Source of the DNA: Candidatus Avelusimicrobium luingense
GTDB taxonomy: Bacteria; Elusimicrobiota; Elusimicrobia; Elusimicrobiales; Elusimicrobiaceae
Assembly (NCBI GenBank): GCA_900315845.1
Contig: OOHK01000002.1
Span: 124,001-188,000, forward strand
Direction: 5' to 3'
DNA length: 64,000 nt
Shown: piece after piece, positions 1-64,000 of the stretch
Position numbering within the stretch: position 1 is the first letter of the stretch
How the letters are laid out: each line of letters opens with the position of its first letter
Translations under genes and position numbers: made by a program
Notes under the pieces: generated by a model
Told to the model about the DNA's origin: nothing
Seen by the model: only the letters and a program-made list of their open reading frames with translations
The model's database searches: none

Positions 1-1
1 A

Positions 2-268
2 AAAAATGCTATTAACGGTTTAATCAAGGAAAACAAAAATGTCGTGTTTATTTCTACGATGAGCCCGTACGATATTCCCAATTATCCCGAAGCCAACGTG
101 GTATTGGCCACCTATGGGTTAAACCGCTATGCCTTACACACGGCGGCGGATATTATTTTAGGGGATTTGAAAGCACAAGGGAAATTACCCGTCCAACTTA
201 CGGTTTCTTCTGCTGACGGCGTGCCGCAAAAAACTCATACACCGCGGGCAAAACCGAAATTAAAATAA
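2..268 (+). CDS. Glycoside hydrolase family 3 (beta-N-acetylhexosaminidase-like), C-terminal fragment
   Basis: The reading frame is open from the first bases of the window and ends at the TAA at 266-268, so only the last ~88 residues are present. The sequence shows MSPYDIPNYPEANVVLATYG followed by a helix and an LKAQGKLPV segment. This matches the C-terminal alpha/beta sandwich of GH3 enzymes, where a peptide of this kind closes the domain. GH3 proteins of this class remove terminal N-acetylhexosamine or glucose, often in cell-wall recycling or glycan use. Specificity cannot be judged because the catalytic domain lies outside the window. The last 71 bp overlap the 3' end of the convergent DedA gene. 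Confidence 0.75.
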   Translation, partial: KNAINGLIKENKNVVFISTMSPYDIPNYPEANVVLATYGLNRYALHTAADIILGDLKAQGKLPVQLTVSSADGVPQKTHTPRAKPKLK

Positions 269-851
269 TGGCAGCCACTACGTAGTGGAAATGTTGCTGC
301 ACAACCGGCAAATCGGCAAAGAAATATCCCCCCACCGCAAATAACATGACCCACAGAAACGCCCCGATTACATTATATGAAGCGAAGTGTAAATACGTCA
401 TTTTGCCAATGCCGGCTACAAACGGCGCAAACGTGCGGATAATGGGAATAAAACGCGCTAAAATAATTGTTTTCCCGCCGTATTTTTCATAAAAAGCATG
501 TGCTTTTAATAAATGATTTTTATTTAAGAAAATACTGTCTTCGCGTGTAAAAACTTTAGGCCCCAGCCACTTGCCGATTTCATAATTGCAAAAATCGCCC
601 AATACCGCTGCACAAAACACAACGGGTATTAACACAAAAAGAGAGATGGAACTTCCTTTACTGGCGGCTAACGCTCCGCACGCAAACAGGAGCGAATCAC
701 CGGGCAAAAACGGCGTCACCACGAGTCCCGTTTCACAAAACACCACCGCAAAAATAATCACGTAAAGCCAAATACCCATCCACGCGGCCCACGCGTTCAA
801 GTGAACATCCAAATGCAAAAAGATATCTATAACTTGAGAAAGTATTTCCAT
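198..851 (-). CDS. DedA-family inner-membrane protein
   Basis: The 217-residue protein has an N-terminal membrane segment, then the DedA signature region: E-T-G-L-V-V-T-P-F-L-P-G-D at ~40-52, followed by GDFCNYEIGKWLG and a FARFIP-type motif (LARFIPIIRTFAPFVAG). Three or four further hydrophobic segments follow and the tail is basic. DedA proteins are membrane-embedded and are associated with lipid flipping and envelope homeostasis. The length is normal for the family. The gene is monocistronic as far as can be seen and converges on the GH3 gene. A TATAAT lies exactly 6 nt upstream of the ATG with no Shine-Dalgarno, so the mRNA is probably leaderless. Confidence 0.9.
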   Translation of the reverse strand: MEILSQVIDIFLHLDVHLNAWAAWMGIWLYVIIFAVVFCETGLVVTPFLPGDSLLFACGALAASKGSSISLFVLIPVVFCAAVLGDFCNYEIGKWLGPKVFTREDSIFLNKNHLLKAHAFYEKYGGKTIILARFIPIIRTFAPFVAGIGKMTYLHFASYNVIGAFLWVMLFAVGGYFFADLPVVQQHFHYVVAAIILISVLPAVYEFFAARRQQKKP

Positions 852-857
852 ATTTAT

Positions 858-866
858 ATTATACCA
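858..866 (-). promoter_or_regulatory. Extended -10 promoter, leaderless start of dedA-like gene
   Basis: On the minus strand TGG-TATAAT ends 6 nt before the ATG at 851. Transcription would start at or next to the A of the start codon. No clear -35 box is visible at 17 nt spacing. Confidence 0.6.
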
Positions 867-945
867 AACCCGTTATTGTGCTTAAATTGCCCCCTTTTTA
901 AGGCATCCAAAGAGCATTCAATACCGTCGGGCTGAAAACCACGCC

Positions 946-975
946 TTGACAAAGCAAAAAAAAAAACAATACTAT
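946..975 (+). promoter_or_regulatory. Promoter of pilin gene at 1005 (A-tract spacer)
   Basis: TTGACA at 946-951 and TACTAT at 970-975 are separated by 18 bp that include an eleven-base A run. An AGGAG ribosome binding site follows before the ATG at 1005. The same layout recurs in front of other pilin genes of this window. Confidence 0.65.
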
Positions 976-1004
976 AGTAGTAGCCGTATAAACAGGAGAT
1001 TTTT

Positions 1005-1538
1005 ATGAATAACAAAGCATTTACCCTGATTGAATTATTGGTAGTGGTACTTATTATCGGCATTTTGGCGTCAGTGGCCTTGCCGCAATATCAAAAAGCC
1101 GTTTGGAAAAGCCGCACGGCCCAATTATATTCGTCTGTTCAAGCATTATCCACCGCACAAGAAACTTATTTTATGGCAAACGGGAATTATGCTACGCGTT
1201 TTGATGAGTTAGATTTAGACTTTGAGAATCTTACTCCCCAAACATCTATTGAATCTCCTGTCGTTAGTTCCGATGATGCTATCCGCGGGACGAATGATAT
1301 GGAACTGATTGTAAATAACGGAGGGAGTTTCGTATGGTCGCGCGGACAATTCAGACGTGGTCCCTATTTGGCTGCCGGAATTACGTTCGTCCATAAAGGG
1401 GATGCTTCTTTGGTAGGGAACATGTATTGCACAGAAGCCGTAGCGAAAGTTTCACCCGCCGGAAAATTTTGCAAGAATGTAATGGGAATTTCAACCACGC
1501 CAACGGTATCTGTCGGAGCGCGTTTTTATAAGTTATAA
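1005..1538 (+). CDS. Type IV pilin-like protein (prepilin), orphan
   Basis: A 177-residue prepilin with the short leader MNNKA, then [17 protein letters not shown] with the invariant E at +5, then VALPQY and the start of the long alpha-1 helix. The downstream globular part contains the ETYFMANGNY segment that all pilins of this window share in some form, and two cysteines near the C-terminus. Prepilin peptidase would cut the leader, and the mature protein would be inserted in the inner membrane for pilus or pseudopilus assembly. No assembly ATPase, platform, secretin or peptidase gene lies nearby, so this is an orphan subunit. It has its own promoter, an AGGAG site 7 nt upstream and its own terminator. 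Confidence 0.9.
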   Translation: MNNKAFTLIELLVVVLIIGILASVALPQYQKAVWKSRTAQLYSSVQALSTAQETYFMANGNYATRFDELDLDFENLTPQTSIESPVVSSDDAIRGTNDMELIVNNGGSFVWSRGQFRRGPYLAAGITFVHKGDASLVGNMYCTEAVAKVSPAGKFCKNVMGISTTPTVSVGARFYKL

Positions 1539-1563
1539 GTTGTAGACTAATTTCAATTAGCAC

Positions 1564-1596
1564 GCGGGCACACCTACTGGGTGTGCCCGCTTATAT
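1564..1596 (+). terminator. Hairpin terminator after pilin 1005
   Basis: An 11-bp GC-rich stem (1564-1574 with 1580-1590, loop 5 nt) is followed by a T-rich run. It lies between the pilin gene and the convergent holA gene. Confidence 0.7.
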
Positions 1597-1620
1597 TGAT
1601 AAAACTTAATAAGATTGTAC

Positions 1621-2628
1621 TTATCTAAACAGCGTAAGTAATATCCCTTTCAAGGTCAGTTTCGGGTCACTTATTGCGCCGGACTTAAACCCGGCATCCG
1701 CGTCAATCATTTTATTCATGGCTGCTAAAAATTGTTTTTGGCCGGGGAAATTGCGCGCCGCAGTGATAAGCCGGCTTTCCCACGGGAACAGCCCCGCCGC
1801 GCGGACAATATCTCCCGCCGCCATTCCCCCTTCGCTCATACGTTTAATGCGGGCCATTTTTTCAATCGGATACGTCATTTTGGCTAAAATAGCCACCGGT
1901 TCTTCTCCGTCATCTAACAGTTTATCTACCAGTTTAATGGCTTTGTTTTTATTACAGGCCAAAATGGCATTGGAAAGTTCAAACGGGTTTTCTTCTTTAC
2001 TAAATCCTATACAAGCCAAAACATCTTCTTTGGAAATCTTTTTGTTTTCCCGTTGTGCCGTATAAAGATACAATTTTTCAATCTCGTTTTCTAACGCGGC
2101 CAGTTCCGAACCCACTGTTTGGCACAGCAAATCTACCGCGTCAAAATCTCCGGTCAGCCCGCGTGCGGACAAGCGGTTTTTCACCCAAATATTAAGTTCG
2201 GCTTGTTTGAGTTCGCCGTAGTCCACCACACATCCGGCGGCCCCGCACGATTCGGCCAGCGCTTTTTCCGTTTTCATTTTTTTCGCATCGTTGTGGGTTA
2301 ATATCAACGTCGTTGTAGAAAGCGGATCGGACACATATTTTAACAAAGCGGCTTTGGGATCTTTACGTAGTTTTTCAATATCGGTCAGCACTACCAAGCG
2401 TGCATTGCAAAACACCGGTGACGTGTTGGCTAGAGCAAGCACTTCACCGATATCGGCCTTGTCGGCAGAGGACGAATAAAAATTAAAATCATCCGGTTGT
2501 AAAATGTTACGGATTTGTTTGATAACTTCTTGCTTGCGGAAAAGATCTTCCCCCGTTAATAAATAAACGGGAGCCACTTTTTGTTTGGCAAGTTCTGCCT
2601 GTAATTTTTCCGCAGTCAGTTTGGGCAT
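1621..2628 (-). CDS. holA: DNA polymerase III subunit delta
   Basis: Taken from the ATG at 2628 (MPKLTAEKLQAELAKQ), about 335 residues; the longer frame would run into lptE. The sequence has the delta-subunit pattern: an APVYLLTGEDLFRKQEVI opening, a short Rossmann-like AAA+ region without a working Walker A, then FELSNAILACNKNKAIKLVD and EPVAILAKM of the lid and collar domains. Delta opens the beta sliding clamp within the clamp-loader complex. It is the last gene of a leuS-lptE-holA operon, starting 2 bp after the lptE stop. This gene order is also found in enterobacteria and supports the assignment. Confidence 0.9.
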   Translation of the reverse strand: MPKLTAEKLQAELAKQKVAPVYLLTGEDLFRKQEVIKQIRNILQPDDFNFYSSSADKADIGEVLALANTSPVFCNARLVVLTDIEKLRKDPKAALLKYVSDPLSTTTLILTHNDAKKMKTEKALAESCGAAGCVVDYGELKQAELNIWVKNRLSARGLTGDFDAVDLLCQTVGSELAALENEIEKLYLYTAQRENKKISKEDVLACIGFSKEENPFELSNAILACNKNKAIKLVDKLLDDGEEPVAILAKMTYPIEKMARIKRMSEGGMAAGDIVRAAGLFPWESRLITAARNFPGQKQFLAAMNKMIDADAGFKSGAISDPKLTLKGILLTLFR

Positions 2629-2630
2629 AG

Positions 2631-3212
2631 TTAATCGGTAATGGTGGTATATTCCGGGTTGTTCATCACTTTCTTTTTGTTTTCGCTCCATACCGAGCCA
2701 AACCCGTCCACCGTGCGTTTGACGATATCGCGCGAGAGTTGCCCGAACACTTCATCACGCGCTTGTTGTTCGGTCATACCGCCGGGCAAAGTAGAAGCCG
2801 CATATACTTGCGTACCCATCAGTGCCGGCTCGCGCCACACCGGTTCGTTGGTGGTTTTATCCATGAACACCACATCCAGCCATATATTCATTTGATACAC
2901 GGTAGGAATTAACTGGCTGTCATACTGTACCGGCACATTTAAGTAACGCGAAATAGTGGTCACTACTACGCCTTGCGCGCCGTCGTTTTCCGGTACGATT
3001 TGATACATACCGTTCCGTAAAAACTCGTCGTAGAGTGTATTATAGAATTTATCTTCCAACGCAAATACTTCTGTTTTATTTAGAATTTGCCGCACTGCAA
3101 TTTTTTTAATATGTTGCGGCATAATTTGCGCTTGCGGTTTATAGACCGCTCCTTCGCTCGCGCACGCAACTAACGCGGCCGCGGCACACATAGCAAGTAC
3201 GAGTTTTTTCAT
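2631..3212 (-). CDS. lptE: LptE-like LPS-assembly lipoprotein
   Basis: The 193-residue protein begins with a lipoprotein signal peptide (MKKLVLAMCAAAALVAC, lipobox LVAC at 15-18). The mature domain, about 175 residues, has the alternating strands and 'HIKKIAVRQILNKTEV' opening typical of LptE/RlpB-like outer-membrane lipoproteins, which plug the LptD barrel and help place LPS in the outer leaflet. Sequence alone is weakly diagnostic; its place between leuS and holA is the stronger evidence, because that order is conserved for lptE. AAGGAG precedes the ATG. It works with lptF and lptG at the other end of this window. Confidence 0.75.
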   Translation of the reverse strand: MKKLVLAMCAAAALVACASEGAVYKPQAQIMPQHIKKIAVRQILNKTEVFALEDKFYNTLYDEFLRNGMYQIVPENDGAQGVVVTTISRYLNVPVQYDSQLIPTVYQMNIWLDVVFMDKTTNEPVWREPALMGTQVYAASTLPGGMTEQQARDEVFGQLSRDIVKRTVDGFGSVWSENKKKVMNNPEYTTITD

Positions 3213-3220
3213 AACGCTCC

Positions 3221-5734
3221 TTATTTCGCCGGGGCGGCCACAATGCTGACCATACGGCCCGGCACAACTATCACTTTTTTAATTTCAAGTCCTTCCAAGT
3301 TACGCTTTACTTTCGGGCTGGCAAGCGCGATTTTTTCAATTTCTTCGCGCGAGGCAGTAGCGGCAACGGAAATGCGGTCACGCACTTTGCCGTTAATTTG
3401 CACGCCGATTTCTATACTATCTTCTTGCAAGAAGTTTTTATCGGCTTTGGGCCACGCGGTTTGCAGTAAAAAGCCTTCGTACCCGTGTTGTTGCCAAATT
3501 TCATCGGTAATATGCGGTGCAAACGGGTGCAAGAGTTTCAAGAACGTCTCAAACGTATGACGGCTCACTTGCGGGAGTTTGCTAATGTCGTTAAATAACA
3601 CCATGAGCGACGAAACGGCCGTATTAAAGCGGAAATTTTCAATGTCATCACCGATTTTTTCAATCGTTTTATTCTTCAAAATTTCGCTCTTTTTGGGGTC
3701 TTGTTCGCCCGTTAGTTTAACGTTTTCACTCCAACCGTACACGCGTTTTAAGAAGCGCGAAACGCCTTCTATGCCTTTCATATCCCAGGGCTTGCTGGCT
3801 TCAAACGGGCCCATAAACATTTCGTACATTCTAAACGCATCGGCGCCGTAATCACGCAAAATATCGTCCGGGTTAACAACGTTTTTCTTGGACTTAGACA
3901 TCTTTTCCACCATCGGCGAGAGTTCTTCCCCGGTGGCGGCTAAAAAGGCTTTGCCGTCTTTGAAATCAATTTCGTCGTAACTGTGGTAATTTCCCATTTT
4001 ATCGCGGTACGAGAATGCTAAAATCATCCCTTGGTGGCGTAATTTTTTGAACGGCTCTTTACACGACACTACGCCCAAATCATACAATACCCGGTGCCAA
4101 AAACGCGCATATAACAAATGTAGCACTGCGTGTTCGGCGCCGCCGATATAGCAATCTACCGGGCCGTAGGCTTTTTCAATAGCCGGATCTACCAGTTTCT
4201 CTGCATTGTGCGGATCCATATACCGCAGATAATACCAGCATGAACCCGCCCATTGGGGCATGGTATTGGTTTCGCGTTTGGCCGGACCGCCGCATTTGGG
4301 GCAGGTCGTTTTGACCCAATCTTCTACGGTCGCCAAAGGCGATTCGCCCGTACCGGACGGCTCAAATTTTTCCACTTCGGGTAAGCGCAAGGGCAGTTCA
4401 CTTTCCGGCAACGGCACGACACCGCATTTGTCACAATGCACCACGGGAATCGGCTCGCCCCAGTAACGTTGGCGCGCAAAAACCCAATCGCGCAGTTTAT
4501 ATGTAGTTTTAGCGTTACCGCAGTTATGTTCGGTAAGCCATTTAATCATTGCGGCTTTACTTTCTTGCACATGAAGTCCGTTCAAAAAACCGGAATTAAC
4601 GAGTTCGCCGTCCCCGGTGAACGCTTCTTTTTCAACGCCTTGTTCGCTTTTGATAACTTCAATAATATCCAAGCCGAATTTTTTGGCAAATGCATAGTCG
4701 CGCTCGTCATGGGCGGGAACCGCCATAATGGCGCCTGTACCGTATCCCATAAGCACATAATCGGAAGTCCACACCGGGATTTTTTTACCGTTAACCGGGT
4801 TTATGGCATATGCTCCGGTGAACACGCCTGTTTTTTCTTTATTCAGTTCTCCGCGTTCCAAATCGCTCTTTTTGGCGGCTTCTTTTTGATAAGCGGCTAC
4901 CGCGTCTTTTTGCGCGGGCGTAACAATTTTTTCCAAAATGGGGTGTTCGGGCGAAACAACCATATACGTCGCGCCGAAAAGTGTATCGGGGCGAGTGGTA
5001 TAAACGGTTAAAATTTCGTCGTGTCCGTCCACCTTAAAAAGCACATTGGCCCCGTTAGATTTGCCGATCCAATTTTTCTGCATAGTCAAGGTACTTTCGG
5101 GCCAATCAAGGTCGTTAAGTCCTTCTAATAATTGTTCGGCATACTCGGTAATTTTCAAAATCCATTGGCGCAAAGCGCGGCGTTCGATTTCGTGACCGCA
5201 GCGTTCGCACTTGCCGTTAAAGACTTCTTCGTTGGCAAGCCCCGTTTTGCACGACGGGCACCAGTTTATCGGTACCGTAGATTCGTACGCAAGGCCTTTT
5301 TTGAACAGTTGCAAGAATATCCATTGCGTCCATTTGTAATAGTTCGGATCGGTAGTATCCACTTCGCGTGACCAATCGTAGGCCAGACCGATAGATTTAA
5401 TTTGACGTCTGAAATTATCAATATTTTTTTGCGTCGTTACGCGCGGGTGAACGCCGGTAGCAATAGCATAATTTTCCGCGGGCAGACCAAAAGCGTCCCA
5501 CCCCATCGGGTGCAAGACGTCGTAGCCGTTCATGCGTTTGTAGCGGGTTAAAATATCGGACGCGGTATATCCTTCCGGGTGGCCAACGTGCAATCCCGCC
5601 CCCGACGGATACGGGAACATATCTAAACAATAAAATTTCTTGCCGGACGGCAGTTTTGGGCTGGCAAAAAGGTTAGCCTTTTCCCAGCGGTCTTGTTGTT
5701 TCTTGTCAATTTGCGGAAAATTATCATTACTCAT
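3221..5734 (-). CDS. leuS: Leucyl-tRNA synthetase
   Basis: The 837-residue class I synthetase charges tRNA-Leu. Visible landmarks are the HIGH-type motif (YPSGAGLHVGH, ~42-52), a zinc-finger-like Cys pair around CPSCKTG and CERCGHE, the editing (CP1) domain with the TTRPDTLFGATY motif, and KMSKSKKN at ~612. The C-terminal region ends with IGVQINGKVRDRI typical of bacterial LeuRS. Length is normal. It opens the leuS-lptE-holA operon. An extended -10 (TGT-TAAAAT) lies 8 nt from the ATG, so the leader is 1-2 nt or absent. The gene is divergent from the pilin gene at 5780, only 45 bp apart. Confidence 0.98.
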   Translation of the reverse strand: MSNDNFPQIDKKQQDRWEKANLFASPKLPSGKKFYCLDMFPYPSGAGLHVGHPEGYTASDILTRYKRMNGYDVLHPMGWDAFGLPAENYAIATGVHPRVTTQKNIDNFRRQIKSIGLAYDWSREVDTTDPNYYKWTQWIFLQLFKKGLAYESTVPINWCPSCKTGLANEEVFNGKCERCGHEIERRALRQWILKITEYAEQLLEGLNDLDWPESTLTMQKNWIGKSNGANVLFKVDGHDEILTVYTTRPDTLFGATYMVVSPEHPILEKIVTPAQKDAVAAYQKEAAKKSDLERGELNKEKTGVFTGAYAINPVNGKKIPVWTSDYVLMGYGTGAIMAVPAHDERDYAFAKKFGLDIIEVIKSEQGVEKEAFTGDGELVNSGFLNGLHVQESKAAMIKWLTEHNCGNAKTTYKLRDWVFARQRYWGEPIPVVHCDKCGVVPLPESELPLRLPEVEKFEPSGTGESPLATVEDWVKTTCPKCGGPAKRETNTMPQWAGSCWYYLRYMDPHNAEKLVDPAIEKAYGPVDCYIGGAEHAVLHLLYARFWHRVLYDLGVVSCKEPFKKLRHQGMILAFSYRDKMGNYHSYDEIDFKDGKAFLAATGEELSPMVEKMSKSKKNVVNPDDILRDYGADAFRMYEMFMGPFEASKPWDMKGIEGVSRFLKRVYGWSENVKLTGEQDPKKSEILKNKTIEKIGDDIENFRFNTAVSSLMVLFNDISKLPQVSRHTFETFLKLLHPFAPHITDEIWQQHGYEGFLLQTAWPKADKNFLQEDSIEIGVQINGKVRDRISVAATASREEIEKIALASPKVKRNLEGLEIKKVIVVPGRMVSIVAAPAK

Positions 5735-5742
5735 ATCTTATT

Positions 5743-5773
5743 ATTTTAACATTTTGGACAATTTAAGTATAAT
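5743..5773. promoter_or_regulatory. Divergent leuS / pilin promoters with (near-)leaderless starts
   Basis: On the minus strand TGT-TAAAAT (-10 at 5743-5748) serves leuS, 8 nt from its ATG. On the plus strand TATAAT at 5768-5773 lies exactly 6 nt before the pilin ATG at 5780. Neither start has a Shine-Dalgarno. The two -10 boxes are 19 bp apart, so polymerases would compete for the same DNA. Confidence 0.55.
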
Positions 5774-5779
5774 GCTTTT

Positions 5780-6313
5780 ATGAAACGAAAAGGATTTACG
5801 TTGCCGGAGTTAGTAATCACGGTACTGATTATAGGTATTTTAGGCATGGTGGCTTACTCGTCTTATAGAACATCTGTCTGGAAAGCCCGCACCGCTAAAT
5901 TAATGCCTCTTGGGAAGGCCCTTACGGAACACGCCCAAATTTTTTACTTGGCTAACGGACGTTATCCCACTTCTTCCGAATTAGACGAAATAATTCCGAA
6001 GGTATTTCAATTTGATGAATTTGCTAATACTTGGGTAGCCAAACATACCACTGTTTATTGTGCCATGGGTAGCGGCTTGCCGGACGAACCGGCTACTTGT
6101 GCGGCCATCAATTTATCCGTTACGGATGACAGTTGGCTTGCCCCGGTAACACTTTCTTTTCTTACGCAGGAAAATAATTTTTACGAACACCCCATCCTTT
6201 GTGTGACACCGCCCAATTCTACCCCCAAAACCGCCCCTTTACAACACCAAATTTGCCGTTCTCTCGGCGGGACATCTTGGGAAGGGTCTAGCTTTATCTA
6301 CTCTCTTGATTAG
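5780..6313 (+). CDS. Divergent type IV pilin-like protein
   Basis: A 177-residue prepilin with leader MKRKG and core FTLPELVITVLIIGILG. It keeps the E at +5 and the long hydrophobic helix but has P at +4 and lacks the VALPQY motif of the other pilins, reading MVAYSSYRTSVWKARTAKL instead. The YFLANGRYP-like element (IFYLANGRYPTSSELDEI) and C-terminal cysteines are still present, so it belongs to the same family but is an outgroup among the nine. It is the only pilin gene here with an apparently leaderless promoter. Function as an orphan pilin or minor pilin is inferred. Confidence 0.85.
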   Translation: MKRKGFTLPELVITVLIIGILGMVAYSSYRTSVWKARTAKLMPLGKALTEHAQIFYLANGRYPTSSELDEIIPKVFQFDEFANTWVAKHTTVYCAMGSGLPDEPATCAAINLSVTDDSWLAPVTLSFLTQENNFYEHPILCVTPPNSTPKTAPLQHQICRSLGGTSWEGSSFIYSLD

Positions 6314-6334
6314 TATTAAATAAATCGTAACGCG

Positions 6335-6494
6335 CAAAATTAGGCGGAGAATATTTTACGGTTTAGCGCGTATGTAATTTCAAACGAATTTTGTGTCAGA
6401 CGAGGCGCGCAAGGGCGCAGTATACTGTCGGCACGCGCGCGTTAGCGCGGAGGTATTCAAGCCATTGCGCAACGAAGTATCACACAAAATTAGG
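6335..6494. repeat. Intergenic palindromic / MITE-like element
   Basis: A perfect 10-bp inverted repeat, AATTTTGTGT at 6387-6396 and ACACAAAATT at 6482-6491, bounds a ~105-bp GC-rich interior with several GCGC blocks and the palindrome CAGTATACTG at 6418-6427. A 10-bp direct repeat CAAAATTAGG occurs at 6335-6344 and 6485-6494. No coding frame stands out. The form is like that of small intergenic palindromic repeats or a MITE, but only one copy is seen in this window. Confidence 0.5.
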
Positions 6495-6500
6495 AAGAAA

Positions 6501-7388
6501 TTAGCCGCGCGGGTGAAATTTCTTGTGTTTGTTTTTGAGATCCGTTACATCTAAATGGGTATAAATTTGCGTCGTCGTTAAATTGGCGTGACCGAGCATT
6601 TCTTGCAAACTACGCAAATCTGCCCCGCCTTGCAGCAAGTGCGAGGCAAACGTGTGTCTAAACAAATGCGGATGAAGCGGACGCGAGATATTGGCTTTGC
6701 GCCCCAAAGCCGCTAAATCTTTCCACACACTTACGCGGCTTAATTTTTTGCCGCGGTTATTTAGAAAAACTTCCGAGTCCGTTTCTTTGCCTACAAAATG
6801 TGCCGTACGCAGCGCCAAATACTCTTTGAGACGCTTACAACAAGCCGGGTGAATCGGCACGAAGCGTTGTTTTCCCCCTTTGCCGAATGCAAGCAGCCAC
6901 CCTTCGTCCGTATTGATATTTTCTAGCCGCAACCCCAACAGTTCGCTAACGCGAAGTCCCGCCGCGTATAAAAGTTCCACAATAGTTACGGTACGGACTT
7001 CGTCAAATTTTTCGGCCGGGAAAGAAAGTAATTTATCCATTTCTTCGCGTGTAAGTTGCTCGGGCAATGATTGGGGAAGTTTGGGGGATTTCAAAAAACG
7101 CGTCGGATCTTCTTGGATACGTTGTTCAATCAGCAAGAATTTATAAAAACTTTTCACGGCTTCCATCTTGCGAAATACACTGGCGGGCGATAACCCTTCC
7201 ACATTTTTTAACTGATAATTATATTGGTCTAAAAACGGGGGTTCTACGTCTTGCGGCAAAATTTCGTTAGCGGCGCAATACTCTAAATAGTGCGCCACGT
7301 CCGACGTGTACGACACTACCGTATTGCGCGACAACTGCCGCTCAAAACTCAAGTGATTAGCAAAATCTTCTAATAATACGCCGTCCAT
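6501..7388 (-). CDS. xerD: Tyrosine recombinase XerD/XerC
   Basis: The 295-residue protein has an N-terminal SAM-like core-binding domain (FANHLSFERQLSRNTVVSY) and a C-terminal catalytic domain with all expected residues: R in AAGLRVSELLGL, HLFRHTFASHLLQGG (H-x-x-R), H in LGHANLTTTQIYTH, and the nucleophile Y in that last motif. It resolves chromosome dimers at dif and may also be used by integrative elements. Length and motifs fit XerD/XerC rather than a phage integrase. No dif-like site was recognised nearby. A TATAAT lies exactly 6 nt upstream of the ATG without a Shine-Dalgarno. Confidence 0.9.
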   Translation of the reverse strand: MDGVLLEDFANHLSFERQLSRNTVVSYTSDVAHYLEYCAANEILPQDVEPPFLDQYNYQLKNVEGLSPASVFRKMEAVKSFYKFLLIEQRIQEDPTRFLKSPKLPQSLPEQLTREEMDKLLSFPAEKFDEVRTVTIVELLYAAGLRVSELLGLRLENINTDEGWLLAFGKGGKQRFVPIHPACCKRLKEYLALRTAHFVGKETDSEVFLNNRGKKLSRVSVWKDLAALGRKANISRPLHPHLFRHTFASHLLQGGADLRSLQEMLGHANLTTTQIYTHLDVTDLKNKHKKFHPRG

Positions 7389-7394
7389 AAAAAC

Positions 7395-7400
7395 ATTATA
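7395..7400 (-). promoter_or_regulatory. -10 box, leaderless xerD start
   Basis: TATAAT on the minus strand with 6 nt to the ATG at 7388. No extended -10 and no clear -35 are visible. Confidence 0.5.
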
Positions 7401-7478
7401 ACTTTTATCACGTCAGAATGGCGTGGGCCTTAACACATTCAAATTTGCTTTCATTGCGTCACACGGAGCAATTTGCCC

Positions 7479-7507
7479 TTGACGATTTGAAATAAAAAAC
7501 CAATAAT
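7479..7507 (+). promoter_or_regulatory. Promoter of tandem pilins 7536/8016
   Basis: TTGACG at 7479-7484, a 17-bp A-rich spacer, then AATAAT at 7502-7507. The same AATAAT with 17-bp spacing occurs before the pilin gene at 20769. Confidence 0.6.
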
Positions 7508-7535
7508 AATGATAAGTGGTAAAACGGAGCATTTT

Positions 7536-7982
7536 ATGAATAACAAAGCATTTACACTGATTGAATTATTGGTAGTCGTTTTAATCATCGGCATTTTGGC
7601 GGCCGTGGCGCTTCCGCAATATCAAGTAGCCGTTAGAAAGGCCCGTGCCGTGCAATTGCGTGCGCGTGCAGATGCCTTATATAAGGGTGCTTCGGCTTAT
7701 GAAATGGCAACCGGAGAATGGCCTACGGATGTGAGAGAATTGGATATTGATATTGGGGAAGAATCAGCAACCTATCAAAAACTGGACGATACCAGCGTGG
7801 AACATATTGGTGCTATTTATGAAAACGGTTCCCGTTGCGGCGTTTGGAAAAGCCCCGCCGGTAATAAAACGGTTCTCTGTGCCGATACGGATGTGATGAT
7901 TCGTATTTATCCGGACTTGGATCCCCGATATCGTTGTGACGGTCTCACCCCTGTAGGAATAAAAGCCTGCAACTTTTCATAA
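7536..7982 (+). CDS. Type IV pilin-like protein
   Basis: Start chosen at 7536 because CGGAGC precedes it and the MNNKA leader matches its relatives; an upstream in-frame ATG at 7509 is inside the leader RNA. The ~148-residue protein has [35 protein letters not shown] and a short globular domain with ASAYEMATGEWP at the place of the usual ANGxY segment, plus Cys residues in the second half. It is the shortest pilin in the window. The next pilin starts 33 bp downstream, so the two are probably co-transcribed. Confidence 0.88.
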   Translation: MNNKAFTLIELLVVVLIIGILAAVALPQYQVAVRKARAVQLRARADALYKGASAYEMATGEWPTDVRELDIDIGEESATYQKLDDTSVEHIGAIYENGSRCGVWKSPAGNKTVLCADTDVMIRIYPDLDPRYRCDGLTPVGIKACNFS

Positions 7983-8015
7983 TATCAGACGATTATAAAA
8001 AAACCGGAGCATTTT

Positions 8016-8519
8016 ATGAATAACAAAGGTTTTACACTCATTGAACTTTTAGTAGTTGTACTGATTATCGGTATTTTAGCAAGTGTCGCGCTGCCGCAAT
8101 ACAAAAAAGCCGTTATGCGTAGCCGCTATTCCAACTTAAAAGCGATGGCAAACGCCATGGCAGACGCGGAAGAAGTCTATTATTTAGCAAACGGATCTTA
8201 CACCATGGATGCAGAGGCTTTGAGCATAGAACTTCCCGCCGGGCAGAGTGACGGAAGATTTTTTTATTTTAACTCAGATTATTATTGCCTATTTACAATC
8301 GGATTTGATAATGACGAACGTTTAGCCTGTGTGGATGAAAAGGTAGGTCTTTCTTATGAGATCCATTTACAAAACAACACAACGCCAGCACACGCTGGAG
8401 CGAAAACTTGTGTTGTCAACCCACCGGGCACACAACTAGCACACCAACTATGCAAACAAGAAACCGGAATGAATGCTCCGTGGTATTCCGATTCCGGTTA
8501 CTCAATTTATCGGTATTAA
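8016..8519 (+). CDS. Type IV pilin-like protein, tandem partner
   Basis: A 167-residue prepilin: MNNKG leader, [35 protein letters not shown], then VYYLANGSYTMDAEALSIEL and four or more cysteines. The ribosome binding site and start region are the same as those of the gene at 7536 (GGAGCATTTTATGAATAAC), which points to tandem duplication. No separate promoter is evident in the 33-bp gap. A strong bidirectional terminator follows. Confidence 0.9.
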   Translation: MNNKGFTLIELLVVVLIIGILASVALPQYKKAVMRSRYSNLKAMANAMADAEEVYYLANGSYTMDAEALSIELPAGQSDGRFFYFNSDYYCLFTIGFDNDERLACVDEKVGLSYEIHLQNNTTPAHAGAKTCVVNPPGTQLAHQLCKQETGMNAPWYSDSGYSIYRY

Positions 8520-8547
8520 CGTTGAGTAATTTGTTTATCACTTATCC

Positions 8548-8580
8548 AAGTAGGGTGGCAAAAATTGCCACCCTACTTTA
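8548..8580. terminator. Bidirectional terminator between pilins and recA
   Basis: A perfect 13-bp stem (8548-8560 with 8566-8578) with loop AAAAT. It can end transcription of the pilin pair on the plus strand and of recA on the minus strand. Confidence 0.8.
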
Positions 8581-8604
8581 TATTACACCGTTTAAGAAAA
8601 GTTG

Positions 8605-9651
8605 TTATTTTTTGGCTTTTTTCTCTGCCGGTTTTTCTTCGCCGGCCGGTTTTCCGTCATAATGATGGCCGAGATATTTTACATACAATTTATCTTCAAT
8701 TTCGGCCGCCAGTTCCGGGTTATCTTTAAGATATTGGCGCGCATTGTCGGCCCCTTGGCCAAGTTTTTCTTCGCCATAGATAAACCAACTGCCGCTCTTT
8801 TCAATAATGCCGGCTTCCACGCCTTTATCAATAATACACGCTTCGCGCGAAATACCTTGGCCTAAAATCATGGTAAATTCGGCTTGGCGATACGGCGGCG
8901 CTACTTTGTTTTTGGTTACTTTGGCGCGCACACGCGTACCGATAATTTCGTCACCTTTTTTCAAGTTTTCAATGCGGCGCACATCAATACGCACGGACGC
9001 ATAAAATTTAAGAGCAAGTCCGCCGGGGGTCGTTTCCGGGTTGCCGAACATCACGCCGATTTTTTGGCGCAATTGGTTAATGAAAATAATGCTCGTTTTT
9101 GTTTTATTTAAAAGGCTGGTGAGTTTGCGCAGGGCTTGGCTCATCAGGCGCGCTTGCAAACCGACGTGAGCATCGCCCATTTCCCCTTCAATTTCGGCTT
9201 GCGGAACAAGCGCGGCTACGGAGTCCACCACGATTAAATCAATCGCGCCCGAGCGCACTAACTTTTCGGCAATTTCCAAGGCTTGTTCGCCGGAATCGGG
9301 TTGCGAAACGAGCAACTCATCCACATTTACGCCCAAATTAGCGGCATACACCGGGTCCAAAGCGTGTTCGGCATCAATAAACGCCACCGTTCCGCCCATC
9401 TTTTGCGTTTGCGCGGCAACGTGCAACGAAAGCGTCGTTTTACCGCCGGCTTCCGGCCCGTAAATTTCAATAACGCGCCCGCGCGGAAGTCCGCCCACAC
9501 CGAGCGCCAAATCTAACGACAACGCGCCCGTAGGGATGGCTTCTACTTTTTGTACCGAGCCGCTGCCTAATTTACAAATGGCTTCTTTGCCGAAGGCCTT
9601 TTCGATTTGGCCTAGGGCGAGGTCTAATGCTTTTTGTTTGTTTGCGTCCAT
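8605..9651 (-). CDS. recA: Recombinase RecA
   Basis: The 348-residue ATPase forms filaments on single-stranded DNA for strand exchange and the SOS response. The Walker A motif reads GPEAGGKTT (65-73) in place of the usual GPESSGKT; the lysine and threonine are kept. Walker B ([12 protein letters not shown]), the L2 loop with [22 protein letters not shown], and a lysine-rich C-terminal tail are all present. TGGAGG precedes the ATG. It lies 13 bp downstream of clpC and may be read from clpC transcription; no SOS-type palindrome is seen before it. Confidence 0.98.
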
Positions 9652-9664
9652 AATTCCTCCAAAA

Positions 9665-12193
9665 TTATGCGTTCACCGGTTCTTTGGTTTTCGCTCCCGC
9701 AAAAGTGAGTTTGCGGGTTTCTTTATTAAAATCTACCACAATCTTCGTACGCGCGGGATATTGGCTGACAAGTATATTTTCCGCAAGCGGATCTTCCAGT
9801 TCGCGCTGAATCGTGCGCAAGAGCGGGCGCGCACCGAATTTCTCGTCAAAGCCTTTTTCCACCAAGAAGTTTTTGGCTTCTTCGGTCAGTTCCAACGATA
9901 ATTCTTTTTCCGCCAATTTTTCATCCACTTCTTTGAGTGCCAAATCTAAAATCGCACCGATATTTTCACGCGACAGTGAATGGAAAACAACAATTTCATC
10001 AATACGGTTGATAAATTCCGGATTGAACGTCTTTTTCACTTCATCCATCACATTTTGGCGCATATCCTGATAATCTTGCTCGGCGCTTTGGTGAGCCGCA
10101 AAACCGAGTTGGTTGCCTTTATTGGTAATTTCGCGCGCACCGACGTTAGACGTCATAATAATCACGCAGTTTTTGAAACTGACGCGGTGGCCTAAATTAT
10201 CCGACAAAGCCCCTTCATCCAACACTTGCAGTAAGATATTGTAAATGTCCGGGTGGGCTTTTTCCAATTCGTCCAAGACCACCACGCTATACGGGCGGCG
10301 GCGGACGGCTTCGGTCAGTTGGCCGCCTTCTTCATAGCCCACATAGCCGGGCGGCGCGCCGATTAAGCGTGAAACGGCAAATTTTTCCATATATTCGGAC
10401 ATATCCAACCGAATCATGGCTTCTTCATCGCCAAACAAGAACATGGCTAAACTTTTGGCAAGTTCGGTTTTACCCACGCCCGTAGGGCCGAGGAATAAAA
10501 ACCCGCCGATCGGCCGGCTGGGGTTGCCCAACCCGGTACGGTTGCGGCGAATTGCTTGCGACACGACACGCACCGCATCATCTTGCCCGATAATGCGTTC
10601 ATGCAAGCGTTCTTCCATGTGTAAAATTTTGTCGGTTTCGCTTTGCGTCATGCGCGTAACGGGAATGCCCGTCCATTTAGATGCCACCAGTGCGATATCT
10701 TCTTCCGTTACTTCCGGTACGTTGTTAACGTTTTCTTCTTGCCATTTCTTTTTCAAATGGTCAATGTAATTTTTCAGCCGGTCTTCGGTATCTTTAGCGG
10801 CGGCGGCTTTTTCAAATTCTTTATTGGCGAGCGCCTCGTCTTTTTCCAACACGGCCTGATTGTACTCCGCTTGTTTTTGGCGGATTTCGGGCGGCAACGT
10901 AGCATTTTTAAGCCGTGCCCGTGCGCCGGCTTCATCAAACAAATCTAATGCTTTATCCGGCAAGACGCGGTCGGAAATATAGCGGTCGGAAATAGAAGCG
11001 GCCGCTCGGATAGCCCCGTCGGTAAATTTCACTTTGTGGTGTTGTTCGTATTTGGCGCGGACTCCTTTTAATATAGCAATGGTTTCATCCACATCCGGCG
11101 GCTCAATAACGACCGGTTGGAAGCGTCTTTCCAAAGCGGTATCGGTTTCCACGTATTTGCGGTATTCATCAAAAGTGGTCGCCCCGATACACTGCACTTC
11201 ACCGCGGGCCAAGGCGGGCTTTAACATATTGGAAGCATCCATAGACCCTTCCGCCGCCCCTGCCCCGATAATGGTGTGAAGTTCGTCAATGAAAATAATG
11301 GCATCTTGCGCAGCAGCCATTTCATCAATAATATTTTTTAAGCGTTGCTCAAATTCACCGCGGTATTTGGTTCCGGCAATGACGGACGCCATATCCAACG
11401 CAAGCAACCGTTTTCCGGCGAGCAAGTCGGAAATTTCCCCGCGGGCAATTTTTTCGGCCAGTCCTTCCACAATAGCCGTCTTACCTACACCGGGCTCCCC
11501 GATAAGTACCGGGTTATTTTTCGTGCGGCGGGCTAAAATTTGCACCACGCGTTCAATTTCTTCATCGCGCCCGATAACCGGATCCAATTTGTGTTGGGCA
11601 GCCAAGCGGGTTAAATCGCGGGTATATTCATCCAACGTCGGAGTTTTTGATTTTTTATTAGTCTTGTTAGATGAATTTTCATCATTTTTGGCCCACATAG
11701 GCATATTGATTTCTTGTGATTCTTCGGTACTTTTTTCCGCGATATCGTCTTCGCTGGCGTTTCCTAAAAAGGTCAAAACGGCTTCACGCACGGAAGATAG
11801 TTTTTGGCCTAAATTATCCAAAATTTTTGCAGCCATCCCTTCTTCTTCGCGCACAAGGCCGAGCAAAATGTGTTCTGTGCCGATATGTTCCGTACCCAAC
11901 ACTTGTGATTCTTCCACGGAAAATTCCAACACCGCTTTAGCGCGCGGCGTGAACGGAATTTCACCCAATAACATAATCGTATCGCCGATGCCGACCATTT
12001 TTTCAATTTCTTGGCGCACCTTACGAAACGTAATTCCCAAGCCGGACAATACTTTATGCGACACCGTACCGTCAATGGCACTCAACCCCAGTAAAATATG
12101 TTCCGTACCGACGTAATCGTGATTTAAGCGTTTGGCTTCTTCTTGTGCGATTAAAATAATTTTTTGTGCATTTTCGGTAAATCGTTTAGCCAT
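9665..12193 (-). CDS. clpC: Clp protease ATP-binding subunit ClpC
   Basis: About 842 residues from the ATG at 12193 ([10 protein letters not shown]), chosen over the ATG 21 nt upstream because a GGGG stretch precedes it and the N-terminus then matches the family. It has a double Clp-N repeat, first AAA+ domain with GEPGVGKT at ~228, a short middle domain with a UVR-type [12 protein letters not shown] segment, second AAA+ domain with GPTGVGKT at ~566, and the D2-small region. ClpC unfolds substrates for ClpP. mcsA/mcsB/ctsR are not adjacent, so the Firmicutes-type regulation is not evident here. Confidence 0.95.
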
Positions 12194-12301
12194 AAATACC
12201 CCTTTCAAAGACAAGTACCTTTATTATATAAAAAACCACAAAGAAACGGTATGAAAACCGTTAAAACGGAAGATCGTTGGACGTTGGCCTTTTGACAAAC
12301 C

Positions 12302-12330
12302 TTGCACCATACGTCTGAAAAAGTTACAAT
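12302..12330 (+). promoter_or_regulatory. Promoter of pilin 12358
   Basis: TTGCAC at 12302-12307, 17-bp spacer, TACAAT at 12325-12330. A better TTGACA lies further upstream at ~12292 but its spacing to TACAAT is too long. Confidence 0.5.
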
Positions 12331-12357
12331 AACAATAACTTTTGAATTGAAGGAATT

Positions 12358-12852
12358 ATGATGAATCGTCAAGCATTTACTCTGATTGAGTTATTGGTAG
12401 TTGTTTTAATCATCGGCATTTTGGCCAGTGTGGCTTTGCCGCAATATAAAAAAGCGGTGGAAAAAGCACGCGCCGTAGAGGCTATCACGCTTGCCCGCGC
12501 CATGGCAAGCGCCGCGGAAGCCTACTATTTGGCAAACGGAGAATATACGGAAGACGTGGAAGCGTTGGATATAGAACTTCCGGGAGAGGTCGTTACCAAT
12601 TATGGGTACGGAGCGAGTGCCGTAAAAACAAAAAATTTTGTTTGCCGGGCCGCGTCCCTTACAAGCGGATTCACGGAAGCTATTGTGTATTGCAATCGTG
12701 ATCCTTATTCTCACTTTTACGGTATCGGCAAGGTAAAAAGCGGTCAATTCTTTTGCCATGGATACGATGCTTTCGGAATAAAAATTTGCCAAAGTTTCGG
12801 CACCCAAACGGTAAACGTAGGTCAAGGGACAACCGGTTACGTATTTAATTAA
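12358..12852 (+). CDS. Type IV pilin-like protein
   Basis: A 164-residue prepilin beginning ATGATG (the second ATG gives the MNRQA leader), preceded by AAGGA. Core [35 protein letters not shown], then AYYLANGEYTEDVEALDIEL. Several C-terminal cysteines can form the pilin D-region disulfide. It is the second gene of a local cluster with the pilin at 12988. No assembly genes adjoin it. Confidence 0.9.
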   Translation: MMNRQAFTLIELLVVVLIIGILASVALPQYKKAVEKARAVEAITLARAMASAAEAYYLANGEYTEDVEALDIELPGEVVTNYGYGASAVKTKNFVCRAASLTSGFTEAIVYCNRDPYSHFYGIGKVKSGQFFCHGYDAFGIKICQSFGTQTVNVGQGTTGYVFN

Positions 12853-12876
12853 CCCCCCCTGTTTAGCCCTATCCCC

Positions 12877-12920
12877 AATTTTGCTATAACACCACGAAAA
12901 ATGCTTTAGAAAGGGGCCAA
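12877..12920 (+). other. Degenerate copy of the kdsC promoter and start region
   Basis: AATTTTGCTATAAC at 12877-12890 and GCTTTAGAA at ~12903-12911 repeat the kdsC promoter and first codons (AATTTTGCTATAAT at 13522, GCTTTAGAA at ~13551) in the same order, with a short deletion that removes the ATG context. It appears to be a relic left when the pilin unit 12928-13512 came to lie between this spot and kdsC. Confidence 0.6.
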
Positions 12921-12927
12921 ATGCCTC

Positions 12928-12956
12928 TTGACAAATCAAAAAAAAAACCATAATAA
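12928..12956 (+). promoter_or_regulatory. Promoter of pilin 12988 (A-tract spacer)
   Basis: TTGACA at 12928-12933, ten-base A run in the spacer, then overlapping -10-like boxes (CATAAT at 12949, TAATAA at 12951). Confidence 0.55.
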
Positions 12957-12987
12957 AGTATTGGTAAAAAAGCAAGGAGCAAACAAC

Positions 12988-13512
12988 ATGAAAAACAAAC
13001 AGGCATTTACTCTCATCGAATTATTGGTTGTCGTTCTTATTATCGGCATTTTGGCCAGTGTGGCCCTGCCGCAATACAGAGTTGCGGTGGAAAAAGCACA
13101 CGCGACAGAGGCCCTTACGCTCTTGTCCTCTTTGGAGGAAGCCGTCAACGTATATATGATGGCTAACGGACGCCCCAGCACAACCGTAGAATTTATCGGT
13201 AAAGCAGGAAATACAAACGGTATTTCCGATGTATTGGACATAGATGTAGAAAGAATTTTAAAGTGCGATCTCAGCGGCGGCGATGATTGCCGAAGTAATT
13301 ATTTTAGTTATGATTCTTGGTGCAACGCTTCCGCCTGTGTCGGTGGCGCAGACAGACGCGAAAATGGAAGTTTCAGCAATCCCATACAATACTCTTTAAT
13401 GATAAATTTTTATGATGGAACTAAAACCTGTTCTTGGAAAGCCGCTTTTCCTTATTCCAAAAAAATCTGCGATAGTCTAACCGGACAAGGGTGGATATCA
13501 ACACAGGGGTAG
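12988..13512 (+). CDS. Type IV pilin-like protein
   Basis: Start set at 12988 (MKNKQA leader, AAGGAG 9 nt upstream). The 174-residue prepilin has [36 protein letters not shown], then NVYMMANGRPS and a cysteine-rich middle (CDLSGGDDC, WCNASACVGG) with two further Cys near the end. It lies between a relic and the intact promoter of kdsC and ends 29 bp before the kdsC start, which suggests insertion of a pilin cassette. Confidence 0.88.
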   Translation: MKNKQAFTLIELLVVVLIIGILASVALPQYRVAVEKAHATEALTLLSSLEEAVNVYMMANGRPSTTVEFIGKAGNTNGISDVLDIDVERILKCDLSGGDDCRSNYFSYDSWCNASACVGGADRRENGSFSNPIQYSLMINFYDGTKTCSWKAAFPYSKKICDSLTGQGWISTQG

Positions 13513-13526
13513 GACTAAGCGAATTT

Positions 13527-13535
13527 TGCTATAAT
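13527..13535 (+). promoter_or_regulatory. Extended -10 promoter, leaderless kdsC start
   Basis: TGC-TATAAT with the hexamer at 13530-13535 and 6 nt to the ATG at 13542. It lies just downstream of the pilin stop codon (13510-13512). No Shine-Dalgarno. Confidence 0.6.
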
Positions 13536-13541
13536 ACCTAT

Positions 13542-14135
13542 ATGCAAAACGCTTTAGAACGGGCTAAAAAAATCAAAGCCATTTTAACCGATGTGGACGG
13601 TATTTTAACGGACGGAAAAGTTAATTTTTTCCTTCAAAACGGCCGCATTGAAGAATTTAAGTCGTTTAATACGCAAGACGGCATTGCCGCGATTTTGTGC
13701 CGGCAAGCGGGTATCACGCTGGGCATCATTACCGGTCGGCGGCACGAAACCACTATTCACCGCGCGGATGCGCTCGGTTACACTTATATTTATCAAGGTT
13801 TTTTATCCAAACTCGGGCCGCTACAAGACATCTTAAAACGTGAAAATTTAACCCCGGACCAAATTGCCTATATCGGCGATGACTTAACCGATTTACCTTT
13901 ATTGCAAGCCGTCGGTTTTGCGGCCACGGTACCGGCTGCCGTTCCCCAAGTTAAACAAGCGGCTCATTTTGTTACCGCACGTGCCGGGGGCGATGGCGCG
14001 TATCGTGAAATTATTGATTTTATTTTGAACGCTCAAGGCAAATTGGATACACTTGTTCAAAATGCCAAAAACGGGTGGCAGTTGCCCGCCAAAACGCAGT
14101 TACAAATTATTACTTCCCAAGAAGGATTAGCCTAA
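13542..14135 (+). CDS. kdsC: 3-deoxy-D-manno-octulosonate 8-phosphate phosphatase (HAD family)
   Basis: A 197-residue HAD phosphatase. The catalytic DVDGILTDG (Asp17, Asp19) is at the N-terminus, followed by a FNTQDGIAAILCRQAGI segment, ITGR (motif II), a K before LQDILKREN, and GDDLTDLP (motif IV). The absence of a cap domain and these motifs fit the KdsC tetramer family, which makes Kdo for LPS. A C-terminal extension of ~25 residues after the usual end is unassigned. The start at 13542 follows from the -10 spacing. It heads an operon with tmk, holB and metG. Confidence 0.88.
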   Translation: MQNALERAKKIKAILTDVDGILTDGKVNFFLQNGRIEEFKSFNTQDGIAAILCRQAGITLGIITGRRHETTIHRADALGYTYIYQGFLSKLGPLQDILKRENLTPDQIAYIGDDLTDLPLLQAVGFAATVPAAVPQVKQAAHFVTARAGGDGAYREIIDFILNAQGKLDTLVQNAKNGWQLPAKTQLQIITSQEGLA

Positions 14136-14136
14136 T

Positions 14137-14751
14137 ATGCCGAAAGGAAAATTTATTGTTTTAGAAGGGCCGGACCGTTGCGGTAAATCCACGCAAGCCA
14201 AACTGCTCGTCAATTACCTGTTGGAGCAAGGCAAAGACGTGCTTTTGACGCGCGAACCCGGCGGAACCCCCACAGCGGAAAAAATACGCCAAATTGTATT
14301 AGAACCTAAAGTCAACATTACGCCGATGGCCGAACTCCTTTTATATGAAGCCTCGCGCGCTCAACACACACAAGAAAAAATTATTCCCGCATTGGAAGCC
14401 GGGAAAATTGTCATTTGTGAACGCTATACCATGTCCACGTGTGCGTATCAGGGTTACGGGCGCGGTATTGATTTAAAAATCATTGATACCTTAAATAAAA
14501 TTGCCACGTTGGGGCTCTCGCCCGATTTAACACTCGTATTTTTAATGTCGGATAAGTATTTCACCGAACGCGGCGAATATTTATTCTCCGACCGCTTGGA
14601 ACAAGAAGACAGGGCCTTCCGCCAGAAAATGCGCGAAGGGTATTTGGAAATGCTCCAATGCACTAAAAACTCCTATTTAATAGATGCCGATAAAGACATC
14701 TCGGACGTTCAATTCCAAGTGCGCCAGTTATTAAAAAGACACCAAATCTAA
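14137..14751 (+). CDS. tmk: Thymidylate kinase
   Basis: A 204-residue P-loop kinase converting dTMP to dTDP. P-loop GPDRCGKST at ~11-19, then the TREPGGTPTAEKIR dTMP-binding motif and CERYTMSTCAYQGYGRG. The lid region (SDRLEQEDRAF) lacks the extra arginines of the E. coli type. It begins 1 bp after the kdsC stop and ends directly against holB. The tmk-holB pairing is common in bacteria. Confidence 0.95.
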   Translation: MPKGKFIVLEGPDRCGKSTQAKLLVNYLLEQGKDVLLTREPGGTPTAEKIRQIVLEPKVNITPMAELLLYEASRAQHTQEKIIPALEAGKIVICERYTMSTCAYQGYGRGIDLKIIDTLNKIATLGLSPDLTLVFLMSDKYFTERGEYLFSDRLEQEDRAFRQKMREGYLEMLQCTKNSYLIDADKDISDVQFQVRQLLKRHQI

Positions 14752-15780
14752 ATGCCGTTTTCAGAAATCCTAGGGCAGGAAAAAGCCACCGACTACTTAA
14801 AAACGCTCGTAAAAAACGAGCGCGTGCCGGGGGCTTTGTTATTCTACGGGCCGGCTGGTGTGGGGAAGGCGAAAACAGCCCTTGAATTTGCTAAAGCGTT
14901 AAACTGTTTAGACGCTACGGCGCGCGCCCAAGGGGAAGCCTGCGGGGAGTGCGCCAACTGCAAAGCCATCAGCCAGCAGATACATCCGGATGTTATCTTT
15001 GCCGATTTTTTGTATCAAGCGCGATTAACGGTAAAAAAAGATTTTGAATCTTCTTCCTACGAAGAAGAATTGGAAAAAGAACTCGCCAAGCAACAACACA
15101 TCAACATTGATACAATCCGCGACGTCACCGCCAAAGCCCAACAAAAAGCCGTAGGGAACGGCTATAAAGTTTTTATCATTGACGAAGCCCAAAGCATGCA
15201 AGGTGCAGCGGCAAACGCATTACTTAAATTTATTGAAGAACCGCCCGCCAAAACCGTTTGGATTTTAATTACCTCTAAACGCTCGGCCATGCTACGCACG
15301 ATTTTATCGCGTTGCCAATCGCTGGCATTTGCCCCTTTATCGCAAGAGAACATTAAACAGATTTTACAGGATAACCAACTGGACACCCAATATACGGACT
15401 TGTGCGCTAAATACAGTTGCGGCTCCATACAAGGGGCGTTAAAGGCAGACGGAGCCCTTGCTTTGTTACAAGAAGCCGGGATAAGTGCTACCGGGTGCAG
15501 CCCGCAAGGGCCGGCAGCCGTAGTAGCCGAACTACCCCGTACGCTTGTGGCATCGCGGCAAGAAACGCAAGCCGTTTTAGATGTACTTTTACAAGCCTTA
15601 CATAGCGCGTGGGTATCTGCACCGACCGATAACGAACAGCGCCGCTATACCCATATCTTGCAACAATTTGAAAACTATAAACGCAGTCTAACCCGCAACG
15701 TTTCCCCCGCGCTCGTGTTGGAAACGGCCCTTTGCAGTTTAGACGGTCTCAATTTACCTTTATTTGAAACGGAGAATTAA
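14752..15780 (+). CDS. holB: DNA polymerase III subunit delta'
   Basis: A 342-residue clamp-loader ATPase homologue. It opens FSEILGQEKATDYLKTLV, has GPAGVGKAKT at 33-42, a zinc-binding CGECANC after ~61, VFIIDEAQSMQGAAANALLKFIEEPP and the SRCQ sensor-like segment. The P-loop retains G-K but has A where T/S is usual (GKAKT), in keeping with a weak or non-catalytic delta' site. It sits between tmk and metG without gaps. Confidence 0.9.
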   Translation: MPFSEILGQEKATDYLKTLVKNERVPGALLFYGPAGVGKAKTALEFAKALNCLDATARAQGEACGECANCKAISQQIHPDVIFADFLYQARLTVKKDFESSSYEEELEKELAKQQHINIDTIRDVTAKAQQKAVGNGYKVFIIDEAQSMQGAAANALLKFIEEPPAKTVWILITSKRSAMLRTILSRCQSLAFAPLSQENIKQILQDNQLDTQYTDLCAKYSCGSIQGALKADGALALLQEAGISATGCSPQGPAAVVAELPRTLVASRQETQAVLDVLLQALHSAWVSAPTDNEQRRYTHILQQFENYKRSLTRNVSPALVLETALCSLDGLNLPLFETEN

Positions 15781-17283
15781 ATGACTAAAAAATTCTATAT
15801 TACCACCCCGCTTTACTATGTAAACTCGGTACCGCATATCGGCCACGCTTACACGACGATAGCGCAAGATATTTTGGCCCGCTACAAACGCCAACAAGGT
15901 TTTGACGTACATTATTTAACGGGGACGGACGAACACGGCGCCAACATTGAAAAAACCGCCGCCGCCAACAACGTAACCCCCAAAGCATGGGCGGACAGCG
16001 TCGCCGAAAAATACAAAGAAATGTGGAAACAATTAAACATTTCTTACGATGATTTTATCCGCACCACCGATCCGCACCACGAACATGTCGTTCAAGCCAT
16101 TTTTGAAAAATTACTCAAAACGGGCGATATTTATTTAGGTTCGTACTCGGGCAAGTATTGCATGTCGTGCGAACAATACTATAACGACAGCGAAATTTTG
16201 GAAGGCAATCTCTGCCCGGTGCATAAACGTCCCTTAACCGAAGTGCATGAAGAAACGTATTTCTTCAAACTCTCCCGCTACGAAAAACCCTTGTTAAAAT
16301 ACTACGAGGAACACCCCGAATTTTTAAGCCCCAAAACACGCGCCAACGAAATCATCAATTTCGTCAAAGGCGGTTTGCAAGATTTGTCCGTCACGCGCAC
16401 GAAAGTAGCATGGGGAATTCCGGTGCCGAGCAACCCCAAACATACCATTTATGTATGGTTTGATGCACTTATTAACTATATTTCCGGCGCCGGTTTCGGC
16501 ACGCATATTTGCGACGATAAAACCGAACACGAAGCACAACTAAAAAAGATCGGCGTTGCAACATTTGAAGACTTGTGGCCCGCTGATTTACACATGGTGG
16601 GCAAAGAAATTTTCCGCTTTCATACGGTTATTTGGCCAGCGGTACTCATGGCCTTAAATTTGCCGCTTCCCAAAAAAGTATTTGCGCACGGTTGGTGGAC
16701 AGTAGAAGGCGAGAAAATGTCCAAGTCTTTGGGCAATATCGTCAACCCCGCCGAAGTAGCCGAAAAATACGGCGTGGACCCGGTACGCGCATTTTTATTC
16801 CGCGAAGTACCTTTCGGGCAAGACGGCGATTTTTCTATGGCCAGTTTCAAGAACCGCTACAATTCCGATTTAGCCAATAACATCGGCAACCTTTTATCGC
16901 GCACGCTGAATATGGCCGCCAAAAACATCGGTGATTTGCCGGAAACGATTACCGGTAATTATAAACTGCTCGCCAAAGCCGGCGAAGTGGAAAAAATTAT
17001 TGACGCGGCGTATGATGAACTGGCCTTTGATAAAGTGTTAGAACAAATTTACGGGTTCGCCAGCGACTTAAATAAACTCGTGGACGAGAAAAAACCGTGG
17101 GAACTGGCCAAGACCGATCCCGCCGCCACAAAAGAAGTCTTATTAGAGTTGGTGGCGTGCTTGCGCTACGTAGCAAAATGGCTAACGCCGTTTATGCCTA
17201 CCATCGGGCCGGAAATGGCGCGCCGCTTGCAACCCGGCAAGATTGAAAAATACCCGCCGCTTTTCCCGCGGTTGGAAAAATAA
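15781..17283 (+). CDS. metG: Methionyl-tRNA synthetase
   Basis: A 500-residue class I synthetase. HIGH-type motif in TPLYYVNSVPHIGHAYTT, a zinc knuckle with CMSCEQYY and CPVHKRP, and EGEKMSKSLGNIV (KMSKS). The C-terminus ends after the anticodon-binding helical bundle and has no tRNA-binding/dimerisation (OB-fold) extension, as in the shorter bacterial forms. The ATG directly follows the holB stop. A rho-independent terminator ends the operon. Confidence 0.97.
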   Translation: MTKKFYITTPLYYVNSVPHIGHAYTTIAQDILARYKRQQGFDVHYLTGTDEHGANIEKTAAANNVTPKAWADSVAEKYKEMWKQLNISYDDFIRTTDPHHEHVVQAIFEKLLKTGDIYLGSYSGKYCMSCEQYYNDSEILEGNLCPVHKRPLTEVHEETYFFKLSRYEKPLLKYYEEHPEFLSPKTRANEIINFVKGGLQDLSVTRTKVAWGIPVPSNPKHTIYVWFDALINYISGAGFGTHICDDKTEHEAQLKKIGVATFEDLWPADLHMVGKEIFRFHTVIWPAVLMALNLPLPKKVFAHGWWTVEGEKMSKSLGNIVNPAEVAEKYGVDPVRAFLFREVPFGQDGDFSMASFKNRYNSDLANNIGNLLSRTLNMAAKNIGDLPETITGNYKLLAKAGEVEKIIDAAYDELAFDKVLEQIYGFASDLNKLVDEKKPWELAKTDPAATKEVLLELVACLRYVAKWLTPFMPTIGPEMARRLQPGKIEKYPPLFPRLEK

Positions 17284-17300
17284 AAATTGCCCAACATAAA

Positions 17301-17330
17301 AAACCGAAAGTTCACGCTTTCGGTTTTTTT
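17301..17330 (+). terminator. Terminator of the kdsC-tmk-holB-metG operon
   Basis: AAACCGAAAG (17301-17310), loop TTCACG, CTTTCGGTTT (17317-17326) and a T run. It overlaps the 3' end of the minus-strand ORF at 17312. Confidence 0.85.
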
Positions 17331-17533
17331 GTGTTTTCTTGCGCCAGTTGTTTTAATTCTTGTTCGCTGTTTTCAAGCCGTAGGCAATAGATATTCAACG
17401 CTTGCAAAGCCTCTACCGGAGCGTATGAAAAAAACGGCATGGTATAAACTAATTTTTGCAAGCGGGCCTGCGCCAACCGGGCTGATTTTTTTAATACTTT
17501 TAGATCTTCAAATACTTCCTTTTCTGTTTTCAT
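17312..17533 (-). CDS. Small helical protein of unknown function
   Basis: A 73-residue frame with strongly helical, charged composition (MKTEKEVFEDLKVLKKSARLA and LENSEQELKQLAQEN). I do not recognise a family; the length recalls small coiled-coil subunits, but no motif supports a name. The ATG has no clear Shine-Dalgarno. It starts only ~20 nt after the T-run of the structured RNA at 17553-17714, so that RNA could be its leader. Whether it is translated is uncertain. Confidence 0.4.
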   Translation of the reverse strand: MKTEKEVFEDLKVLKKSARLAQARLQKLVYTMPFFSYAPVEALQALNIYCLRLENSEQELKQLAQENTKKPKA

Positions 17534-17552
17534 ATTTTTATTGGCCCGGTAT

Positions 17553-17714
17553 AAAAAAAGGGCGGTCTCCGATTAGGTGTTCGCTCCATCCTAACCAGAG
17601 CCGCCCTTGCGCGTACCCGAAAGTACGCGCAAAGAGAGACTCCCTGTTTCTAGAGCGAACAATCGTTTTGCAACGAATGGCCGTTCTTCACGGCATAGAA
17701 ACAGATTTATTTCT
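17553..17714 (-). ncRNA. Structured RNA with predicted pseudoknot and intrinsic terminator (unknown class)
   Basis: On the minus strand an extended -10 (TGC-TATACT, hexamer 17721-17726) predicts a start near 17714. The RNA then shows a 9-bp stem (17704-17696 with 17652-17644) enclosing two small hairpins (GCCGT/ACGGC; TCGTT/AACGA), an 8-bp hairpin (GCGCGTAC with GTACGCGC, 17630-17609), and a long GC-rich hairpin 17606-17560 followed by seven T. Nine bases of the last hairpin's loop, GAGCGAACA, are exactly complementary to TGTTCGCTC at 17661-17653, giving a long-range pseudoknot. No ORF fits inside. It does not match 6S, tmRNA, SRP or RNase P RNA as I know them. It may be a free sRNA or a cis leader of the 73-residue ORF. 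Confidence 0.65.
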
Positions 17715-17779
17715 ATTTACAGTATAGCATTTCTACAAAAAAGAATTATGCTCCATGTCAATACAAAAATGTATTAATC

Positions 17780-19867
17780 TTACGATAAATCAATTAAGTG
17801 CCAATTCTTTTGATAGAGTTCTTGCAATTTGCGTTTAAAAAGCGCGTGCTCGGGCCGCGTTAAACCCGGGTCTTGCGCTAAAAGTTCGTCGCGGTCTTGT
17901 ATGGCCTGATATAAAATATCGCGGTCTTTAAAAATATCGCCCGCCTTAAATTCCAACTCCCCGCTTTGGCGCGTACCCAAAATTTCCCCCGGGCCGCGCA
18001 GTTGCATATCGCGCTCGCCGATTTTAAATCCGTCGCGCGTAGCGCAAATAATATCCACCCGTTCTTTAGCGATACTTCCCGCATGTTCGGGTACTAACAT
18101 ACAATAACTTTGATGTTCACCGCGGCCCACGCGCCCGCGCAACTGGTGCAAACTGGCCAAACCAAACCGCTCGGCATTTTCAATTACCATAACGGTAGCG
18201 TTTTTGACATCAATACCCACTTCTATGACGGGCGTTGCCACCAAAATATCAGTCTTGTGCGCGGCAAAATCAGCCATGATTTGTTCTTTTTCGGCTTGCG
18301 TCATTTGCCCGTGAAGCATAGACAGACGAAACTGCGGAAACACTTTTTTTAACTTTTCAAATTCTTCCGTAACGGCTTTGGCGGAAATTTTTTCGCTCTC
18401 TTCAATCAGCGGAAAAACAATATATGCTTGCCGCCCGTTTTGTATTTCTTCACGCACGCGGTCATACGCCAATTTCGGCGTAGCCGTTTCGGTAATAATC
18501 GCCTGCCGTCCCGGCGGAAGTTCGCTAATGGTAGATACTTCCAAATCGCCGTAAAACGCCAACGCAAGCGTACGCGGGATAGGAGTAGCCGTCATGGTTA
18601 AAAGGTCTAATTTAGCGGTTTTTTCTTTAAGTTTGCTGCGCTGTTTGACGCCGAAGCGGTGCTGTTCATCAATAACCGCCAAACGCAGATTATGAAATTT
18701 CACATCGTCTTGAATAACCGCATGCGTACCGATTAAAATATGCAAACTGCCGTCTGCCAACTCTTTCAAAATTTTCTTGCGCGCCGCAGCTTTGGTGCTG
18801 CTTGTCAGTACGGCCACATTTACAGGTAGCCCTTGCAAAAGCCGCTTAAACGTAAAATAATGTTGTTCGGCTAAAATCTCCGTCGGCGCCATGAGGGCCG
18901 CCTGATACCCGTTTTCCACGGCCAATAACATTGCACATAACGCAACCACCGTTTTACCGGATCCCACGTCCCCCTGCAACAACCGGTTCATCGGACGAAC
19001 CGAACACAAATCATTGAAAATTTCGTTAATTACTTTTTTTTGGCTATTGGTAAATTCAAAACCGAGATGCTGGCGAAACGGCGTTAACAGATTTTTTTTG
19101 ATTTCGTAGGAATAATCTTTGGCTAACACTTTGGTTTGCGTGCGTTTAATGCCCCACGCCGTAGCAAGCAGTAAAAATTCTTCGTATGCAAGACGCGCGC
19201 GGGCATTTTCCAACTCGGCAAGCGAGTTGGGAAAGTGCACCGCTTTTAATGCTTGCGGGGCACTTAAAAATTTATGTTTTTGCAGCAACACCGGCGGCAA
19301 AATTTCCTGTTCGTTCGCCATAGCGGAAGTCTGCAACGCCTCATGCACAAATAATCTGAATTGTTTGTTAGTCAGCCCTTCGGTCAGCCCGTAAATAGGT
19401 GTTAAACGCCCGGCGTGTAATTCGGTAAGTACATCTGCGGCGACGTAGTGTTCTTCCACCGTAATTTTATTACCGAAAAAATTATTTTTATTCTCGCGCC
19501 GCCCAATCACCCATACTTCGTTATTGATATGAAAATCTTTTTTAAGTGTACCGAACGGATCAAAACTATACCGCCCGAACGTGCGCCGTTTGAACCACGT
19601 ACACTCAATTTCGTGGCCTTGTTCGTCTTGCAAAAACGCCTTAAAAATAAGCACACTGCGCGCCGGAACGGTTTGCGAGCGCAGAACGCGCCCCTTAAAA
19701 ACGACGAGCGAATCGGAGTTATACTCGTTAGGTGGGGCGCCCAAGCGGCGGTCTTGATAAGTACGCGGATAGTAGTGCAGCAAATCTTCTACCGTCTCAA
19801 TTCCCAACTTATCAAACAATTTGGCTTTGGCCGGGCCGATACCTTTTAAGTACTGAATTTCGCTCAT
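17780..19867 (-). CDS. recG: ATP-dependent DNA helicase RecG
   Basis: A 695-residue superfamily 2 helicase that remodels stalled forks. An N-terminal wedge/OB region (VVFKGRVLRSQTVPARS) is followed by the helicase core with GDVGSGKTV at ~294, DEQH box in VIDEQHRFGVKQRSKL, TATPIPRT, and the C-terminal LRGRVGRG (motif VI). Length matches the family. A -10 (TGG-TAAAAT) lies 9 nt before the ATG with no Shine-Dalgarno, so the leader would be 2-3 nt. Confidence 0.97.
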   Translation of the reverse strand: MSEIQYLKGIGPAKAKLFDKLGIETVEDLLHYYPRTYQDRRLGAPPNEYNSDSLVVFKGRVLRSQTVPARSVLIFKAFLQDEQGHEIECTWFKRRTFGRYSFDPFGTLKKDFHINNEVWVIGRRENKNNFFGNKITVEEHYVAADVLTELHAGRLTPIYGLTEGLTNKQFRLFVHEALQTSAMANEQEILPPVLLQKHKFLSAPQALKAVHFPNSLAELENARARLAYEEFLLLATAWGIKRTQTKVLAKDYSYEIKKNLLTPFRQHLGFEFTNSQKKVINEIFNDLCSVRPMNRLLQGDVGSGKTVVALCAMLLAVENGYQAALMAPTEILAEQHYFTFKRLLQGLPVNVAVLTSSTKAAARKKILKELADGSLHILIGTHAVIQDDVKFHNLRLAVIDEQHRFGVKQRSKLKEKTAKLDLLTMTATPIPRTLALAFYGDLEVSTISELPPGRQAIITETATPKLAYDRVREEIQNGRQAYIVFPLIEESEKISAKAVTEEFEKLKKVFPQFRLSMLHGQMTQAEKEQIMADFAAHKTDILVATPVIEVGIDVKNATVMVIENAERFGLASLHQLRGRVGRGEHQSYCMLVPEHAGSIAKERVDIICATRDGFKIGERDMQLRGPGEILGTRQSGELEFKAGDIFKDRDILYQAIQDRDELLAQDPGLTRPEHALFKRKLQELYQKNWHLIDLS

Positions 19868-19930
19868 ATTATTCTTATTTTACCAATAATCGGCTTATGA
19901 TTTGCTACAATTTTAACAAGGAGAACTATT

Positions 19931-20614
19931 ATGGAAACATTGGAAATGATGTCGCAAAACATTAGCACCCAACTGTTAGAGTTGGGCCAAAGCAGTTTGA
20001 AAGTGTTAGTCGCGTTACTTGTTGCCCTACTTATTATGGTATTAGGGTTATACATTTCGCGGCTGGTCAGTTCGTTTGTCAAAAAAATGCTGGGCAAAAT
20101 TTCGTTTGATGAAAAAACATCTAAATTAGGCATTAACGAACTTTGCATGCGCTTTGGGCTTGGCAAATCACCGACGTATATTATCGCGTTCGTGCTCGCG
20201 TGGGCGGTAATTTTCTATGCGGTGGTATTAGCCGCGGAAGTGTTGCACTTGGAAGTCATCCGCAATCTGTTCACCCAATTCTTAACGTTCATCCCGACGC
20301 TTTTTGTGTCCGTGATTATTCTGTTTGCCGGTATGCTCTTTGGCAAACTGATGAGCAACATTATTGAAAATTCCGCCAAAGCCAACAACTTGCAAGGCGG
20401 TTTTTTGATGGCGCGGGCCGTCAATGCGTTTATCATTTTCTTCTGTGCGCTTTTGGCGGTAGAGAATTTAGGCATTGCTACGCAACTGGTAAACAATATC
20501 GTAGTAATTGTGCTAGCGTCTTTGGGGCTTGCGTTTGCTATCGGTGTAGGGCTCGGCTCTAAAACATTGGCCGAAGATTTTTTACGCCACTTGTTTAAGA
20601 AAGAAAATAAATAA
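19931..20614 (+). CDS. Small membrane protein with MscS-type conserved TM helices, no beta domain
   Basis: A 227-residue protein with four to five hydrophobic segments. The C-terminal ones (GLAFAIGVGLGSKTLAEDFLRH) closely match the pore-lining segment and following helix of MscS-like proteins ('conserved TM helix' family), but the chain stops where the cytoplasmic beta domain of MscS would begin. It may be a minimal mechanosensitive-channel relative or a regulatory homologue; channel activity is not established. AAGGAG precedes the ATG, a TGC-TACAAT lies upstream, and a terminator follows. Confidence 0.7.
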   Translation: METLEMMSQNISTQLLELGQSSLKVLVALLVALLIMVLGLYISRLVSSFVKKMLGKISFDEKTSKLGINELCMRFGLGKSPTYIIAFVLAWAVIFYAVVLAAEVLHLEVIRNLFTQFLTFIPTLFVSVIILFAGMLFGKLMSNIIENSAKANNLQGGFLMARAVNAFIIFFCALLAVENLGIATQLVNNIVVIVLASLGLAFAIGVGLGSKTLAEDFLRHLFKKENK

Positions 20615-20630
20615 GTTTTTCATCCGCAAA

Positions 20631-20664
20631 AAAGCCGAAGCGATTTTTGCTTCGGCTTTTTTAT
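20631..20664 (+). terminator. Terminator after MscS-like gene
   Basis: AAAGCCGAAGC (20631-20641) pairs with GCTTCGGCTTT (20649-20659), followed by a T run. Confidence 0.85.
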
Positions 20665-20719
20665 TTACAAAAACCGATTTATTTTTCCATGATAAATTTA
20701 CCGGACTACAAAACGTTTC

Positions 20720-20748
20720 TTGACAGATTCAAAAAAAAGCACAATAAT
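20720..20748 (+). promoter_or_regulatory. Promoter of pilin 20769 (A-tract spacer)
   Basis: TTGACA at 20720-20725, 17-bp spacer containing eight A, AATAAT at 20743-20748. Confidence 0.6.
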
Positions 20749-20768
20749 AATAAATAAGGAAATTTTTT

Positions 20769-21320
20769 ATGAACGATACAAAAGCATTTACACTCATTGA
20801 ATTATTGGTAGTTGTGCTCATCATCGGCATTTTAGCGGCCGTAGCCCTGCCGCAATATAATAAAGCGGTAGAAAAATCAAAAGCGACACAAGCCTTCGCA
20901 TTACTAAAAACATTGGGCGAGACAGGGTTGGTGTACAAAATGGCCACCGGGGATTATCCGTTATCGTTTGAAGATTTAGATGTGGAAATTCCCGCGTGGG
21001 CCGGAAATACGCAAGTGGGGATTACGATTCCTACCGAAGTACATTCTTCCAAAGATTGGAATATCGTTTTCTTTAATAACGAAGATCAGAACCGCGGCGT
21101 ACGTTTGGAACGGTTAACCGGCCCCTATCGCGGAGCCGCTTTCCAATGGCAATGGCGCAGCGACAGCAATACAGAAGAACAAGTGCCTAAAAATCAAATT
21201 ATTTGTATCGAAGAAACCGGTTATTTCAAATTAGCCGAAGGCGATTATTGCACTAAATTATTCCGGGGAACTAAAACACCTTATCCCGGGGCACAAGAAA
21301 AAGTCTTCAAATTACCGTAA
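20769..21320 (+). CDS. Type IV pilin-like protein
   Basis: A 183-residue prepilin: leader [42 protein letters not shown], then LVYKMATGDYPLSFEDLDVEIP and a globular part with the GPYRGAAFQW segment and two C-terminal Cys. The GxYRGxxF segment recurs in the pilin at 26376 ([11 protein letters not shown]), so these two form a subgroup. AGGA precedes the ATG. It converges with uvrC, whose stop lies 6 bp beyond its own. Confidence 0.9.
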   Translation: MNDTKAFTLIELLVVVLIIGILAAVALPQYNKAVEKSKATQAFALLKTLGETGLVYKMATGDYPLSFEDLDVEIPAWAGNTQVGITIPTEVHSSKDWNIVFFNNEDQNRGVRLERLTGPYRGAAFQWQWRSDSNTEEQVPKNQIICIEETGYFKLAEGDYCTKLFRGTKTPYPGAQEKVFKLP

Positions 21321-21326
21321 CAAAAT

Positions 21327-22643
21327 TTATTTTTCAAAGACGTTTTTGTCGCGCAGTTTGCGGTGGTAAGTAACGGCAAAGCGGTGAACTTCGTCACGTA
21401 TTTCCATTAAAAGGTTAAGGGCCGGATCGCCGATAGGCAGTTTAATGCTTTCTGCCGCGCCGGGCAAATAAATTCCTTCGTGTGTTTCGGCAAGCGCGAT
21501 AAACGGGATATATATATCCGCACGTTCAAAGGCATTTAGCGCAGCGGTAATTTGGCTTTTACCGCCGTCAAGCAAAATCAGGTCGGGCGCGTGGGCCGGG
21601 TCGCGCTTGATTTGGCGCAAACGCCGATAGACACTTTCTTCCATCATCGTAAAATCACTCCCGCCGCGCTCGGGCAGTTTGGAGCGAATCTTAAAACGGC
21701 GGTAATGTTCGTGGTTTTTCTCGCCGTTAATATAGCAAACCATACAACCCACCGCTTCGCGCCCAAATAAATGCGAGTTATCAAACGCTTCAATATGCGC
21801 GGGTAATTTTTTCAGTCCGATAACTTCGGCAAGGCGTTTTAACTTATCGGTATTTTGCATAGCCGTTGTGATTTTTTCATCTTTGAATTTTCCCACAATG
21901 ACGCGCTCTTTCATGTGTTCTATCGCTTGCAGAAAATTGCGGAAAACCGCCGCTTTTTCATATTCCATTTTGGACGAATGTTCGTGCATAAGTGCGGTCA
22001 TTTTTTCGGTAATATCCCCAAAATTTCCGTCTAAAAATTCCGCCATGCGCTTTACAAGCACGCGGTAATCTTCGTATGAAATTTTCCCCGCGCAAGGCGC
22101 CGGACATTGCCCCGTATGATAATAAATACACGTGTTGATTTTTAAGGGAGCAAGCGCTTTCTCACGCGAAAAACTCCAGTGGCAGGGCCGCAATGGGGCA
22201 TAGTTGCTTTTCCATAAAAACCGCATTAAACTTTTGACAATAGATGATTTGGGATACGGCCCGAAATACAAGTCCTTGCCTTTTATCACGCGGCGCGTAA
22301 GCACCAAGCGCGGATAATCTTCCCCCGTCGTAATTTTCAAGTACGGATAACTTTTCCCGTCTTTACCGAGCGAATTAAAAAAAGGCTGATATTCTTTAAT
22401 GAGTTTTTCTTCCAACACCAGTGCGTCGCGTTCGCTGTCGCACGTGATGTAGTCTATTTTGGCAATCAGCGGTAGCAAACTGGGCAACTTCCACCCGCGC
22501 GAATACAGGTTAGATTCTTGAAAATACTGCTTGACCCTATCGGACAAATTTTTTGCTTTTCCGATATAGATAATCGTGCCCGATTTATCGCGCATAATAT
22601 ATACGCCGGGGCTTTTCGGTAAGATATCAATTCGCGGGTCCAT
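21327..22643 (-). CDS. uvrC: UvrC-like excinuclease subunit lacking the C-terminal HhH domain
   Basis: The 438-residue protein has the GIY-YIG nuclease domain (GVYIMRDKSGTIIYIGKAKNL), a Cys-containing linker, the UVR motif (MEYEKAAVFRNFL) and the RNase H-like second nuclease domain (EAFDNSHLFG, DLILLDGGKSQ, RDEVHRFAVTYHRKLRDK). It ends right after HRKLRDKNVFEK, where other UvrC proteins of ~600 residues continue into a tandem helix-hairpin-helix DNA-binding domain. Both catalytic domains appear intact, so it may still incise damaged DNA with altered DNA binding. A TACAAT lies 6 nt before the ATG without a Shine-Dalgarno. Confidence 0.9.
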   Translation of the reverse strand: MDPRIDILPKSPGVYIMRDKSGTIIYIGKAKNLSDRVKQYFQESNLYSRGWKLPSLLPLIAKIDYITCDSERDALVLEEKLIKEYQPFFNSLGKDGKSYPYLKITTGEDYPRLVLTRRVIKGKDLYFGPYPKSSIVKSLMRFLWKSNYAPLRPCHWSFSREKALAPLKINTCIYYHTGQCPAPCAGKISYEDYRVLVKRMAEFLDGNFGDITEKMTALMHEHSSKMEYEKAAVFRNFLQAIEHMKERVIVGKFKDEKITTAMQNTDKLKRLAEVIGLKKLPAHIEAFDNSHLFGREAVGCMVCYINGEKNHEHYRRFKIRSKLPERGGSDFTMMEESVYRRLRQIKRDPAHAPDLILLDGGKSQITAALNAFERADIYIPFIALAETHEGIYLPGAAESIKLPIGDPALNLLMEIRDEVHRFAVTYHRKLRDKNVFEK

Positions 22644-22649
22644 AGGTAT

Positions 22650-22658
22650 ATTGTAACA
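22650..22658 (-). promoter_or_regulatory. Extended -10 promoter, leaderless uvrC start
   Basis: TGT-TACAAT on the minus strand, hexamer 22655-22650, 6 nt to the ATG at 22643. Confidence 0.55.
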
Positions 22659-22679
22659 TTTGCGGCTTTTGAGTGGCAG

Positions 22680-22708
22680 TTGACCGCTCCCGGTAAATTA
22701 ACTATAAT
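22680..22708 (+). promoter_or_regulatory. Promoter of rpsT
   Basis: TTGACC at 22680-22685, 17-bp spacer, TATAAT at 22703-22708, giving a leader of ~30 nt with an AGAGGA site. Confidence 0.75.
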
Positions 22709-22744
22709 ATATGTACCGATTTTTGTATAGAGGAATTATTACAA

Positions 22745-23020
22745 ATGGCAAAATTAAAAACTGGTAGACACACTAGCGCTATCAAAGCGCAACGCCAAGC
22801 CGTCAAAAGAACTTCCGCCAATAAAGGCTTAATCAAAAAAGTTCGCTTGGCCACTAAAACCGTCAAAGCGTCCGCTTCTACAAAAGCCGCTACGCTCAAA
22901 GACGATTTGAAAAAGGCAAATTCTTGCATTGACAAGGCCGCCAAAAAGAAAACCATTCACTGGAAAACGGCCGCCCGCAAGAAATCTCGCTTGGCCAAAG
23001 CCGCCAACAAAGCCAAATAA
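22745..23020 (+). CDS. rpsT: Ribosomal protein S20
   Basis: A 91-residue, lysine- and alanine-rich protein (SAIKAQRQAVKRTSANKGL near the N-terminus, KTIHWKTAARKKSRLAKA at the end) matching S20, which binds the 5' domain of 16S rRNA early in small-subunit assembly. The C-terminal KSRLAKAxNK is the family signature. It has its own -35/-10 promoter and terminator, so it is monocistronic, as is common for this gene. Confidence 0.96.
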   Translation: MAKLKTGRHTSAIKAQRQAVKRTSANKGLIKKVRLATKTVKASASTKAATLKDDLKKANSCIDKAAKKKTIHWKTAARKKSRLAKAANKAK

Positions 23021-23038
23021 ATAACGGTTTTGTCTTGA

Positions 23039-23073
23039 AAAACTCCCGCTTAAAAATTAAGCGGGAGTTTTAT
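23039..23073 (+). terminator. Terminator of rpsT
   Basis: A 13-bp stem, AAAACTCCCGCTT (23039-23051) with AAGCGGGAGTTTT (23059-23071). Confidence 0.85.
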
Positions 23074-23100
23074 TTATAAAAATTATTGCTTTAGATAAAA

Positions 23101-23132
23101 TACAAACGGCAGACGTTAGTCTGCCGTTTGTA
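23101..23132 (-). terminator. Terminator of the nucleoside permease gene
   Basis: A perfect 14-bp stem (23101-23114 with 23119-23132), loop GTTA, followed on the minus strand by a T-rich stretch. Confidence 0.7.
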
Positions 23133-23150
23133 TAATCAATGTTATTTTAT

Positions 23151-24446
23151 TTAAGCCGCTTTGTGCTCATACTTAAAGCAAATGCTAAATAGCATCGCTA
23201 CTACAAGCGCAAACCCCGCAAACACAAACCACGCATGACTCCACCCTTGCATAATCGCTTGAGAAACATCCGGCGGATATACGCCATTTATCAGTAAGTC
23301 CGTGTTTTGGTGCGAGATGACTAAACAATTCACTACTTTCTGCGCCGCGAGCGAACCGATAGCCGCGCCGAAGCCGTTGGTCATCAGCATAAACACACCC
23401 TGCGCGCTGGAGCGGATGGACGGATCGGTTTCTTGGTCCACAAACAACGAACCGGAAATGTTGAAGAAATCAAACGCCACCCCGTACACAATCATAGACG
23501 CTATTAACAGCACAATACCCAGCACGGTGGACGGGTTACCAAGCCCTAAAAACCCGAAACGGAGCACCCACGCAAGCATACTGATCAGCATTACTTTTTT
23601 AATACCGTAGCGTTTTAAGAAAAACGGAATCAGCAAAATACAAAGTGTTTCCGACATTTGGGAAAGCGAAATCAGCGCGTTGGCGTTGTTAGCCCCCCAC
23701 GAACCGGTAAAACCGTCTAACGAGTTAAACCCGCTGATAAACGGGCCCGCAAAACCGTTTGTTACTTGTAAGGACATACCGAGTAACATAGAGAATAAAA
23801 AGAAAATCGCCATTTTCTTTTCCTTAAATAAGGCAAATGCTTTAAGTCCTAACGCATCGGCTAACGTTTTGGCTTCGCCTTGTGCCACCGGGCACGCGGG
23901 AAGCGTCAAACAATAGACCGCCAAAATAAAACCGAGCAGCGCCGAGAAATACCATTGGACATAACTGCCCTGAAAGCCCGCGAAGTTGGTGGTAAGCATC
24001 GCACAAATAAAACCCACCGTTCCAAACACACGAATTGGCGGGAAAACTTTGACAGTATCTAACCCCTGTTGGCGAAGTGCCGTATAGGCTACCGAGTTAG
24101 AAAGCGCCAACGTAGGCATATAGAACGCCACGCTTAACGTGTAGCAAGTAAACAAGTGGGAAAAACTAATTGTACTTTGCGAGCCGTAATATGCCGCACC
24201 CGCAATAAATGCCGCCGCTAAAAAGTGACACAGGGCAAGCATTTTTTGAGCCGGTACCCAACGATCGGCAATAATACCGATAACAGCCGGCATAAATAAG
24301 GATACAAACCCTTGTACCGCATAAAACCAACCGATATGTTCGGCCAAGCCCGCGCCGGCCAGAAACGTCCCCATGGACGTTAAATACGCCCCCCACACGG
24401 CAAATTGGAGGAAGTTCATTACTGTCAAACGAGTTTTGATATACAT
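23151..24446 (-). CDS. MFS nucleoside:H+ symporter (NupG/XapB-like)
   Basis: About 431 residues from the ATG at 24446 (MYIKTRLTVMNFLQFAVWGA), with ~12 hydrophobic segments. The opening WGAYLTSMGTFL and the SQMSETLCILLIPFFLKRYGIKKVM loop are characteristic of the nucleoside-proton symporter family, which imports nucleosides across the inner membrane. The frame continues upstream to a TTG at 24491, but neither start has a clear Shine-Dalgarno, so the start is uncertain by 15 codons. Divergent from yajQ. Confidence 0.85.
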   Translation of the reverse strand: MYIKTRLTVMNFLQFAVWGAYLTSMGTFLAGAGLAEHIGWFYAVQGFVSLFMPAVIGIIADRWVPAQKMLALCHFLAAAFIAGAAYYGSQSTISFSHLFTCYTLSVAFYMPTLALSNSVAYTALRQQGLDTVKVFPPIRVFGTVGFICAMLTTNFAGFQGSYVQWYFSALLGFILAVYCLTLPACPVAQGEAKTLADALGLKAFALFKEKKMAIFFLFSMLLGMSLQVTNGFAGPFISGFNSLDGFTGSWGANNANALISLSQMSETLCILLIPFFLKRYGIKKVMLISMLAWVLRFGFLGLGNPSTVLGIVLLIASMIVYGVAFDFFNISGSLFVDQETDPSIRSSAQGVFMLMTNGFGAAIGSLAAQKVVNCLVISHQNTDLLINGVYPPDVSQAIMQGWSHAWFVFAGFALVVAMLFSICFKYEHKAA

Positions 24447-24582
24447 GTTTGCTTGTTTGCACGCACCGACAGTGCATTCTCCTGTTTTCAAAATAACGCA
24501 TCCGAACGATTTGGAGCGCCGTTAAAACTATTTTACAAAAAAAGATATAATATAGGAAATTTACCCCAAAAGGAGAAAAACT

Positions 24583-25077
24583 ATGGCCGATTACAGTTTT
24601 GATATTGTGTCCAAAGTGGACTTAAATGTAATTAGTGAAGCCGTCAGCGCCGCCAATAAAGAAATTACCAACCGCTACGATTTCAAAGGGACTTCGTCTT
24701 CCATTGAACTAAACCAAAAAGATAACGAACTCAAACTGGCTTCCAGCGATGAATTCAAAGTCAATACGTTGCGCGACATTATTTTTACACGTATCGCCAA
24801 ACGCGGTATCCCGCTTAAAAATATGCTCCCGCAAAAAATTGAATCGGCTTTGGGCGGAAATGCCAAACAAACCGTCAAAATCCAACAAGGTATCCCGGCG
24901 GAAAAAGCCAAACAAATTTCTAAAACCATTAAAGACGCTAAACTCAAAGTCAGCGCCTCTATTCAAGGGGATCAGTTGCGCGTATCGTCTAAATCTAAAG
25001 ACGAACTCCAAAACACCATGGCACTTCTGCGCGGGCAAGATTTCGGCGTAGAACTTCAATTTACAAATTACAGGTAA
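24583..25077 (+). CDS. yajQ: YajQ-family nucleotide-binding protein
   Basis: A 164-residue protein of two ferredoxin-like halves: FDIVSKVDLNVISEAVSAA, then ITNRYDFKGTSSSIEL near the start and GKxAKQISKTIKDAKLKVSASIQGDQLRVSSKSKDELQ at the end, the signature of YajQ. Members bind nucleotides, and some bind c-di-GMP. TATAAT lies ~33 nt upstream and AAGGAG directly before the ATG. It is followed after 5 bp by the TPR gene. Confidence 0.95.
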   Translation: MADYSFDIVSKVDLNVISEAVSAANKEITNRYDFKGTSSSIELNQKDNELKLASSDEFKVNTLRDIIFTRIAKRGIPLKNMLPQKIESALGGNAKQTVKIQQGIPAEKAKQISKTIKDAKLKVSASIQGDQLRVSSKSKDELQNTMALLRGQDFGVELQFTNYR

Positions 25078-25082
25078 TTTCC

Positions 25083-26327
25083 ATGAAAAAAATAATCCTT
25101 ACTTTCTTATTTTGTGCGTTAGGCGTAACGACATGGGCGATAGATTCCCAAAAAACGTTGGAGTTTTATAAACAAGCCATCAGTTCTTTTCCGGTTAAAA
25201 ACTCCGGCGAAACCCGCAGATATGCCTCTGCCTTGGCCGACAATTTAGATACTTGGTTTTTACAAAACCCGGCGCATCCGTCGGCCCCCGATGCCCTTTT
25301 GGTGCAAACGCGCTTACTGGTCAAAGCCGGACGCAACGGCGAAGCACTCGGCGTATTGTTCCGTTTGCGCTATTTATTCCCCGCGACGGACATGGTCCAA
25401 TTGTCGCCGTTATTTAATGAAACACAAGAGGCGTTAGACAAAAAAGTCCGCGAAATGGCCAGTAAATTATTCGTACAAACGCCGAATGAATCTATGTTAG
25501 ATAAACAAACGGCTAAAATGCTTTATGCGTTTTCCAAATTAAGCGGTAAAGAATTTTATCCGGCCGCCGTACAGGCATTTGAACGGTTTTTATTGCATTA
25601 TAACGAATACCCCGGAAATAATGAAATAGAATTATGGTATGGCGATTTGCACCGGGTGAACGGCAATTATTTGGCTGCCATTTTGCAATATAAAAAGGCC
25701 AATGCCTTATATCCCAATTCCCCTTACCGGGCAGCCAGCATGCGCTTGATTGGCGATGTATATGCCGATAACTTAAAAAATACGGCTGCCGCCACGGAGG
25801 CCTATACTAGCGTGTTGCGGTTGTATCCCAATTCGGCCGAAACGGGAACGGTATACAAGCACATGGCTATTTTAGATGAGAACAATAAACAGTACGACAG
25901 CGCTTTGCTCAATTACGATAAGGCCATTGAACTAATTAAAGATCCTAATTCCGTCTATGAAGCCTACCGCGGCAAAGCCGATGTGTATTACAAACAAAAA
26001 CAATATGACATGTCTTATGACACCTTGCAACAAGCCGCCAAATTGTCTAAAGTATCCAAAGAAAATGCGGCCAACGCTTATATGCAAGCGGCTAAAATAG
26101 CGCATAAAAAATTCAAAGATCCTAAACGCTATATACAAGCCTTGGAAAAAGCCGTCTTATTGCAACCCACCGCCCCGCGTATGTATGAATTGGCAGGGGC
26201 CTACGCCAAAGACGGACGCACCGATAACGCATATGAAACATATACGAAACTGATTTTACAGTTTCCGACAAGCAAATATGCCACCAGCGCACAAAACAAA
26301 CTGACGCGTCTGCAGAAAAAGAAATAA
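25083..26327 (+). CDS. Exported TPR-repeat protein
   Basis: A 414-residue protein with a Sec signal peptide (MKKIILTFLFCALGVTTWA, cleavage before IDSQK). The rest is helical with tetratricopeptide-type repeats such as AILQYKKANALYPNSPY, AATEAYTSVLRLYPNSAE, ALLNYDKAIELI and AYETYTKLILQFPTS. It is predicted to be periplasmic or attached to the outer membrane and to act as a scaffold, similar in layout to YbgF/BamD-like proteins, though no Tol-Pal genes are near. Likely co-transcribed with yajQ; a terminator follows. Confidence 0.85.
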   Translation: MKKIILTFLFCALGVTTWAIDSQKTLEFYKQAISSFPVKNSGETRRYASALADNLDTWFLQNPAHPSAPDALLVQTRLLVKAGRNGEALGVLFRLRYLFPATDMVQLSPLFNETQEALDKKVREMASKLFVQTPNESMLDKQTAKMLYAFSKLSGKEFYPAAVQAFERFLLHYNEYPGNNEIELWYGDLHRVNGNYLAAILQYKKANALYPNSPYRAASMRLIGDVYADNLKNTAAATEAYTSVLRLYPNSAETGTVYKHMAILDENNKQYDSALLNYDKAIELIKDPNSVYEAYRGKADVYYKQKQYDMSYDTLQQAAKLSKVSKENAANAYMQAAKIAHKKFKDPKRYIQALEKAVLLQPTAPRMYELAGAYAKDGRTDNAYETYTKLILQFPTSKYATSAQNKLTRLQKKK

Positions 26328-26342
26328 AAATACTTTAGTAAA

Positions 26343-26373
26343 AACCCCCGTCAAACTAGGCGGGGGTTAATTT
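26343..26373 (+). terminator. Terminator after the TPR gene
   Basis: AACCCCCG (26343-26350) with CGGGGGTT (26361-26368) and a T-rich tail. Confidence 0.75.
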
Positions 26374-26375
26374 TA

Positions 26376-26957
26376 TTAAAAAGCATGTATGGTATAGAGA
26401 CGCATGGTACCGCTATAAACATTCTGTCCATGCCATAGTTTTTCGCAATAACTTCCCGCCGAACCAGGATACACTACTGCTCCGCTGGCAACTTCCGCAC
26501 AAAGGAGCGTATTAGCGGGAATATTCAGTTGAGCATAGTTTTGTTTCAGAGGATAATACCCAAATCCCGTACCGCGGTACTCACCTGTTAATTGGCCTAA
26601 AAAAATTATATATGAATCGGAACTTGCTTCTGTTTCTAACACAAGAGACCATTTACCATTAGAACGGGCATCAACAACCGCCTCATTCCACCATCTTTCC
26701 GTGCCATTCCAACCGGCAGGGAATTCGATATCTAATTCATCGAAAGACGATGGAAACGATCCATTGGCTATATAATACGTATCGGCGGCTTGACTAAGCG
26801 ACTTAAGTAACGTCATCCCTTGCGTGGCTCGGGCTTTTTCTACCGCCCGCTTGTATTGCGGCAAGGCCACTGCAGCTAAAATACCGATAATTAACACAAC
26901 TACTAAAAGTTCTATCAGCGTAAACCCACTTACTTTGCCCGAAATTATACCTTTCAT
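26376..26957 (-). CDS. Type IV pilin-like protein
   Basis: A 193-residue prepilin with a slightly longer leader ([11 protein letters not shown]) before [17 protein letters not shown], then [19 protein letters not shown] and [22 protein letters not shown]. It shares the GEYRGTGF segment and C-terminal Cys pair with the pilin at 20769. GAGGAG precedes the ATG. One of two pilin genes on the minus strand. Confidence 0.9.
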
Positions 26958-26995
26958 AAAACTCCTCTTTTGTTACTGAATTTGCCTACCCATAA

Positions 26996-27024
26996 AATTT
27001 AACAAAAAAAAAAAACAATGTCAA
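26996..27024 (-). promoter_or_regulatory. Promoter of pilin 26957 (T-tract spacer)
   Basis: On the minus strand TTGACA (27024-27019), a 16-17-bp spacer with a twelve-base T run, and a TTAAAT/TAAATT -10 at about 27002-26996. Here the tract is T rather than A on the coding strand. Confidence 0.5.
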
Positions 27025-27042
27025 GTAAAATTTTCTCTACCA

Positions 27043-27080
27043 AAAAAGCATCTTCAGAAAATTTCCCGAGGATGCTTTTT
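27043..27080 (-). terminator. Terminator of phosphoglucomutase gene
   Basis: A stem of about 13 bp (27043-27055 with 27068-27080) with a T run on the minus strand. Confidence 0.75.
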
Positions 27081-27097
27081 AATCAACCAGTTTTACT

Positions 27098-28639
27098 TTA
27101 TGCTAACACTTTTTGCGCTTCGCTAATCAACGTATGCAAGTGCTCTTCGGACGTGAACGTTTCGGCATAGATTTTCAAAATATTTTCCGTACCGCTCGGT
27201 CGCACCAAAAACCACGAATTTTCCAAATACACTTTAAGGCCGTCCGTATCGCGCACGCGGGTAACTTTCTCTCCCGCCACTTGCGGCAACGTAAAATCAG
27301 CCGCTTTTAACGCTTTGATACGGGCTTTTGTTTCGGCGTCGGTCGGCACATCCACGCGCGTATAATACGGCGTACCGTATTTGCTAGCAATATCCTTATA
27401 TAAGGCGGCAATATCACCGGCAACGGCTTGGATTTCCATTAACAGACATACGGCAAAAATACCGTCTTTTTCCGTCGTCCAACCGCTTACCGACATACCC
27501 GCGCTTTCTTCCCCCGCCAACACCAAACGGCCTTTGTCTAATCCTTCCACAAAATACTTAAAACCGACGTTCACTTCGTCCAATTCCAACTCGTAGTGTT
27601 TGGCAATACGGTCTAACAGGGCCGTCGTTCCTAACGTGCGCCCAATAGCCGTTGCCCCTTTGACACGGTGCTTTTTAACTAAATAGTCCGCCATAACACA
27701 TAGCGCGTGATTCGGGGCAATCAGCCCGCCTTGTGCCGTAGCGCAACCGAAGCGGTCGGCATCCGGATCACTCGCACCGGCGAAAGCATACACTCCTTTT
27801 TGCACCAATTCTATCAGCGGTTTCATGGGATATTTAGACGACGGATCCATGCGAATTTTTCCGTCATGGTCTAACGGGATAAAGCAGAATGTCGGGTCTT
27901 GTACTTCGCTGACAATATCCACATTGTGCAAACCGTATTTTTCTTTAATGGCACGGTAAAAAGGCAAACTGGTACCGCCGAGCGGGTGAATAGCAAACCG
28001 GCAACCGGATGCGGCTATTTTTTTGAAATCAATTTTTTGCCCGATGGCTTTTACGTACGGGGTAATGACATCTGCCGTCGTTACCAACCCCCGTTCCCGC
28101 GCTTGAGCAAGCGGCAACGATTTAATTGCCGACGGATTGGCCATATATTCATTGGCATATTTTTCAATTTGGGCCGTCAATTTACCGTCGGCCGGGCCAC
28201 CGTTAGCCGGGTTATATTTAAGTCCCATTTCCTGCGGCGGGTTATGGCTGGCGGTGCCATTCAAACAGGCACACGCGCGCCCACTGCGAATTTCAAACGA
28301 GAAAACCGGCGTCGGCACCGGGATATCAGGCAAGATAACCGGGATATTATTTCCAGTTAAAACTTCCGCGCATAGTCGCGCTGTTTCGCGCGACATCAAC
28401 CGCGTATCTCCCCCCACCAAAACCGGACCCGTAATATGATTTTCCAAATGGATACGCGCCACGGCTTGCGCGATGGCTTGCGCATGCAAAGCACAAAACC
28501 CTTCCCCTAAAGTTCCGCGGTGCCCAGACGTACCGAATTTAACAGGCACCGGGGTTTTGCCCGGGGCAAAAAAAGCACTGTGTAAGGCTTGTGTATCAAT
28601 TTTTTGTGTAGATAATGTTCCGGCAAGTTCGCTGACCAT
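27098..28639 (-). CDS. pgm: Phosphoglucomutase (alpha-D-glucose phosphate specific)
   Basis: A 513-residue alpha-D-phosphohexomutase interconverting glucose 1- and 6-phosphate. FGTSGHRG lies near the N-terminus, the phosphoserine loop is GTASHNPP, the metal loop is DPDADRFG, the sugar loop GEESAGMS and the phosphate-binding RPSGTENILKIYAE. The pattern fits the E. coli Pgm subgroup, though the chain is ~30 residues shorter. AAGGAG precedes the start. It provides glucose-1-phosphate for glycogen or envelope sugars. Confidence 0.93.
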   Translation of the reverse strand: MVSELAGTLSTQKIDTQALHSAFFAPGKTPVPVKFGTSGHRGTLGEGFCALHAQAIAQAVARIHLENHITGPVLVGGDTRLMSRETARLCAEVLTGNNIPVILPDIPVPTPVFSFEIRSGRACACLNGTASHNPPQEMGLKYNPANGGPADGKLTAQIEKYANEYMANPSAIKSLPLAQARERGLVTTADVITPYVKAIGQKIDFKKIAASGCRFAIHPLGGTSLPFYRAIKEKYGLHNVDIVSEVQDPTFCFIPLDHDGKIRMDPSSKYPMKPLIELVQKGVYAFAGASDPDADRFGCATAQGGLIAPNHALCVMADYLVKKHRVKGATAIGRTLGTTALLDRIAKHYELELDEVNVGFKYFVEGLDKGRLVLAGEESAGMSVSGWTTEKDGIFAVCLLMEIQAVAGDIAALYKDIASKYGTPYYTRVDVPTDAETKARIKALKAADFTLPQVAGEKVTRVRDTDGLKVYLENSWFLVRPSGTENILKIYAETFTSEEHLHTLISEAQKVLA

Positions 28640-28737
28640 AAAGAAATCTCCTTATCCTAAAATAGCATTGCACGTTACGTCTTTCTTTTTCTATCATATT
28701 ATATATGTTTAATTTTCGCAAATGGAGATACGTACAA

Positions 28738-29442
28738 ATGAAAAAAATCTTAACCGTTGTTTTTAGCTTATTTCTTTTCCCCGCGGCAGCACTCGCGTCC
28801 ACCAATATTTCCGATGACTTCCGCGATCACTATGCCGGCAGTGCTTCCAACTTATCTGCCTACAACAAAGATATCAATACCCTTATCGGCTTAAACGATT
28901 TCCACACCGGAAAAGCCACTTCTTTCCCGGGGTTTGATGTCGGAGCGACTTTCGGTGGCGTCAAAGTAGGCAAGGACAACAACATTTCATCCGAAGATTA
29001 TTTAATCACGCCTTTTATTACGGCCGAAACATTTGTTCCGGTTATTAATACCACCGTAGCCGTACGCGGCAGTGCCTTTAACGGTTTTGAATCGTTGGGC
29101 CTTGGGTTGAAATACAATTACGATGTCATGCAACTTTTTGACGTAACGTTAGCCGGCTTTTACGACCACGCCCAAACCGATTGGTACACGGTTGACCATT
29201 TGTCTTTATCGGCTGTGGCTTCAACCACAGTATTATTCGTGACGCCCTATTTAGGTGTAGGCTATGATTATGGGGACTTTTCTACCCGCAAAATGGCAGA
29301 AAACCGCTCTACTTCCGACGGAGCCGTTCGCTATACGGCCGGGGTGCGCGTGGCACCGTTTCCGTTGTTTTACATCTTTGGGTCATACACCAAAACTGCC
29401 AGCAACGAAGGGTTCCAAGGCGGTATCGGCCTGAATTTTTAA
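28738..29442 (+). CDS. Outer-membrane beta-barrel protein
   Basis: About 234 residues from the ATG at 28738 (GGAG 9 nt upstream). A signal peptide MKKILTVVFSLFLFPAAALA is followed by a region of alternating polar and aromatic strands (FDVGATFGGVKVG, ITPFITAETFVPV, LTPYLGVGYDYGDF-like) and a C-terminal phenylalanine (GGIGLNF), the usual signal for BAM-assembled barrels. An eight- or ten-stranded barrel is likely; no specific family name can be given. murB starts 7 bp downstream. Confidence 0.75.
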   Translation: MKKILTVVFSLFLFPAAALASTNISDDFRDHYAGSASNLSAYNKDINTLIGLNDFHTGKATSFPGFDVGATFGGVKVGKDNNISSEDYLITPFITAETFVPVINTTVAVRGSAFNGFESLGLGLKYNYDVMQLFDVTLAGFYDHAQTDWYTVDHLSLSAVASTTVLFVTPYLGVGYDYGDFSTRKMAENRSTSDGAVRYTAGVRVAPFPLFYIFGSYTKTASNEGFQGGIGLNF

Positions 29443-29449
29443 CTGAGTC

Positions 29450-30349
29450 ATGGACTATAAACAAGAACTGAAAAATTTCTTTGGCGAGCGGTGTTTGCCC
29501 GATGAACCGATGGGCAATCATACGACGTATCGCACCGGCGGCCCGGCCGAGGTATATGTTTATCCCGCCACAGCCGAAGAGTGGGGTTTTGTCTTAAAAT
29601 TAGCCAGTGCGTATAATATTCCCCTACACATTTTAGGTTTCGGTTCTAACATTTTAGTCGGCTCCAAAGGTGTACAAGGCATTGTCTGCTCCACGAAACA
29701 CATGCAAGCCATTTCTCGTGAAGGCAACAATATCAAAGCACAAGCCGGGGCCGCTTTAGATAAAGTCTGTGAAATTGCCGTACACGCCGGATTAGCCGGT
29801 ATGGAAAAGTTATCCGGAATTCCGGGAAGTGTCGGCGGGGCCGTTTATATGAATGCGGGCGCATTCGGGCAAGAAACCTTTGACAAATTGGAATATTTTG
29901 ACGTAATTGATTTGCAAGGCCGCCCGGCTACTATTTTGAAAAATGATATTTCGTATGCATACCGCCATGTAGAAGGTATTGAAAACTACATCGTTCTGTC
30001 CGCTGCATTTAAGTTGGACAAAGCCGACTTTACCCAACTGGTGGAAACGCGCCATAGCATTCTTCATAAACGCATTGAAAAACAACCGTTAGATTTCCCA
30101 AGTGCGGGGAGTGTGTTCAAACGACCTGCTAACGATTACGCCTCGCGTTTGATTGACGATACGGGGCTGCGTGGCTTGTCGGTAGGTGGAGCGAAAGTAT
30201 CGGAAAAACACGCCGGATTTATTATCAATTTCAACCGCGCTACGCCGGAAGATATTTATGAACTCATGAAGCAAGTGCGTCAAAAAGTAAAAGAAAAACA
30301 CGGCGTAGAATTAGAGTTGGAACAAATCTTATGGGGCGAATTTGCGTAA
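29450..30349 (+). CDS. murB: UDP-N-acetylenolpyruvoylglucosamine reductase
   Basis: A 299-residue FAD enzyme making UDP-MurNAc for peptidoglycan. NHTTYRTGGPA and LGFGSNILVG of the FAD-binding domain, then GIPGSVGGAVYMNAGAFG and PLDFPSAGSVFKRP (catalytic Ser), GLRGLSVGGAKVSEKHAGFIIN near the end. The absence of the extra loop makes it the shorter type II form. It appears to be read together with the upstream barrel gene. Confidence 0.96.
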   Translation: MDYKQELKNFFGERCLPDEPMGNHTTYRTGGPAEVYVYPATAEEWGFVLKLASAYNIPLHILGFGSNILVGSKGVQGIVCSTKHMQAISREGNNIKAQAGAALDKVCEIAVHAGLAGMEKLSGIPGSVGGAVYMNAGAFGQETFDKLEYFDVIDLQGRPATILKNDISYAYRHVEGIENYIVLSAAFKLDKADFTQLVETRHSILHKRIEKQPLDFPSAGSVFKRPANDYASRLIDDTGLRGLSVGGAKVSEKHAGFIINFNRATPEDIYELMKQVRQKVKEKHGVELELEQILWGEFA

Positions 30350-30376
30350 GTTTTTCCGTCGGAGACATGGAAAAAG

Positions 30377-30406
30377 TTGACGCTTAGGCCCCAGGTAAGA
30401 TATAAT
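30377..30406 (+). promoter_or_regulatory. Promoter of tRNA-Asp
   Basis: TTGACG at 30377-30382, 18-bp spacer, TATAAT at 30401-30406, about 28 bp before the tRNA. Confidence 0.7.
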
Positions 30407-30433
30407 ATAAGTACGAAAAAATTTGAGTTGTTT

Positions 30434-30508
30434 GGAGTCGTGGTGTAGCCTGGTTAACACGCTGCCCTGTCAAGGCAGAGACCGCGAGTTCGAATCTCGT
30501 CGACTCCG
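30434..30508 (+). tRNA. tRNA-Asp (GTC)
   Basis: A 75-nt cloverleaf: acceptor GGAGTCG/CGACTCC with discriminator G, D-loop with GCCTGGTTAACAC, anticodon stem CTGCC/GGCAG with anticodon GTC in loop CTGTCAA, and T-arm with GAGTTCGAATCTC. CCA is not encoded. The 3' end is repeated ~200 bp downstream, marking it as an integration site. Confidence 0.96.
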
Positions 30509-30708
30509 TAAAAATTTGAACCCCCCTTATGGGGGTTTTAATTTTTGTGAAGTATCGAGCGGCATAAACTGCTTTATGCCGCGTCGAGATTCGAAGCCCA
30601 CAGCGATGTATGAGTTTTGCCGTTAGGCAAAGGCGAATACCGCGAGGGCGGTTCCGGGCAAAATTTCCGTCAGGAAATTTATGCAGGACGAATCTCGTCA
30701 ACTCCGTA
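30491..30708 (+). repeat. tRNA-Asp 3'-end direct repeat (att-like) with three internal hairpins
   Basis: The 20 bp at 30491-30510 recur at 30689-30708 with one mismatch (G to A at the seventh base from the acceptor end). Between them an inverted copy of the T-arm, CGAGATTCGAA, lies at 30585-30595. Three hairpins follow each other: GCGGCATAAA/TTTATGCCGC (30558-30583), TGCC/GGCA near 30618-30630, and AAATTTCC/GGAAATTT (30661-30680). No gene lies inside. This looks like attL/attR around a tiny remnant. Confidence 0.65.
30519..30545 (+). terminator. Terminator of tRNA-Asp
   Basis: AACCCCC (30519-30525) pairs with GGGGGTT (30531-30537), followed by a T-rich tail. Confidence 0.8.
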
Positions 30709-30733
30709 TTTTAGTTTTTGATTATTAGCATTT

Positions 30734-30768
30734 ATCCCCGTTAGGGTTAAACCCCGACGGGGATTTTT
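30734..30768 (+). terminator. Hairpin terminator at start of island
   Basis: ATCCCCGT (30734-30741) with ACGGGGAT (30757-30764), a nested GGGTT/AACCC stem and a T run. The rest of 30711-30917 holds no gene I can support. Confidence 0.6.
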
Positions 30769-30917
30769 ATGCACCACTTTGAGCATGCGCTTTTTGGCAG
30801 ATTTTTGTGAATTGTAAAGAATCTTTTGTTTTTATGCTGACCGGGGATGGGTAGGAAGTGGCGCACGTGCTTATAAATATCTACGCCTTCACGCTTCTTC
30901 TGGGCCTAGAAGTCAAG

Positions 30918-31489
30918 TTAAAACTTAGTGCCAATATAGTCAATAGCGTCTAGTCCGGCATCAAAAGCATATTCGTAATAATCTTCCCAGCGACCTGTGC
31001 CTAAATGGTGGCATAAGCACATAAGCCACGGTCCATACTTGTTTTTAGCGTACGTTCGCCACACGCCAAACATCAGAAGCGGATCCTTGAGCCATTTGCC
31101 GTATTTAGTTAAAAACATCAAAATATCGTTGGGAGTTAGTTTGTCCACCAGTTTGCGCGGCGCACCTTCGGTTGGATTAGTTATATACTTTCCGTCTTGC
31201 ATTTTGCCCATACACACGATCGTGCCCATCACAGCCGGAGCGCCCGTGCATGTATAAAATGCTACGCCCTCCTCTTCGTGTTCAATGGCTTTGGAAATAC
31301 GTTCATAAATTTGATAGCCAAATCAATCGGGCTATGATGATAACAGTTCATTTTATCCAAAAACGGCTCTCCTTTGTAGGTAAGTTGGTAACGCATAAAG
31401 TGCTGCACGGCTTCCCTCTTGGGATAAATATATCCTCTATCTCTAAGCCCCTTACTGTGTAAGTAAATAAATAAATCATCCTCTGTCAC
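30918..31489 (-). pseudogene. Frameshifted gene of unknown function
   Basis: Two minus-strand frames, 31489-31262 (GTG start, MTEDDLFIYLHSKGLRDRG) and the frame ending at 30918 (AGLDAIDYIGTKF), join into one continuous protein of ~190 residues if a single base is added near 31319. The second frame is open upstream as YQIYERISKAIEHEEEGVAF, which continues HHSPIDLA from the first. A T lost from GGCTTATC would explain it. The protein is acidic and aromatic-rich with several Cys; no family recognised. Its GTG start overlaps the stop of the 33-residue ORF upstream (GTGA), indicating translational coupling. Confidence 0.6.
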
Positions 31490-31587
31490 CTTTTAAGCGC
31501 ATACAACGCATCAAAAAGTGCCTCTAATTGCACATCTTCGTCTTCTTTACTGCGTTTCCATATTTCAACCATGTCATATTGTTTCAT
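31486..31587 (-). CDS. 33-residue microprotein, first gene of a small operon
   Basis: Too short for usual gene callers, but it has a textbook AAGGAG seven nt before its ATG and overlaps the next gene's GTG by 4 bp. The peptide (MKQYDMVEIWKRSKEDEDVQ at its N-terminus, ending LYALKR) is charged and helical. It may be a leader that couples translation of the downstream gene, or a functional small protein. No family recognised. An extended -10 (TGT-TATATT) lies ~25 nt upstream. Confidence 0.6.
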   Translation of the reverse strand: MKQYDMVEIWKRSKEDEDVQLEALFDALYALKR

Positions 31588-31622
31588 AGTTTTTCTCCTT
31601 TTTTATAGAATATAACATTCGC

Positions 31623-31640
31623 ACGACAACCTGTTGTCGC
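31623..31640. promoter_or_regulatory. Palindromic operator, copy 1
   Basis: ACGACA-ACCTGT-TGTCGC, containing the perfect 16-bp palindrome CGACAAC-CT-GTTGTCG (31624-31639). It lies over the -35 region of the plus-strand riboswitch promoter (-10 TATACT at 31651-31656) and of the divergent minus-strand promoter. A second copy with the same 6-bp half-sites and spacing is at 42772-42789. Confidence 0.6.
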
Positions 31641-31662
31641 ATCATTTTGCTATACTATAAGT

Positions 31663-31787
31663 ACCATAGAGAGTGTACGAGGGGCAAGCCCGACGACTAC
31701 ACAGCAACCTGCCCAAGCAAGGTGCTAATGCTTGAAAGATGGGACCTCTTACCGTTTAAGCCCATCTTTGCGATGGGTTTTCTTTTT
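31663..31787 (+). promoter_or_regulatory. SAM-I (S-box) riboswitch with terminator expression platform
   Basis: From TGC-TATACT at 31651-31656 an RNA starts near 31663. It has the S-box core: CCAT (31664) pairing with ATGG (31739) as P1; AGAG junction; a kink-turn-like GAGGGG...GCCCGACGA P2; then CAGCAACC and AAGGTGCTAA of P3 and its junctions. The P4 arm is much shorter than in typical S-boxes. AAAGATGGG (31735-31743) can pair with CCCATCTTT (31761-31769) as antiterminator, while CCCATC pairs with GATGGG (31772-31777) plus a T run as terminator. P1 formation by SAM would free the terminator, so expression should be OFF at high SAM. Confidence 0.8.
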
Positions 31788-31823
31788 GATACTCCTGTGG
31801 AATTTATCTAAAAAGAGGTAGTT

Positions 31824-32288
31824 ATGAACATAGTTCTTAACAATATGTATCAAAAACAATTGCCATCGAAACACACCGATGACAATGCTAAATTGGAAGT
31901 GGGGTTATTTAAATACCTTTACGATAAAAAAATAATCACCCACGAAGATTTTCTAAAAGCTGGCGGAGATAGTTTAAAACATCTTAAATTCCCGACGGAA
32001 ATGAACGTTAAAATAAAACTTGCCGGCATTCGTAGTTTGCATGTTTTTTTAACTGAAAAAAAAGAGGTCGGATTTTTAGACGATTTGCAAAAAGAGCACC
32101 CCGAGTCCTATCCGCAGATTCAGCATTATTTGAAACACTTTTATTATAAAGTTATCCTACAAATGATTAAAAATCACCATACGATGCAAATGAAATTCAA
32201 ATATGCCATGCTATGCGCTTCTCTACGTGGTATGCGCGGTGAGATATCTACTATCCAAACAAACAAGGAGCCCCAATATGACAAATAA
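31824..32288 (+). CDS. Unknown protein, first gene under the SAM riboswitch
   Basis: A 154-residue protein preceded by AAGAGG. It is lysine- and histidine-rich, mostly helical (ITHEDFLKAGGDSLKHLKF, QHYLKHFYYKVILQMIKNHH). No signal peptide, membrane segment or known catalytic motif is seen. Overlaps the next gene by 11 bp. Being directly behind an S-box it would be expected to relate to methionine, SAM or methylation, but nothing in the sequence shows this. Confidence 0.65.
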   Translation: MNIVLNNMYQKQLPSKHTDDNAKLEVGLFKYLYDKKIITHEDFLKAGGDSLKHLKFPTEMNVKIKLAGIRSLHVFLTEKKEVGFLDDLQKEHPESYPQIQHYLKHFYYKVILQMIKNHHTMQMKFKYAMLCASLRGMRGEISTIQTNKEPQYDK

Positions 32289-33473
32289 TTTTTTTCTAAA
32301 TGCACCGGAGTTAAAAAAACACTTATCATATATTAACGAGAATTTAGCCGATCCGCAATATAATAGTTTTATTATTACGGGAGACTCAATCGGCGGTGCA
32401 TTTGCCTTAGAGCAGTTCGTGCGCGATTTGAAACAAAAACATCCCTTGCGGGAAATTTTGGTCTTTAATACACACAGCATACATGATTTTATTAAAAAAA
32501 CGCCCATAGAAATGCTAACTAATTTTTATCGGTTACATATCAGTTTAGCAACGGTAATTTTAACAGAATTGGATGTGGAAGGATGGACAAAAGAAGAACA
32601 GGATAAACTAGCGGTATTTCTTAAAACACTGACCAAACATTATGTTCAGGTAGTGGCTGCCTTCAATACAGGAGCGAGCCTTACACCCGAAATGTGGAGT
32701 TGGTATATGTCCGGTTATCAATACCACTTAAATTATGGACTTGTCAGTTATAAAAAGGATTTAACCTGTTCGCTCACGTTGGCGCAAGACAGGAAACGTT
32801 GGCACTGGCTTTCGCGCATACGACAAACATATCATTTTGGCGAGTTATATCCCGGTATTTTAATGCAAGATGACGAAATGGTTTTCAACGGGTTTATGCT
32901 CATGGAACTTGGACTTTGCTGGTTGGGCAAATTTACACCTCCCGGCTATATTTTCCCACGTGCCGTCTGCCCCACTTGCGGCAAAATAAAGTTACTACCT
33001 TATTCTTGTATCGCTTCGGCATTATCCGGTGGGCATGTGATTAAATTTCATTGCCTAAATTGTCACGAACGCATAGCTACCAACAATGCAATAGATTATT
33101 ATCGCATCCTACGCACCTATGGAACACGTTACTGTTATATTGCCAAACCGCTGCCGGTAAAGAATTTTCCGATCTGCTTAAAAAAGCAGCCGAAATGGAT
33201 CCGGAGTGGGCAAAATCGGCTTTGAAAACGTACACGTATCAAGTAGGCGGAAAAGAATTGATATGGATGGATTACAGCGATATTTATAGCAACTTATACA
33301 TTAAAGACTTTTGGAATATAAAGGATGAGTTTAGAAACAGCGATCAATGTTGCGTAGAAGTATGCATTGAATCCAATGATACTTTTTGTTTCTGGACATT
33401 TAACGGCGAGAAAATTCGCATGCAAATTAAAGACGACAAAATCACCTGTTTGGACGTGCAATTTACCAAATAA
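32278..33473 (+). pseudogene. Frameshifted zinc-ribbon protein of unknown function
   Basis: Start at 32278 (AAGGAG upstream; MTNNFFLNAPELKKHL). The frame reads to 33225, while the frame to 33473 continues with natural-looking sequence (AAGKEFSDLLKKAAEMDPEW). Adding one A to the AAA at 33145-33147 joins them into ~398 residues. The N-terminal half has a FIITGDSIGGAFALEQFV stretch that recalls a P-loop-like or hydrolase turn but without a full motif. A CPTCGK/CLNCHE zinc ribbon lies at ~225-265. A -1 slippery site, A-AAA-AAG, at 33180-33186 is an alternative explanation for the two frames. Confidence 0.6.
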
Positions 33474-33476
33474 ACC

Positions 33477-34451
33477 TCATCTCTGCAATCGGCACTTTTT
33501 GATCAGCATAAAACACGGACACCCGTGGTATTTCTCATATACCCACATGCACGGGCAATTCCATTTTAAGCCATATAAGCACATTGCAACGATTACATAG
33601 AAAAAATAGAAAAACGCCGGGTGTACATATAACCCCAATAGCCCAAATACCGTCATCATGCCCGATTTGGAACGGTATGAAAAGGCCGTTTTTTCCGGTT
33701 TAAGACTATATCCCAAGTATAAGTGGATAAACACAAGTCCGCCTAATACAGACAGTGTAATTTGGTGAGCCGCCGTAAAATAACACAGGGCAAGCGCCAG
33801 TACCAACCGAACCAAGACACTCCACCCGCCCGCTAAAGTCACGCTCAACATCCGCACATTATTTTGGTAAAGGGCATAATCGGGATTTTTTTGCAAAAGC
33901 CACTGTTCTTCGGCCTTAGCGCGGCGCACCATCAGCGGCAAGAACACTCCGCTTACTACTATCCATGTAAGCGCGTTGGCCAGCATGAGGCTTCCGCACC
34001 AACACCACAGCAAGAGCGAGGCATACATGGGATGTCTGGCTAAGGCATAAGCACCTGTGGTGCGTAACGGATGATCGGTTTTTATTTCTATTCCGTCAGA
34101 CCATAAAGTACCGATGTTCAATTTTGCCCATACGTGCCAGAGCGTAGCGAACAACAAGCCTGCTGTCCCAAGTACAAAGAAAAAATACTGCGCGGCAACC
34201 GGCAAACGCACTTGCCCCCAAGAACCGATCCAACACGGAAAAAGCATCAAAACCAATAGCAACATTTCCCGCGTAGAAAAAAAGTGAGCGCGTTGTTTCT
34301 CAAGCACTTGAGCAGCCATACGGTGCTCATAAAATTTCCATACTACCGCTGCTAACAGGATAACACCCGTTATATATATGAGTATAATTCCTATCAAAAA
34401 AAGAGTGGGATTTTGAGCCCGCTCACTAACTTGCAGTATCCACGTTATCAT
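33477..34451 (-). CDS. ICMT/PEMT-like membrane methyltransferase
   Basis: Start set at the ATG at 34451 (TTTGGAG 8 nt upstream). About 324 residues with six to eight hydrophobic segments. The motif TGAYALARHPMYASLL followed by EEQWLLQKNPDYALYQNNV is the SAM-binding signature of isoprenylcysteine carboxyl methyltransferase-type enzymes. These methylate lipids or prenylated cysteines in membranes; the substrate here is unknown. The C-terminal third is a second membrane unit ending in a Cys-rich tail (CPCMWVYEKYHGCPCF). Last gene of the MarR-aas-rSAM operon, overlapping the Lgt-like gene by 26 bp. Confidence 0.75.
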   Translation of the reverse strand: MITWILQVSERAQNPTLFLIGIILIYITGVILLAAVVWKFYEHRMAAQVLEKQRAHFFSTREMLLLVLMLFPCWIGSWGQVRLPVAAQYFFFVLGTAGLLFATLWHVWAKLNIGTLWSDGIEIKTDHPLRTTGAYALARHPMYASLLLWCWCGSLMLANALTWIVVSGVFLPLMVRRAKAEEQWLLQKNPDYALYQNNVRMLSVTLAGGWSVLVRLVLALALCYFTAAHQITLSVLGGLVFIHLYLGYSLKPEKTAFSYRSKSGMMTVFGLLGLYVHPAFFYFFYVIVAMCLYGLKWNCPCMWVYEKYHGCPCFMLIKKCRLQR

Positions 34452-35073
34452 GCGCACGTCTCCAAATAATCAAAATACATACCGGGATAAATGCCACCGC
34501 CAGCCATTGGTACACACTTAATTGCAGCCATACCCGGGGTTCTGTTCGCCAAAATTCAATAATAAAACGCATTACTAAATACGATAGCAAATACACCGGA
34601 AATAACAAATCGGCACGTTGGGTGCGCCGATAAAACAGATATAAACAACCGGCCATGACAAATTGAAAAATACTTTCCAGCAGTTGAACAGGAAAAGCCA
34701 ACGTCCCCCCGCAACAACCATTTAAGTAACAACCGATCTTTCCGAATCCGATAGTAACCGCCAACGGAATTACAAACCTTCCGCCGAAACCGCCTGTATG
34801 ACCGCTACATTTTTTGTATAAGTTAATCGCTAAAAAAGCGCCCAATATACCGCCCATCACGCTTTTGCCTTGCAAGATATAACCGTACCAACCGTACGAA
34901 AGCCATATCGGCACTTTGGCGCCCACAATAGCACCGATAAAAGCGCACACATAAATAGGTAACCGTACCGCTTGCGGCGGGCGGGGCATCTGTATTTTAT
35001 AGGCCAACAGTCCCCCTACGATTAAACCGATACTGGAACAAATTGCGTAAGCAAGCATAGTATTAGTTAGCAA
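34426..35073 (-). CDS. Lgt-like (prolipoprotein diacylglyceryl transferase family) membrane protein
   Basis: A 215-residue protein with six to seven hydrophobic segments. GKSVMGGILGAFLAINLYKK and GFGKIGCYLNGCCGGTLAFP match the Lgt family, in which Lgt itself moves diacylglycerol from phosphatidylglycerol to the lipobox cysteine. The usual GRxGNFxN is altered to GKIGCYLNGCCGG, and the chain is shorter than Lgt, so it is likely a paralogue with a related lipid-transfer role and not the housekeeping enzyme. Overlaps neighbours on both sides (11 and 26 bp). Confidence 0.75.
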   Translation of the reverse strand: MLTNTMLAYAICSSIGLIVGGLLAYKIQMPRPPQAVRLPIYVCAFIGAIVGAKVPIWLSYGWYGYILQGKSVMGGILGAFLAINLYKKCSGHTGGFGGRFVIPLAVTIGFGKIGCYLNGCCGGTLAFPVQLLESIFQFVMAGCLYLFYRRTQRADLLFPVYLLSYLVMRFIIEFWRTEPRVWLQLSVYQWLAVAFIPVCILIIWRRAHDNVDTAS

Positions 35074-35281
35074 GGGCTATAATACCCATACAGGTCATAA
35101 ACAACAAAAAAGGGATACCGATAATCACACCGGCCACAATCAATAATACAATGCCTATCTGTTTCTTAACGGAATAGGGTTGCCCGGTTTGTTCGGTTGT
35201 CTTGGAAACCGACTCCGGCAGTGAAGACAAAGGGTTTTCTGTATTATTTTGTTCGTTAGAAGAATTATTATTTTCTACCAT
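35063..35281 (-). CDS. Small single-pass membrane protein
   Basis: A 72-residue protein with an Asn/Ser/Glu-rich soluble N-terminus (~40 residues), then one membrane helix (KKQIGIVLLIVAGVIIGIPF). Its ATG overlaps the stop of the radical SAM gene (ATGGTAG), and its end overlaps the Lgt-like gene by 11 bp. This tight coupling suggests a structural partner of the operon's membrane enzymes. No family recognised. Confidence 0.65.
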   Translation of the reverse strand: MVENNNSSNEQNNTENPLSSLPESVSKTTEQTGQPYSVKKQIGIVLLIVAGVIIGIPFLLFMTCMGIIALAN

Positions 35282-36594
35282 GTTATGACTCCTTTAAGCG
35301 CATTATGGACGCAAAACGGAATTACTTTTCCGTGCCCGACACTTACGCCTGTGCAACACTGTTGAGCACGTTGCCAATCAAACGTGTCTGCGTCCATAAA
35401 GTTTTTTACAATAATACGCACAATTTTCATATCCTTGTGGCAAGAGCCGTTGCCTTGAGCGAACTCTTGCAGTTTGTCCAACATAAAATTGCTCCCCAAA
35501 ACGCGACCCACAAAACATTTACATACATTTTTTTTCATGTAATCTAAAATTGTTTTATCAAAGGCAATCCGGTTGGAAATTTGTGATTTACATTTGGAAA
35601 AATCTACATAATCACCCAAAGAATATACGTTATCGCCTTGGCAGAACAAAAAGCCCAAACTGGTGCAATTTTCGTGCGAACATGGCAAAGGGATTAAATC
35701 TTTATACTTCATATATCCGCTGTTAGCCACCGCCAGTAAAATATCTTCCTGTAACACCGACGGTATAACGCTACCGACGGCACTTCCCACTTTTGTTAAA
35801 CGCTGAAACGTAATACCGGAAATATGTTTCATTTCTACGGCTAATTTCAAAATAGCCGGAATTTCTTTTAAGTTGCCTTGATAGACGGTAACCGCCAAAC
35901 AAATTTTGATTGCGGCTTCGTTTAATTGTTTCAAAATTTCTTGCTTTTGTGTTAACAAGGATTTCCCGCGTAGGGTTTTATATACTTCATCATCAAAGCC
36001 GTCAAACTGCAAATAGATCTCTACCCGGTCCTTATGTTGTTTAATTAACTCAAAAACAGCGGTGTCTGTTAACAAATTAAGCCCGTTCGTATTGATTAAA
36101 ATACGTCCGATATCTGCTTGCAAAGCCGTTTGTAAAATCTCGCCAAATTGCGGATGCAGCAAACACTCCCCACCGCTGATTTGTAACACATCCAAATGGC
36201 CCTGCTCAACCGTTAACAATGTTTGCAAGCGGGATTTAAATTCTTCCACCGAAATATGCCGGGCAGATTTCTTTCCGAAATAACAAATCGGGCAAGCCAA
36301 ATTACAGGCATCCGTTATTTCTATAAGGCCGGTGCAAATGTGTTGTTTATGTTTCTCGCACCAACCGCAATCGGGGCCGCAATTACCATTAAAAGCGCTA
36401 ACGGCTTGAAAGGGTTTCCCTTCTACGTCATACGTTTTATCAAAAAAGCGCTCGGCATCCTTGGCTATTTGTACCTTAAACGTCCCGTGCTGCGGACAGG
36501 TTTTTTCCAGCCACACATCACTTCCCCGTTGTACTTTTACGGCGGGAATTGTTTTTAAGCAAATAGGGCACAACGCTTGCGTTTCTTGTTTCAT
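35275..36594 (-). CDS. Radical SAM protein of the MJ0619/Tes-like type
   Basis: A 439-residue protein. CNLACPIC (Cys97, 101, 104) binds the radical SAM [4Fe-4S] cluster, with the GGE motif in LQISGGECLLHP. The N-terminus has a rubredoxin-like set (CPIC at 9-12, CPQHG at 33) and a second Cys cluster (C72, C76, C79, C87); more cysteines lie in the C-terminal third (CSHENC, CKCFVG, QQCC). This N-terminal knuckle plus multi-cluster layout is that of the MJ0619 family, which includes tetraether lipid synthase (Tes). Joining or modifying lipid chains is therefore inferred, supported by lipid-enzyme neighbours on both sides. Confidence 0.75.
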   Translation of the reverse strand: MKQETQALCPICLKTIPAVKVQRGSDVWLEKTCPQHGTFKVQIAKDAERFFDKTYDVEGKPFQAVSAFNGNCGPDCGWCEKHKQHICTGLIEITDACNLACPICYFGKKSARHISVEEFKSRLQTLLTVEQGHLDVLQISGGECLLHPQFGEILQTALQADIGRILINTNGLNLLTDTAVFELIKQHKDRVEIYLQFDGFDDEVYKTLRGKSLLTQKQEILKQLNEAAIKICLAVTVYQGNLKEIPAILKLAVEMKHISGITFQRLTKVGSAVGSVIPSVLQEDILLAVANSGYMKYKDLIPLPCSHENCTSLGFLFCQGDNVYSLGDYVDFSKCKSQISNRIAFDKTILDYMKKNVCKCFVGRVLGSNFMLDKLQEFAQGNGSCHKDMKIVRIIVKNFMDADTFDWQRAQQCCTGVSVGHGKVIPFCVHNALKGVITW

Positions 36595-36606
36595 AATTGA
36601 TAAGTC

Positions 36607-39600
36607 CTACTTATTTAATGCCATCTCTTTTAATTTTACATAATCTACTTTACCGGTCCCCATCAACGGAATTTCATCCATAGGACAAATGGTTTTGGGA
36701 ACGGCCAGTTCGCTCAATCCTTTTTCTTTGAACGCCGTTAATAAATCACTGCGTTGGGCGTCTTTTTGAGTGGTAAAAAGCACCAACTGTTCGCCTTTTT
36801 TCTCATCGGGCACGTTCACTACGGCGTGCATTTGATTGGGCCAAAGCGCACTCACTTCCGTTTCAACAGCGGTCAGTGAAATCATCTCACCCGCAATTTT
36901 TGCAAAGCGTTTGGCGCGGCCCAAAATAAACACAAATCCGTCTTCGTCCACGCGCACAATGTCGCCGGTGTCATACCACCCGTCTTGTGGAGGTTCTAAT
37001 ACACCGGGGTTGCTGTCGCGCAAATATCCGGCCATAATGTTGGCCCCTTTTACTAATAATTTTCCGCCGTTTTCCACCCCCGGAATTTGTTCCAACTTAT
37101 ATTCGATACCCGGCATAAAGCGGCCCACACTGCCGCGCTTAAAATACATAGGCGTATTGACCGCCATAACCGGGGCAGTTTCGGTTGCGCCGTATCCTTC
37201 CATAATACGCAAACCGAATTGGTCGTAATATTTGCGGATGGTTTCTTCTTTGAGTTTTTCGGCCCCTACAACCGCCAAACGCACCGAATAAAAATCATAC
37301 GGGTGCGCCATTTTGGCATAGCCGTTGAAGAAAGTATCCGTACCGAAAATCAATGTAGCATTGGTATCGTAAATCAATTCCGGCACAATACGATAATGAA
37401 GCGGCGACGGATAGAAAAATACCGTCACGCCGGATAGCAACGGAAGCAATGTTCCCCCCGTAAGTCCGAAGGAATGGAAAATCGGCATTGCATTAAACAC
37501 GCGGTCTTTGATACCGAAATCAAGCACACTGCGCACTTGCAACAAATTGGCTTGTAAATTTTCGTGGCTGAGTACCACCCCTTTGGGGGTGCCTTCACTA
37601 CCCGACGTAAATAATACCACGGCCGGATCTTTGGAAGTTACTTTTCCGCGTACGCATTTATAATAGCGGCGCGGGAAATAAGACGCCAATAAACCAACTG
37701 CTTTATCCCAAACCGTAATTCCTTTTTTCAAATCTTCCAAATAGACCAGTGTAAGTCCCGCTTCTTTCAGAGCGGCGGCCGTTTCCAATAAGCCACCTTG
37801 CTCTAAAAAGGTTCTAGATGTAAAGACCGTAGTAATTTTGGCGGCTTTACAACAAGCAATCATATTTTTTACCCCGGTAGAAAAGTTCAACATACAGGGA
37901 GTAATACTAAAAGCGCGCATCCCGAAAAAGGCCACCACACTGGCCGTCATATTCGGCAGTAAAAATCCGGCCATTTTGTCCTTTTTCTGGCGTTTGGCAA
38001 TTTGTTTACCCAGCACAAATACCGCCGTTAAAAATTGCCCGAACGAGAGCCACTTGCGGCTGGCATCCCCGATAATTCTTTTCTTGCGGCCCACCAATTC
38101 ATACGCATCTAACAAAGAGTCAAATAAAGTTTCTTGTGCATGGCCCGCTTCATATTTCATGTTAACCATAATGTCATAGAGTCCGCGGGAAGCGGCCAAA
38201 CGGCGCGCCTTGCCTTTGATGTTTTCATCAATTTTTAAGGTTTTCGGGGCCTGAATGGTAATAGAAATTTTACTTTGCGGACGCGTTTTTAATTGCGTAC
38301 CGAAACGCGAGAAAATAGAATATTGGCTGCCTTCCAAATAAACAGGAAGCAGTTGCGCATTACTTTTATCGGCAATCATAGCCGGCCCGGGATAAATTTT
38401 CATCAGCCCGCCGGTGGTAGTAATACGCCCTTCCGGAAAAATAACCACCCGCTTGCCCGATTTTACTTCTTCAATAATGGACTTTACAGCCATCGGATTA
38501 GTGGGATCAATCGGAAAGTATTTAATCAAATGCAAGAAAGGTTTCACCCACCATTTTTGGCTGACGTATGTATCAATCGCAAAATGCAAATCGCCCGGCA
38601 AATACACCCACAGCAACGCTGCATCCAAAAACGAAGTGTGATTGGCAATAATAAGCGCATTTCCTTTTAAGTTCTTCCAATGTTCTATTCCGATGACTTT
38701 GACGCCATATACCCAATTAAGTATCCGCGTCATAATCATGCGGATAATGTGGTGCGGCAAGAGCCCGCAGATATAAATAGCCGCCAACGCGTTAAGCAGC
38801 GCAATGACTCCAAAAACGCCCGGAATCGTAAAATGCATAGACAGCAACAACGCGCAGAACCCGCTACCCAACACCATAAAGAGAGAATTGATAATGTTGT
38901 TCGTGGCAATCACGCGCGAACGTGTATCTTCGTCGGCTAAAAACTGGAGCATTGCATTAAGCGGCACCACATATAAACCGCCACATACGGCAAAACCGAG
39001 CAAATCAAACGTAATGCGTTTGCCCGCAAATGTCAATAAAAACGCTTTATAATCTACCGGCGATAGTGACGGCACATAACCCGAAGTAGCACATGCCAAA
39101 TCGGCTAAAAACACCGTCATCAAAAGCGCACTGATCGGAACGTACTTGCTGGTAATCTCGCCTTTTACTAAAAATTGACAGAGTAAGGAACCAAGCCCAA
39201 TTCCGCACGAAAACAACGTCAGTAAAAATGTAAACAGCCCGGGCGTACCGTTCAAAATATCATGTGCCAAAGAAGGCATTTGAGCAATGAGAGCCGTCCC
39301 CAACATCCAAAACCAAGAAATACCTAAAATACATAAAAAGATATTGTGGTTTTGTTTCGCAAAGGCCATATTTTTCCACGTACTGCGTAAGAAATTTTTA
39401 TCTACTTTCAAATTGGCATTTGCCGGTTTTTGCGCCGGGATAAACAAACTGGCTGTTAAGCCCAGTACCGCTACGCCTAAAATAATTCCCGGCAACCAAT
39501 ATTCGTTAGCAGCGATAATAATTCCGCCGAAAATCGTACCTTGCAAAATAGAACCATATGTGCCCGCTTCAATTAACCCGTTTCCGGCAATGAGTTGTTT

Positions 39601-40017
39601 TTCCCCTAATATATCCGGCAAAATACTGTATTTGACAGGGCCGAAAAAGGCAGATTGTGTTCCCATTAAAAATAATACGCCCAGCAAAAGGGGTACATTA
39701 ACGGTTAAAAAGCCAAGTCCGGCCAAAAGCACAATAACAACTTCCAATACTTTCGTGGCTTTAATAAGAATATCTTTACGGAATTTGTCGGCCAGTTCCC
39801 CCGCCACCGCCGAAAATAAGAAAAACGGCAACATAAATAAAGCAACCGCCAAAGACACAATAACCGATTTACTTTGTGCCGACATTTCGGTAACCTTATA
39901 CGTAATAAACGTGGCCATGGCGGTACGGAAAAAATTATCGTTAAACGCACCTAAATATTGCGTGCAAAATAAAGCCAAAAACGAACGGTTAAAAAAAGTT
40001 TTAAGTAAAGATAACAT
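36607..40017 (-). CDS. aas: LplT-type MFS / PlsC acyltransferase / acyl-ACP synthetase fusion
   Basis: About 1136 residues from the ATG at 40017, which has an AGGAGG site inside the end of marR. Residues 1-~420 form an MFS transporter like LplT (lysophospholipid flippase). A PlsC domain follows with NHTSFLDAALL (~457) and FPEGR (~525). The last ~450 residues are an AMP-forming acyl-ACP/acyl-CoA synthetase with LFTSGSEGTPKG (~800) and GYGATETAP. In E. coli LplT and Aas are two proteins that take up, re-acylate and recycle lysophosphatidylethanolamine; here they are one chain. It is second in the MarR operon. Confidence 0.9.
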   Translation of the reverse strand: MLSLLKTFFNRSFLALFCTQYLGAFNDNFFRTAMATFITYKVTEMSAQSKSVIVSLAVALFMLPFFLFSAVAGELADKFRKDILIKATKVLEVVIVLLAGLGFLTVNVPLLLGVLFLMGTQSAFFGPVKYSILPDILGEKQLIAGNGLIEAGTYGSILQGTIFGGIIIAANEYWLPGIILGVAVLGLTASLFIPAQKPANANLKVDKNFLRSTWKNMAFAKQNHNIFLCILGISWFWMLGTALIAQMPSLAHDILNGTPGLFTFLLTLFSCGIGLGSLLCQFLVKGEITSKYVPISALLMTVFLADLACATSGYVPSLSPVDYKAFLLTFAGKRITFDLLGFAVCGGLYVVPLNAMLQFLADEDTRSRVIATNNIINSLFMVLGSGFCALLLSMHFTIPGVFGVIALLNALAAIYICGLLPHHIIRMIMTRILNWVYGVKVIGIEHWKNLKGNALIIANHTSFLDAALLWVYLPGDLHFAIDTYVSQKWWVKPFLHLIKYFPIDPTNPMAVKSIIEEVKSGKRVVIFPEGRITTTGGLMKIYPGPAMIADKSNAQLLPVYLEGSQYSIFSRFGTQLKTRPQSKISITIQAPKTLKIDENIKGKARRLAASRGLYDIMVNMKYEAGHAQETLFDSLLDAYELVGRKKRIIGDASRKWLSFGQFLTAVFVLGKQIAKRQKKDKMAGFLLPNMTASVVAFFGMRAFSITPCMLNFSTGVKNMIACCKAAKITTVFTSRTFLEQGGLLETAAALKEAGLTLVYLEDLKKGITVWDKAVGLLASYFPRRYYKCVRGKVTSKDPAVVLFTSGSEGTPKGVVLSHENLQANLLQVRSVLDFGIKDRVFNAMPIFHSFGLTGGTLLPLLSGVTVFFYPSPLHYRIVPELIYDTNATLIFGTDTFFNGYAKMAHPYDFYSVRLAVVGAEKLKEETIRKYYDQFGLRIMEGYGATETAPVMAVNTPMYFKRGSVGRFMPGIEYKLEQIPGVENGGKLLVKGANIMAGYLRDSNPGVLEPPQDGWYDTGDIVRVDEDGFVFILGRAKRFAKIAGEMISLTAVETEVSALWPNQMHAVVNVPDEKKGEQLVLFTTQKDAQRSDLLTAFKEKGLSELAVPKTICPMDEIPLMGTGKVDYVKLKEMALNK

Positions 40018-40018
40018 G

Positions 40019-40507
40019 TTATTTTTCCTCCTGAAGTAACACAAACCAATCTCTTAAAATCTGTTCTATTTGCGGACGCCGCGGCGCGGGGATTTTCTCC
40101 GTCAAACTTTTTACCAATCGGTCATATCCCGGCCACGCCGTATCAATTAACTTTTGACCTTTCGGGGTAATGCAAATGATATTTTCACGGCGGCTTTGCG
40201 GATTGGTTTGGCGCGTGAGCAACCCCGCCCGCACCGATTTTTCCACCAATTTGGTGATATTACTGGCCGAGGCAATCAGCCGTTTGGACAATTCCACTTG
40301 ATTAAGGCCCTTGCCATTGTTTTGATAGGCAGCCAACATCAGCAAGTTAAATTGCACCGCAGACAGACCATAGGAAAACAAATATCTTTCCACCCGCGTT
40401 TGCAACCGGTTATACACCAAGGCCAGCACATACGTAATGTTTTCGTAGCGACGACCTTTCTTCGGATTGATACCATAAGATTGTAAGTCGGTTTTATTAG
40501 TTTCCAT
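40019..40507 (-). CDS. MarR-family transcriptional regulator
   Basis: A 162-residue winged-helix protein: LALVYNRLQTRVERYLFSYGLSAVQFNLLMLA, then NQVELSKRLIASASNITKLVEKSVRAGLLTR (recognition helix) and the wing SRRENIICITPKGQ. MarR proteins are dimeric repressors that release DNA on ligand binding. It leads the lipid operon and ends 1 bp before aas, so it probably controls the operon and itself. A consensus promoter lies directly upstream with the -10 6 nt from the ATG. Confidence 0.9.
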   Translation of the reverse strand: METNKTDLQSYGINPKKGRRYENITYVLALVYNRLQTRVERYLFSYGLSAVQFNLLMLAAYQNNGKGLNQVELSKRLIASASNITKLVEKSVRAGLLTRQTNPQSRRENIICITPKGQKLIDTAWPGYDRLVKSLTEKIPAPRRPQIEQILRDWFVLLQEEK

Positions 40508-40513
40508 ATAAAT

Positions 40514-40542
40514 AATTTACTAATAAACTTTTTATTTGTCAA
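40514..40542 (-). promoter_or_regulatory. Promoter/operator of the MarR-lipid operon, leaderless
   Basis: Perfect TTGACA (40542-40537), 17-bp spacer, TAAATT (40519-40514), 6 nt to the ATG at 40507. An imperfect 12-bp palindrome (TTTACTAATAAA, 40516-40527) overlaps the -10 and spacer and is a possible MarR operator. Confidence 0.6.
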
Positions 40543-40588
40543 GTATTAAGTAGGTTTTAAGAAAAAGATAATTCTTATACAGAACGTA

Positions 40589-40616
40589 AAAAACCCGCTT
40601 TGAAAGCGGGTTTTTA
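40589..40616 (-). terminator. Terminator of the deiminase operon
   Basis: AAACCCGC/GCGGGTTT stem with A/T runs on both sides; on the minus strand it follows the gene ending at 40643. Confidence 0.75.
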
Positions 40617-40642
40617 TTTTCGTCTTATACCAATTAGAGAAC

Positions 40643-41422
40643 TCATTTGAGATAATACTTTTCCAATTCGTTCCAACCCCGTTGATGCGCTAGTTGCAAA
40701 TATGAATCTTGCCGATCTCGCGCCGCCGCCAATCCCAATGCCGCGGAAATAAAGAACATTTTTTCCTTATCTTTCAGTAAAGCGCTTGTATCTTTATCTA
40801 CATCGATACGATACCGGTAAGGCCGGTAAATAAAATCTGCGGCGGATGAAAACTTCTTTTTGTTTAACCCCACCCGAAAACTTTGCCATATATCGCAAGG
40901 CAAACCAGCCCCCACACAAGCAAAGGTAAGTCGGTCTTTTTGCTGTACTAATTCTTCGGACGCGGGGTTGATTCTTCTGATGCCCGGTACCAACTTTTGA
41001 CGCCCCGCATACACGGCATTTTTGATTCCCAAAGAGGGCAAAATAAAATCGGACACTAATTTAAGCGGGCCCGTCTTATATTCCCAAGAGCCGTCTTGCT
41101 TGCGCTCTTTAATACCACGCACAAGCACGCCGCCGAAAATATTTTTTTCACCATCCCCGATAGTAATATCTATTCCGCTTCTATGCCAATAAATTTTCCC
41201 GCGGCTGCCTTGCAAGGCAGAATTGTGACGGAATTTATCCGGATGTTCCGGGCTTTCATAATAAAATTCCAATTCGGTAAAATAAAATTCCCGATTTTCC
41301 GGCAGTACCTTTAGGCAACAATTTTCAAACAAATAAGCGGCCAACGCATTAAATTTATCAAAGGCATTTTTGCGCTGCGGCAAATCATCACATAATTTAC
41401 TAAAAGTTTCGTTGGTATTCAT
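40643..41422 (-). CDS. Conserved hypothetical protein
   Basis: A 259-residue soluble protein. The middle has EFYFTELEFYYESPEHPDKF and WHRSGIDITIGDGE followed by GGVLVRGIKE, which recalls a conserved bacterial family with a 'H...GIDIT...GGxLIRG' core, but I cannot attach a tested function. The C-terminal 60 residues are basic and helical. It overlaps the deiminase gene by 23 bp and is the third gene of that operon. Weak Shine-Dalgarno (CAGAG). Confidence 0.6.
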   Translation of the reverse strand: MNTNETFSKLCDDLPQRKNAFDKFNALAAYLFENCCLKVLPENREFYFTELEFYYESPEHPDKFRHNSALQGSRGKIYWHRSGIDITIGDGEKNIFGGVLVRGIKERKQDGSWEYKTGPLKLVSDFILPSLGIKNAVYAGRQKLVPGIRRINPASEELVQQKDRLTFACVGAGLPCDIWQSFRVGLNKKKFSSAADFIYRPYRYRIDVDKDTSALLKDKEKMFFISAALGLAAARDRQDSYLQLAHQRGWNELEKYYLK

Positions 41423-42281
41423 TATATTCTCTGGTTAAACAATGTACCGCTCCGCCATATTGCGAAATCTGCTCGCAATCTATCCTCACCAGCGGTTTAC
41501 AGGTGTATTTTTTCATTATATCAATAACACGGTCATCTTCGGGCAAATTAAATTGCGGCACAAACACGGCGCGCGAAGTTTCCAAAAAATTCACGTAAAG
41601 CCCTTTGGCACTAAGCCAATCTTCTTCGTTACCGGCACACAACAGGCGGCACATATCCAACCCATTGGCTTTAGCATACCCGCGTAATATATCCGTTGCT
41701 TTACAGTCTAATAACGGGGCGATAGCCAACTCGCCATACAATGCTATTGTCCCTTCCGTTAAAAAATCACCCACGAATTGAATATAACCGTCTATGTGGC
41801 CGATTTTGTCATCTTTTTGCTGCGGCAGCCATACTATTTTCTGCACACCTAGCGCACGCTTTAATTCTTGTTCCACACGTTCTTTTTGCGCGGGATTTGA
41901 TTTGTGGAAAATCGTTTGTTTTTCCAAGCAAAACGCCTGTTTTTTGTCAGGGGCCAGCACAACATTTCCCCCGTCCATACGCACATCACACGGTTTAGCG
42001 TGCGGGAAAGCATCTCGCACCTGTTTGCGAATCGCCGCCGTAAATTTAGGCGTATAATTGGCATAACGCGGGTCAAAAAAAAGTTGATACAACTCTCTGG
42101 TTTGCATGTTTTGCACGGGCAAAAAATCACGCACCCAAATATCGGGTAGTTCCAACGCACGCACTTCGTGAAATTGTTTTAATTGCGCTGCAAAATGCTC
42201 GTAAAATTTCGCGTGGCCGGGATATGTCTTTTCCGTGTACCAAGTAGGTTTGGCCACATAAATAATTTCACCCCTTGCCAT
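41400..42281 (-). CDS. Agmatine deiminase / peptidyl-arginine deiminase family protein
   Basis: A 293-residue protein with the family's catalytic set: WVRDFLP (W-x-R-D), MDGGNVV (D-G-G-N), GHIDGYIQFV (G-H-x-D) and, near the end, GGAVHCLT with the nucleophilic Cys. These enzymes convert agmatine to N-carbamoylputrescine, or act on arginine-like substrates. The chain is ~70 residues shorter than E. coli-type agmatine deiminases, so the substrate is uncertain. GGAGG precedes the ATG, inside the end of the upstream gene. Confidence 0.8.
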   Translation of the reverse strand: MARGEIIYVAKPTWYTEKTYPGHAKFYEHFAAQLKQFHEVRALELPDIWVRDFLPVQNMQTRELYQLFFDPRYANYTPKFTAAIRKQVRDAFPHAKPCDVRMDGGNVVLAPDKKQAFCLEKQTIFHKSNPAQKERVEQELKRALGVQKIVWLPQQKDDKIGHIDGYIQFVGDFLTEGTIALYGELAIAPLLDCKATDILRGYAKANGLDMCRLLCAGNEEDWLSAKGLYVNFLETSRAVFVPQFNLPEDDRVIDIMKKYTCKPLVRIDCEQISQYGGAVHCLTREYNEYQRNF

Positions 42282-42714
42282 TATATATCCTCCGTAATTT
42301 CAAAAACACTCCGGCACGTTGTTCCATCGGCAAAATCATACCATGCCAGGCTATACAATGCAGGCGCTTCATGAGAAGATTTTGGAATTTCCAACGTAAC
42401 GGCCCGAGTTTTTTAAGTATTTTTTTCCACACCGGGCACGTCTTTGATCGGAGTTTTCCTTCTGTCAGACAAAATCTATTTTCTTGCTCATTCCAACGGC
42501 GGTAATCATACAGGTGCGCACTTATTTCCAATCCCAGTATCGTCACAGCCAACCGCAACCCGGCAAAATCAATTTGCCGGTCCCGCCGGATATCCACGTC
42601 AAAATTATCCAACCCCATATACACCATGCTTATTTTTAACGCCTTATATTTAGCACCGCCAATATGATGATATGTTTTATCCCAATTCATTTTTCTTATA
42701 GATTTCCAACACAT
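42268..42714 (-). CDS. Hypothetical protein, first gene of the deiminase operon
   Basis: A 148-residue basic protein with AAGGAG before the ATG at 42714. The first half contains NFDVDIRRDRQIDFAGLRLA and LYDYRRWNEQENRF; the second half is rich in Lys, Arg, Leu and Trp. No family or motif recognised. Overlaps the deiminase start by 14 bp. The palindrome at 42772-42789 lies upstream, between this gene and the divergent phosphatase gene. Confidence 0.5.
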   Translation of the reverse strand: MCWKSIRKMNWDKTYHHIGGAKYKALKISMVYMGLDNFDVDIRRDRQIDFAGLRLAVTILGLEISAHLYDYRRWNEQENRFCLTEGKLRSKTCPVWKKILKKLGPLRWKFQNLLMKRLHCIAWHGMILPMEQRAGVFLKLRRIYNGKG

Positions 42715-42771
42715 AATAACTCCTTATTTAAGCCTACTATGAAATGACTTTTTATAAGATACCAAATCGTT

Positions 42772-42789
42772 GCGACACCACCTTGTCGC
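42772..42789. promoter_or_regulatory. Palindromic operator, copy 2
   Basis: GCGACA-CCACCT-TGTCGC, the same half-sites and 6-bp spacing as at 31623-31640. It lies in the divergent region between the gene at 42714 (minus) and the one at 42831 (plus), upstream of TGC-TACAAT at 42816-42821. Confidence 0.55.
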
Positions 42790-42830
42790 TACTGTTTTAT
42801 ACACTTTTCTTATGCTACAATGAGGTAAAT

Positions 42831-43274
42831 ATGAAGAAAACAATTATTTTTGATATAGACGGCACCTTAGCCGATTTGAACGGCCGGGATAAGTTTTTAC
42901 ATAACGGCACAAAAGATTGGGAAAGTTTTAACGCCCATATGGATCAAGATTTGCCCAACACGCCTATCATTGAACTCTACCGTACGTTATATGCAAGCCA
43001 ACGCTATGAGATTATGTTGGTATCCGGTCGGCAAGAGCGTTTCCGCAAAGTAACAGAAACATGGCTGGCGTTTCATAACATTCCGTTTGATACGTTGCTG
43101 ATGAGAAAAAATACAGATTTTAGACACGATTGTGAAGTCAAACAAGACATTTTGAAATCATTACAGGCACAAGGTAAAGAAATTTTATTTACCGTGGATG
43201 ACCGCCAAAGCGTCGTGGATATGTGGCGCGCCAACGGCATTACTTGTCTGCAATGCAACAGGGGAGATTTTTAA
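42831..43274 (+). CDS. HAD phosphatase of the polynucleotide kinase 3'-phosphatase type
   Basis: 147 residues from the ATG at 42831. IIFDIDGTLADLNGRDKF (motif I, Asp nucleophile), MLVSGRQERFRKVTETWL (motif II), a conserved Lys, and FTVDDRQSVVDMWRANG (motif IV) match the phosphatase domain of T4 Pnk-like proteins, found alone in many bacteria and phages. A role in 3'-phosphate removal from nucleic acid or nucleotides is inferred. TACAAT lies 9 nt before the start, so a GAGG at this place would fall mostly upstream of the expected RNA 5' end. Confidence 0.75.
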   Translation: MKKTIIFDIDGTLADLNGRDKFLHNGTKDWESFNAHMDQDLPNTPIIELYRTLYASQRYEIMLVSGRQERFRKVTETWLAFHNIPFDTLLMRKNTDFRHDCEVKQDILKSLQAQGKEILFTVDDRQSVVDMWRANGITCLQCNRGDF

Positions 43275-43275
43275 A

Positions 43276-43608
43276 ATGGCTGTCCCCCAACACATCAGTT
43301 TTTCGCAGTTTATCAAAACCAAGTACCGTACCAAAGAAGATCGGTAGCATTTATTTTACTCTCACCGACATCTGCCTACTCATACCACGCGCGCCGACCA
43401 ATAGGCACAATTATTTAATTGACTTGCTCATACGCTCACCGACGATAAAATCTTGCCCTTACTTAATTTATCGGAACCAGTCAACACGACTTTATTTTCA
43501 AATTCTAACCCTTTTTTTAGGCTTAGCGCGGACGAATGAAGTGATATACTAGATTAGCACCGTTTCAGTTTAGACGGGGCGAATTTGATTAAACCGGGGG
43601 ATTAAAAT
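43276..43608 (+). other. Gene-poor stretch with a possible 23-residue ORF
   Basis: A short frame at 43276-43347 (MAVPQHISFSQFIKTKYRTK at its start) follows a GGGGAG site directly behind the phosphatase gene. It may be the remnant of a longer gene or a small peptide. The rest to 43608 holds a TATACT at ~43546 that can serve the ferritin-like gene; no other gene is supported. Confidence 0.35.
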
Positions 43609-44139
43609 ATGGGGATGATCGGACGCAAAATAGTAACCGATGCCGGATTAGATGTAGAAGAAGTAATTCGGCTACTTAATCAAGCCTTTAGTGATGAGTG
43701 GTTGGCTTATTACCAATATTGGGTGGGAGCACAAATCGTATGTGGATTAATGGCAGCGACGTTACGGCCCGAATTGGAAGAACACGCCAACGAAGAATTA
43801 GACCACGCTCAAAAACTAGCAAAACGCATTATTGAATTAGGCGGTACGCCGGTATTAAGTCCGGAAGAGTGGTACAAGCAAAGCACGTGCGGGTATTTAG
43901 AGCCGAAAAATCACGACGCGGTACAAGTGCTTAAGCAAAACTTGCAAGCGGAACGTTGTGCGATAGAAGTGTATAATAAACTTCTTAAATACGTATTTAA
44001 TAAGGATATGATTACGGCGCACATTGTTCGTCAGATTTTGCAAGATGAGATAGAACACGAGCAAGAATTGGAAGATTTGGGAAAAGATTATGAAGTAATG
44101 TTGCCCGATCATACCTCTTGCGGGTGTAAGAAGAAATAG
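43609..44139 (+). CDS. Ferritin-like DPSL-type protein
   Basis: A 176-residue four-helix protein. Metal ligands are visible as DEWLAYYQYW (E in helix A), ELEEHANEELDHAQKLA (E-x-x-H) and QAERCAIEVYN with EIEHEQELEDL in the last helices. The CGYLEPKNHDAVQVLKQNLQAERC segment has two Cys, the layout of Dps-like/thioferritin (DPSL) proteins that use peroxide to mineralise iron. It ends in a CGCKKK tail. A GGGGG stretch precedes the start and a terminator follows, so it stands alone. Likely oxidative-stress protection in an anaerobe. Confidence 0.82.
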   Translation: MGMIGRKIVTDAGLDVEEVIRLLNQAFSDEWLAYYQYWVGAQIVCGLMAATLRPELEEHANEELDHAQKLAKRIIELGGTPVLSPEEWYKQSTCGYLEPKNHDAVQVLKQNLQAERCAIEVYNKLLKYVFNKDMITAHIVRQILQDEIEHEQELEDLGKDYEVMLPDHTSCGCKKK

Positions 44140-44158
44140 AAACTCCTATGTTTTATAA

Positions 44159-44187
44159 AACAGCCCCCTTTCGGGGGCTGTTTTTAT
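44159..44187 (+). terminator. Terminator of ferritin-like gene
   Basis: AACAGCCCCC (44159-44168) with GGGGGCTGTT (44173-44182) and a T run. Confidence 0.85.
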
Positions 44188-44206
44188 ATCGATTATAAAT
44201 GATTCT

Positions 44207-45058
44207 TTATTGTCCGACCCAATTGCGTATAGCAAACCACGACAAAAAGGTAACTCCTAAGAAAATAAGGCCCAGCAATAAAAACCAAAAACCGCGCCAC
44301 ATAGGCGGATTAGCCGTTGTGGGCATACCCTCGGCTCCGAAACGTTGCAACATAGCCATAGCGCGCACATCAGGAGCGGCATCTTGCACGGCGGTTTCTT
44401 TTTTCTCATTTGCATCGTTCCCTTTTTCCATTCGCTCTACTAATTTTTCCAATTCACCTAAAATTTGTAAAGCACGGAAACGGAATGCTTCTATTTCTTC
44501 CACGGGGATCAACCGATGTTCATGGTACACCAAGGCATTGTCATTTAATTCCAAATAAATGTGCGATTGCGTTTTGAATAAACCGATCAGCATAGGGGTA
44601 AGCACCACGCAGGAAGCTGCCGACGGTGCATGCATTTGGTAAACGGTATCTATGGCGGGGATATTTGTTTTCATCAGCGCCTGTTGTGACGCGGCAAACG
44701 GCGACGAAATCGGCGCGGCTTTTAAGAGAGGAAATTCCCGTTTTTTAAGTTCCGCCGTAAAAATAGTAATGGGTATCGGTTTTGTTTTAGGGTTATCATC
44801 CGTAAAAATAGTATCGTCGGCCCAACGGATAAATGCCACATTATCCGAACAAGTGAACACATTATCGTATTGATGAAAAAATTGCGTAAAAAACTCCAAA
44901 CGTCCGGCCGTCAGTTGCGTAGTAACCGACGTTTTACGTTTATCAAACGCACAACCGTTTCCGCGCGCGATACGGGCCAGTTGCGCGCTGCGGGAACGCG
45001 TTGTAGCCACTAATCCGACGACACAGCCTGCAATAATAAGAGACAATACGAGTATCAT
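44207..45058 (-). CDS. Membrane-anchored protein of unknown function
   Basis: 283 residues from the ATG at 45058, chosen because TGC-TATGAT ends 6 nt upstream; the in-frame ATG at 45085 precedes that promoter. One N-terminal helix (MILVLSLIIAGCVVGLV) and a C-terminal helix pair (FWFLLLGLIFLGVTFLSW) flank a ~215-residue domain with LEFFTQFFHQYDNVFTCSDN and YLELNDNALVYHEHRLIP. This recalls membrane-bound DUF-type proteins with a galanin-like fold, but I cannot name a family. Confidence 0.65.
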   Translation of the reverse strand: MILVLSLIIAGCVVGLVATTRSRSAQLARIARGNGCAFDKRKTSVTTQLTAGRLEFFTQFFHQYDNVFTCSDNVAFIRWADDTIFTDDNPKTKPIPITIFTAELKKREFPLLKAAPISSPFAASQQALMKTNIPAIDTVYQMHAPSAASCVVLTPMLIGLFKTQSHIYLELNDNALVYHEHRLIPVEEIEAFRFRALQILGELEKLVERMEKGNDANEKKETAVQDAAPDVRAMAMLQRFGAEGMPTTANPPMWRGFWFLLLGLIFLGVTFLSWFAIRNWVGQ

Positions 45059-45064
45059 ATCTAT

Positions 45065-45073
45065 ATCATAGCA
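45065..45073 (-). promoter_or_regulatory. Extended -10 promoter, leaderless start of 45058 gene
   Basis: TGC-TATGAT on the minus strand (hexamer 45070-45065), 6 nt to the ATG at 45058. Confidence 0.5.
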
Positions 45074-45090
45074 AAAAAGAATCATTTGTC

Positions 45091-45120
45091 AAAAAAGCCC
45101 CCGCTCTACCGAGCGGGGGC
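45091..45120 (-). terminator. Terminator of hppA
   Basis: GCCCCCGCTC (45097-45106), loop TACC, GAGCGGGGGC (45111-45120); a T6 run follows on the minus strand. Confidence 0.85.
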
Positions 45121-45140
45121 AAAACAAACATGGGAAGTCT

Positions 45141-47507
45141 TTACTTTTGCGTAAAGTCTTGCGCCGGTTTTTTGCTTGTTAAAATTGCCCAACTCAGCAC
45201 AGCCAGTAGCGCAATCACAACCATCCAACCGAATTTGCCCAGCGGCGTATAATCGTTGTGGTAATTCACGATAATCGGTGCAACGATTACCGCTACCATA
45301 TTTACCACTTTAATCAACGGGTTAACAGCCGGACCGGCGGTATCTTTCAAGGGATCGCCTACCGTATCGCCCACAACACTGGCTTTGTGGCGTTCGGAAC
45401 CTTTACCGGTGTTAGCGGCAATATCGGACGGTTCGTCTTCCACCACTTTTTTGGCGTTATCCCAACTGCCGCCCGCATTGGACATAAACACGGCTAAGAG
45501 TTGCCCGGAAACGATAATTCCGGCCAAGAAACCGCCCAAGGCTTCTACGCCAAACGCAAGTCCTACCACAATCGGCGACACGATACCGAGTAAAGCCAAA
45601 ATGACGAGTTCTTTTTGCGCGGCAATCGTAGAAATATTAACGGCGCGCGTATAATCTGGTTTGGCTTTACCTTCCAGCACTCCGCCTTTGAATTGGCGGC
45701 GTACTTCTTGCACGATAAGCGCCGCAGCACGGCTGACCGCGTTAATCGCAAACGACGAGAACAACCAAGGGAGCGCCCCACCGATTAGCATACCCACAAA
45801 CACCACCGGGTTGGACACCACAATACCCACTTCGGATAAAAGCGTCAAGGCTTTATCTACACCGTTAGCGGCCCATGCATCATTTAACAAACGTTGTACG
45901 TTACTGACGTCCACCATATATGACGCAAAGAGTGACACCGCCGCAATGACGGCCGAACCGATGGCCACCCCTTTGGTAATGGCTTTGGTTGTATTACCTA
46001 CACCGTCCAAGTCGGCCATAATTTGGCGGGCTTTTTTTGTTTCGTCATCTTCTTGCCCGTGCCAACTCATTTCTCCGATACCGTTAGCATTGTCGGCAAT
46101 CGGCCCGAACGAGTCCATCGCCACGTTGTTTCCGGTCAAGGTGAGCATACCGATACCGGTCATGGCTACGCCGTAAAGAATGAAGTTGAATTTCTCCACA
46201 GGCGATAAACCATCAATCGTACCGAAAACAACAACGGATAAGAAAATAGACGCCGCAATCACAAGCGTCGTCCACACGGCACTTTCAAAACCGACGGCAA
46301 TACCCGACAAGATAGTCGTAGCCGAACCCGTTGCGGTGGCTTTTTTGATTTCTTGAACCGGTTTTCCGTCGGTGCCGGTAAAATACTCGGTTAAGCGGTC
46401 AATGCAGATGGCCAGCAAAATACCGATCGTTGTGGCCGCAAACGGACGCCACCAACCGCCGGGCACATTGGCCATATAGAAATAAGCGAGCACACCGAAA
46501 ATCGCCACGGAAATGGCAGCGGAAATGGAGTATCCTTTGAAAATAGCCTTCATCGCGTTTCCGGCCGAGCGTTTGGAATCTTTCACCGCGTATGTACCGA
46601 TGATAGAGCACAACACCCCGATACCGCGCACGAGCAAAGGATATACAATCCATTCGTGGTGGCCGGTAATGCGCCATAACGCAATACCCAAAATCAAGCC
46701 GGACACAATCGTCACTTCGTACGATTCAAAAATATCGGCTGCCATACCGGCGCAATCACCCACGTTATCACCTACCAGATCGGCTACAACAGCGGGGTTG
46801 CGCGGGTCATCTTCCGGAATACCGGCCTCTACTTTACCGACGAGGTCCGCCCCTACATCAGCGGCTTTGGTATAGATACCGCCACCCACACGCATAAAGA
46901 GCGCGAGGAGCGTTCCGCCAAAACCGAAACCTAAGAGCGCATCCGGCGCGGCAATACCGAAAATAATAAAAATAATTGTTCCGCCGAACAAACCGAGCCC
47001 GTCGGTGAGCATCCCGGTTACCGTTCCGGCCCGGTACGCGATACGGAGCGCATCGCCGAAACTGCGTTTAGAAGCAGCGGCCACGCGCACGTTGGCATCT
47101 ACGGCAATACGCATACCCAGTTGCCCTACGAGCAGAGAAAATACCGCCCCCAAAATAAAAGCACCCGCACGACCAAACGCGGCAATCAGTTTTACTTTTT
47201 CGGGAGATAATCCGGCAAAGCGTTCCATAGAATCTTGCGAAACAGGAACGATATACACCGATAAGAACAAACAAACAGTTAATAATCCGATAAGCGGCAA
47301 AATTGTTTTTAATTGCCGTTTAAGATAGGCGTTTGCGCCTTCTTCAATAGCGCTCCATACTTTAATCATTTCCGGAGTGCCTTTATCTTCACTCATCACT
47401 TGCTTGCGCAAGAATAACGCATACAATAACCCTAACAAAGCGATGAAAAGCACACCAAATAATGCGTACTGTTCAAAGCAGCGTAGGGAACCAATTCCGT
47501 ACCACAT
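45141..47507 (-). CDS. hppA: Membrane-bound ion-translocating pyrophosphatase, K+-independent type
   Basis: A 788-residue protein with ~16 membrane helices that couples PPi hydrolysis to H+ pumping. The substrate site EDDPRNPAVVADLVGDNVGD and DVGADLVGKVEAGIPEDD are intact, as is the DSFGPIADNANGIGEM segment. In GNTTKAITKG the residue after GNTT is Lys, which in this family marks K+-independent H+-pumps (Ala marks K+-dependent ones). It recovers energy from biosynthetic PPi, of value to a fermenter. AAGGAG precedes the ATG; monocistronic with its own terminator. Confidence 0.95.
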   Translation of the reverse strand: MWYGIGSLRCFEQYALFGVLFIALLGLLYALFLRKQVMSEDKGTPEMIKVWSAIEEGANAYLKRQLKTILPLIGLLTVCLFLSVYIVPVSQDSMERFAGLSPEKVKLIAAFGRAGAFILGAVFSLLVGQLGMRIAVDANVRVAAASKRSFGDALRIAYRAGTVTGMLTDGLGLFGGTIIFIIFGIAAPDALLGFGFGGTLLALFMRVGGGIYTKAADVGADLVGKVEAGIPEDDPRNPAVVADLVGDNVGDCAGMAADIFESYEVTIVSGLILGIALWRITGHHEWIVYPLLVRGIGVLCSIIGTYAVKDSKRSAGNAMKAIFKGYSISAAISVAIFGVLAYFYMANVPGGWWRPFAATTIGILLAICIDRLTEYFTGTDGKPVQEIKKATATGSATTILSGIAVGFESAVWTTLVIAASIFLSVVVFGTIDGLSPVEKFNFILYGVAMTGIGMLTLTGNNVAMDSFGPIADNANGIGEMSWHGQEDDETKKARQIMADLDGVGNTTKAITKGVAIGSAVIAAVSLFASYMVDVSNVQRLLNDAWAANGVDKALTLLSEVGIVVSNPVVFVGMLIGGALPWLFSSFAINAVSRAAALIVQEVRRQFKGGVLEGKAKPDYTRAVNISTIAAQKELVILALLGIVSPIVVGLAFGVEALGGFLAGIIVSGQLLAVFMSNAGGSWDNAKKVVEDEPSDIAANTGKGSERHKASVVGDTVGDPLKDTAGPAVNPLIKVVNMVAVIVAPIIVNYHNDYTPLGKFGWMVVIALLAVLSWAILTSKKPAQDFTQK

Positions 47508-47600
47508 GTTTTTCTCCTTATTTTTAAGATGACGACCCGACTATCTATATTATAAGAATCCCGCTCAAAATGTGCAAGCCTTACCGGATAACAAAAGAAA

Positions 47601-47630
47601 CATCCCCCGCCAATTGGCAGGGGATGTTTT
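47601..47630. terminator. Hairpin between hppA and SEC-C genes
   Basis: CATCCCC/GGGGATG plus GCC/GGC with one mismatch and loop AATT, flanked by A- and T-rich runs; follows the minus-strand SEC-C gene. Confidence 0.6.
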
Positions 47631-47646
47631 TCAAAACAATAGATTT

Positions 47647-48024
47647 TTATTTATCCGCACCACAGCATTTCTTATATTTTTTGCCGCTTCCGCACGGACA
47701 AGGGTCATTACGTCCGACACGTGGGCCTTCATGCACGACGGTTTCCACTTTTTGCACCGGTGCGCCGCCTTCGGCACGCAGTTCGGCTTCGTGGGTTTTC
47801 ATCCACTTTTTCATTTGGCGGATACTCTTAAAGTCCACTCCATCTTGTTCCATACGTTTGGCGATATCAATAAAACGCTTTTTGACTTGCGGATCTTTGA
47901 GTTTGCCTTTAAGCATAGCCGGCAAGGCATCAATTTCCCGTTCAATGCGTTCCTCTATAGATTCCTTTTTTTGCGGCGCGGACTTATCCGCGTTTTGTTT
48001 TTTCTTAAACGGATTCCAAATCAT
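47647..48024 (-). CDS. SEC-C motif protein
   Basis: 125 residues from the ATG at 48024 (GAGGAG 4 nt upstream). A charged, helical N-terminal part ([33 protein letters not shown]) is followed by the C-terminal zinc motif [19 protein letters not shown]. This motif is the one at the end of SecA, where it binds SecB and ribosomes, and occurs on many small proteins as a zinc-binding adaptor. The partner is unknown. It is the last gene of the cluster starting with the M23 peptidase. Confidence 0.85.
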
Positions 48025-48038
48025 ACGACTCCTCAAAT

Positions 48039-48602
48039 TTATTTAGAAATTAACTGCTCTATAAAATTTTTAATAATTTCCGCTTTTTCAAAATAATGTT
48101 TTTCACGCGGAATAACCAAGCGGTTGGGATGTTTTTCCCAGATCTTCAAAATTTTGTCATCAATTTCAAAGGCTTGTTGCAAGTTTTCCGTACGGACATT
48201 CGTAGCCTGATAAAAATCTTTCTCAGGCGGTGGCGACAAGTGAATTACCCCGTCATAAAGAGCCAACTCTTTTTCTAAAGTTGTTCCCATGGCCTTGAAG
48301 AAATCTTCCGGCCCGTACGGCCAATATACCGCTCCGTCAATAGAGCCGCGGTCACAGACCATGACTTTAGCATCTGATGTACGCTCGGCCAGTTGCTCTA
48401 ACTGGTGTACGGTATAGAAAATAATGTTTTGAGCGTGCTCAATATGTACCGGGCTGTTATCTTTACGGGGAAAACCGCCACTATACACAAGCGTCGCCGC
48501 TTCTTGCACAAGTGCAATTTTGTTACCGAACGTCTCTTTCAAAATAGAAAGGGCCGTTGTTTTGCCGCCGCTGGGGCCGCCGGTTAAAACGATTTTTTTC
48601 AT
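48039..48602 (-). CDS. P-loop ATPase (AAA_28/NadR-kinase-like), copy 2
   Basis: A 187-residue P-loop protein: [16 protein letters not shown] (Walker A), [31 protein letters not shown] (Walker B with D-R-G) and [15 protein letters not shown]. The fold fits the AAA_28 group, small nucleotide kinases or phosphoinositide-binding-type ATPases of uncertain substrate. It is a clear paralogue of the gene directly upstream, with the same motifs in the same positions, separated by 2 bp. Confidence 0.75.
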
Positions 48603-48604
48603 AA

Positions 48605-49174
48605 TTATCCTTTTATAATTTTTTCTACAAAATTTTTAATGGCTTCCGCTTTTTCTAAAAAGCGTTCTGTCCCACCGATAACCATACGGTTGGGATGCTT
48701 TTGCCAAATATCTTTAATTTTACGGTCAATTTCAAAGGCCTGGTCTAAACTTTCCGTACGAACATGCGTAGATTGATAAAACGCAGGATTCGTCGGCGGG
48801 GACAAGTGCAGTACCGCATCATACCGGGCCAGTTCGGCCTCTAAAGACGTTCCCATCTGCTCAAAAAAATCATCTACTCCGCCGGGCCAATACACAGCAG
48901 CGTCCACGGTGCCGCGGTCGCAAACAATAAGCGGAGCATCGGATGATTTTTCCGCCAGACTTTCCAATTGTTTGGTAGTAAAAAAGATAATTTTTTGGGC
49001 CGCTTCAATATGCGGGATGCTGTTATCGGTACGCGGGAAACCGCCGCTAAACACAAGCGTTGCCGCTTCGCGCACAAGTTCTACTTGCGGGCCGAATGTT
49101 TCTTTCAAAACAGATAAGGCCGTCGTTTTCCCGCTGTTCGGGCCGCCGGTCAGAGCGATTTTTTTACGTTTCAT
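48605..49174 (-). CDS. P-loop ATPase (AAA_28/NadR-kinase-like), copy 1
   Basis: A 189-residue paralogue of the downstream gene: LTGGPNSGKTTALSVL, VREAATLVFSGGFPR, LIVCDRGTVDAAVYWP, RYDAVLHLSPPTNP and IWQKHPNRMVIGG. Sequence agreement with its neighbour runs over the whole length, so this is a tandem duplication. It overlaps the M23 peptidase gene by 4 bp, so all are one transcription unit. The substrate is unknown. Confidence 0.75.
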   Translation of the reverse strand: MKRKKIALTGGPNSGKTTALSVLKETFGPQVELVREAATLVFSGGFPRTDNSIPHIEAAQKIIFFTTKQLESLAEKSSDAPLIVCDRGTVDAAVYWPGGVDDFFEQMGTSLEAELARYDAVLHLSPPTNPAFYQSTHVRTESLDQAFEIDRKIKDIWQKHPNRMVIGGTERFLEKAEAIKNFVEKIIKG

Positions 49175-50439
49175 GGGTGAGTTGCCTCCGGGGCGGCCGT
49201 TTTTTTGGCGGCTGCCTCTAATTCCTTTAAGTATAACACTTTTAACTCATTAAATTCTTGTTTTTTTTCAGCCGGGATATCCCGCACCGCCGAATTACGG
49301 TTTTTCATCTTAAGAAAATCAACAAATTTTTCCTTTTCTTTTATGCGGAAATCCAAATGCGGCCCGGTAGAAAGCCCCGTGCTACCGATATATCCGACCG
49401 TTTGGCCCTGTTTTACTTTTGCGCCAACCTTGACCCCTTTCCCGAAACTTTTTAAGTGTCCGTACATGGTGGTATAACCGTTAGCGTGTTTAATTTCCAC
49501 AAAATTTCCAAAGCCCCCTTTCCAGCCGGCAAAGCGTACCGTACCGTCGGCTACTGTTTGGACGGGAGTCCCCACCGGGGCTGCGTAATCAATACCCAAA
49601 TGCGGGCGGCGAATTTTCAAAATAGGATGTAAACGCCCATAAGAAAAGCGTGATGAAATGCGGTAATTGCGAAAACTAATCGGCGATTTTAAGAACATCT
49701 TTTTACTGACTTTACCCGTTTCATCGTAAAAATCATCTTCAAAGTAAAAAACGTAGGTCGTAGTTTTTGTTTCCGCGCCGGTGTAAGAAGCGGCCAATAA
49801 ATCTTGGCTGGTAATTTCGCCGGTAGACGTATAATTTTCTTCCCACAGGGCGGTGTATTTATCGCCGTTGCGGGTATCGGTATTAAAATCAATTGTCCAC
49901 GAGAAAGCATCCGTAAAATCTAAAATCAGCGGCACTTCTAATCCTTGCGAAAGCATAGAGTTAAACAGCGAATTTTTCACTTCACCCGCCGCCGTTTTGA
50001 TACGGGTTTTAATTTCCACATCACTCACTCCGCCGACAAGTCCGCCGTCTACATTAGCCACAAAGAACCGCTTGAAACCTTGCGTAAGCAGCAACATCAC
50101 AAATTGTCCGTTTTCTACGGAAAGCGAATACGTATCTTTTCTTTGCAGTTTGCGCGTATCTACGAGTTTACTTAACTGGGCCACAATTTGCGCGACATCT
50201 TGTTTGGAAAGCCCGGCTTCTTGCAAGGCTACATAAATCGGTTTTTCGCCGACGGTAAAAACTTGCTGAGGGATTTCGCGCGTTTGCATATTTTCTCGCG
50301 CTTGGGCATTTTTCTGCTGCGTAATATGCAAAGTGACCAGCGTAGAAACGATTATCACCGCTAAAACGAGTGTATAAAAAATCAAATCGTGATACCGCCG
50401 ATAGTGTGTAGTAAAAAACGTCAAAAATTTTTCTTTCAT
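49171..50439 (-). CDS. M23 (LytM) peptidoglycan endopeptidase
   Basis: A 422-residue protein with an N-terminal membrane anchor (LIFYTLVLAVIIVSTLVTL), a ~240-residue periplasmic spacer with an OapA/LysM-like opening, and a C-terminal LytM domain. Zinc ligands are present: HLGIDYAAP (H-x-x-x-D), HLKS and HLDFRI (H-x-H type). It resembles MepM-like cross-link hydrolases that open the sacculus for growth. The tail of ~50 residues is Lys/Ala-rich. First gene of the unit M23-AAA-AAA-SEC-C. Confidence 0.9.
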   Translation of the reverse strand: MKEKFLTFFTTHYRRYHDLIFYTLVLAVIIVSTLVTLHITQQKNAQARENMQTREIPQQVFTVGEKPIYVALQEAGLSKQDVAQIVAQLSKLVDTRKLQRKDTYSLSVENGQFVMLLLTQGFKRFFVANVDGGLVGGVSDVEIKTRIKTAAGEVKNSLFNSMLSQGLEVPLILDFTDAFSWTIDFNTDTRNGDKYTALWEENYTSTGEITSQDLLAASYTGAETKTTTYVFYFEDDFYDETGKVSKKMFLKSPISFRNYRISSRFSYGRLHPILKIRRPHLGIDYAAPVGTPVQTVADGTVRFAGWKGGFGNFVEIKHANGYTTMYGHLKSFGKGVKVGAKVKQGQTVGYIGSTGLSTGPHLDFRIKEKEKFVDFLKMKNRNSAVRDIPAEKKQEFNELKVLYLKELEAAAKKTAAPEATHP

Positions 50440-50450
50440 ACGTGCAGAAA

Positions 50451-50472
50451 AGGGGCGGAAAATTCCGCCCCT
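50451..50472 (-). terminator. GC-rich hairpin between ptb and the M23 gene
   Basis: AGGGGCGGAA (50451-50460) pairs with TTCCGCCCCT (50463-50472). Only a weak T run follows on the minus strand, so termination may be partial. Confidence 0.5.
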
Positions 50473-50479
50473 GACAGGT

Positions 50480-51397
50480 TTATTTTTGATCTTTCAAGAA
50501 CGAGCAAAGAGCAATTGCGTTGAGTTTGACTTTGGGGTCATCGGCACGAGAAGGCAAGATAACCGGAATTTTCGGCCCGACGAGCACAGCGGCGGCTTCC
50601 ATATGGTCACCAAAGAACGCGAGTGCTTTGTAGAGCGGGTTGGCCGCATCCAAATCGGGCAGCATTAAAATATCCGCATTACCGGGAACTTGTTTATCTT
50701 TGATGCCTTTTTCAGCGGCTTTTTCGGCAGATAACGAGATATACAAATCGTACGGACCTTCCACTACGCAACCGTTAATTTTGCCTTCGGCATTCATTTG
50801 CGCCAAAGTGGCGGCTTCTACGGTGCTGGGGATTTTTTCATTGACTTTTTCCACCGGGCATACGCAGGCGACTTTCGGGGTTTCCACACCGAGTTTGTGC
50901 ATGGTGTTGACGGCATTTTGTACAATTTTGACTTTTTGTTCTAACGTCGGCGCGATAACAACCGCAGAGTCGGTTACGGCAAACGGTTTTTTGTATTTCG
51001 GCGTGCTGAAAAGCACAAAGTGGGATAACAAAGCCCCTTCCGGAACGAGGTGGGCTTCTTTATTCAAAATGGCTTTCATGTAGTATTTGGTATCTACTAA
51101 CCCTTTGATTAAGAAGTCGCCTTTGCCGGCTAAAATTTGGTCAACGGCCAATTTGCACATCGTGGGGACATCTTCGCAATCAATAAATTCAAACTTGCTT
51201 TCATCAAGTCCCACCGATTTGACCATTTCTTTTACGGCGTTAATCGGCCCAATTAAAATACCATGGGAGATGAGTCCGTTTTCGTCAGCCATTTTAATGG
51301 CTTCAAGGGCTTCGTGATTGTTGGCCCCGGGTACTACTACACGGTTAGATTTGCCTTTAACTTGGGCAATCAAATCCGCAAAACTGTTGAATTTCAT
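50480..51397 (-). CDS. ptb: Phosphate butyryl/acetyl-transferase
   Basis: 305 residues from the ATG at 51397, which has AAGGAG upstream; the longer frame is non-coding in character. The sequence (RVVVPGANNHEALEAI, LIKGLVDTKYYMKAILN, VTDSAVVIAPTLEQKV, GNADILMLPDLDAANPLYKAL) matches the Ptb/Pta catalytic family, which exchanges CoA for phosphate on butyryl- or branched acyl-CoA. Directly downstream of buk, so the pair makes acyl-phosphate and then ATP. Suits fermentation of amino acids to branched or straight short-chain acids. Confidence 0.88.
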   Translation of the reverse strand: MKFNSFADLIAQVKGKSNRVVVPGANNHEALEAIKMADENGLISHGILIGPINAVKEMVKSVGLDESKFEFIDCEDVPTMCKLAVDQILAGKGDFLIKGLVDTKYYMKAILNKEAHLVPEGALLSHFVLFSTPKYKKPFAVTDSAVVIAPTLEQKVKIVQNAVNTMHKLGVETPKVACVCPVEKVNEKIPSTVEAATLAQMNAEGKINGCVVEGPYDLYISLSAEKAAEKGIKDKQVPGNADILMLPDLDAANPLYKALAFFGDHMEAAAVLVGPKIPVILPSRADDPKVKLNAIALCSFLKDQK

Positions 51398-51429
51398 AGT
51401 TTTTCTCCTTACTGATTTATAAACTAAAA

Positions 51430-52542
51430 TTACGTATATTGCTGTACGATTTTCGGGTCGCTCAGCGCACGGGTAGCGGCCACACGCAACGCGTCTTTTT
51501 CTTCGCTGCCCGGAAACACATACAAGGGGGCTAACCACCCCACTTGCCGCCCGATTTCTTGCGGGATATATTTACTGTACATCAGTCCTCCCGTAAGCGC
51601 AATAAAATCTATTTTCCCTTCTAACACAACGGCCATCGCGCCGATATATTTAGCCATTTGGTAAATCATCGCGTCCAATGCTTCTTTGGCTTGGGTGGGT
51701 GAACAAGCAATCAAGGAACCGGGCCGTTTTTTACCGGTTCGGATAAATTCTTCCAATTCCTTTACGTCCGATGTGCCCGTATAAGCAATCAGGCCGCCTT
51801 TACCGCGCAGTTTCAAGCGAATTTCGCGCTCGGTCAACTCGCCCGAAAAGCACATCTGCACCAGTTTGGCCCCCGGCACACTGCCGCTTCGTTGCGGCGT
51901 CATGGGGCCTTCGCCTTCATAACCGTTGGTAACATCCACGACTTTCCCTTGGCGGTGCGCTCCGATGGAAATTCCGCCACCGCCATGACAAACAATGCAG
52001 TTTAATTTCTCATACGGTTTGCCGATTTTATCGGCAATCAAACGCGCCACCCGTTTTTGGCTTAAGGCGTGAAAAATGGAAATACGCGGATTGTCTGGCA
52101 TGCCTGAATAACGTGCAAGCGGCTGGAGTTCGTCAATAACGACCGGGTTGGCGACAAAGCAAGGGCATTTGGCATAGCGCGCAATATCACGTGCCAAAAT
52201 ACCGCCTAAATTACTGGGGTGGATACCGCCGTATTTGCCGGTTTCCAAATCGCTGACCATTTTATCGTTAACGGCATAGACACCGCCTTGCACGGAACGA
52301 ATAAAACCACCGCGCCCGATTACGGCATCAATTTCAGTCAGCGGAACATGGTGGTCTAACAGATAATCTAAAATGATTTTACGGCGAAGGGGTAATTGTT
52401 CGGTTACGTTTTTGCCTTCGTAAGGTTCCAAGTCGGCCATGGAATAGCGAACGGTCACTTCAAAGACGGCCTTTTCGCTCCGGTAATAACCGATATCATC
52501 CGATGTAGAACCCGGATTGATAACCAGTATATTAAAGTCCAT
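51430..52542 (-). CDS. buk: Butyrate kinase
   Basis: A 370-residue acetokinase-superfamily protein: ILVINPGSTSDDIGYY (phosphate 1), VIGRGGFIRSVQGGVYAVN, VCHGGGGISIGAHRQGKVVDVTNGYEGEGPMTPQRSG and FIALTGGLMYSK (adenosine). It forms ATP and butyrate (or branched-chain acids) from acyl-phosphate. GGGGG precedes the ATG. The order here is buk then ptb, the reverse of the clostridial ptb-buk order. Confidence 0.93.
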   Translation of the reverse strand: MDFNILVINPGSTSDDIGYYRSEKAVFEVTVRYSMADLEPYEGKNVTEQLPLRRKIILDYLLDHHVPLTEIDAVIGRGGFIRSVQGGVYAVNDKMVSDLETGKYGGIHPSNLGGILARDIARYAKCPCFVANPVVIDELQPLARYSGMPDNPRISIFHALSQKRVARLIADKIGKPYEKLNCIVCHGGGGISIGAHRQGKVVDVTNGYEGEGPMTPQRSGSVPGAKLVQMCFSGELTEREIRLKLRGKGGLIAYTGTSDVKELEEFIRTGKKRPGSLIACSPTQAKEALDAMIYQMAKYIGAMAVVLEGKIDFIALTGGLMYSKYIPQEIGRQVGWLAPLYVFPGSEEKDALRVAATRALSDPKIVQQYT

Positions 52543-52608
52543 GTGTCCCCCTTATAACTTCTTATATTTTAACAAAATATACGGCAAGGGGACAAACGGA
52601 AAAACTCT

Positions 52609-53130
52609 TTACTCTCTAATTCTAAATACGTTACACGGGTTATGAGTACAAGAAGTTTTTACGACAAACGTACCGCCTTCTTTTTGGCAAAGTTTTCCGT
52701 ATTTATCGGAATTAGTGGCAGAAAACGACCAGCAAACTTCAGTGCCCAAATCAGGCCGTTCCCAATAGAGCGCATACCCGTTTTGTAAATTTTTGGTATC
52801 TTCACAGTGCACACGTTTGGGCCCTAAATCTACGCCGCAATTTCCCCACGGATAGGTACACGTGCTTTTATTAGCCGATAAAGTACATCCTGTTAAATCT
52901 ACCGATAACGCTTCCAAATCGTTGGTATATTCTCCGTTAGCCATGTGGTAAATTTCTTCTGCCTCCATTAGCGCCTTGACGTTGGCTTTTAAGGTTGCAT
53001 AACGGCTGCGCATAACCGCCGCTTCGTATTTGGGCAGAGCCACACTGGCCAAAATACCGATAATCAAAACCACCACCAATAATTCTATTAACGTAAAACC
53101 ACCTGTACTGCTTAATTTGTTATGTTGCAT
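52609..53130 (-). CDS. Type IV pilin-like protein
   Basis: Start set at 53130 (AGGAG upstream, leader MQHNKLSSTGG). The 173-residue prepilin has [35 protein letters not shown] and EIYHMANGEYTNDLEALSVDL, and at least eight Cys in the globular part (CTLSANKSTC, CGVDLG, CWSF, CQKEGG, CTHNPC), more than the others. A TATAAT at 53150-53155 (minus) sits just downstream of the trmJ stop, so it can be transcribed on its own. Confidence 0.9.
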   Translation of the reverse strand: MQHNKLSSTGGFTLIELLVVVLIIGILASVALPKYEAAVMRSRYATLKANVKALMEAEEIYHMANGEYTNDLEALSVDLTGCTLSANKSTCTYPWGNCGVDLGPKRVHCEDTKNLQNGYALYWERPDLGTEVCWSFSATNSDKYGKLCQKEGGTFVVKTSCTHNPCNVFRIRE

Positions 53131-53160
53131 AATTTTTCTCCTTTTGGACATTATACCCTA

Positions 53161-53874
53161 TCATTTCATGCGTTGGCTGATACGTTCCGCCAGCGATTTA
53201 GCAAAAAACAATTGCACTTCGTTAAGCGGCAAATTTCCCACCAACCGGCGCAAAAAGGCTTTGCGTTGTTCGGTAGTCAAATCGGGCCGCAAGTTGGCCT
53301 TTTCGCAAAGGGTATATAATTTTTCTACTAAAATTTCTTTTTGCGCGTCCGTCGGCGCCTCCGGAGAGAACTCCCCCACCGGACGCAGCGGCGCAAAACC
53401 GCTTCGGCGTGATAATTCGTAACACGTTAAAATAACGGCTTGTGCCAAATTGATAGACGGTTGTTTGGAAACGGTAGGGATATTCAAAACGGCCACACAC
53501 CGCTCAATATCATCACCGGACAAACCTGTTTTTTCGTTTCCAAACACCAACGCAATTTTACCTTGCGGTGCTTTTTCCAAACGCGTATTTAAGACGGGCA
53601 GTGTTACAATTTCCTGCTCCAAATGGCGGTTGCGTAGTGCCGTAGCCGCGAGTGAAAAAGAAGTATCGGCTAGGGCTTCGTCCAAAGTTTGATATTGCAC
53701 CGCGTGTTGCATAATATCTTCCGCGCCTACCGCGCTGACGGCTTCGCGCCACGCAACGGCAAACGGATCTACTACGCGCAAATCGGACAAACCGAAATTG
53801 GCCATTGCCCGCGCGGCGGCCCCGATATTATTAGGGTCACGTGGACGGACTAAAACAACACAAAAGGTTTTCAT
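53161..53874 (-). CDS. trmJ: tRNA (cytidine/uridine-2'-O-)-methyltransferase TrmJ
   Basis: A 237-residue SPOUT methyltransferase for position 32 of tRNAs. VLVRPRDPNNIGAAARAMANFG is the motif-1 signature; VFGNEKTGLSGDDIERC and PSINLAQAVILTCYELSR form the trefoil-knot SAM site. The C-terminal ~70 residues are the helical extension seen in TrmJ. Start overlaps the lpd stop by 4 bp (ATGA). Confidence 0.92.
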   Translation of the reverse strand: MKTFCVVLVRPRDPNNIGAAARAMANFGLSDLRVVDPFAVAWREAVSAVGAEDIMQHAVQYQTLDEALADTSFSLAATALRNRHLEQEIVTLPVLNTRLEKAPQGKIALVFGNEKTGLSGDDIERCVAVLNIPTVSKQPSINLAQAVILTCYELSRRSGFAPLRPVGEFSPEAPTDAQKEILVEKLYTLCEKANLRPDLTTEQRKAFLRRLVGNLPLNEVQLFFAKSLAERISQRMK

Positions 53875-55235
53875 TTAAGAGCATCTCCCCAAGTTTCGGC
53901 AAAGGTAGGGTGGGCAAATATTACTTCGCGCAATTGCGCTACGGTTAGTCCGGCCTCTAACGCAACGGCGGCAATATGTATCAGTTCCGTAGCGTTTGTC
54001 CCCACGGAACATGCCCCGATAAGTTGACCGGTTTTTGCGTCGCTTAACCACTCCACATATCCGTCGGTTTGCGTTTGAGCAACGGCACGGCCGTTGGCTA
54101 AAAAGAACGATTTATGCGCTTTTATTTCAATACCTTGCGTTTGTGCTTGCGTGCGCGAAAGACCGATAGAGGCAATCTCCGGCGTTGTATAAATAGCACG
54201 CGGGACACGTTCATTGTGATAGACCGCGGGCACACCGCATAAATTACTGGCCGCCACTTCGCCTTGCCGGGTAGCCGCGTGGGCTAATTGCAAAAGGCCC
54301 GTTACGTCGCCCGCGGCATAAATATGCGGTTTAAGTTGCAAGGTTTGCGGGTTCACTTGCACCCCTTTTCGCGCGGCTTCTACGCCGATACGCTCTAAAT
54401 GCAGTTCGCTTGTGTCCACCGTGCGCCCGATAGCGGCTAATACGTGCGGCACCTGTAATTTTTCACCATCGGATAAAGTTAATTCTATGCCGTCCTGTGT
54501 TTTTACGGCACCGGTTACGCTGGTTCCCATGTGCAAATGAATGCCGCGTTTGGTAAATTGTTGGGTAAGTACACGCGAAATGTTTTCATCTTCCTGCGGC
54601 AATAACCGCGGTTGCAATTCTATCAAATGGACTTCCACGCCAAACGCTTGTAAAAAATCGGCCATTTCACACCCGATGACACCACCGCCGATCACCGCCA
54701 TAGATTTAGGCAAATTTTCCATGGTAAAGAAATTGGAATTATCGTAAATTTGTCCGCGCAACGTATCTAACGGAGCCGGATAAAAAGCGGTAGAACCCGT
54801 GGCAATAATGGCACCGTCAAAAGAAATCGTTTTTTCGCCTTCGGCGGTGGAAACCGACAGCGTATGCTCATCTATAAAACAAGCCGTTGCGTTCATCACC
54901 GTTACTTGGGCTTTTTTAAGTAGGAAAGAAATACCTTGCGCAAGTTTTTGCGTGGCGGCCCGTTGGCGGGTTTTTAATTGGGAGAAATCACGCGTATTAA
55001 ACAACGCCTGCGCGTGTTGTAAGCCATCCGTTGTACACAGTGCGGCAGCCGAAAAAGCCGTTTGAAAGCGGTGGGCTCCGTCCAAAAACGATTTAGACGG
55101 TATGCACCCGCAATTTAAGCATACTCCGCCTAGTTTATCTTTTTCAATTAAGGTTACCTTTGCTCCTAACGATGCGGCTTTGAGTGCCGCCGGATAACCG
55201 GCCGGGCCACCCCCGATTACAACCACAGATTTCAT
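53871..55235 (-). CDS. lpd: Dihydrolipoyl dehydrogenase-like flavoprotein
   Basis: A 454-residue FAD disulfide reductase. GGGPAGYPAALKAASLGA (FAD), GGVCLNCGCIPSK with redox Cys39 and Cys44, a second Rossmann motif (AVIGGGVIGCEMADFL, NAD), and the C-terminal HAHPTFAETW-type dimer motif with the catalytic His-Glu pair. It would reoxidise dihydrolipoamide in 2-oxoacid or glycine-cleavage systems; no E1/E2 genes are near, and related reductases are possible. A GGGGGC stretch precedes the ATG. Confidence 0.88.
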   Translation of the reverse strand: MKSVVVIGGGPAGYPAALKAASLGAKVTLIEKDKLGGVCLNCGCIPSKSFLDGAHRFQTAFSAAALCTTDGLQHAQALFNTRDFSQLKTRQRAATQKLAQGISFLLKKAQVTVMNATACFIDEHTLSVSTAEGEKTISFDGAIIATGSTAFYPAPLDTLRGQIYDNSNFFTMENLPKSMAVIGGGVIGCEMADFLQAFGVEVHLIELQPRLLPQEDENISRVLTQQFTKRGIHLHMGTSVTGAVKTQDGIELTLSDGEKLQVPHVLAAIGRTVDTSELHLERIGVEAARKGVQVNPQTLQLKPHIYAAGDVTGLLQLAHAATRQGEVAASNLCGVPAVYHNERVPRAIYTTPEIASIGLSRTQAQTQGIEIKAHKSFFLANGRAVAQTQTDGYVEWLSDAKTGQLIGACSVGTNATELIHIAAVALEAGLTVAQLREVIFAHPTFAETWGDALK

Positions 55236-55308
55236 GTTGCCCCCTTGGAAACAGTCTTAACTCTATTACCATTGTAGCATTAAAAACAGTATAATAAAAA
55301 AAGAATAT

Positions 55309-56022
55309 ATGACGACAAGTAAATCCCCTTCCCACACCGGGCATCGCCGACGTTTGCATGCACGCATTGATAACAGCGGGTTTGATTCATTTTTAGATCA
55401 CGAAATTTTAGAGTTGCTACTCACCTGTGTGATTGCCCGCAAAGATACAAAACCGATTGCATGGGATTTGTTAAACCGTTTCGGCTCTATAACCCATGTA
55501 TTAGATGCCGATGAAACCTCTTTATTAGATACGCCCGGAGTCGGCCCGAAAACCGCACATTTCTTAAAACTGATACACGAAACGATAAAACGCTATATGC
55601 GTGCACGGATACCCAAACAGATTAAACTGACTTCCCCACAAAATATTTTAGATTATTGTCATACTTCCTTATCCGGTAAAAAAGAAGAATTATTGGAAGT
55701 CATTTTTCTATCCGCACGTTGCACGGTATTACGCTCGCGCATTATGGCCATAGGCTCCATCACAAAAATTACCGTTGAGCCCCGCCAAATTATTGAAGAA
55801 GCCTTAAAAGAAAAAGCCTCCGGAATTATAATCGTGCATAATCATCCGTCGGGAAACCCGACACCGTCAACTGAAGATATCACGTGGACCAAACAACTGG
55901 AAAAGGCCGCAAAATTATTCAATATTATTTTATGGGAACATTTTATTATGGCCCAAGGTTCACATTTTAGTTTTCGCGGCAACAACCTATTGGATCCGCC
56001 ACCCCAACTGCAAAAACGTTAA
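55309..56022 (+). CDS. radC: RadC-family JAB-domain protein
   Basis: A 237-residue protein: an N-terminal helix-hairpin-helix region (LLDTPGVGPKTAHFLKLI) and a C-terminal JAB metalloprotease-like domain with VHNHPSGNPTPSTED (H-x-H...S...D) and a downstream GSHFSF in place of the usual GxxxSF. Despite the name, a DNA-repair role is unproven. A TATAAT lies 13 nt before the ATG with no Shine-Dalgarno, so the leader would be ~6 nt. The 3' end overlaps comF by 4 bp (convergent). Confidence 0.9.
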   Translation: MTTSKSPSHTGHRRRLHARIDNSGFDSFLDHEILELLLTCVIARKDTKPIAWDLLNRFGSITHVLDADETSLLDTPGVGPKTAHFLKLIHETIKRYMRARIPKQIKLTSPQNILDYCHTSLSGKKEELLEVIFLSARCTVLRSRIMAIGSITKITVEPRQIIEEALKEKASGIIIVHNHPSGNPTPSTEDITWTKQLEKAAKLFNIILWEHFIMAQGSHFSFRGNNLLDPPPQLQKR

Positions 56023-56753
56023 TTTTCCCGCGCATAGGTATAAGCCATCACCCGTTTAGCCCCGGCTTGCCGTAAGGCTATTGCACAACCTTCCAACGTG
56101 GCCCCTGTTGTGGCCACATCATCAATCAGCAAAATTACTTTCCCCTTAATCTGTGACGGATAAGGGCACGAAAACGCGTTTGTCATATTAGACAACCGCG
56201 CTTTACGCCCCAATCGGGTTTGGCTAACCGTATCGCGCAAGCGCACAAGCAGATGAGTCGCCAGTGGCAAACCTGTCTGTTGTGAAAAATAACGGGCCAA
56301 TAATTCACTTTGATTATATCCGCGTCTGCGCTTTTTAGTCTTGAATAATGGTACGGGGATGACAAGTTGTGCAGCGGATAATTCCGGATAATGCGCGAAG
56401 TTTTGAGCCATTTGTGTTCCCATTGTTTTAGCAAAATAATCGGCTCCGTTATACTTAAGCCCATGGACAAGCGCCCGCGAAGAAGCATTAAATATCCACG
56501 CGGAGCGGATGAGTTTGCATTTATACTGTTTGGCTTTACTGCCCCGGCAAGCAAAGCAATGTGCTCCGCCCGACGGCAAATTAACGCCGCAACGCAAACA
56601 GATCAGCGGACCGGGACGGACCAGCGTTTGGGAGCAGGCAGGGCATAAATAGGTTTCGCAGTTCCACGACAAATCGCACCCGCAACAAGCGCAAGTCCGC
56701 GGGAAAAGAACATGCAGAAAAAGACGAGAAAAGTTAACGAAAAAACCGTTCAT
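56019..56753 (-). CDS. comF: ComF-family phosphoribosyltransferase-like protein
   Basis: A 244-residue protein with N-terminal zinc knuckles (CACCGC, CPAC, CLRCG, CFACRG), LVHGLKYNGADYFAK, RGYNQSELLARYF, and the PRPP loop VILLIDDVATTGATLEGC. In competent bacteria ComF works with ComFA/ComEC in DNA uptake; no other com genes lie here. It starts 1 bp after the giant SprA-like gene and is probably read with it. The link to type IV pilins elsewhere in the window is only suggestive. Confidence 0.9.
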   Translation of the reverse strand: MNGFFVNFSRLFLHVLFPRTCACCGCDLSWNCETYLCPACSQTLVRPGPLICLRCGVNLPSGGAHCFACRGSKAKQYKCKLIRSAWIFNASSRALVHGLKYNGADYFAKTMGTQMAQNFAHYPELSAAQLVIPVPLFKTKKRRRGYNQSELLARYFSQQTGLPLATHLLVRLRDTVSQTRLGRKARLSNMTNAFSCPYPSQIKGKVILLIDDVATTGATLEGCAIALRQAGAKRVMAYTYAREN

Positions 56754-56754
56754 A

Positions 56755-59700
56755 CTAAAATTGTACTGTCATATTAGCGGCTACATTATAGGAAATATAA
56801 TCTTCCGTTTTGACGTATGCGTGCTCCAACATCGTAACGCCGCCGCCAAACGTAAAACGTAAGTTTTGAGAAAATTCATAATCTAATGAAGTGGTTAAAT
56901 CGTATTTTTTGTAGTTATCCAATACTTCCACGGCGGAACGTTTATCGGTGTAACTGATATTGGTGTTCCAAATAATACGGTTCGTGGCCGAGTAAATACG
57001 GTTGATAAACGGCAACTTCAACCCATGAGGCAAATTGAAATCCCACCGCAAATTCAAACTCGGGATAGTCTCTTGCGTGCTTTGGCTGATTTTGCCTTGT
57101 ACCAGCCATTTTTCAAAAGAGGTATGCGTAATTTTAGGAGTGACACGTAAAGACTTAATGTAAAAAGAAGTTTGGGCCGATAAATTTTTCTCGCGCACAC
57201 GCTCTAAACTTATGTTGGTACGTAAATCATCTTTATCTGAAGATTTATATTGTGCATTGAGCACCGTATCTAAATAATTCCACAACATAAACCGCAAATC
57301 CGCCCCGTATTGGCAAGTATCTTGCGTATCGGTACCTGTATTGGTTTGTTCTACCAAACTGTACGATAATTTCAAGTTACTGTTAGAAACCCAATGTTGG
57401 GCAAAAACGAATTTTTCCAAATCGGAAATAGAGAATGTTAAATCGGGCAGCGTCATACTGGTAGAATTATAGAGCGTGCCGGTTTGGTCATTTTTCTGTA
57501 ACGTCTTACTAAAGTTATTGATAATGGAAATCGTTTGCAGCGGGGCGAGCACGCCGGATAATTCATACCGAGAAAGCGGATTCCACCGCTGGGTAGATGT
57601 AAAGGTATCACGCAAGGTCATATTTTTACGGTACCCGTAACGCCCCACATCATTAAGCGAACTGCGAATCCATAACTCTTTGCGCGAATCAAACCCGCTG
57701 TCCACATCGCTCCAAGCATCCGCGTCCTGGATGCGGTATCCCGACGAAATAACAAACGTACTTAACAGTTTATTATTCGGCAACAAATCACTCCCGTTAA
57801 GGGTTAACGATAAACCACCGTCCGCATTACGGGTAATTGTCTTGACTTCGCCCACCCCCACCGAGACCGATGAGCCGGAAGCCGTTAATGTTTTGGCGGA
57901 CAAATTGTTGTTTTCCACCGTGCTGATATTATAACTGGCCGACGGGGCCAACCACTTGGCGATTTTCCACGTACTGTTAAAACCGGTACGCTGGGTTAAG
58001 GCTTTGGGATAGTGCAGTTGGGTGTCGCCCGTAGTTTCGTAGCGGGTGCGGTCTTCGGTACTTTTACGCAAATTGTACGACGGAGTAAAATTAAAATTGT
58101 TCGTGGGTTGATAGGTAAATTTAACATTCATTTTTTGGGTATTTTCGTCGGTATTATAATAAGTAACGGACTCTGCATGCCGCACTCGTGCATAATCTAT
58201 GGACGAATCTGTAATATGATATCCGGCCGAAATGTTTTTGAATACCCCGACGGAATGGCTCAACGTGGCCCCATACGTACGGGCATCATCTTGACGTTGC
58301 AAAAGTTGGTAATCGGTTTGGTCTTGTGTATATTCCACACCAATACGAGGGAATTTATCCTTTATAAAATCGCCGCGCACTACGGCATTTTGCCGCTCCA
58401 CCTTACCTTTATCTAATAAAGAAATGGTGTTATAGTCAGTCGTATCCGTGATAAGCGGCGTTGTAACGGTACTGCGCAGTAATGTGGCGCTCATCGGAAA
58501 TTCTTTAATGCGGTTAACTTTGACAAAATATTCTTCTTCGGTCGTTTCTTGATTTTTGGCAACCGAGAGCGGTGTTTCAAAGTTACTGTCTTGATGCTTA
58601 TATTTCGCTCCGACACTTCCCCAGCCGTCCCAGTTCATGGTCAAATCGCCTTTATATGCTTCACCGGTGAGCGTAATGGCATCTGCCAAGTGAATCACAT
58701 TCAACCACACTTCCCCGTCCGTTACGTCGGTACCGGAACCGGTCGGCTTTTGCACACCGGCTAAAATTAAACTGACTTCGCGGAAATTGAGCAAACCGCC
58801 GGGAGCCCGATAATTAAAAATTTTCACTCCATAATTCGGGGCGGACACATCCACAAAAGAATCGGGGATTCCGTCACCGTTTTTATCTACCATTTTGACG
58901 GAAATTAACCGCCAACCCGTAAAATCTAACGGCACAACAATCTTATCGTAATTATTTTGCGTACCGACTTTTAAGAAAAATTCCGCCCCCGTATTAGCCG
59001 CTTTACTGTGCAGTAAGAAACGAAATTCGCGGTGTTGTGAAAAATCCATACTCTTAAAGTTGCGGTTAGCATAATGTTCGCCGGTCAGCACCGCAATGGC
59101 CGGGTCCGAATCGTCGGTTACGCTGCTCCATCCGGTTGTATTAAATTTAAGCCGCAAGGCTTGGTCCAACACATTGGCCGAATCTAACGTACTGCGGTAA
59201 TTTTGTATGGAGCCGTATAAATAATTAAACACTTCCTGCCCGTCACCGGGAGAACTGAAAATCGGTTCATAGGTAATGTTATCTACATTGTTAATACCGG
59301 AGACGGAAAATTCCGACGTTTCAGCCGTCGTGTTCCAAGCCGTTCCGGTAAGACCGACCGTAGCAATTTTGATTTGTCCTTTTAAGTTCGCCCCTTTTTT
59401 AAGCGTAATACGCAAATGGCGTACGGCCGTCCACTGGGTTTTATCCGTCATAGTAAAAGGCATTGAATAGGTTTGCCAGGTCGTATTTTGACCGGGGGCC
59501 CCCTGAGCGGGATCAAACGTAATCGCCCGACCGGCAAACCCGAAGTTTCCTTCGCCGTTCCATAATGCCAAGGCATCATCTTCTTCAAATTTCCCGTTGC
59601 CGTTTAAATCTTGCGTATCAATACGCCCGTTGGGTTGTGCTTCGGGGTTGTATAGATTATTTACAAACGGATTATACCGTTGTTCGGTGCCGTCGGGATT

Positions 59701-62145
59701 GGTATAGAGCCAACCGATATCTTCGTTGGGGGCTAACGTATTGCGGCAATAAATATCTTCCGTCTTGGGCACGCCTGCTCCGCATTGGGTTGTCATGCCG
59801 GAAGCGTTATCGGAATATTCGGAGATATTACCGAAAGTAAAGTTCACGTCCGGACCGCCTGCCTCCCCCAAAATGGTCAATTCAAATGAGGTTTTAGAGG
59901 ATAAATCTATCCCGCTTTGGCTTAAGGGATATACAATAGAAACTTCATCGCGTCCGTCAAAATCTATACCTTTGGTAAAATCGTAATTTAAAACCAATAC
60001 TTGTTGTTTATCGTTGGTAGAAGCGATGGCATGCGGGTTAATTTCCAACGCGGGCAAATCTTGTGTATCCCAACGGATAGCATCTAAAAAGTTAGTCAAA
60101 CCGCGGGCATTAAAAGAAGGATCGGGGTTAGCGGCAATTACCCAATCTTTGAAAATCATAGAGCCGCCCACTTGTTCGCTCGTATCGTTCATACTATCCA
60201 CCATGGCGTAACCAAACATATTTTGCTTTTTCTGGCTACGGGCACCTTCGGCGCTGAAATCTACATTCACTTTTTCTCCTAATTTAATATCGCGCCCTTT
60301 GATATCCGCCCCATATACAAGCAACTCTTTATTGTAAGCCCCTACTTGCGGAACCGTAGACGGTTTTTCTCCCCCCTCTTTAATCATGGTGGCACCCATA
60401 ATAATTTTGTCAAACAATTTATAATCAAGCCGCCCGCCTAAAACGGAATTGTTGGAACTCGTGCCGGTCAGGGTATCGTAGGTAATATCAATAACGGAAT
60501 TTTCGGTAATTTCATCGCCTTTGTAAAAGGTAATAAAACCGGATGTATAATCAATATAATAATCGTTATTACGCGCCAACGGGCGTCCGTTTAGAGTAAC
60601 ACGTTCGGATTGCACCACAATATCCGACTCAATAAAATAGGTTTTAACGGTAGATTCGTATTGCACCTTGAAAGTGCGGTTTTTAGACGAAGTCGGAGTA
60701 GTATTATATAAGCCGGGGTCATCAGACATACGGCTATCCAACTCAAAAATACCTTTATCAAAATCCATGGTAATCGTGGTAGGATATACTTGCGACGGCG
60801 TGGCCGACGGCCCGACGGTTTGCCCGTTTGCATCCAATAATACAAGGGCGAAATTACCTTTTCCGTTGTCTTGCGTGATGTTTTGCGCGCCGATACGGTA
60901 ATAGGTTTTCATTTCCAACTTATTAGCCGTTTCGGTAGCCGTATTTTCCCAAGGTTTATCGTTCTCGGTTTTGATAAGTTTAATCGTATTGGGAGTAGTC
61001 CCGAATTCGCTTAAAGCGCGGCCCTGTGTATTGCGGTAATCTACGGCGATTACACTTTGGGCCGTAATGGAACGTTTAAAAGTAATGATACCGCGGGCAT
61101 AATCTACCGTATAGTCCACCCCGCGTGTTAACAACTCCCATTGTGCGGTATAAGTCAACGTACCCAAATAATCGGTAGCGGTTTTTTCCACCGGCACAAA
61201 AGTTTGCGAAGTCGTATTGCTATTCAAGTAAATTTCTTCAGTACCGGGGGAAATGTTTTGCACATGTCCGGGGGTGCGCCAATCATCATACGCATCCGGT
61301 TGCAGTTGGACATCCCCGTGAATGTTTCCGCCGAAAGTTAAATCGTAATACGTACGGCGCAGATAATCGATATCTTTCAGCGATACGATTTCGGACACCC
61401 GCGAGCCGACAAATTGCTTTTGTTTGCTCGTCCCTTTAGTTTGAGAACCGATTAAATAGAGATTGGCGTTTTTGTGTTGCAAGTGCATTTTGGCACCGAA
61501 CAATTGTTTTTGATAGGCGATTAAATCGGTCTGCGGCAACGCCAAATCAATATCACCAAATTCGGCTAGTTGTACAAATTCGCCCGGTTTGCCGCGGTAG
61601 GCCACCGAGAGGGTTTTATCCTGTTCGCGCTGATCGTCATAGTCAATATCCACAAACACGCGGTCCATGATTTTACCTTGCATTTTTAATTGCATTTCTT
61701 GGTTCATTTCCACGTTGCGTTGGTTGGTGTTGGTGGTGCTGGCGCTTTTGGAAGGTTCTTTGTATTTTTTAGCGGCCATTTTAAGCCCCAGCACATACCG
61801 CCCCGTCAAGGCGATACTCGTACCATACAAAGGCAAAGACAAGGTGGGGTTTAGCAAGGTCAAATCCGGGATTGGCTCGGGGGCTTTATCCAACTCATAG
61901 GCTCCTTCTACCGAGGTAACGGCTTGCCGCCAAAAAGTGTCGGAATAGTGCAACAAAGCCGCGTCGTCCGGCTGGTCTTCCAACGCCAAGGCGGCTTCTT
62001 GTTTAGCGGCTTGTTCTTCTTCAAAAATCGCATATTGGTCTTTATCCACCAAACTGTAAGGCAACGTTTGTGCATAAGACACAAGCGGACTTGCCACCAG
62101 TTGGACAGTTATCAGCCAAGCGACAAACAACCGCAGTATTTTCAT
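56755..62145 (-). CDS. Giant SprA-like outer-membrane protein
   Basis: A 1796-residue protein with a Sec signal peptide (MKILRLFVAWLITVQLVASP...YAQ). From ~150 on it has the SprA-type pattern: VFVDIDYDDQREQDKTLSV, GEFVQLAEFGDIDLALP, KQLFGAKMHL, then DIDYLRRTYYDL and VDYTVDYARGIITF repeats (also DYYIDYTSGFITFY). Calcium-type loops occur (DLNGNGKFEEDDA, DKNGDGIPDS). The last ~600 residues are alternating strands, ending ANMTVQF with a terminal Phe, as for a large beta-barrel. In Bacteroidetes SprA is the 36-strand translocon of type IX secretion; here no other T9SS genes are visible. GAGG lies ~17 nt from the ATG. Confidence 0.7.
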   Translation of the reverse strand: MKILRLFVAWLITVQLVASPLVSYAQTLPYSLVDKDQYAIFEEEQAAKQEAALALEDQPDDAALLHYSDTFWRQAVTSVEGAYELDKAPEPIPDLTLLNPTLSLPLYGTSIALTGRYVLGLKMAAKKYKEPSKSASTTNTNQRNVEMNQEMQLKMQGKIMDRVFVDIDYDDQREQDKTLSVAYRGKPGEFVQLAEFGDIDLALPQTDLIAYQKQLFGAKMHLQHKNANLYLIGSQTKGTSKQKQFVGSRVSEIVSLKDIDYLRRTYYDLTFGGNIHGDVQLQPDAYDDWRTPGHVQNISPGTEEIYLNSNTTSQTFVPVEKTATDYLGTLTYTAQWELLTRGVDYTVDYARGIITFKRSITAQSVIAVDYRNTQGRALSEFGTTPNTIKLIKTENDKPWENTATETANKLEMKTYYRIGAQNITQDNGKGNFALVLLDANGQTVGPSATPSQVYPTTITMDFDKGIFELDSRMSDDPGLYNTTPTSSKNRTFKVQYESTVKTYFIESDIVVQSERVTLNGRPLARNNDYYIDYTSGFITFYKGDEITENSVIDITYDTLTGTSSNNSVLGGRLDYKLFDKIIMGATMIKEGGEKPSTVPQVGAYNKELLVYGADIKGRDIKLGEKVNVDFSAEGARSQKKQNMFGYAMVDSMNDTSEQVGGSMIFKDWVIAANPDPSFNARGLTNFLDAIRWDTQDLPALEINPHAIASTNDKQQVLVLNYDFTKGIDFDGRDEVSIVYPLSQSGIDLSSKTSFELTILGEAGGPDVNFTFGNISEYSDNASGMTTQCGAGVPKTEDIYCRNTLAPNEDIGWLYTNPDGTEQRYNPFVNNLYNPEAQPNGRIDTQDLNGNGKFEEDDALALWNGEGNFGFAGRAITFDPAQGAPGQNTTWQTYSMPFTMTDKTQWTAVRHLRITLKKGANLKGQIKIATVGLTGTAWNTTAETSEFSVSGINNVDNITYEPIFSSPGDGQEVFNYLYGSIQNYRSTLDSANVLDQALRLKFNTTGWSSVTDDSDPAIAVLTGEHYANRNFKSMDFSQHREFRFLLHSKAANTGAEFFLKVGTQNNYDKIVVPLDFTGWRLISVKMVDKNGDGIPDSFVDVSAPNYGVKIFNYRAPGGLLNFREVSLILAGVQKPTGSGTDVTDGEVWLNVIHLADAITLTGEAYKGDLTMNWDGWGSVGAKYKHQDSNFETPLSVAKNQETTEEEYFVKVNRIKEFPMSATLLRSTVTTPLITDTTDYNTISLLDKGKVERQNAVVRGDFIKDKFPRIGVEYTQDQTDYQLLQRQDDARTYGATLSHSVGVFKNISAGYHITDSSIDYARVRHAESVTYYNTDENTQKMNVKFTYQPTNNFNFTPSYNLRKSTEDRTRYETTGDTQLHYPKALTQRTGFNSTWKIAKWLAPSASYNISTVENNNLSAKTLTASGSSVSVGVGEVKTITRNADGGLSLTLNGSDLLPNNKLLSTFVISSGYRIQDADAWSDVDSGFDSRKELWIRSSLNDVGRYGYRKNMTLRDTFTSTQRWNPLSRYELSGVLAPLQTISIINNFSKTLQKNDQTGTLYNSTSMTLPDLTFSISDLEKFVFAQHWVSNSNLKLSYSLVEQTNTGTDTQDTCQYGADLRFMLWNYLDTVLNAQYKSSDKDDLRTNISLERVREKNLSAQTSFYIKSLRVTPKITHTSFEKWLVQGKISQSTQETIPSLNLRWDFNLPHGLKLPFINRIYSATNRIIWNTNISYTDKRSAVEVLDNYKKYDLTTSLDYEFSQNLRFTFGGGVTMLEHAYVKTEDYISYNVAANMTVQF

Positions 62146-62240
62146 AAAACGGAAAAATACCTCATTTTTTCATTTTATCACATTTCGCGCACGCACGCGC
62201 GCATTACCCGCGTTCGGGCTTTTCCGGCCCATCGGATATT

Positions 62241-62249
62241 TGTTAAAAT
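62241..62249 (+). promoter_or_regulatory. Extended -10 promoter, leaderless lptF start
   Basis: TGT-TAAAAT with hexamer 62244-62249 and 6 nt to the ATG at 62256; no Shine-Dalgarno. Confidence 0.55.
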
Positions 62250-62255
62250 AGCAAT

Positions 62256-63350
62256 ATGTCCGTTTCTATATTTAACCGCTATATTGCCAAAAGCCTACTC
62301 ACGTTTTTTGCAGGCGTAGTCAGCGTGCTTACGTTTGTAATTTTTATGAATTACTTTCTGCGCGTGTTGGATATGGCGATGACATACGGTACAAGTTTGG
62401 GATGGATTTTATCATCGCTACTAAACATTTTGCCCGATGTGTTTTGTTTAAGTGCCCCGATGGCATTTCAAATTGCGGTCTTGCTGACCTTAACCAACAT
62501 GAGCGAACAGGGCGAATTGATTGCGTTGCGCGCCGCCGGGTTTTCCTTCAAAGAAATGGTCAAACCGTTACTAGTATGCGCCCTTGTACTTTCCGTGATA
62601 CTTATTATCTTGGGCAACTGGCTTACCCCCCGCAGTTATAAACAATTTATCAATTTGCGCGAAGAAGCATACAGCAAAATTACCAAAGTAACGCTGGAGC
62701 CGAAAACATTTATCAATTTAGGCGATTGGGATTTGTATGTGGAAGATCTGAACAAACAAACGAACACCGCCAGCCAAATTCACTTGGTGAACAAAAAAGA
62801 TTCCGGAGCCATGAGCACCAAAGTCAATGCTTCCACCGGGCACATTGTACTGACCGATACGGCTATCGGGTTGCAACTCAAAGACGGGCAAATGCAACGC
62901 GTGGATAGCAAAGATCCTTCCTCTATGATTGCCGCCAACTTTGACGATTACACCATGAGCATTTCACTCACTAAAACCAACGAACGGCGCCTACGCGTAG
63001 GCGAAATGACCACTACCAAATTATTACGCCATTTACGTAATGACCCGCTTACCCAAACGCTTAAAAACGAATTCAGAAGTGCCATCAGTATGCGTAATGT
63101 GCTCGCGGTATCGCCACTGATTTTACTGCTAGTTAGTTGCCCGATTGGGTTTTCGCTGGGGAAACGTACCAATAAAGGGGTGGGGATGGCACTGAGTGTA
63201 GCCATTATTTTCTCGTTTTATTTACTGATGACATTAGGGCTTTCACTCGGTAAAAAATATGCATTATTATCTTATCCCGGGCCCTGGTTACCGGTGGTAG
63301 TGGGTATTATTGTTGGATATTATTTATGGAAAAAACGACTCAATATGTAG
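62256..63350 (+). CDS. lptF: LPS export permease LptF
   Basis: A 364-residue LptF/LptG-family protein: an N-terminal pair of helices (FNRYIAKSLLTFFAGVVSVL), a periplasmic beta-jellyroll (~130-265), and three C-terminal helices. LSAPMAFQIAVLLTLTNMSEQGELIALRAAGFS is the coupling-helix region contacting the LptB ATPase. With LptG it extracts LPS from the inner membrane. Divergent from the SprA-like gene and overlapping lptG by 25 bp. Confidence 0.88.
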   Translation: MSVSIFNRYIAKSLLTFFAGVVSVLTFVIFMNYFLRVLDMAMTYGTSLGWILSSLLNILPDVFCLSAPMAFQIAVLLTLTNMSEQGELIALRAAGFSFKEMVKPLLVCALVLSVILIILGNWLTPRSYKQFINLREEAYSKITKVTLEPKTFINLGDWDLYVEDLNKQTNTASQIHLVNKKDSGAMSTKVNASTGHIVLTDTAIGLQLKDGQMQRVDSKDPSSMIAANFDDYTMSISLTKTNERRLRVGEMTTTKLLRHLRNDPLTQTLKNEFRSAISMRNVLAVSPLILLLVSCPIGFSLGKRTNKGVGMALSVAIIFSFYLLMTLGLSLGKKYALLSYPGPWLPVVVGIIVGYYLWKKRLNM

Positions 63351-64000
63351 GCCGCCCCAAACGGTTATTTCGTTATATTGCCGCCAAATTTTGGGGGCCG
63401 TTCTTCTTTGCCATGGGCATTTTTGCCGCGCTTGTAGTATTGGGCGATATGTTTGAGAAAATGAAGAACTTGGGTAACGGCGTTACGACGTTGGGCGACG
63501 TCATGACGTATGCCTTTCTGACTTTTCCTAACTGGCTGGCAACAATTATGCCGGTGGCTTGTTTGTTAGGGGCGATTTCCGTTATTTCCGAAATGGTAGC
63601 GAATGGCGAATGGACAGCCTGCGTAGCGGGCGGTTTTGCCCCGCGGGATTTGTTCAAACCGGTCATTGCGTGTATTTTAATTGTCTGTGCGGGGACGATG
63701 TTGTTACAAGAATTTATCGTTCCGCCCATTAACGTCAAAGCCAATTATGTGTATTATACCCGCATTAAACCGCACCCCGGCTATAACCAGTATTTGGAAA
63801 GCGATGTTTTGATTAAAATTTCCCCCCAACAAATGCTCTATGCCAAATTGGTAGATTTAAGCACCGGCACCATGACTCAAGTATCGTTAGATACTTACGA
63901 TGACGATTGGGATATTGCCGAGCAAACTACCGCCCAAGAAATGGTATGGGATAAAGCAGCCGGACAATGGGTTTTTCACAACGGCACCAACCGCGTTTTT
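63326..64000 (+). CDS. lptG: LPS export permease LptG, truncated by window end
   Basis: The frame opens at the ATG at 63326, inside the end of lptF, and is still open at 64000 (225 codons). It reads MEKTTQYVGRPKRLFRYIAA, then membrane helices and the LptF/G coupling segment VACLLGAISVISEMVANGEW with FAPRDLFKP, and enters the periplasmic domain. Family membership is clear; LptG as opposed to LptF is inferred from its second position. The C-terminal part lies beyond the window. Confidence 0.85.
   Translation, partial: MEKTTQYVGRPKRLFRYIAAKFWGPFFFAMGIFAALVVLGDMFEKMKNLGNGVTTLGDVMTYAFLTFPNWLATIMPVACLLGAISVISEMVANGEWTACVAGGFAPRDLFKPVIACILIVCAGTMLLQEFIVPPINVKANYVYYTRIKPHPGYNQYLESDVLIKISPQQMLYAKLVDLSTGTMTQVSLDTYDDDWDIAEQTTAQEMVWDKAAGQWVFHNGTNRVF

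Follow-up and report, generated by a model that had tools for sequence, protein, structure and literature searches.

A mobile radical SAM/Lgt-like gene cassette from Elusimicrobiota that suggests tailoring of membrane lipids or lipid-anchored peptides

Introduction

Tes (GDGT-MAS; MJ0619, PDB 7tol), the archaeal tetraether lipid synthase, makes a bond between two inert sp3 carbons in lipid tails, chemistry that was new to nature for its discoverers (PMC9433317). Mss, a bacterial membrane-spanning lipid synthase, couples phospholipid tails and has a Tes-like modelled architecture; it is likened to the present system on that description (PMC13274423). The lipid action of bacterial Tes relatives is posed as an open question in a third paper (PMC8941075).

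Here we describe a locus that carries a relative of Tes next to a relative of Lgt, the prolipoprotein diacylglyceryl transferase. It lies in a window of 64,000 nucleotides, by which we mean the whole stretch of DNA that was analysed. A first-pass annotation had read six genes of this window as one operon that may make or tailor an unusual membrane lipid. Four of them form a cassette that suggests an undescribed tailoring of membrane lipids or lipid-anchored peptides. A literature search found no paper on the pairing of the radical SAM (rSAM) and Lgt-like genes.

Results

Positions 33477-40507 hold six uninterrupted, tightly packed open reading frames on the minus strand. The features of the locus are:

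40514..40542, minus strand: promoter-like site upstream of MarR, TTGACA-17-TAAATT, overlapped by the palindrome TTTATTAGTAAA (scan and five-genome comparison)
40019..40507, minus strand: MarR-family regulator of the MarR-Aas unit (PF12802)
36607..40017, minus strand: Aas-type MFS/acyltransferase/acyl-ACP ligase fusion, 1136 aa, separable accessory unit (NF005291)
35275..36594, minus strand: rSAM enzyme of the Tes/TrsS superfamily, 439 aa, core cassette gene (PF04055, PF23545)
35063..35281, minus strand: 72-aa single-span membrane protein with a lipobox-like ...FMTC near its outer end and a conserved Cys, core cassette gene
34426..35058, minus strand: Lgt-like transferase, 210 aa, ATG start, core cassette gene (PF01790)
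33477..34451, minus strand: ICMT-like membrane methyltransferase, 324 aa, core cassette gene (PF04140)
30702..30868, plus strand: repeat of ~165 bp, present once in this genome and found at the cassette border in relatives

MarR and Aas are separated by 1 bp and Aas and rSAM by 12 bp; rSAM and the small membrane protein overlap by 7 bp, and the Lgt-like and ICMT-like genes by 26 bp. These distances and the six reading frames are as annotated in the first pass. The 11 bp overlap given there for the small membrane protein and the Lgt-like gene hangs on a TTG start at 35073; with ATG 35058, also the Lgt start in the proteins of relatives, the two genes are 4 bp apart.

The promoter-like site (40542-40514) is the sole one upstream of MarR on the MarR strand in the scanned stretch, and the joint best of 11. 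The count itself is uninformative, because 11 lies below the shuffled mean of 16.5. A TTGACA box with a downstream TAGTAAA stretch precedes MarR in all five genomes compared. The MarR-Aas pair is separable and stands directly upstream of the core in 4 of 10 Elusimicrobiaceae loci. The six genes are two units, a MarR-Aas pair and a core of rSAM, small membrane protein, Lgt-like and ICMT-like genes.

For the accessory unit, the identities first assigned are borne out: a MarR regulator (PF12802) leads the stretch, and the Aas (acyl-ACP--phospholipid O-acyltransferase) fusion scores 1531 bits against NF005291, passing the cut-off of 1349. Aas directly follows MarR at 19 of 21 MarR loci. MarR is present in 7/9 rSAM-bearing genomes of the family versus 13/71 others. 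The Fisher and binomial tests used in this analysis leave relatedness out of account. MarR-Aas is found without the cassette too, yet co-occurs with it. The Aas copy of the locus is ordinary and differs only by its pairing with MarR and this co-occurrence.

The rSAM protein combines PF04055 with an HMPTM zinc ribbon (PF23545) and matches 7tol by phmmer (2.7e-43) and by profile (7.1e-79). Its best NCBIfam match is TrsS (NF045646), which covers nearly the full length (residues 4-431) at 244.3 bits, under the cut-off of 490; five relatives score 210-346 bits against the same model. The Tes model (NF045702) gives 178.5 bits, under a cut-off of 450 that is passed by none of the 334 Elusimicrobiota genomes. 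The first peptide-maturase families remain below 55 bits, versus 244 for TrsS and 178 for Tes. Judged by these profile scores, the enzyme is a member of the Tes/TrsS superfamily, yet not Tes. Its initial description as a Tes-type protein holds for the superfamily and fails for Tes itself, which TrsS outranks.

The Tes cofactor motifs used for comparison come from PMC9433317. The rSAM protein shares the rubredoxin-like C-x2-C-x20-C-x2-H site (C9/C12/C33/H36), the N-terminal cluster C-x3-C-x2-C plus His (C72/C76/C79/H82) and the CX3CX2C radical SAM motif (C97/C101/C104), all of which are invariant in 11 of 11 rows. A CC...PFC motif near the C-terminus recurs in Tes, with mixed agreement across the C-terminal auxiliary cluster domain: C310, C413/C414 and C428 have cysteine counterparts in the Tes alignment, the labile Met439 of Tes aligns to Lys397, and relatives L069 and L070 lack C310 and C428. 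In contrast to Tes, the chain has 439 rather than 526 residues and carries extra cysteines (C305, C358 and C360), and Tes has a longer, dissimilar segment between its core and its C-terminal cluster motif. The Lgt, small membrane protein and ICMT partners also set the locus apart. Tes is further marked by two hydrophobic lipid pockets. AlphaFold models of the rSAM (13 rows, pLDDT 56.6) and ICMT-like (15 rows, pLDDT 63.7) proteins are too poor to use.

The Lgt-like protein reaches 73 bits against PF01790 (gathering cut-off 24.9) and falls under the Lgt equivalog cut-offs. E. coli Lgt residues Y235/R239/E243/R246 correspond to Y160/R164/E168/R171 with the same spacing, invariant in 19/19 rows. 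Essential residues H103, R143 and E151 of the E. coli enzyme are Met, Lys and Cys here, in a motif alignment made by eye; the R143K variant of E. coli Lgt is inactive, and Lys occupies that place in the Lgt-like protein. The altered signature highlighted in the first pass, GKIGCYLNGCCGG, is present and was rejected as a special feature of the locus, given that all 20 Lgt copies elsewhere in Elusimicrobiota genomes have GC....GCC. In the Lgt tree, the 28 cassette copies form one branch against 30 others (SH-aLRT 100), and the other genomic copies fall on the opposite side. Addition of the eight forward-test copies, 8/8 on the cassette side, preserves this split (36 versus 30, SH-aLRT 100). Both trees were built without L126, one of 31 loci with Lgt elsewhere, which the HMM missed.

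The small membrane protein matches no Pfam family. Its conserved Cys sits in a lipobox-like setting at the outer end of the predicted span. In the lipobox consensus an N-in membrane span ends in a small residue followed by Cys, and Thr before Cys is unusual. By a fixed rule, [TSAG]C or GxC follows a hydrophobic span at 26 of the 36 Lgt loci, commonly with Thr at -1. Across these 36 loci, 39 cysteine-tipped small membrane ORFs lie near rSAM, versus 5 in the longer flanks. There are one or two such proteins per locus, two in several, and no motif-bearing one was found in L068, L117 and L194. L022 and L024 carry the small protein as a C-terminal fusion to rSAM.

The ICMT-like protein scores 45.6 bits against PF04140 (gathering cut-off 24) and 60 bits against NF040696, under the equivalog cut-off of 160. 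It has the RHPMY and EE positions of ICMT family methyltransferases and adds a C-terminal cysteine-rich membrane domain that ends in NCPC...GCPC; RHPMY, EE, NCPC and CPC do not vary across the 15 rows aligned. The gene is absent from 10 of the 36 Lgt loci. Motifs suggested kinship of the tail with DUF4395, a link that we do not claim because profile comparison gave it a probability of only 0.6%.

A same-strand Lgt-like gene lies within 1.1 kb of rSAM at 34 of 53 loci, and at 3-5 kb in two more. Among the 17 loci without Lgt, five are cut by contig ends; Lgt was not found in the fetched stretch of the 12 with room around them. Of 19 Elusimicrobiota genomes with an rSAM match, 16 have the pair, which is also present in records from Alphaproteobacteria, Kiritimatiellae, Bacteroidota and Actinomycetota; Persicobacter psychrovividus and Nonomuraea gerenzanensis are examples of cultured carriers. 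A forward test on 11 new genomes placed Lgt within 0.7 kb of rSAM in six and at 3-5 kb in two, with none in three. Plasmid searches returned 10 records for rSAM and six for the Lgt-like gene; four are shared, with the genes within ~1 kb in all four. Distances of rSAM and Lgt co-vary (Spearman 0.77 over 13 representatives; 0/5000 permutations as high); a 25-locus distance test was run with L047, L061 and L064 set aside. The neighbourhood survey proposed in the first pass thus shows rSAM, small membrane protein, Lgt-like and ICMT-like genes conserved together. With this conservation and the Tes/TrsS membership of rSAM, neither outcome that the first-pass annotation had named against its own reading, a non-lipid rSAM family or unconserved neighbours, has come about.

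In the rSAM tree, Lgt-linked rows do not form one clade and require 4 changes versus a shuffled mean of 11.2, on a topology where several long branches meet and where a contig end accounts for two of the 13 non-Lgt rows (L063, L072). Fragments or contig-cut rows L057, L060, L115 and L121 were left out; haloarchaeal and Mycolicibacterium genes serve as non-Lgt cases both in the tree and in the counts. These plasmid genes, which we take as TrsS-like, adjoin a methyltransferase-domain gene, and no Lgt is near them in the stretches read, which leave aside two further haloarchaeal plasmid records (H5, H6).

The cassette is horizontally mobile: copies in two genomes are 96% identical over 3.4 kb, with different flanks. 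The ~165-bp repeat here lies 2.6 kb beyond the ICMT-like gene, about 190 bp after tRNA-Asp. Rfam at gathering thresholds matches only a tRNA in L020, and the repeat, treated as DNA, folds with a z of -1.52 (14/200 shuffles fold as well). The search for phage-borne copies gave one weak fragment in viral contigs.

Discussion

The reading we prefer, at a probability of roughly 0.45, is a mobile membrane-modification cassette of rSAM, one or two Cys-tipped small membrane proteins, an Lgt-like and usually an ICMT-like enzyme, with a chemistry that we infer from sequence. The Lgt-like enzyme would move a phospholipid-derived diacylglyceryl group onto the conserved Cys or a similar thiol. At the cytoplasmic face, rSAM would take hydrogen either from a lipid tail, in the manner of Tes, or from the peptide, and thereby couple or functionalise this substrate. 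Methylation of an exposed product group would fall to the ICMT-like enzyme. In loci that have MarR-Aas, leftover lysolipids would be re-acylated by Aas under MarR control. The conserved Cys, the separate Lgt branch and the mobility were absent from the first-pass annotation.

The same genes could encode a Tes/Mss-like lipid synthase, an alternative we regard as tentative and on the doubtful side, in which rSAM alters or joins phospholipid tails, the small protein is no more than a membrane tether, the Lgt-like enzyme changes the head group and ICMT caps it. The superfamily and cofactor motifs of rSAM, its fusion to the small protein in L022 and L024 and the co-occurring Aas unit argue for it, as do L071 and L190, where SDR-like and FabZ-like genes (named by eye) neighbour tandem rSAMs of this superfamily. 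It leaves unexplained why the anchor keeps its Cys and why several loci have two small proteins; rSAM scores nearest to TrsS, not Tes, and has Lys at the Met439 position. Under such a synthase, the Lgt-like role might be diacylglyceryl transfer to a small acceptor. We consider unlikely a dedicated second protein-lipidation pathway, in which the cassette Lgt would diacylglycerylate the small-protein Cys and rSAM would then couple or rebuild the tails. Its product, a membrane-spanning or otherwise tailored lipid bound covalently to a peptide, in several phyla and spread by horizontal transfer, meets with the same doubt.

Peptide maturation, with the small membrane protein as rSAM substrate (e.g., for a thioether or other cross-link at Cys) and the Lgt-like and ICMT-like enzymes as finishers, would suit a short variable protein with one conserved Cys encoded beside rSAM in one or two copies per locus. 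It appears quite unlikely, as the TrsS and Tes scores far exceed those of the first peptide-maturase families and what is conserved is a membrane span instead of a leader with a core. A sulfur, selenium or redox chemistry is improbable; in it, a TrsS-like rSAM would handle a sulfur species at the membrane together with the Cys-tipped proteins and a Cys-rich element, either DUF4395 or the ICMT tail. TrsS, the best rSAM family, is listed as a radical SAM selenoprotein family; DUF4395 occurs in L069 and L070, the ICMT-like tail carries NCPC...GCPC, and CcdA and disulfide oxidoreductase genes adjoin one TrsS-like gene. An Lgt-family partner is nevertheless hard to explain on this chemistry, and the profile comparison did not tie the tail to DUF4395. 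Hardly any credence can be given to chance neighbours with no common function: MarR-Aas does occur without the cassette, but for the four core genes chance is contradicted by cross-phylum conservation, the forward test, the fusion, the co-varying distances and the single Lgt branch. A defence reading was dropped on the PADLOC results, in which rSAM drew just generic viperin-like matches and the remaining core proteins, three in number, drew no match.

For one bacterial Tes-like branch, the module supplies recurrent partners, a putative substrate protein and a genomic signature examined in a forward test, which together make its chemistry accessible to four-gene expression. Bacterial Tes-like matches need not mean membrane-spanning lipids, since some are linked to Lgt and others stand beside a methyltransferase-domain gene. 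Carriers of the cassette are unrelated gut and environmental bacteria. The fusion of rSAM to the small membrane protein in two loci is as compatible with an anchor role as with a substrate role.

Gene layout and two separable units

The genome holding the window comprises 1.46 Mb in eight contigs, and its nearest named relatives are Elusimicrobiaceae MAGs whose sources, where stated, are herbivore rumen, rectum or faeces. Six uninterrupted ORFs make up the gene set, named here by family assignment:

Window 33477-40507, minus strand: MarR, Aas-type fusion, radical SAM (rSAM) protein, 72-aa membrane protein, Lgt-like protein, ICMT-like protein

The gene spacing reported in the first-pass annotation is correct, except that the Lgt-like ATG lies at 35058 and leaves a 4-bp gap rather than an 11-bp overlap. 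That annotation also treated the six genes as a single operon; we find two units instead. The four core genes (rSAM, small membrane protein, Lgt-like and ICMT-like) occur together in all 10 Elusimicrobiaceae loci read (the window, L020-L027 and L047), with the small membrane protein gene of L021 located by reading frames and those of L022 and L024 joined as fusions to the rSAM C-terminus. Aas lies no more than 12 bp upstream of the core in only four of the ten, at 827 bp in one and at 5.2 kb in another; it is absent within the 19-20 kb fetched in three, and the contig of the remaining locus, L024, stops at the rSAM gene. Among 21 loci found by MarR, 19 have MarR directly followed by Aas. The stretch preceding MarR (TTGACAAA.AAA, then a TAGTAAA stretch) is similar in all five genomes compared, including that of L047, where MarR-Aas lies 4.7 kb from the rSAM gene. 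MarR is present in 7 of 9 rSAM-bearing and 13 of 71 other family genomes (Fisher p = 0.0006, uncorrected for kinship). Given the varying Aas distance, the MarR-Aas pairing, the shared upstream stretch and these co-occurrence counts, MarR-Aas forms a unit of its own, frequently found along with the cassette. The Alphaproteobacterium locus L055 has an Aas gene 740 bp upstream with 45% identity to that of the window, its rSAM being 77% identical. Upstream of the window operon, positions 41400-42281 hold a Porphyromonas-type peptidyl-arginine deiminase family gene (PF04371).

Distribution and mobility

The rSAM gene is found in 9 of 80 family genomes, and 19 of 340 Elusimicrobiota genomes contain a match at E ≤ 1e-30. 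The proposed rSAM, small protein, Lgt and ICMT neighbourhood is conserved in the ten Elusimicrobiaceae loci. Of these 19 genomes, 16 have an Lgt-like gene adjoining rSAM; the remaining three are a contig-cut locus (G144) and tandem rSAM loci without Lgt (G180 and G212). A scan of genome contigs yielded 19 loci, assigned to Elusimicrobia (8), Alphaproteobacteria (4), Kiritimatiellae (1) and sequences labelled 'Bacterium' (6), with identities of 69-77% for the 11 non-Elusimicrobia loci. In the order of one Alphaproteobacterium carrier, 3 of 43 genomes are positive, all three already present in that scan.

Two MAGs, one from yak rumen and one from horse faeces, supply loci L020 and L047, which are 96.0% identical over a 3409-bp stretch that holds the cassette. 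Outside this stretch, across fetched stretches of 19 and 14 kb, the sole match is a 165-bp repeat, which borders the cassette:

Window 30702-30868: 165-bp repeat
L047 4519-4687, 7923-8091 and 9173-9335: 165-bp repeat
L020 6788-6955: 165-bp repeat

Because the cassettes are near-identical and the flanks differ except for this repeat, we read the pattern as probable recent horizontal movement. L047 carries the repeat on both cassette sides, with a third direct copy further out; the L020 copy flanks just the ICMT end, next to tRNA-Ser, and the window copy, the only one in its genome, follows tRNA-Asp by ~190 bp. The repeat has an internal terminator-like hairpin and CAGCATAAA/TTTATGCTG arms, and may serve as an integration site or mark the edge of the cassette. 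In the window, five ORFs (30918-33473) separate it from the ICMT gene; they may be other mobile cargo, with Pfam matches for none of the five and PADLOC matches for none of the four tested. In L047, a Fic protein encoded at 9653-10726, two repeats from the cassette, matches the SoFic defence model (1.5e-52). In a single MAG, G061, three contigs (L024, C4; L028, C23; L029, C14) all break off within the initial ~130 bp of the rSAM gene, and in two of them the genes past the repeat differ, which looks as though the cassette occupied more than one site in the population.

Pairing of rSAM and Lgt

In tblastn searches of plasmid records, a distant rSAM returned 10 records and the window Lgt-like protein six. 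The four in common (Persicobacter, Nonomuraea, Mycobacterium avium and M. branderi) all have the two genes within ~1 kb, and ICMT was not found in them. HMMs trained on part of a set of 53 rSAM loci place a same-strand Lgt no further than 1.1 kb away in 34 of the 53, and two more have one at 3.4 and 4.8 kb; 17 have none, five of these being cut by contig ends. Two of the 53, L121 and L064, are pieces of one genome. Of the 36 Lgt loci, 26 also contain ICMT. For a forward test, 387 genomes of the Kiritimatiellae carrier's phylum gave 11 matches besides that carrier, none of which took part in building the HMMs; Lgt lies within 0.7 kb in six, at 3-5 kb in two and is absent in three, and ICMT is found in three of the 11.

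The two proteins also diverge together, with Spearman correlations between rSAM and Lgt distances of 0.90 over 25 loci (0 of 2000 permutations as high) and 0.77 over 13 representatives (0 of 5000). In a tree of 41 rSAM sequences, the Lgt label requires four changes versus 11.2 in shuffles.

The small membrane protein

Hand-picked ORFs next to rSAM and Lgt have a Cys in [TSA]C or GxC context after a hydrophobic stretch in 31 of 32 cases, the exception being the first of two in L055; the L112 protein lies before its Lgt and was located from the reading frames. This Cys position resembles a lipobox. A fixed rule, applied alike to surroundings and outer flanks of the 36 Lgt loci, gives 39 candidates over 217 kb near rSAM compared with 5 over 311 kb of outer flank (p = 7e-11 by a binomial test, uncorrected for locus relatedness), and 26 of the 36 contain one. 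The 17 loci without Lgt yield three, all in L057 and L063, contig-cut members of the gut cassette group, and the other 15 none. In the forward-test loci the rule finds a small protein in 6/8 with Lgt and 0/3 without. Of the ten Lgt loci missed, two are fusions, five (L064, L108, L111, L112 and L189) carry the motif but fall beyond the limits set by the rule, L194 has Cys only in another context, and L068 and L117 have no such motif. Towards the C-terminus, the proteins of the three Actinomycetota loci read GxCTG(L/I)NP.

The Lgt-like enzyme

The 28 cassette Lgts (window plus 27 loci) form one branch apart from 30 Lgts elsewhere in the searched genomes (SH-aLRT 100; quick method, long-branch joins flagged). 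All eight forward-test Lgts fall on the cassette side, with the same support (36 versus the same 30). Of 27 genomes searched for PF01790, G212, without Lgt by its rSAMs, was set aside; two or more Lgt genes occur in 25 of the other 26, the window's genome having two, and the exception, G348, has a single match and a cut cassette contig.

PMC4728403 lists H103, R143, E151, Y235, R239, E243 and R246 as needed by E. coli Lgt. Equivalents of the last four are kept in the window protein with exact spacing, whereas Met, Lys and Cys occupy the places of H103, R143 and E151. The altered signature described in the first pass is present, but it is not peculiar to the cassette: GC....GCC stands where E. 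coli Lgt has the signature Asn and Glu in all 20 non-cassette Elusimicrobiota Lgts (L030 plus 19), and none of 13 has His before the GG motif, which the pattern missed in the other seven. Since these Lgts share such features, the losses at H103, R143 and E151 are no proof of a changed reaction.

The rSAM enzyme

According to PMC9433317, the archaeal tetraether lipid synthase Tes (GDGT-MAS) combines a rubredoxin-like site (C9-x2-C12-x20-C33-x2-H36), an N-terminal cluster held by C73, C77, C80 and a His, a CX3CX2C cluster, and a further cluster at the C-terminus that includes the labile Met439; replacing this residue by Ala leaves the enzyme active. The first three sets are all kept in 11/11 aligned rSAM relatives. 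Aligned to Tes (PDB 7tol, residue numbers shifted by 20 according to a manual count), window residues C310, C413/C414 and C428 fall on Tes cysteines and Lys397 on Met439; C310 and C428 are missing in L069 and L070. The initial likening to Tes holds for the first three motif sets but not for profile scores, as the radical SAM family TrsS (NF045646) scores higher (244 versus 178 bits), both cut-offs are missed, and none of 334 Elusimicrobiota genomes passes that for Tes.

Proposed function

The loci show co-inheritance, mobility, the rSAM-small protein fusion, conserved cofactor motifs, the separate Lgt branch and the conserved Cys after a hydrophobic span; our model is inferred from these. The Lgt-like enzyme would attach a lipid to this Cys or to a thiol equivalent to it; lipid tails or the peptide would be the target of the rSAM enzyme, ICMT would methylate the product and Aas would recycle lysolipids. 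We give this whole reading a probability of roughly 0.45. A Tes-like lipid synthase for which the small protein serves as tether is a weaker candidate, with the retained Tes-type motifs on its side and the higher TrsS score against it. Maturation of a peptide, for which the small protein beside rSAM could be the substrate, is unlikely, and sulfur or redox chemistry is more doubtful still. That the genes are chance neighbours is highly improbable beside the pairing in the forward-test genomes.

The components belong to known families, none of which accounts for the whole module; a categorically new reading is rather unlikely. We found no paper on the pairing of Lgt with rSAM, with rSAM and ICMT, or with tetraether synthase in the open-licence literature searched, a result that is weak evidence of absence. 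Among the matches listed for lipid terms, none names Elusimicrobi, and Elusimicrob is likewise absent from the text of PMC8941075 and of PMC11868695.

Related loci

On Mycolicibacterium and haloarchaeal plasmids (L109, L110, L114 and L115), an rSAM gene of the same superfamily is followed by a methyltransferase-domain gene, with no Lgt in the stretches read. In the distant cassettes L069 (9916-10374) and L070 (5617-6078), DUF4395 proteins lie between ICMT and Lgt; their Cys-rich ending resembles the window ICMT tail, though a profile comparison gave no support for homology. A B12-binding domain protein follows the L069 cassette (11824-12615). L071 5997-10136, L116 6739-9761 and L190 344-5438 each hold two rSAM genes of this superfamily in tandem and have no Lgt. 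Near the L071 and L190 pairs are genes identified by eye as short-chain dehydrogenase-like and FabZ-like, and near that of L116 is an ORF matching the Aas HMM, which suggests another set with a fatty-acid flavour.
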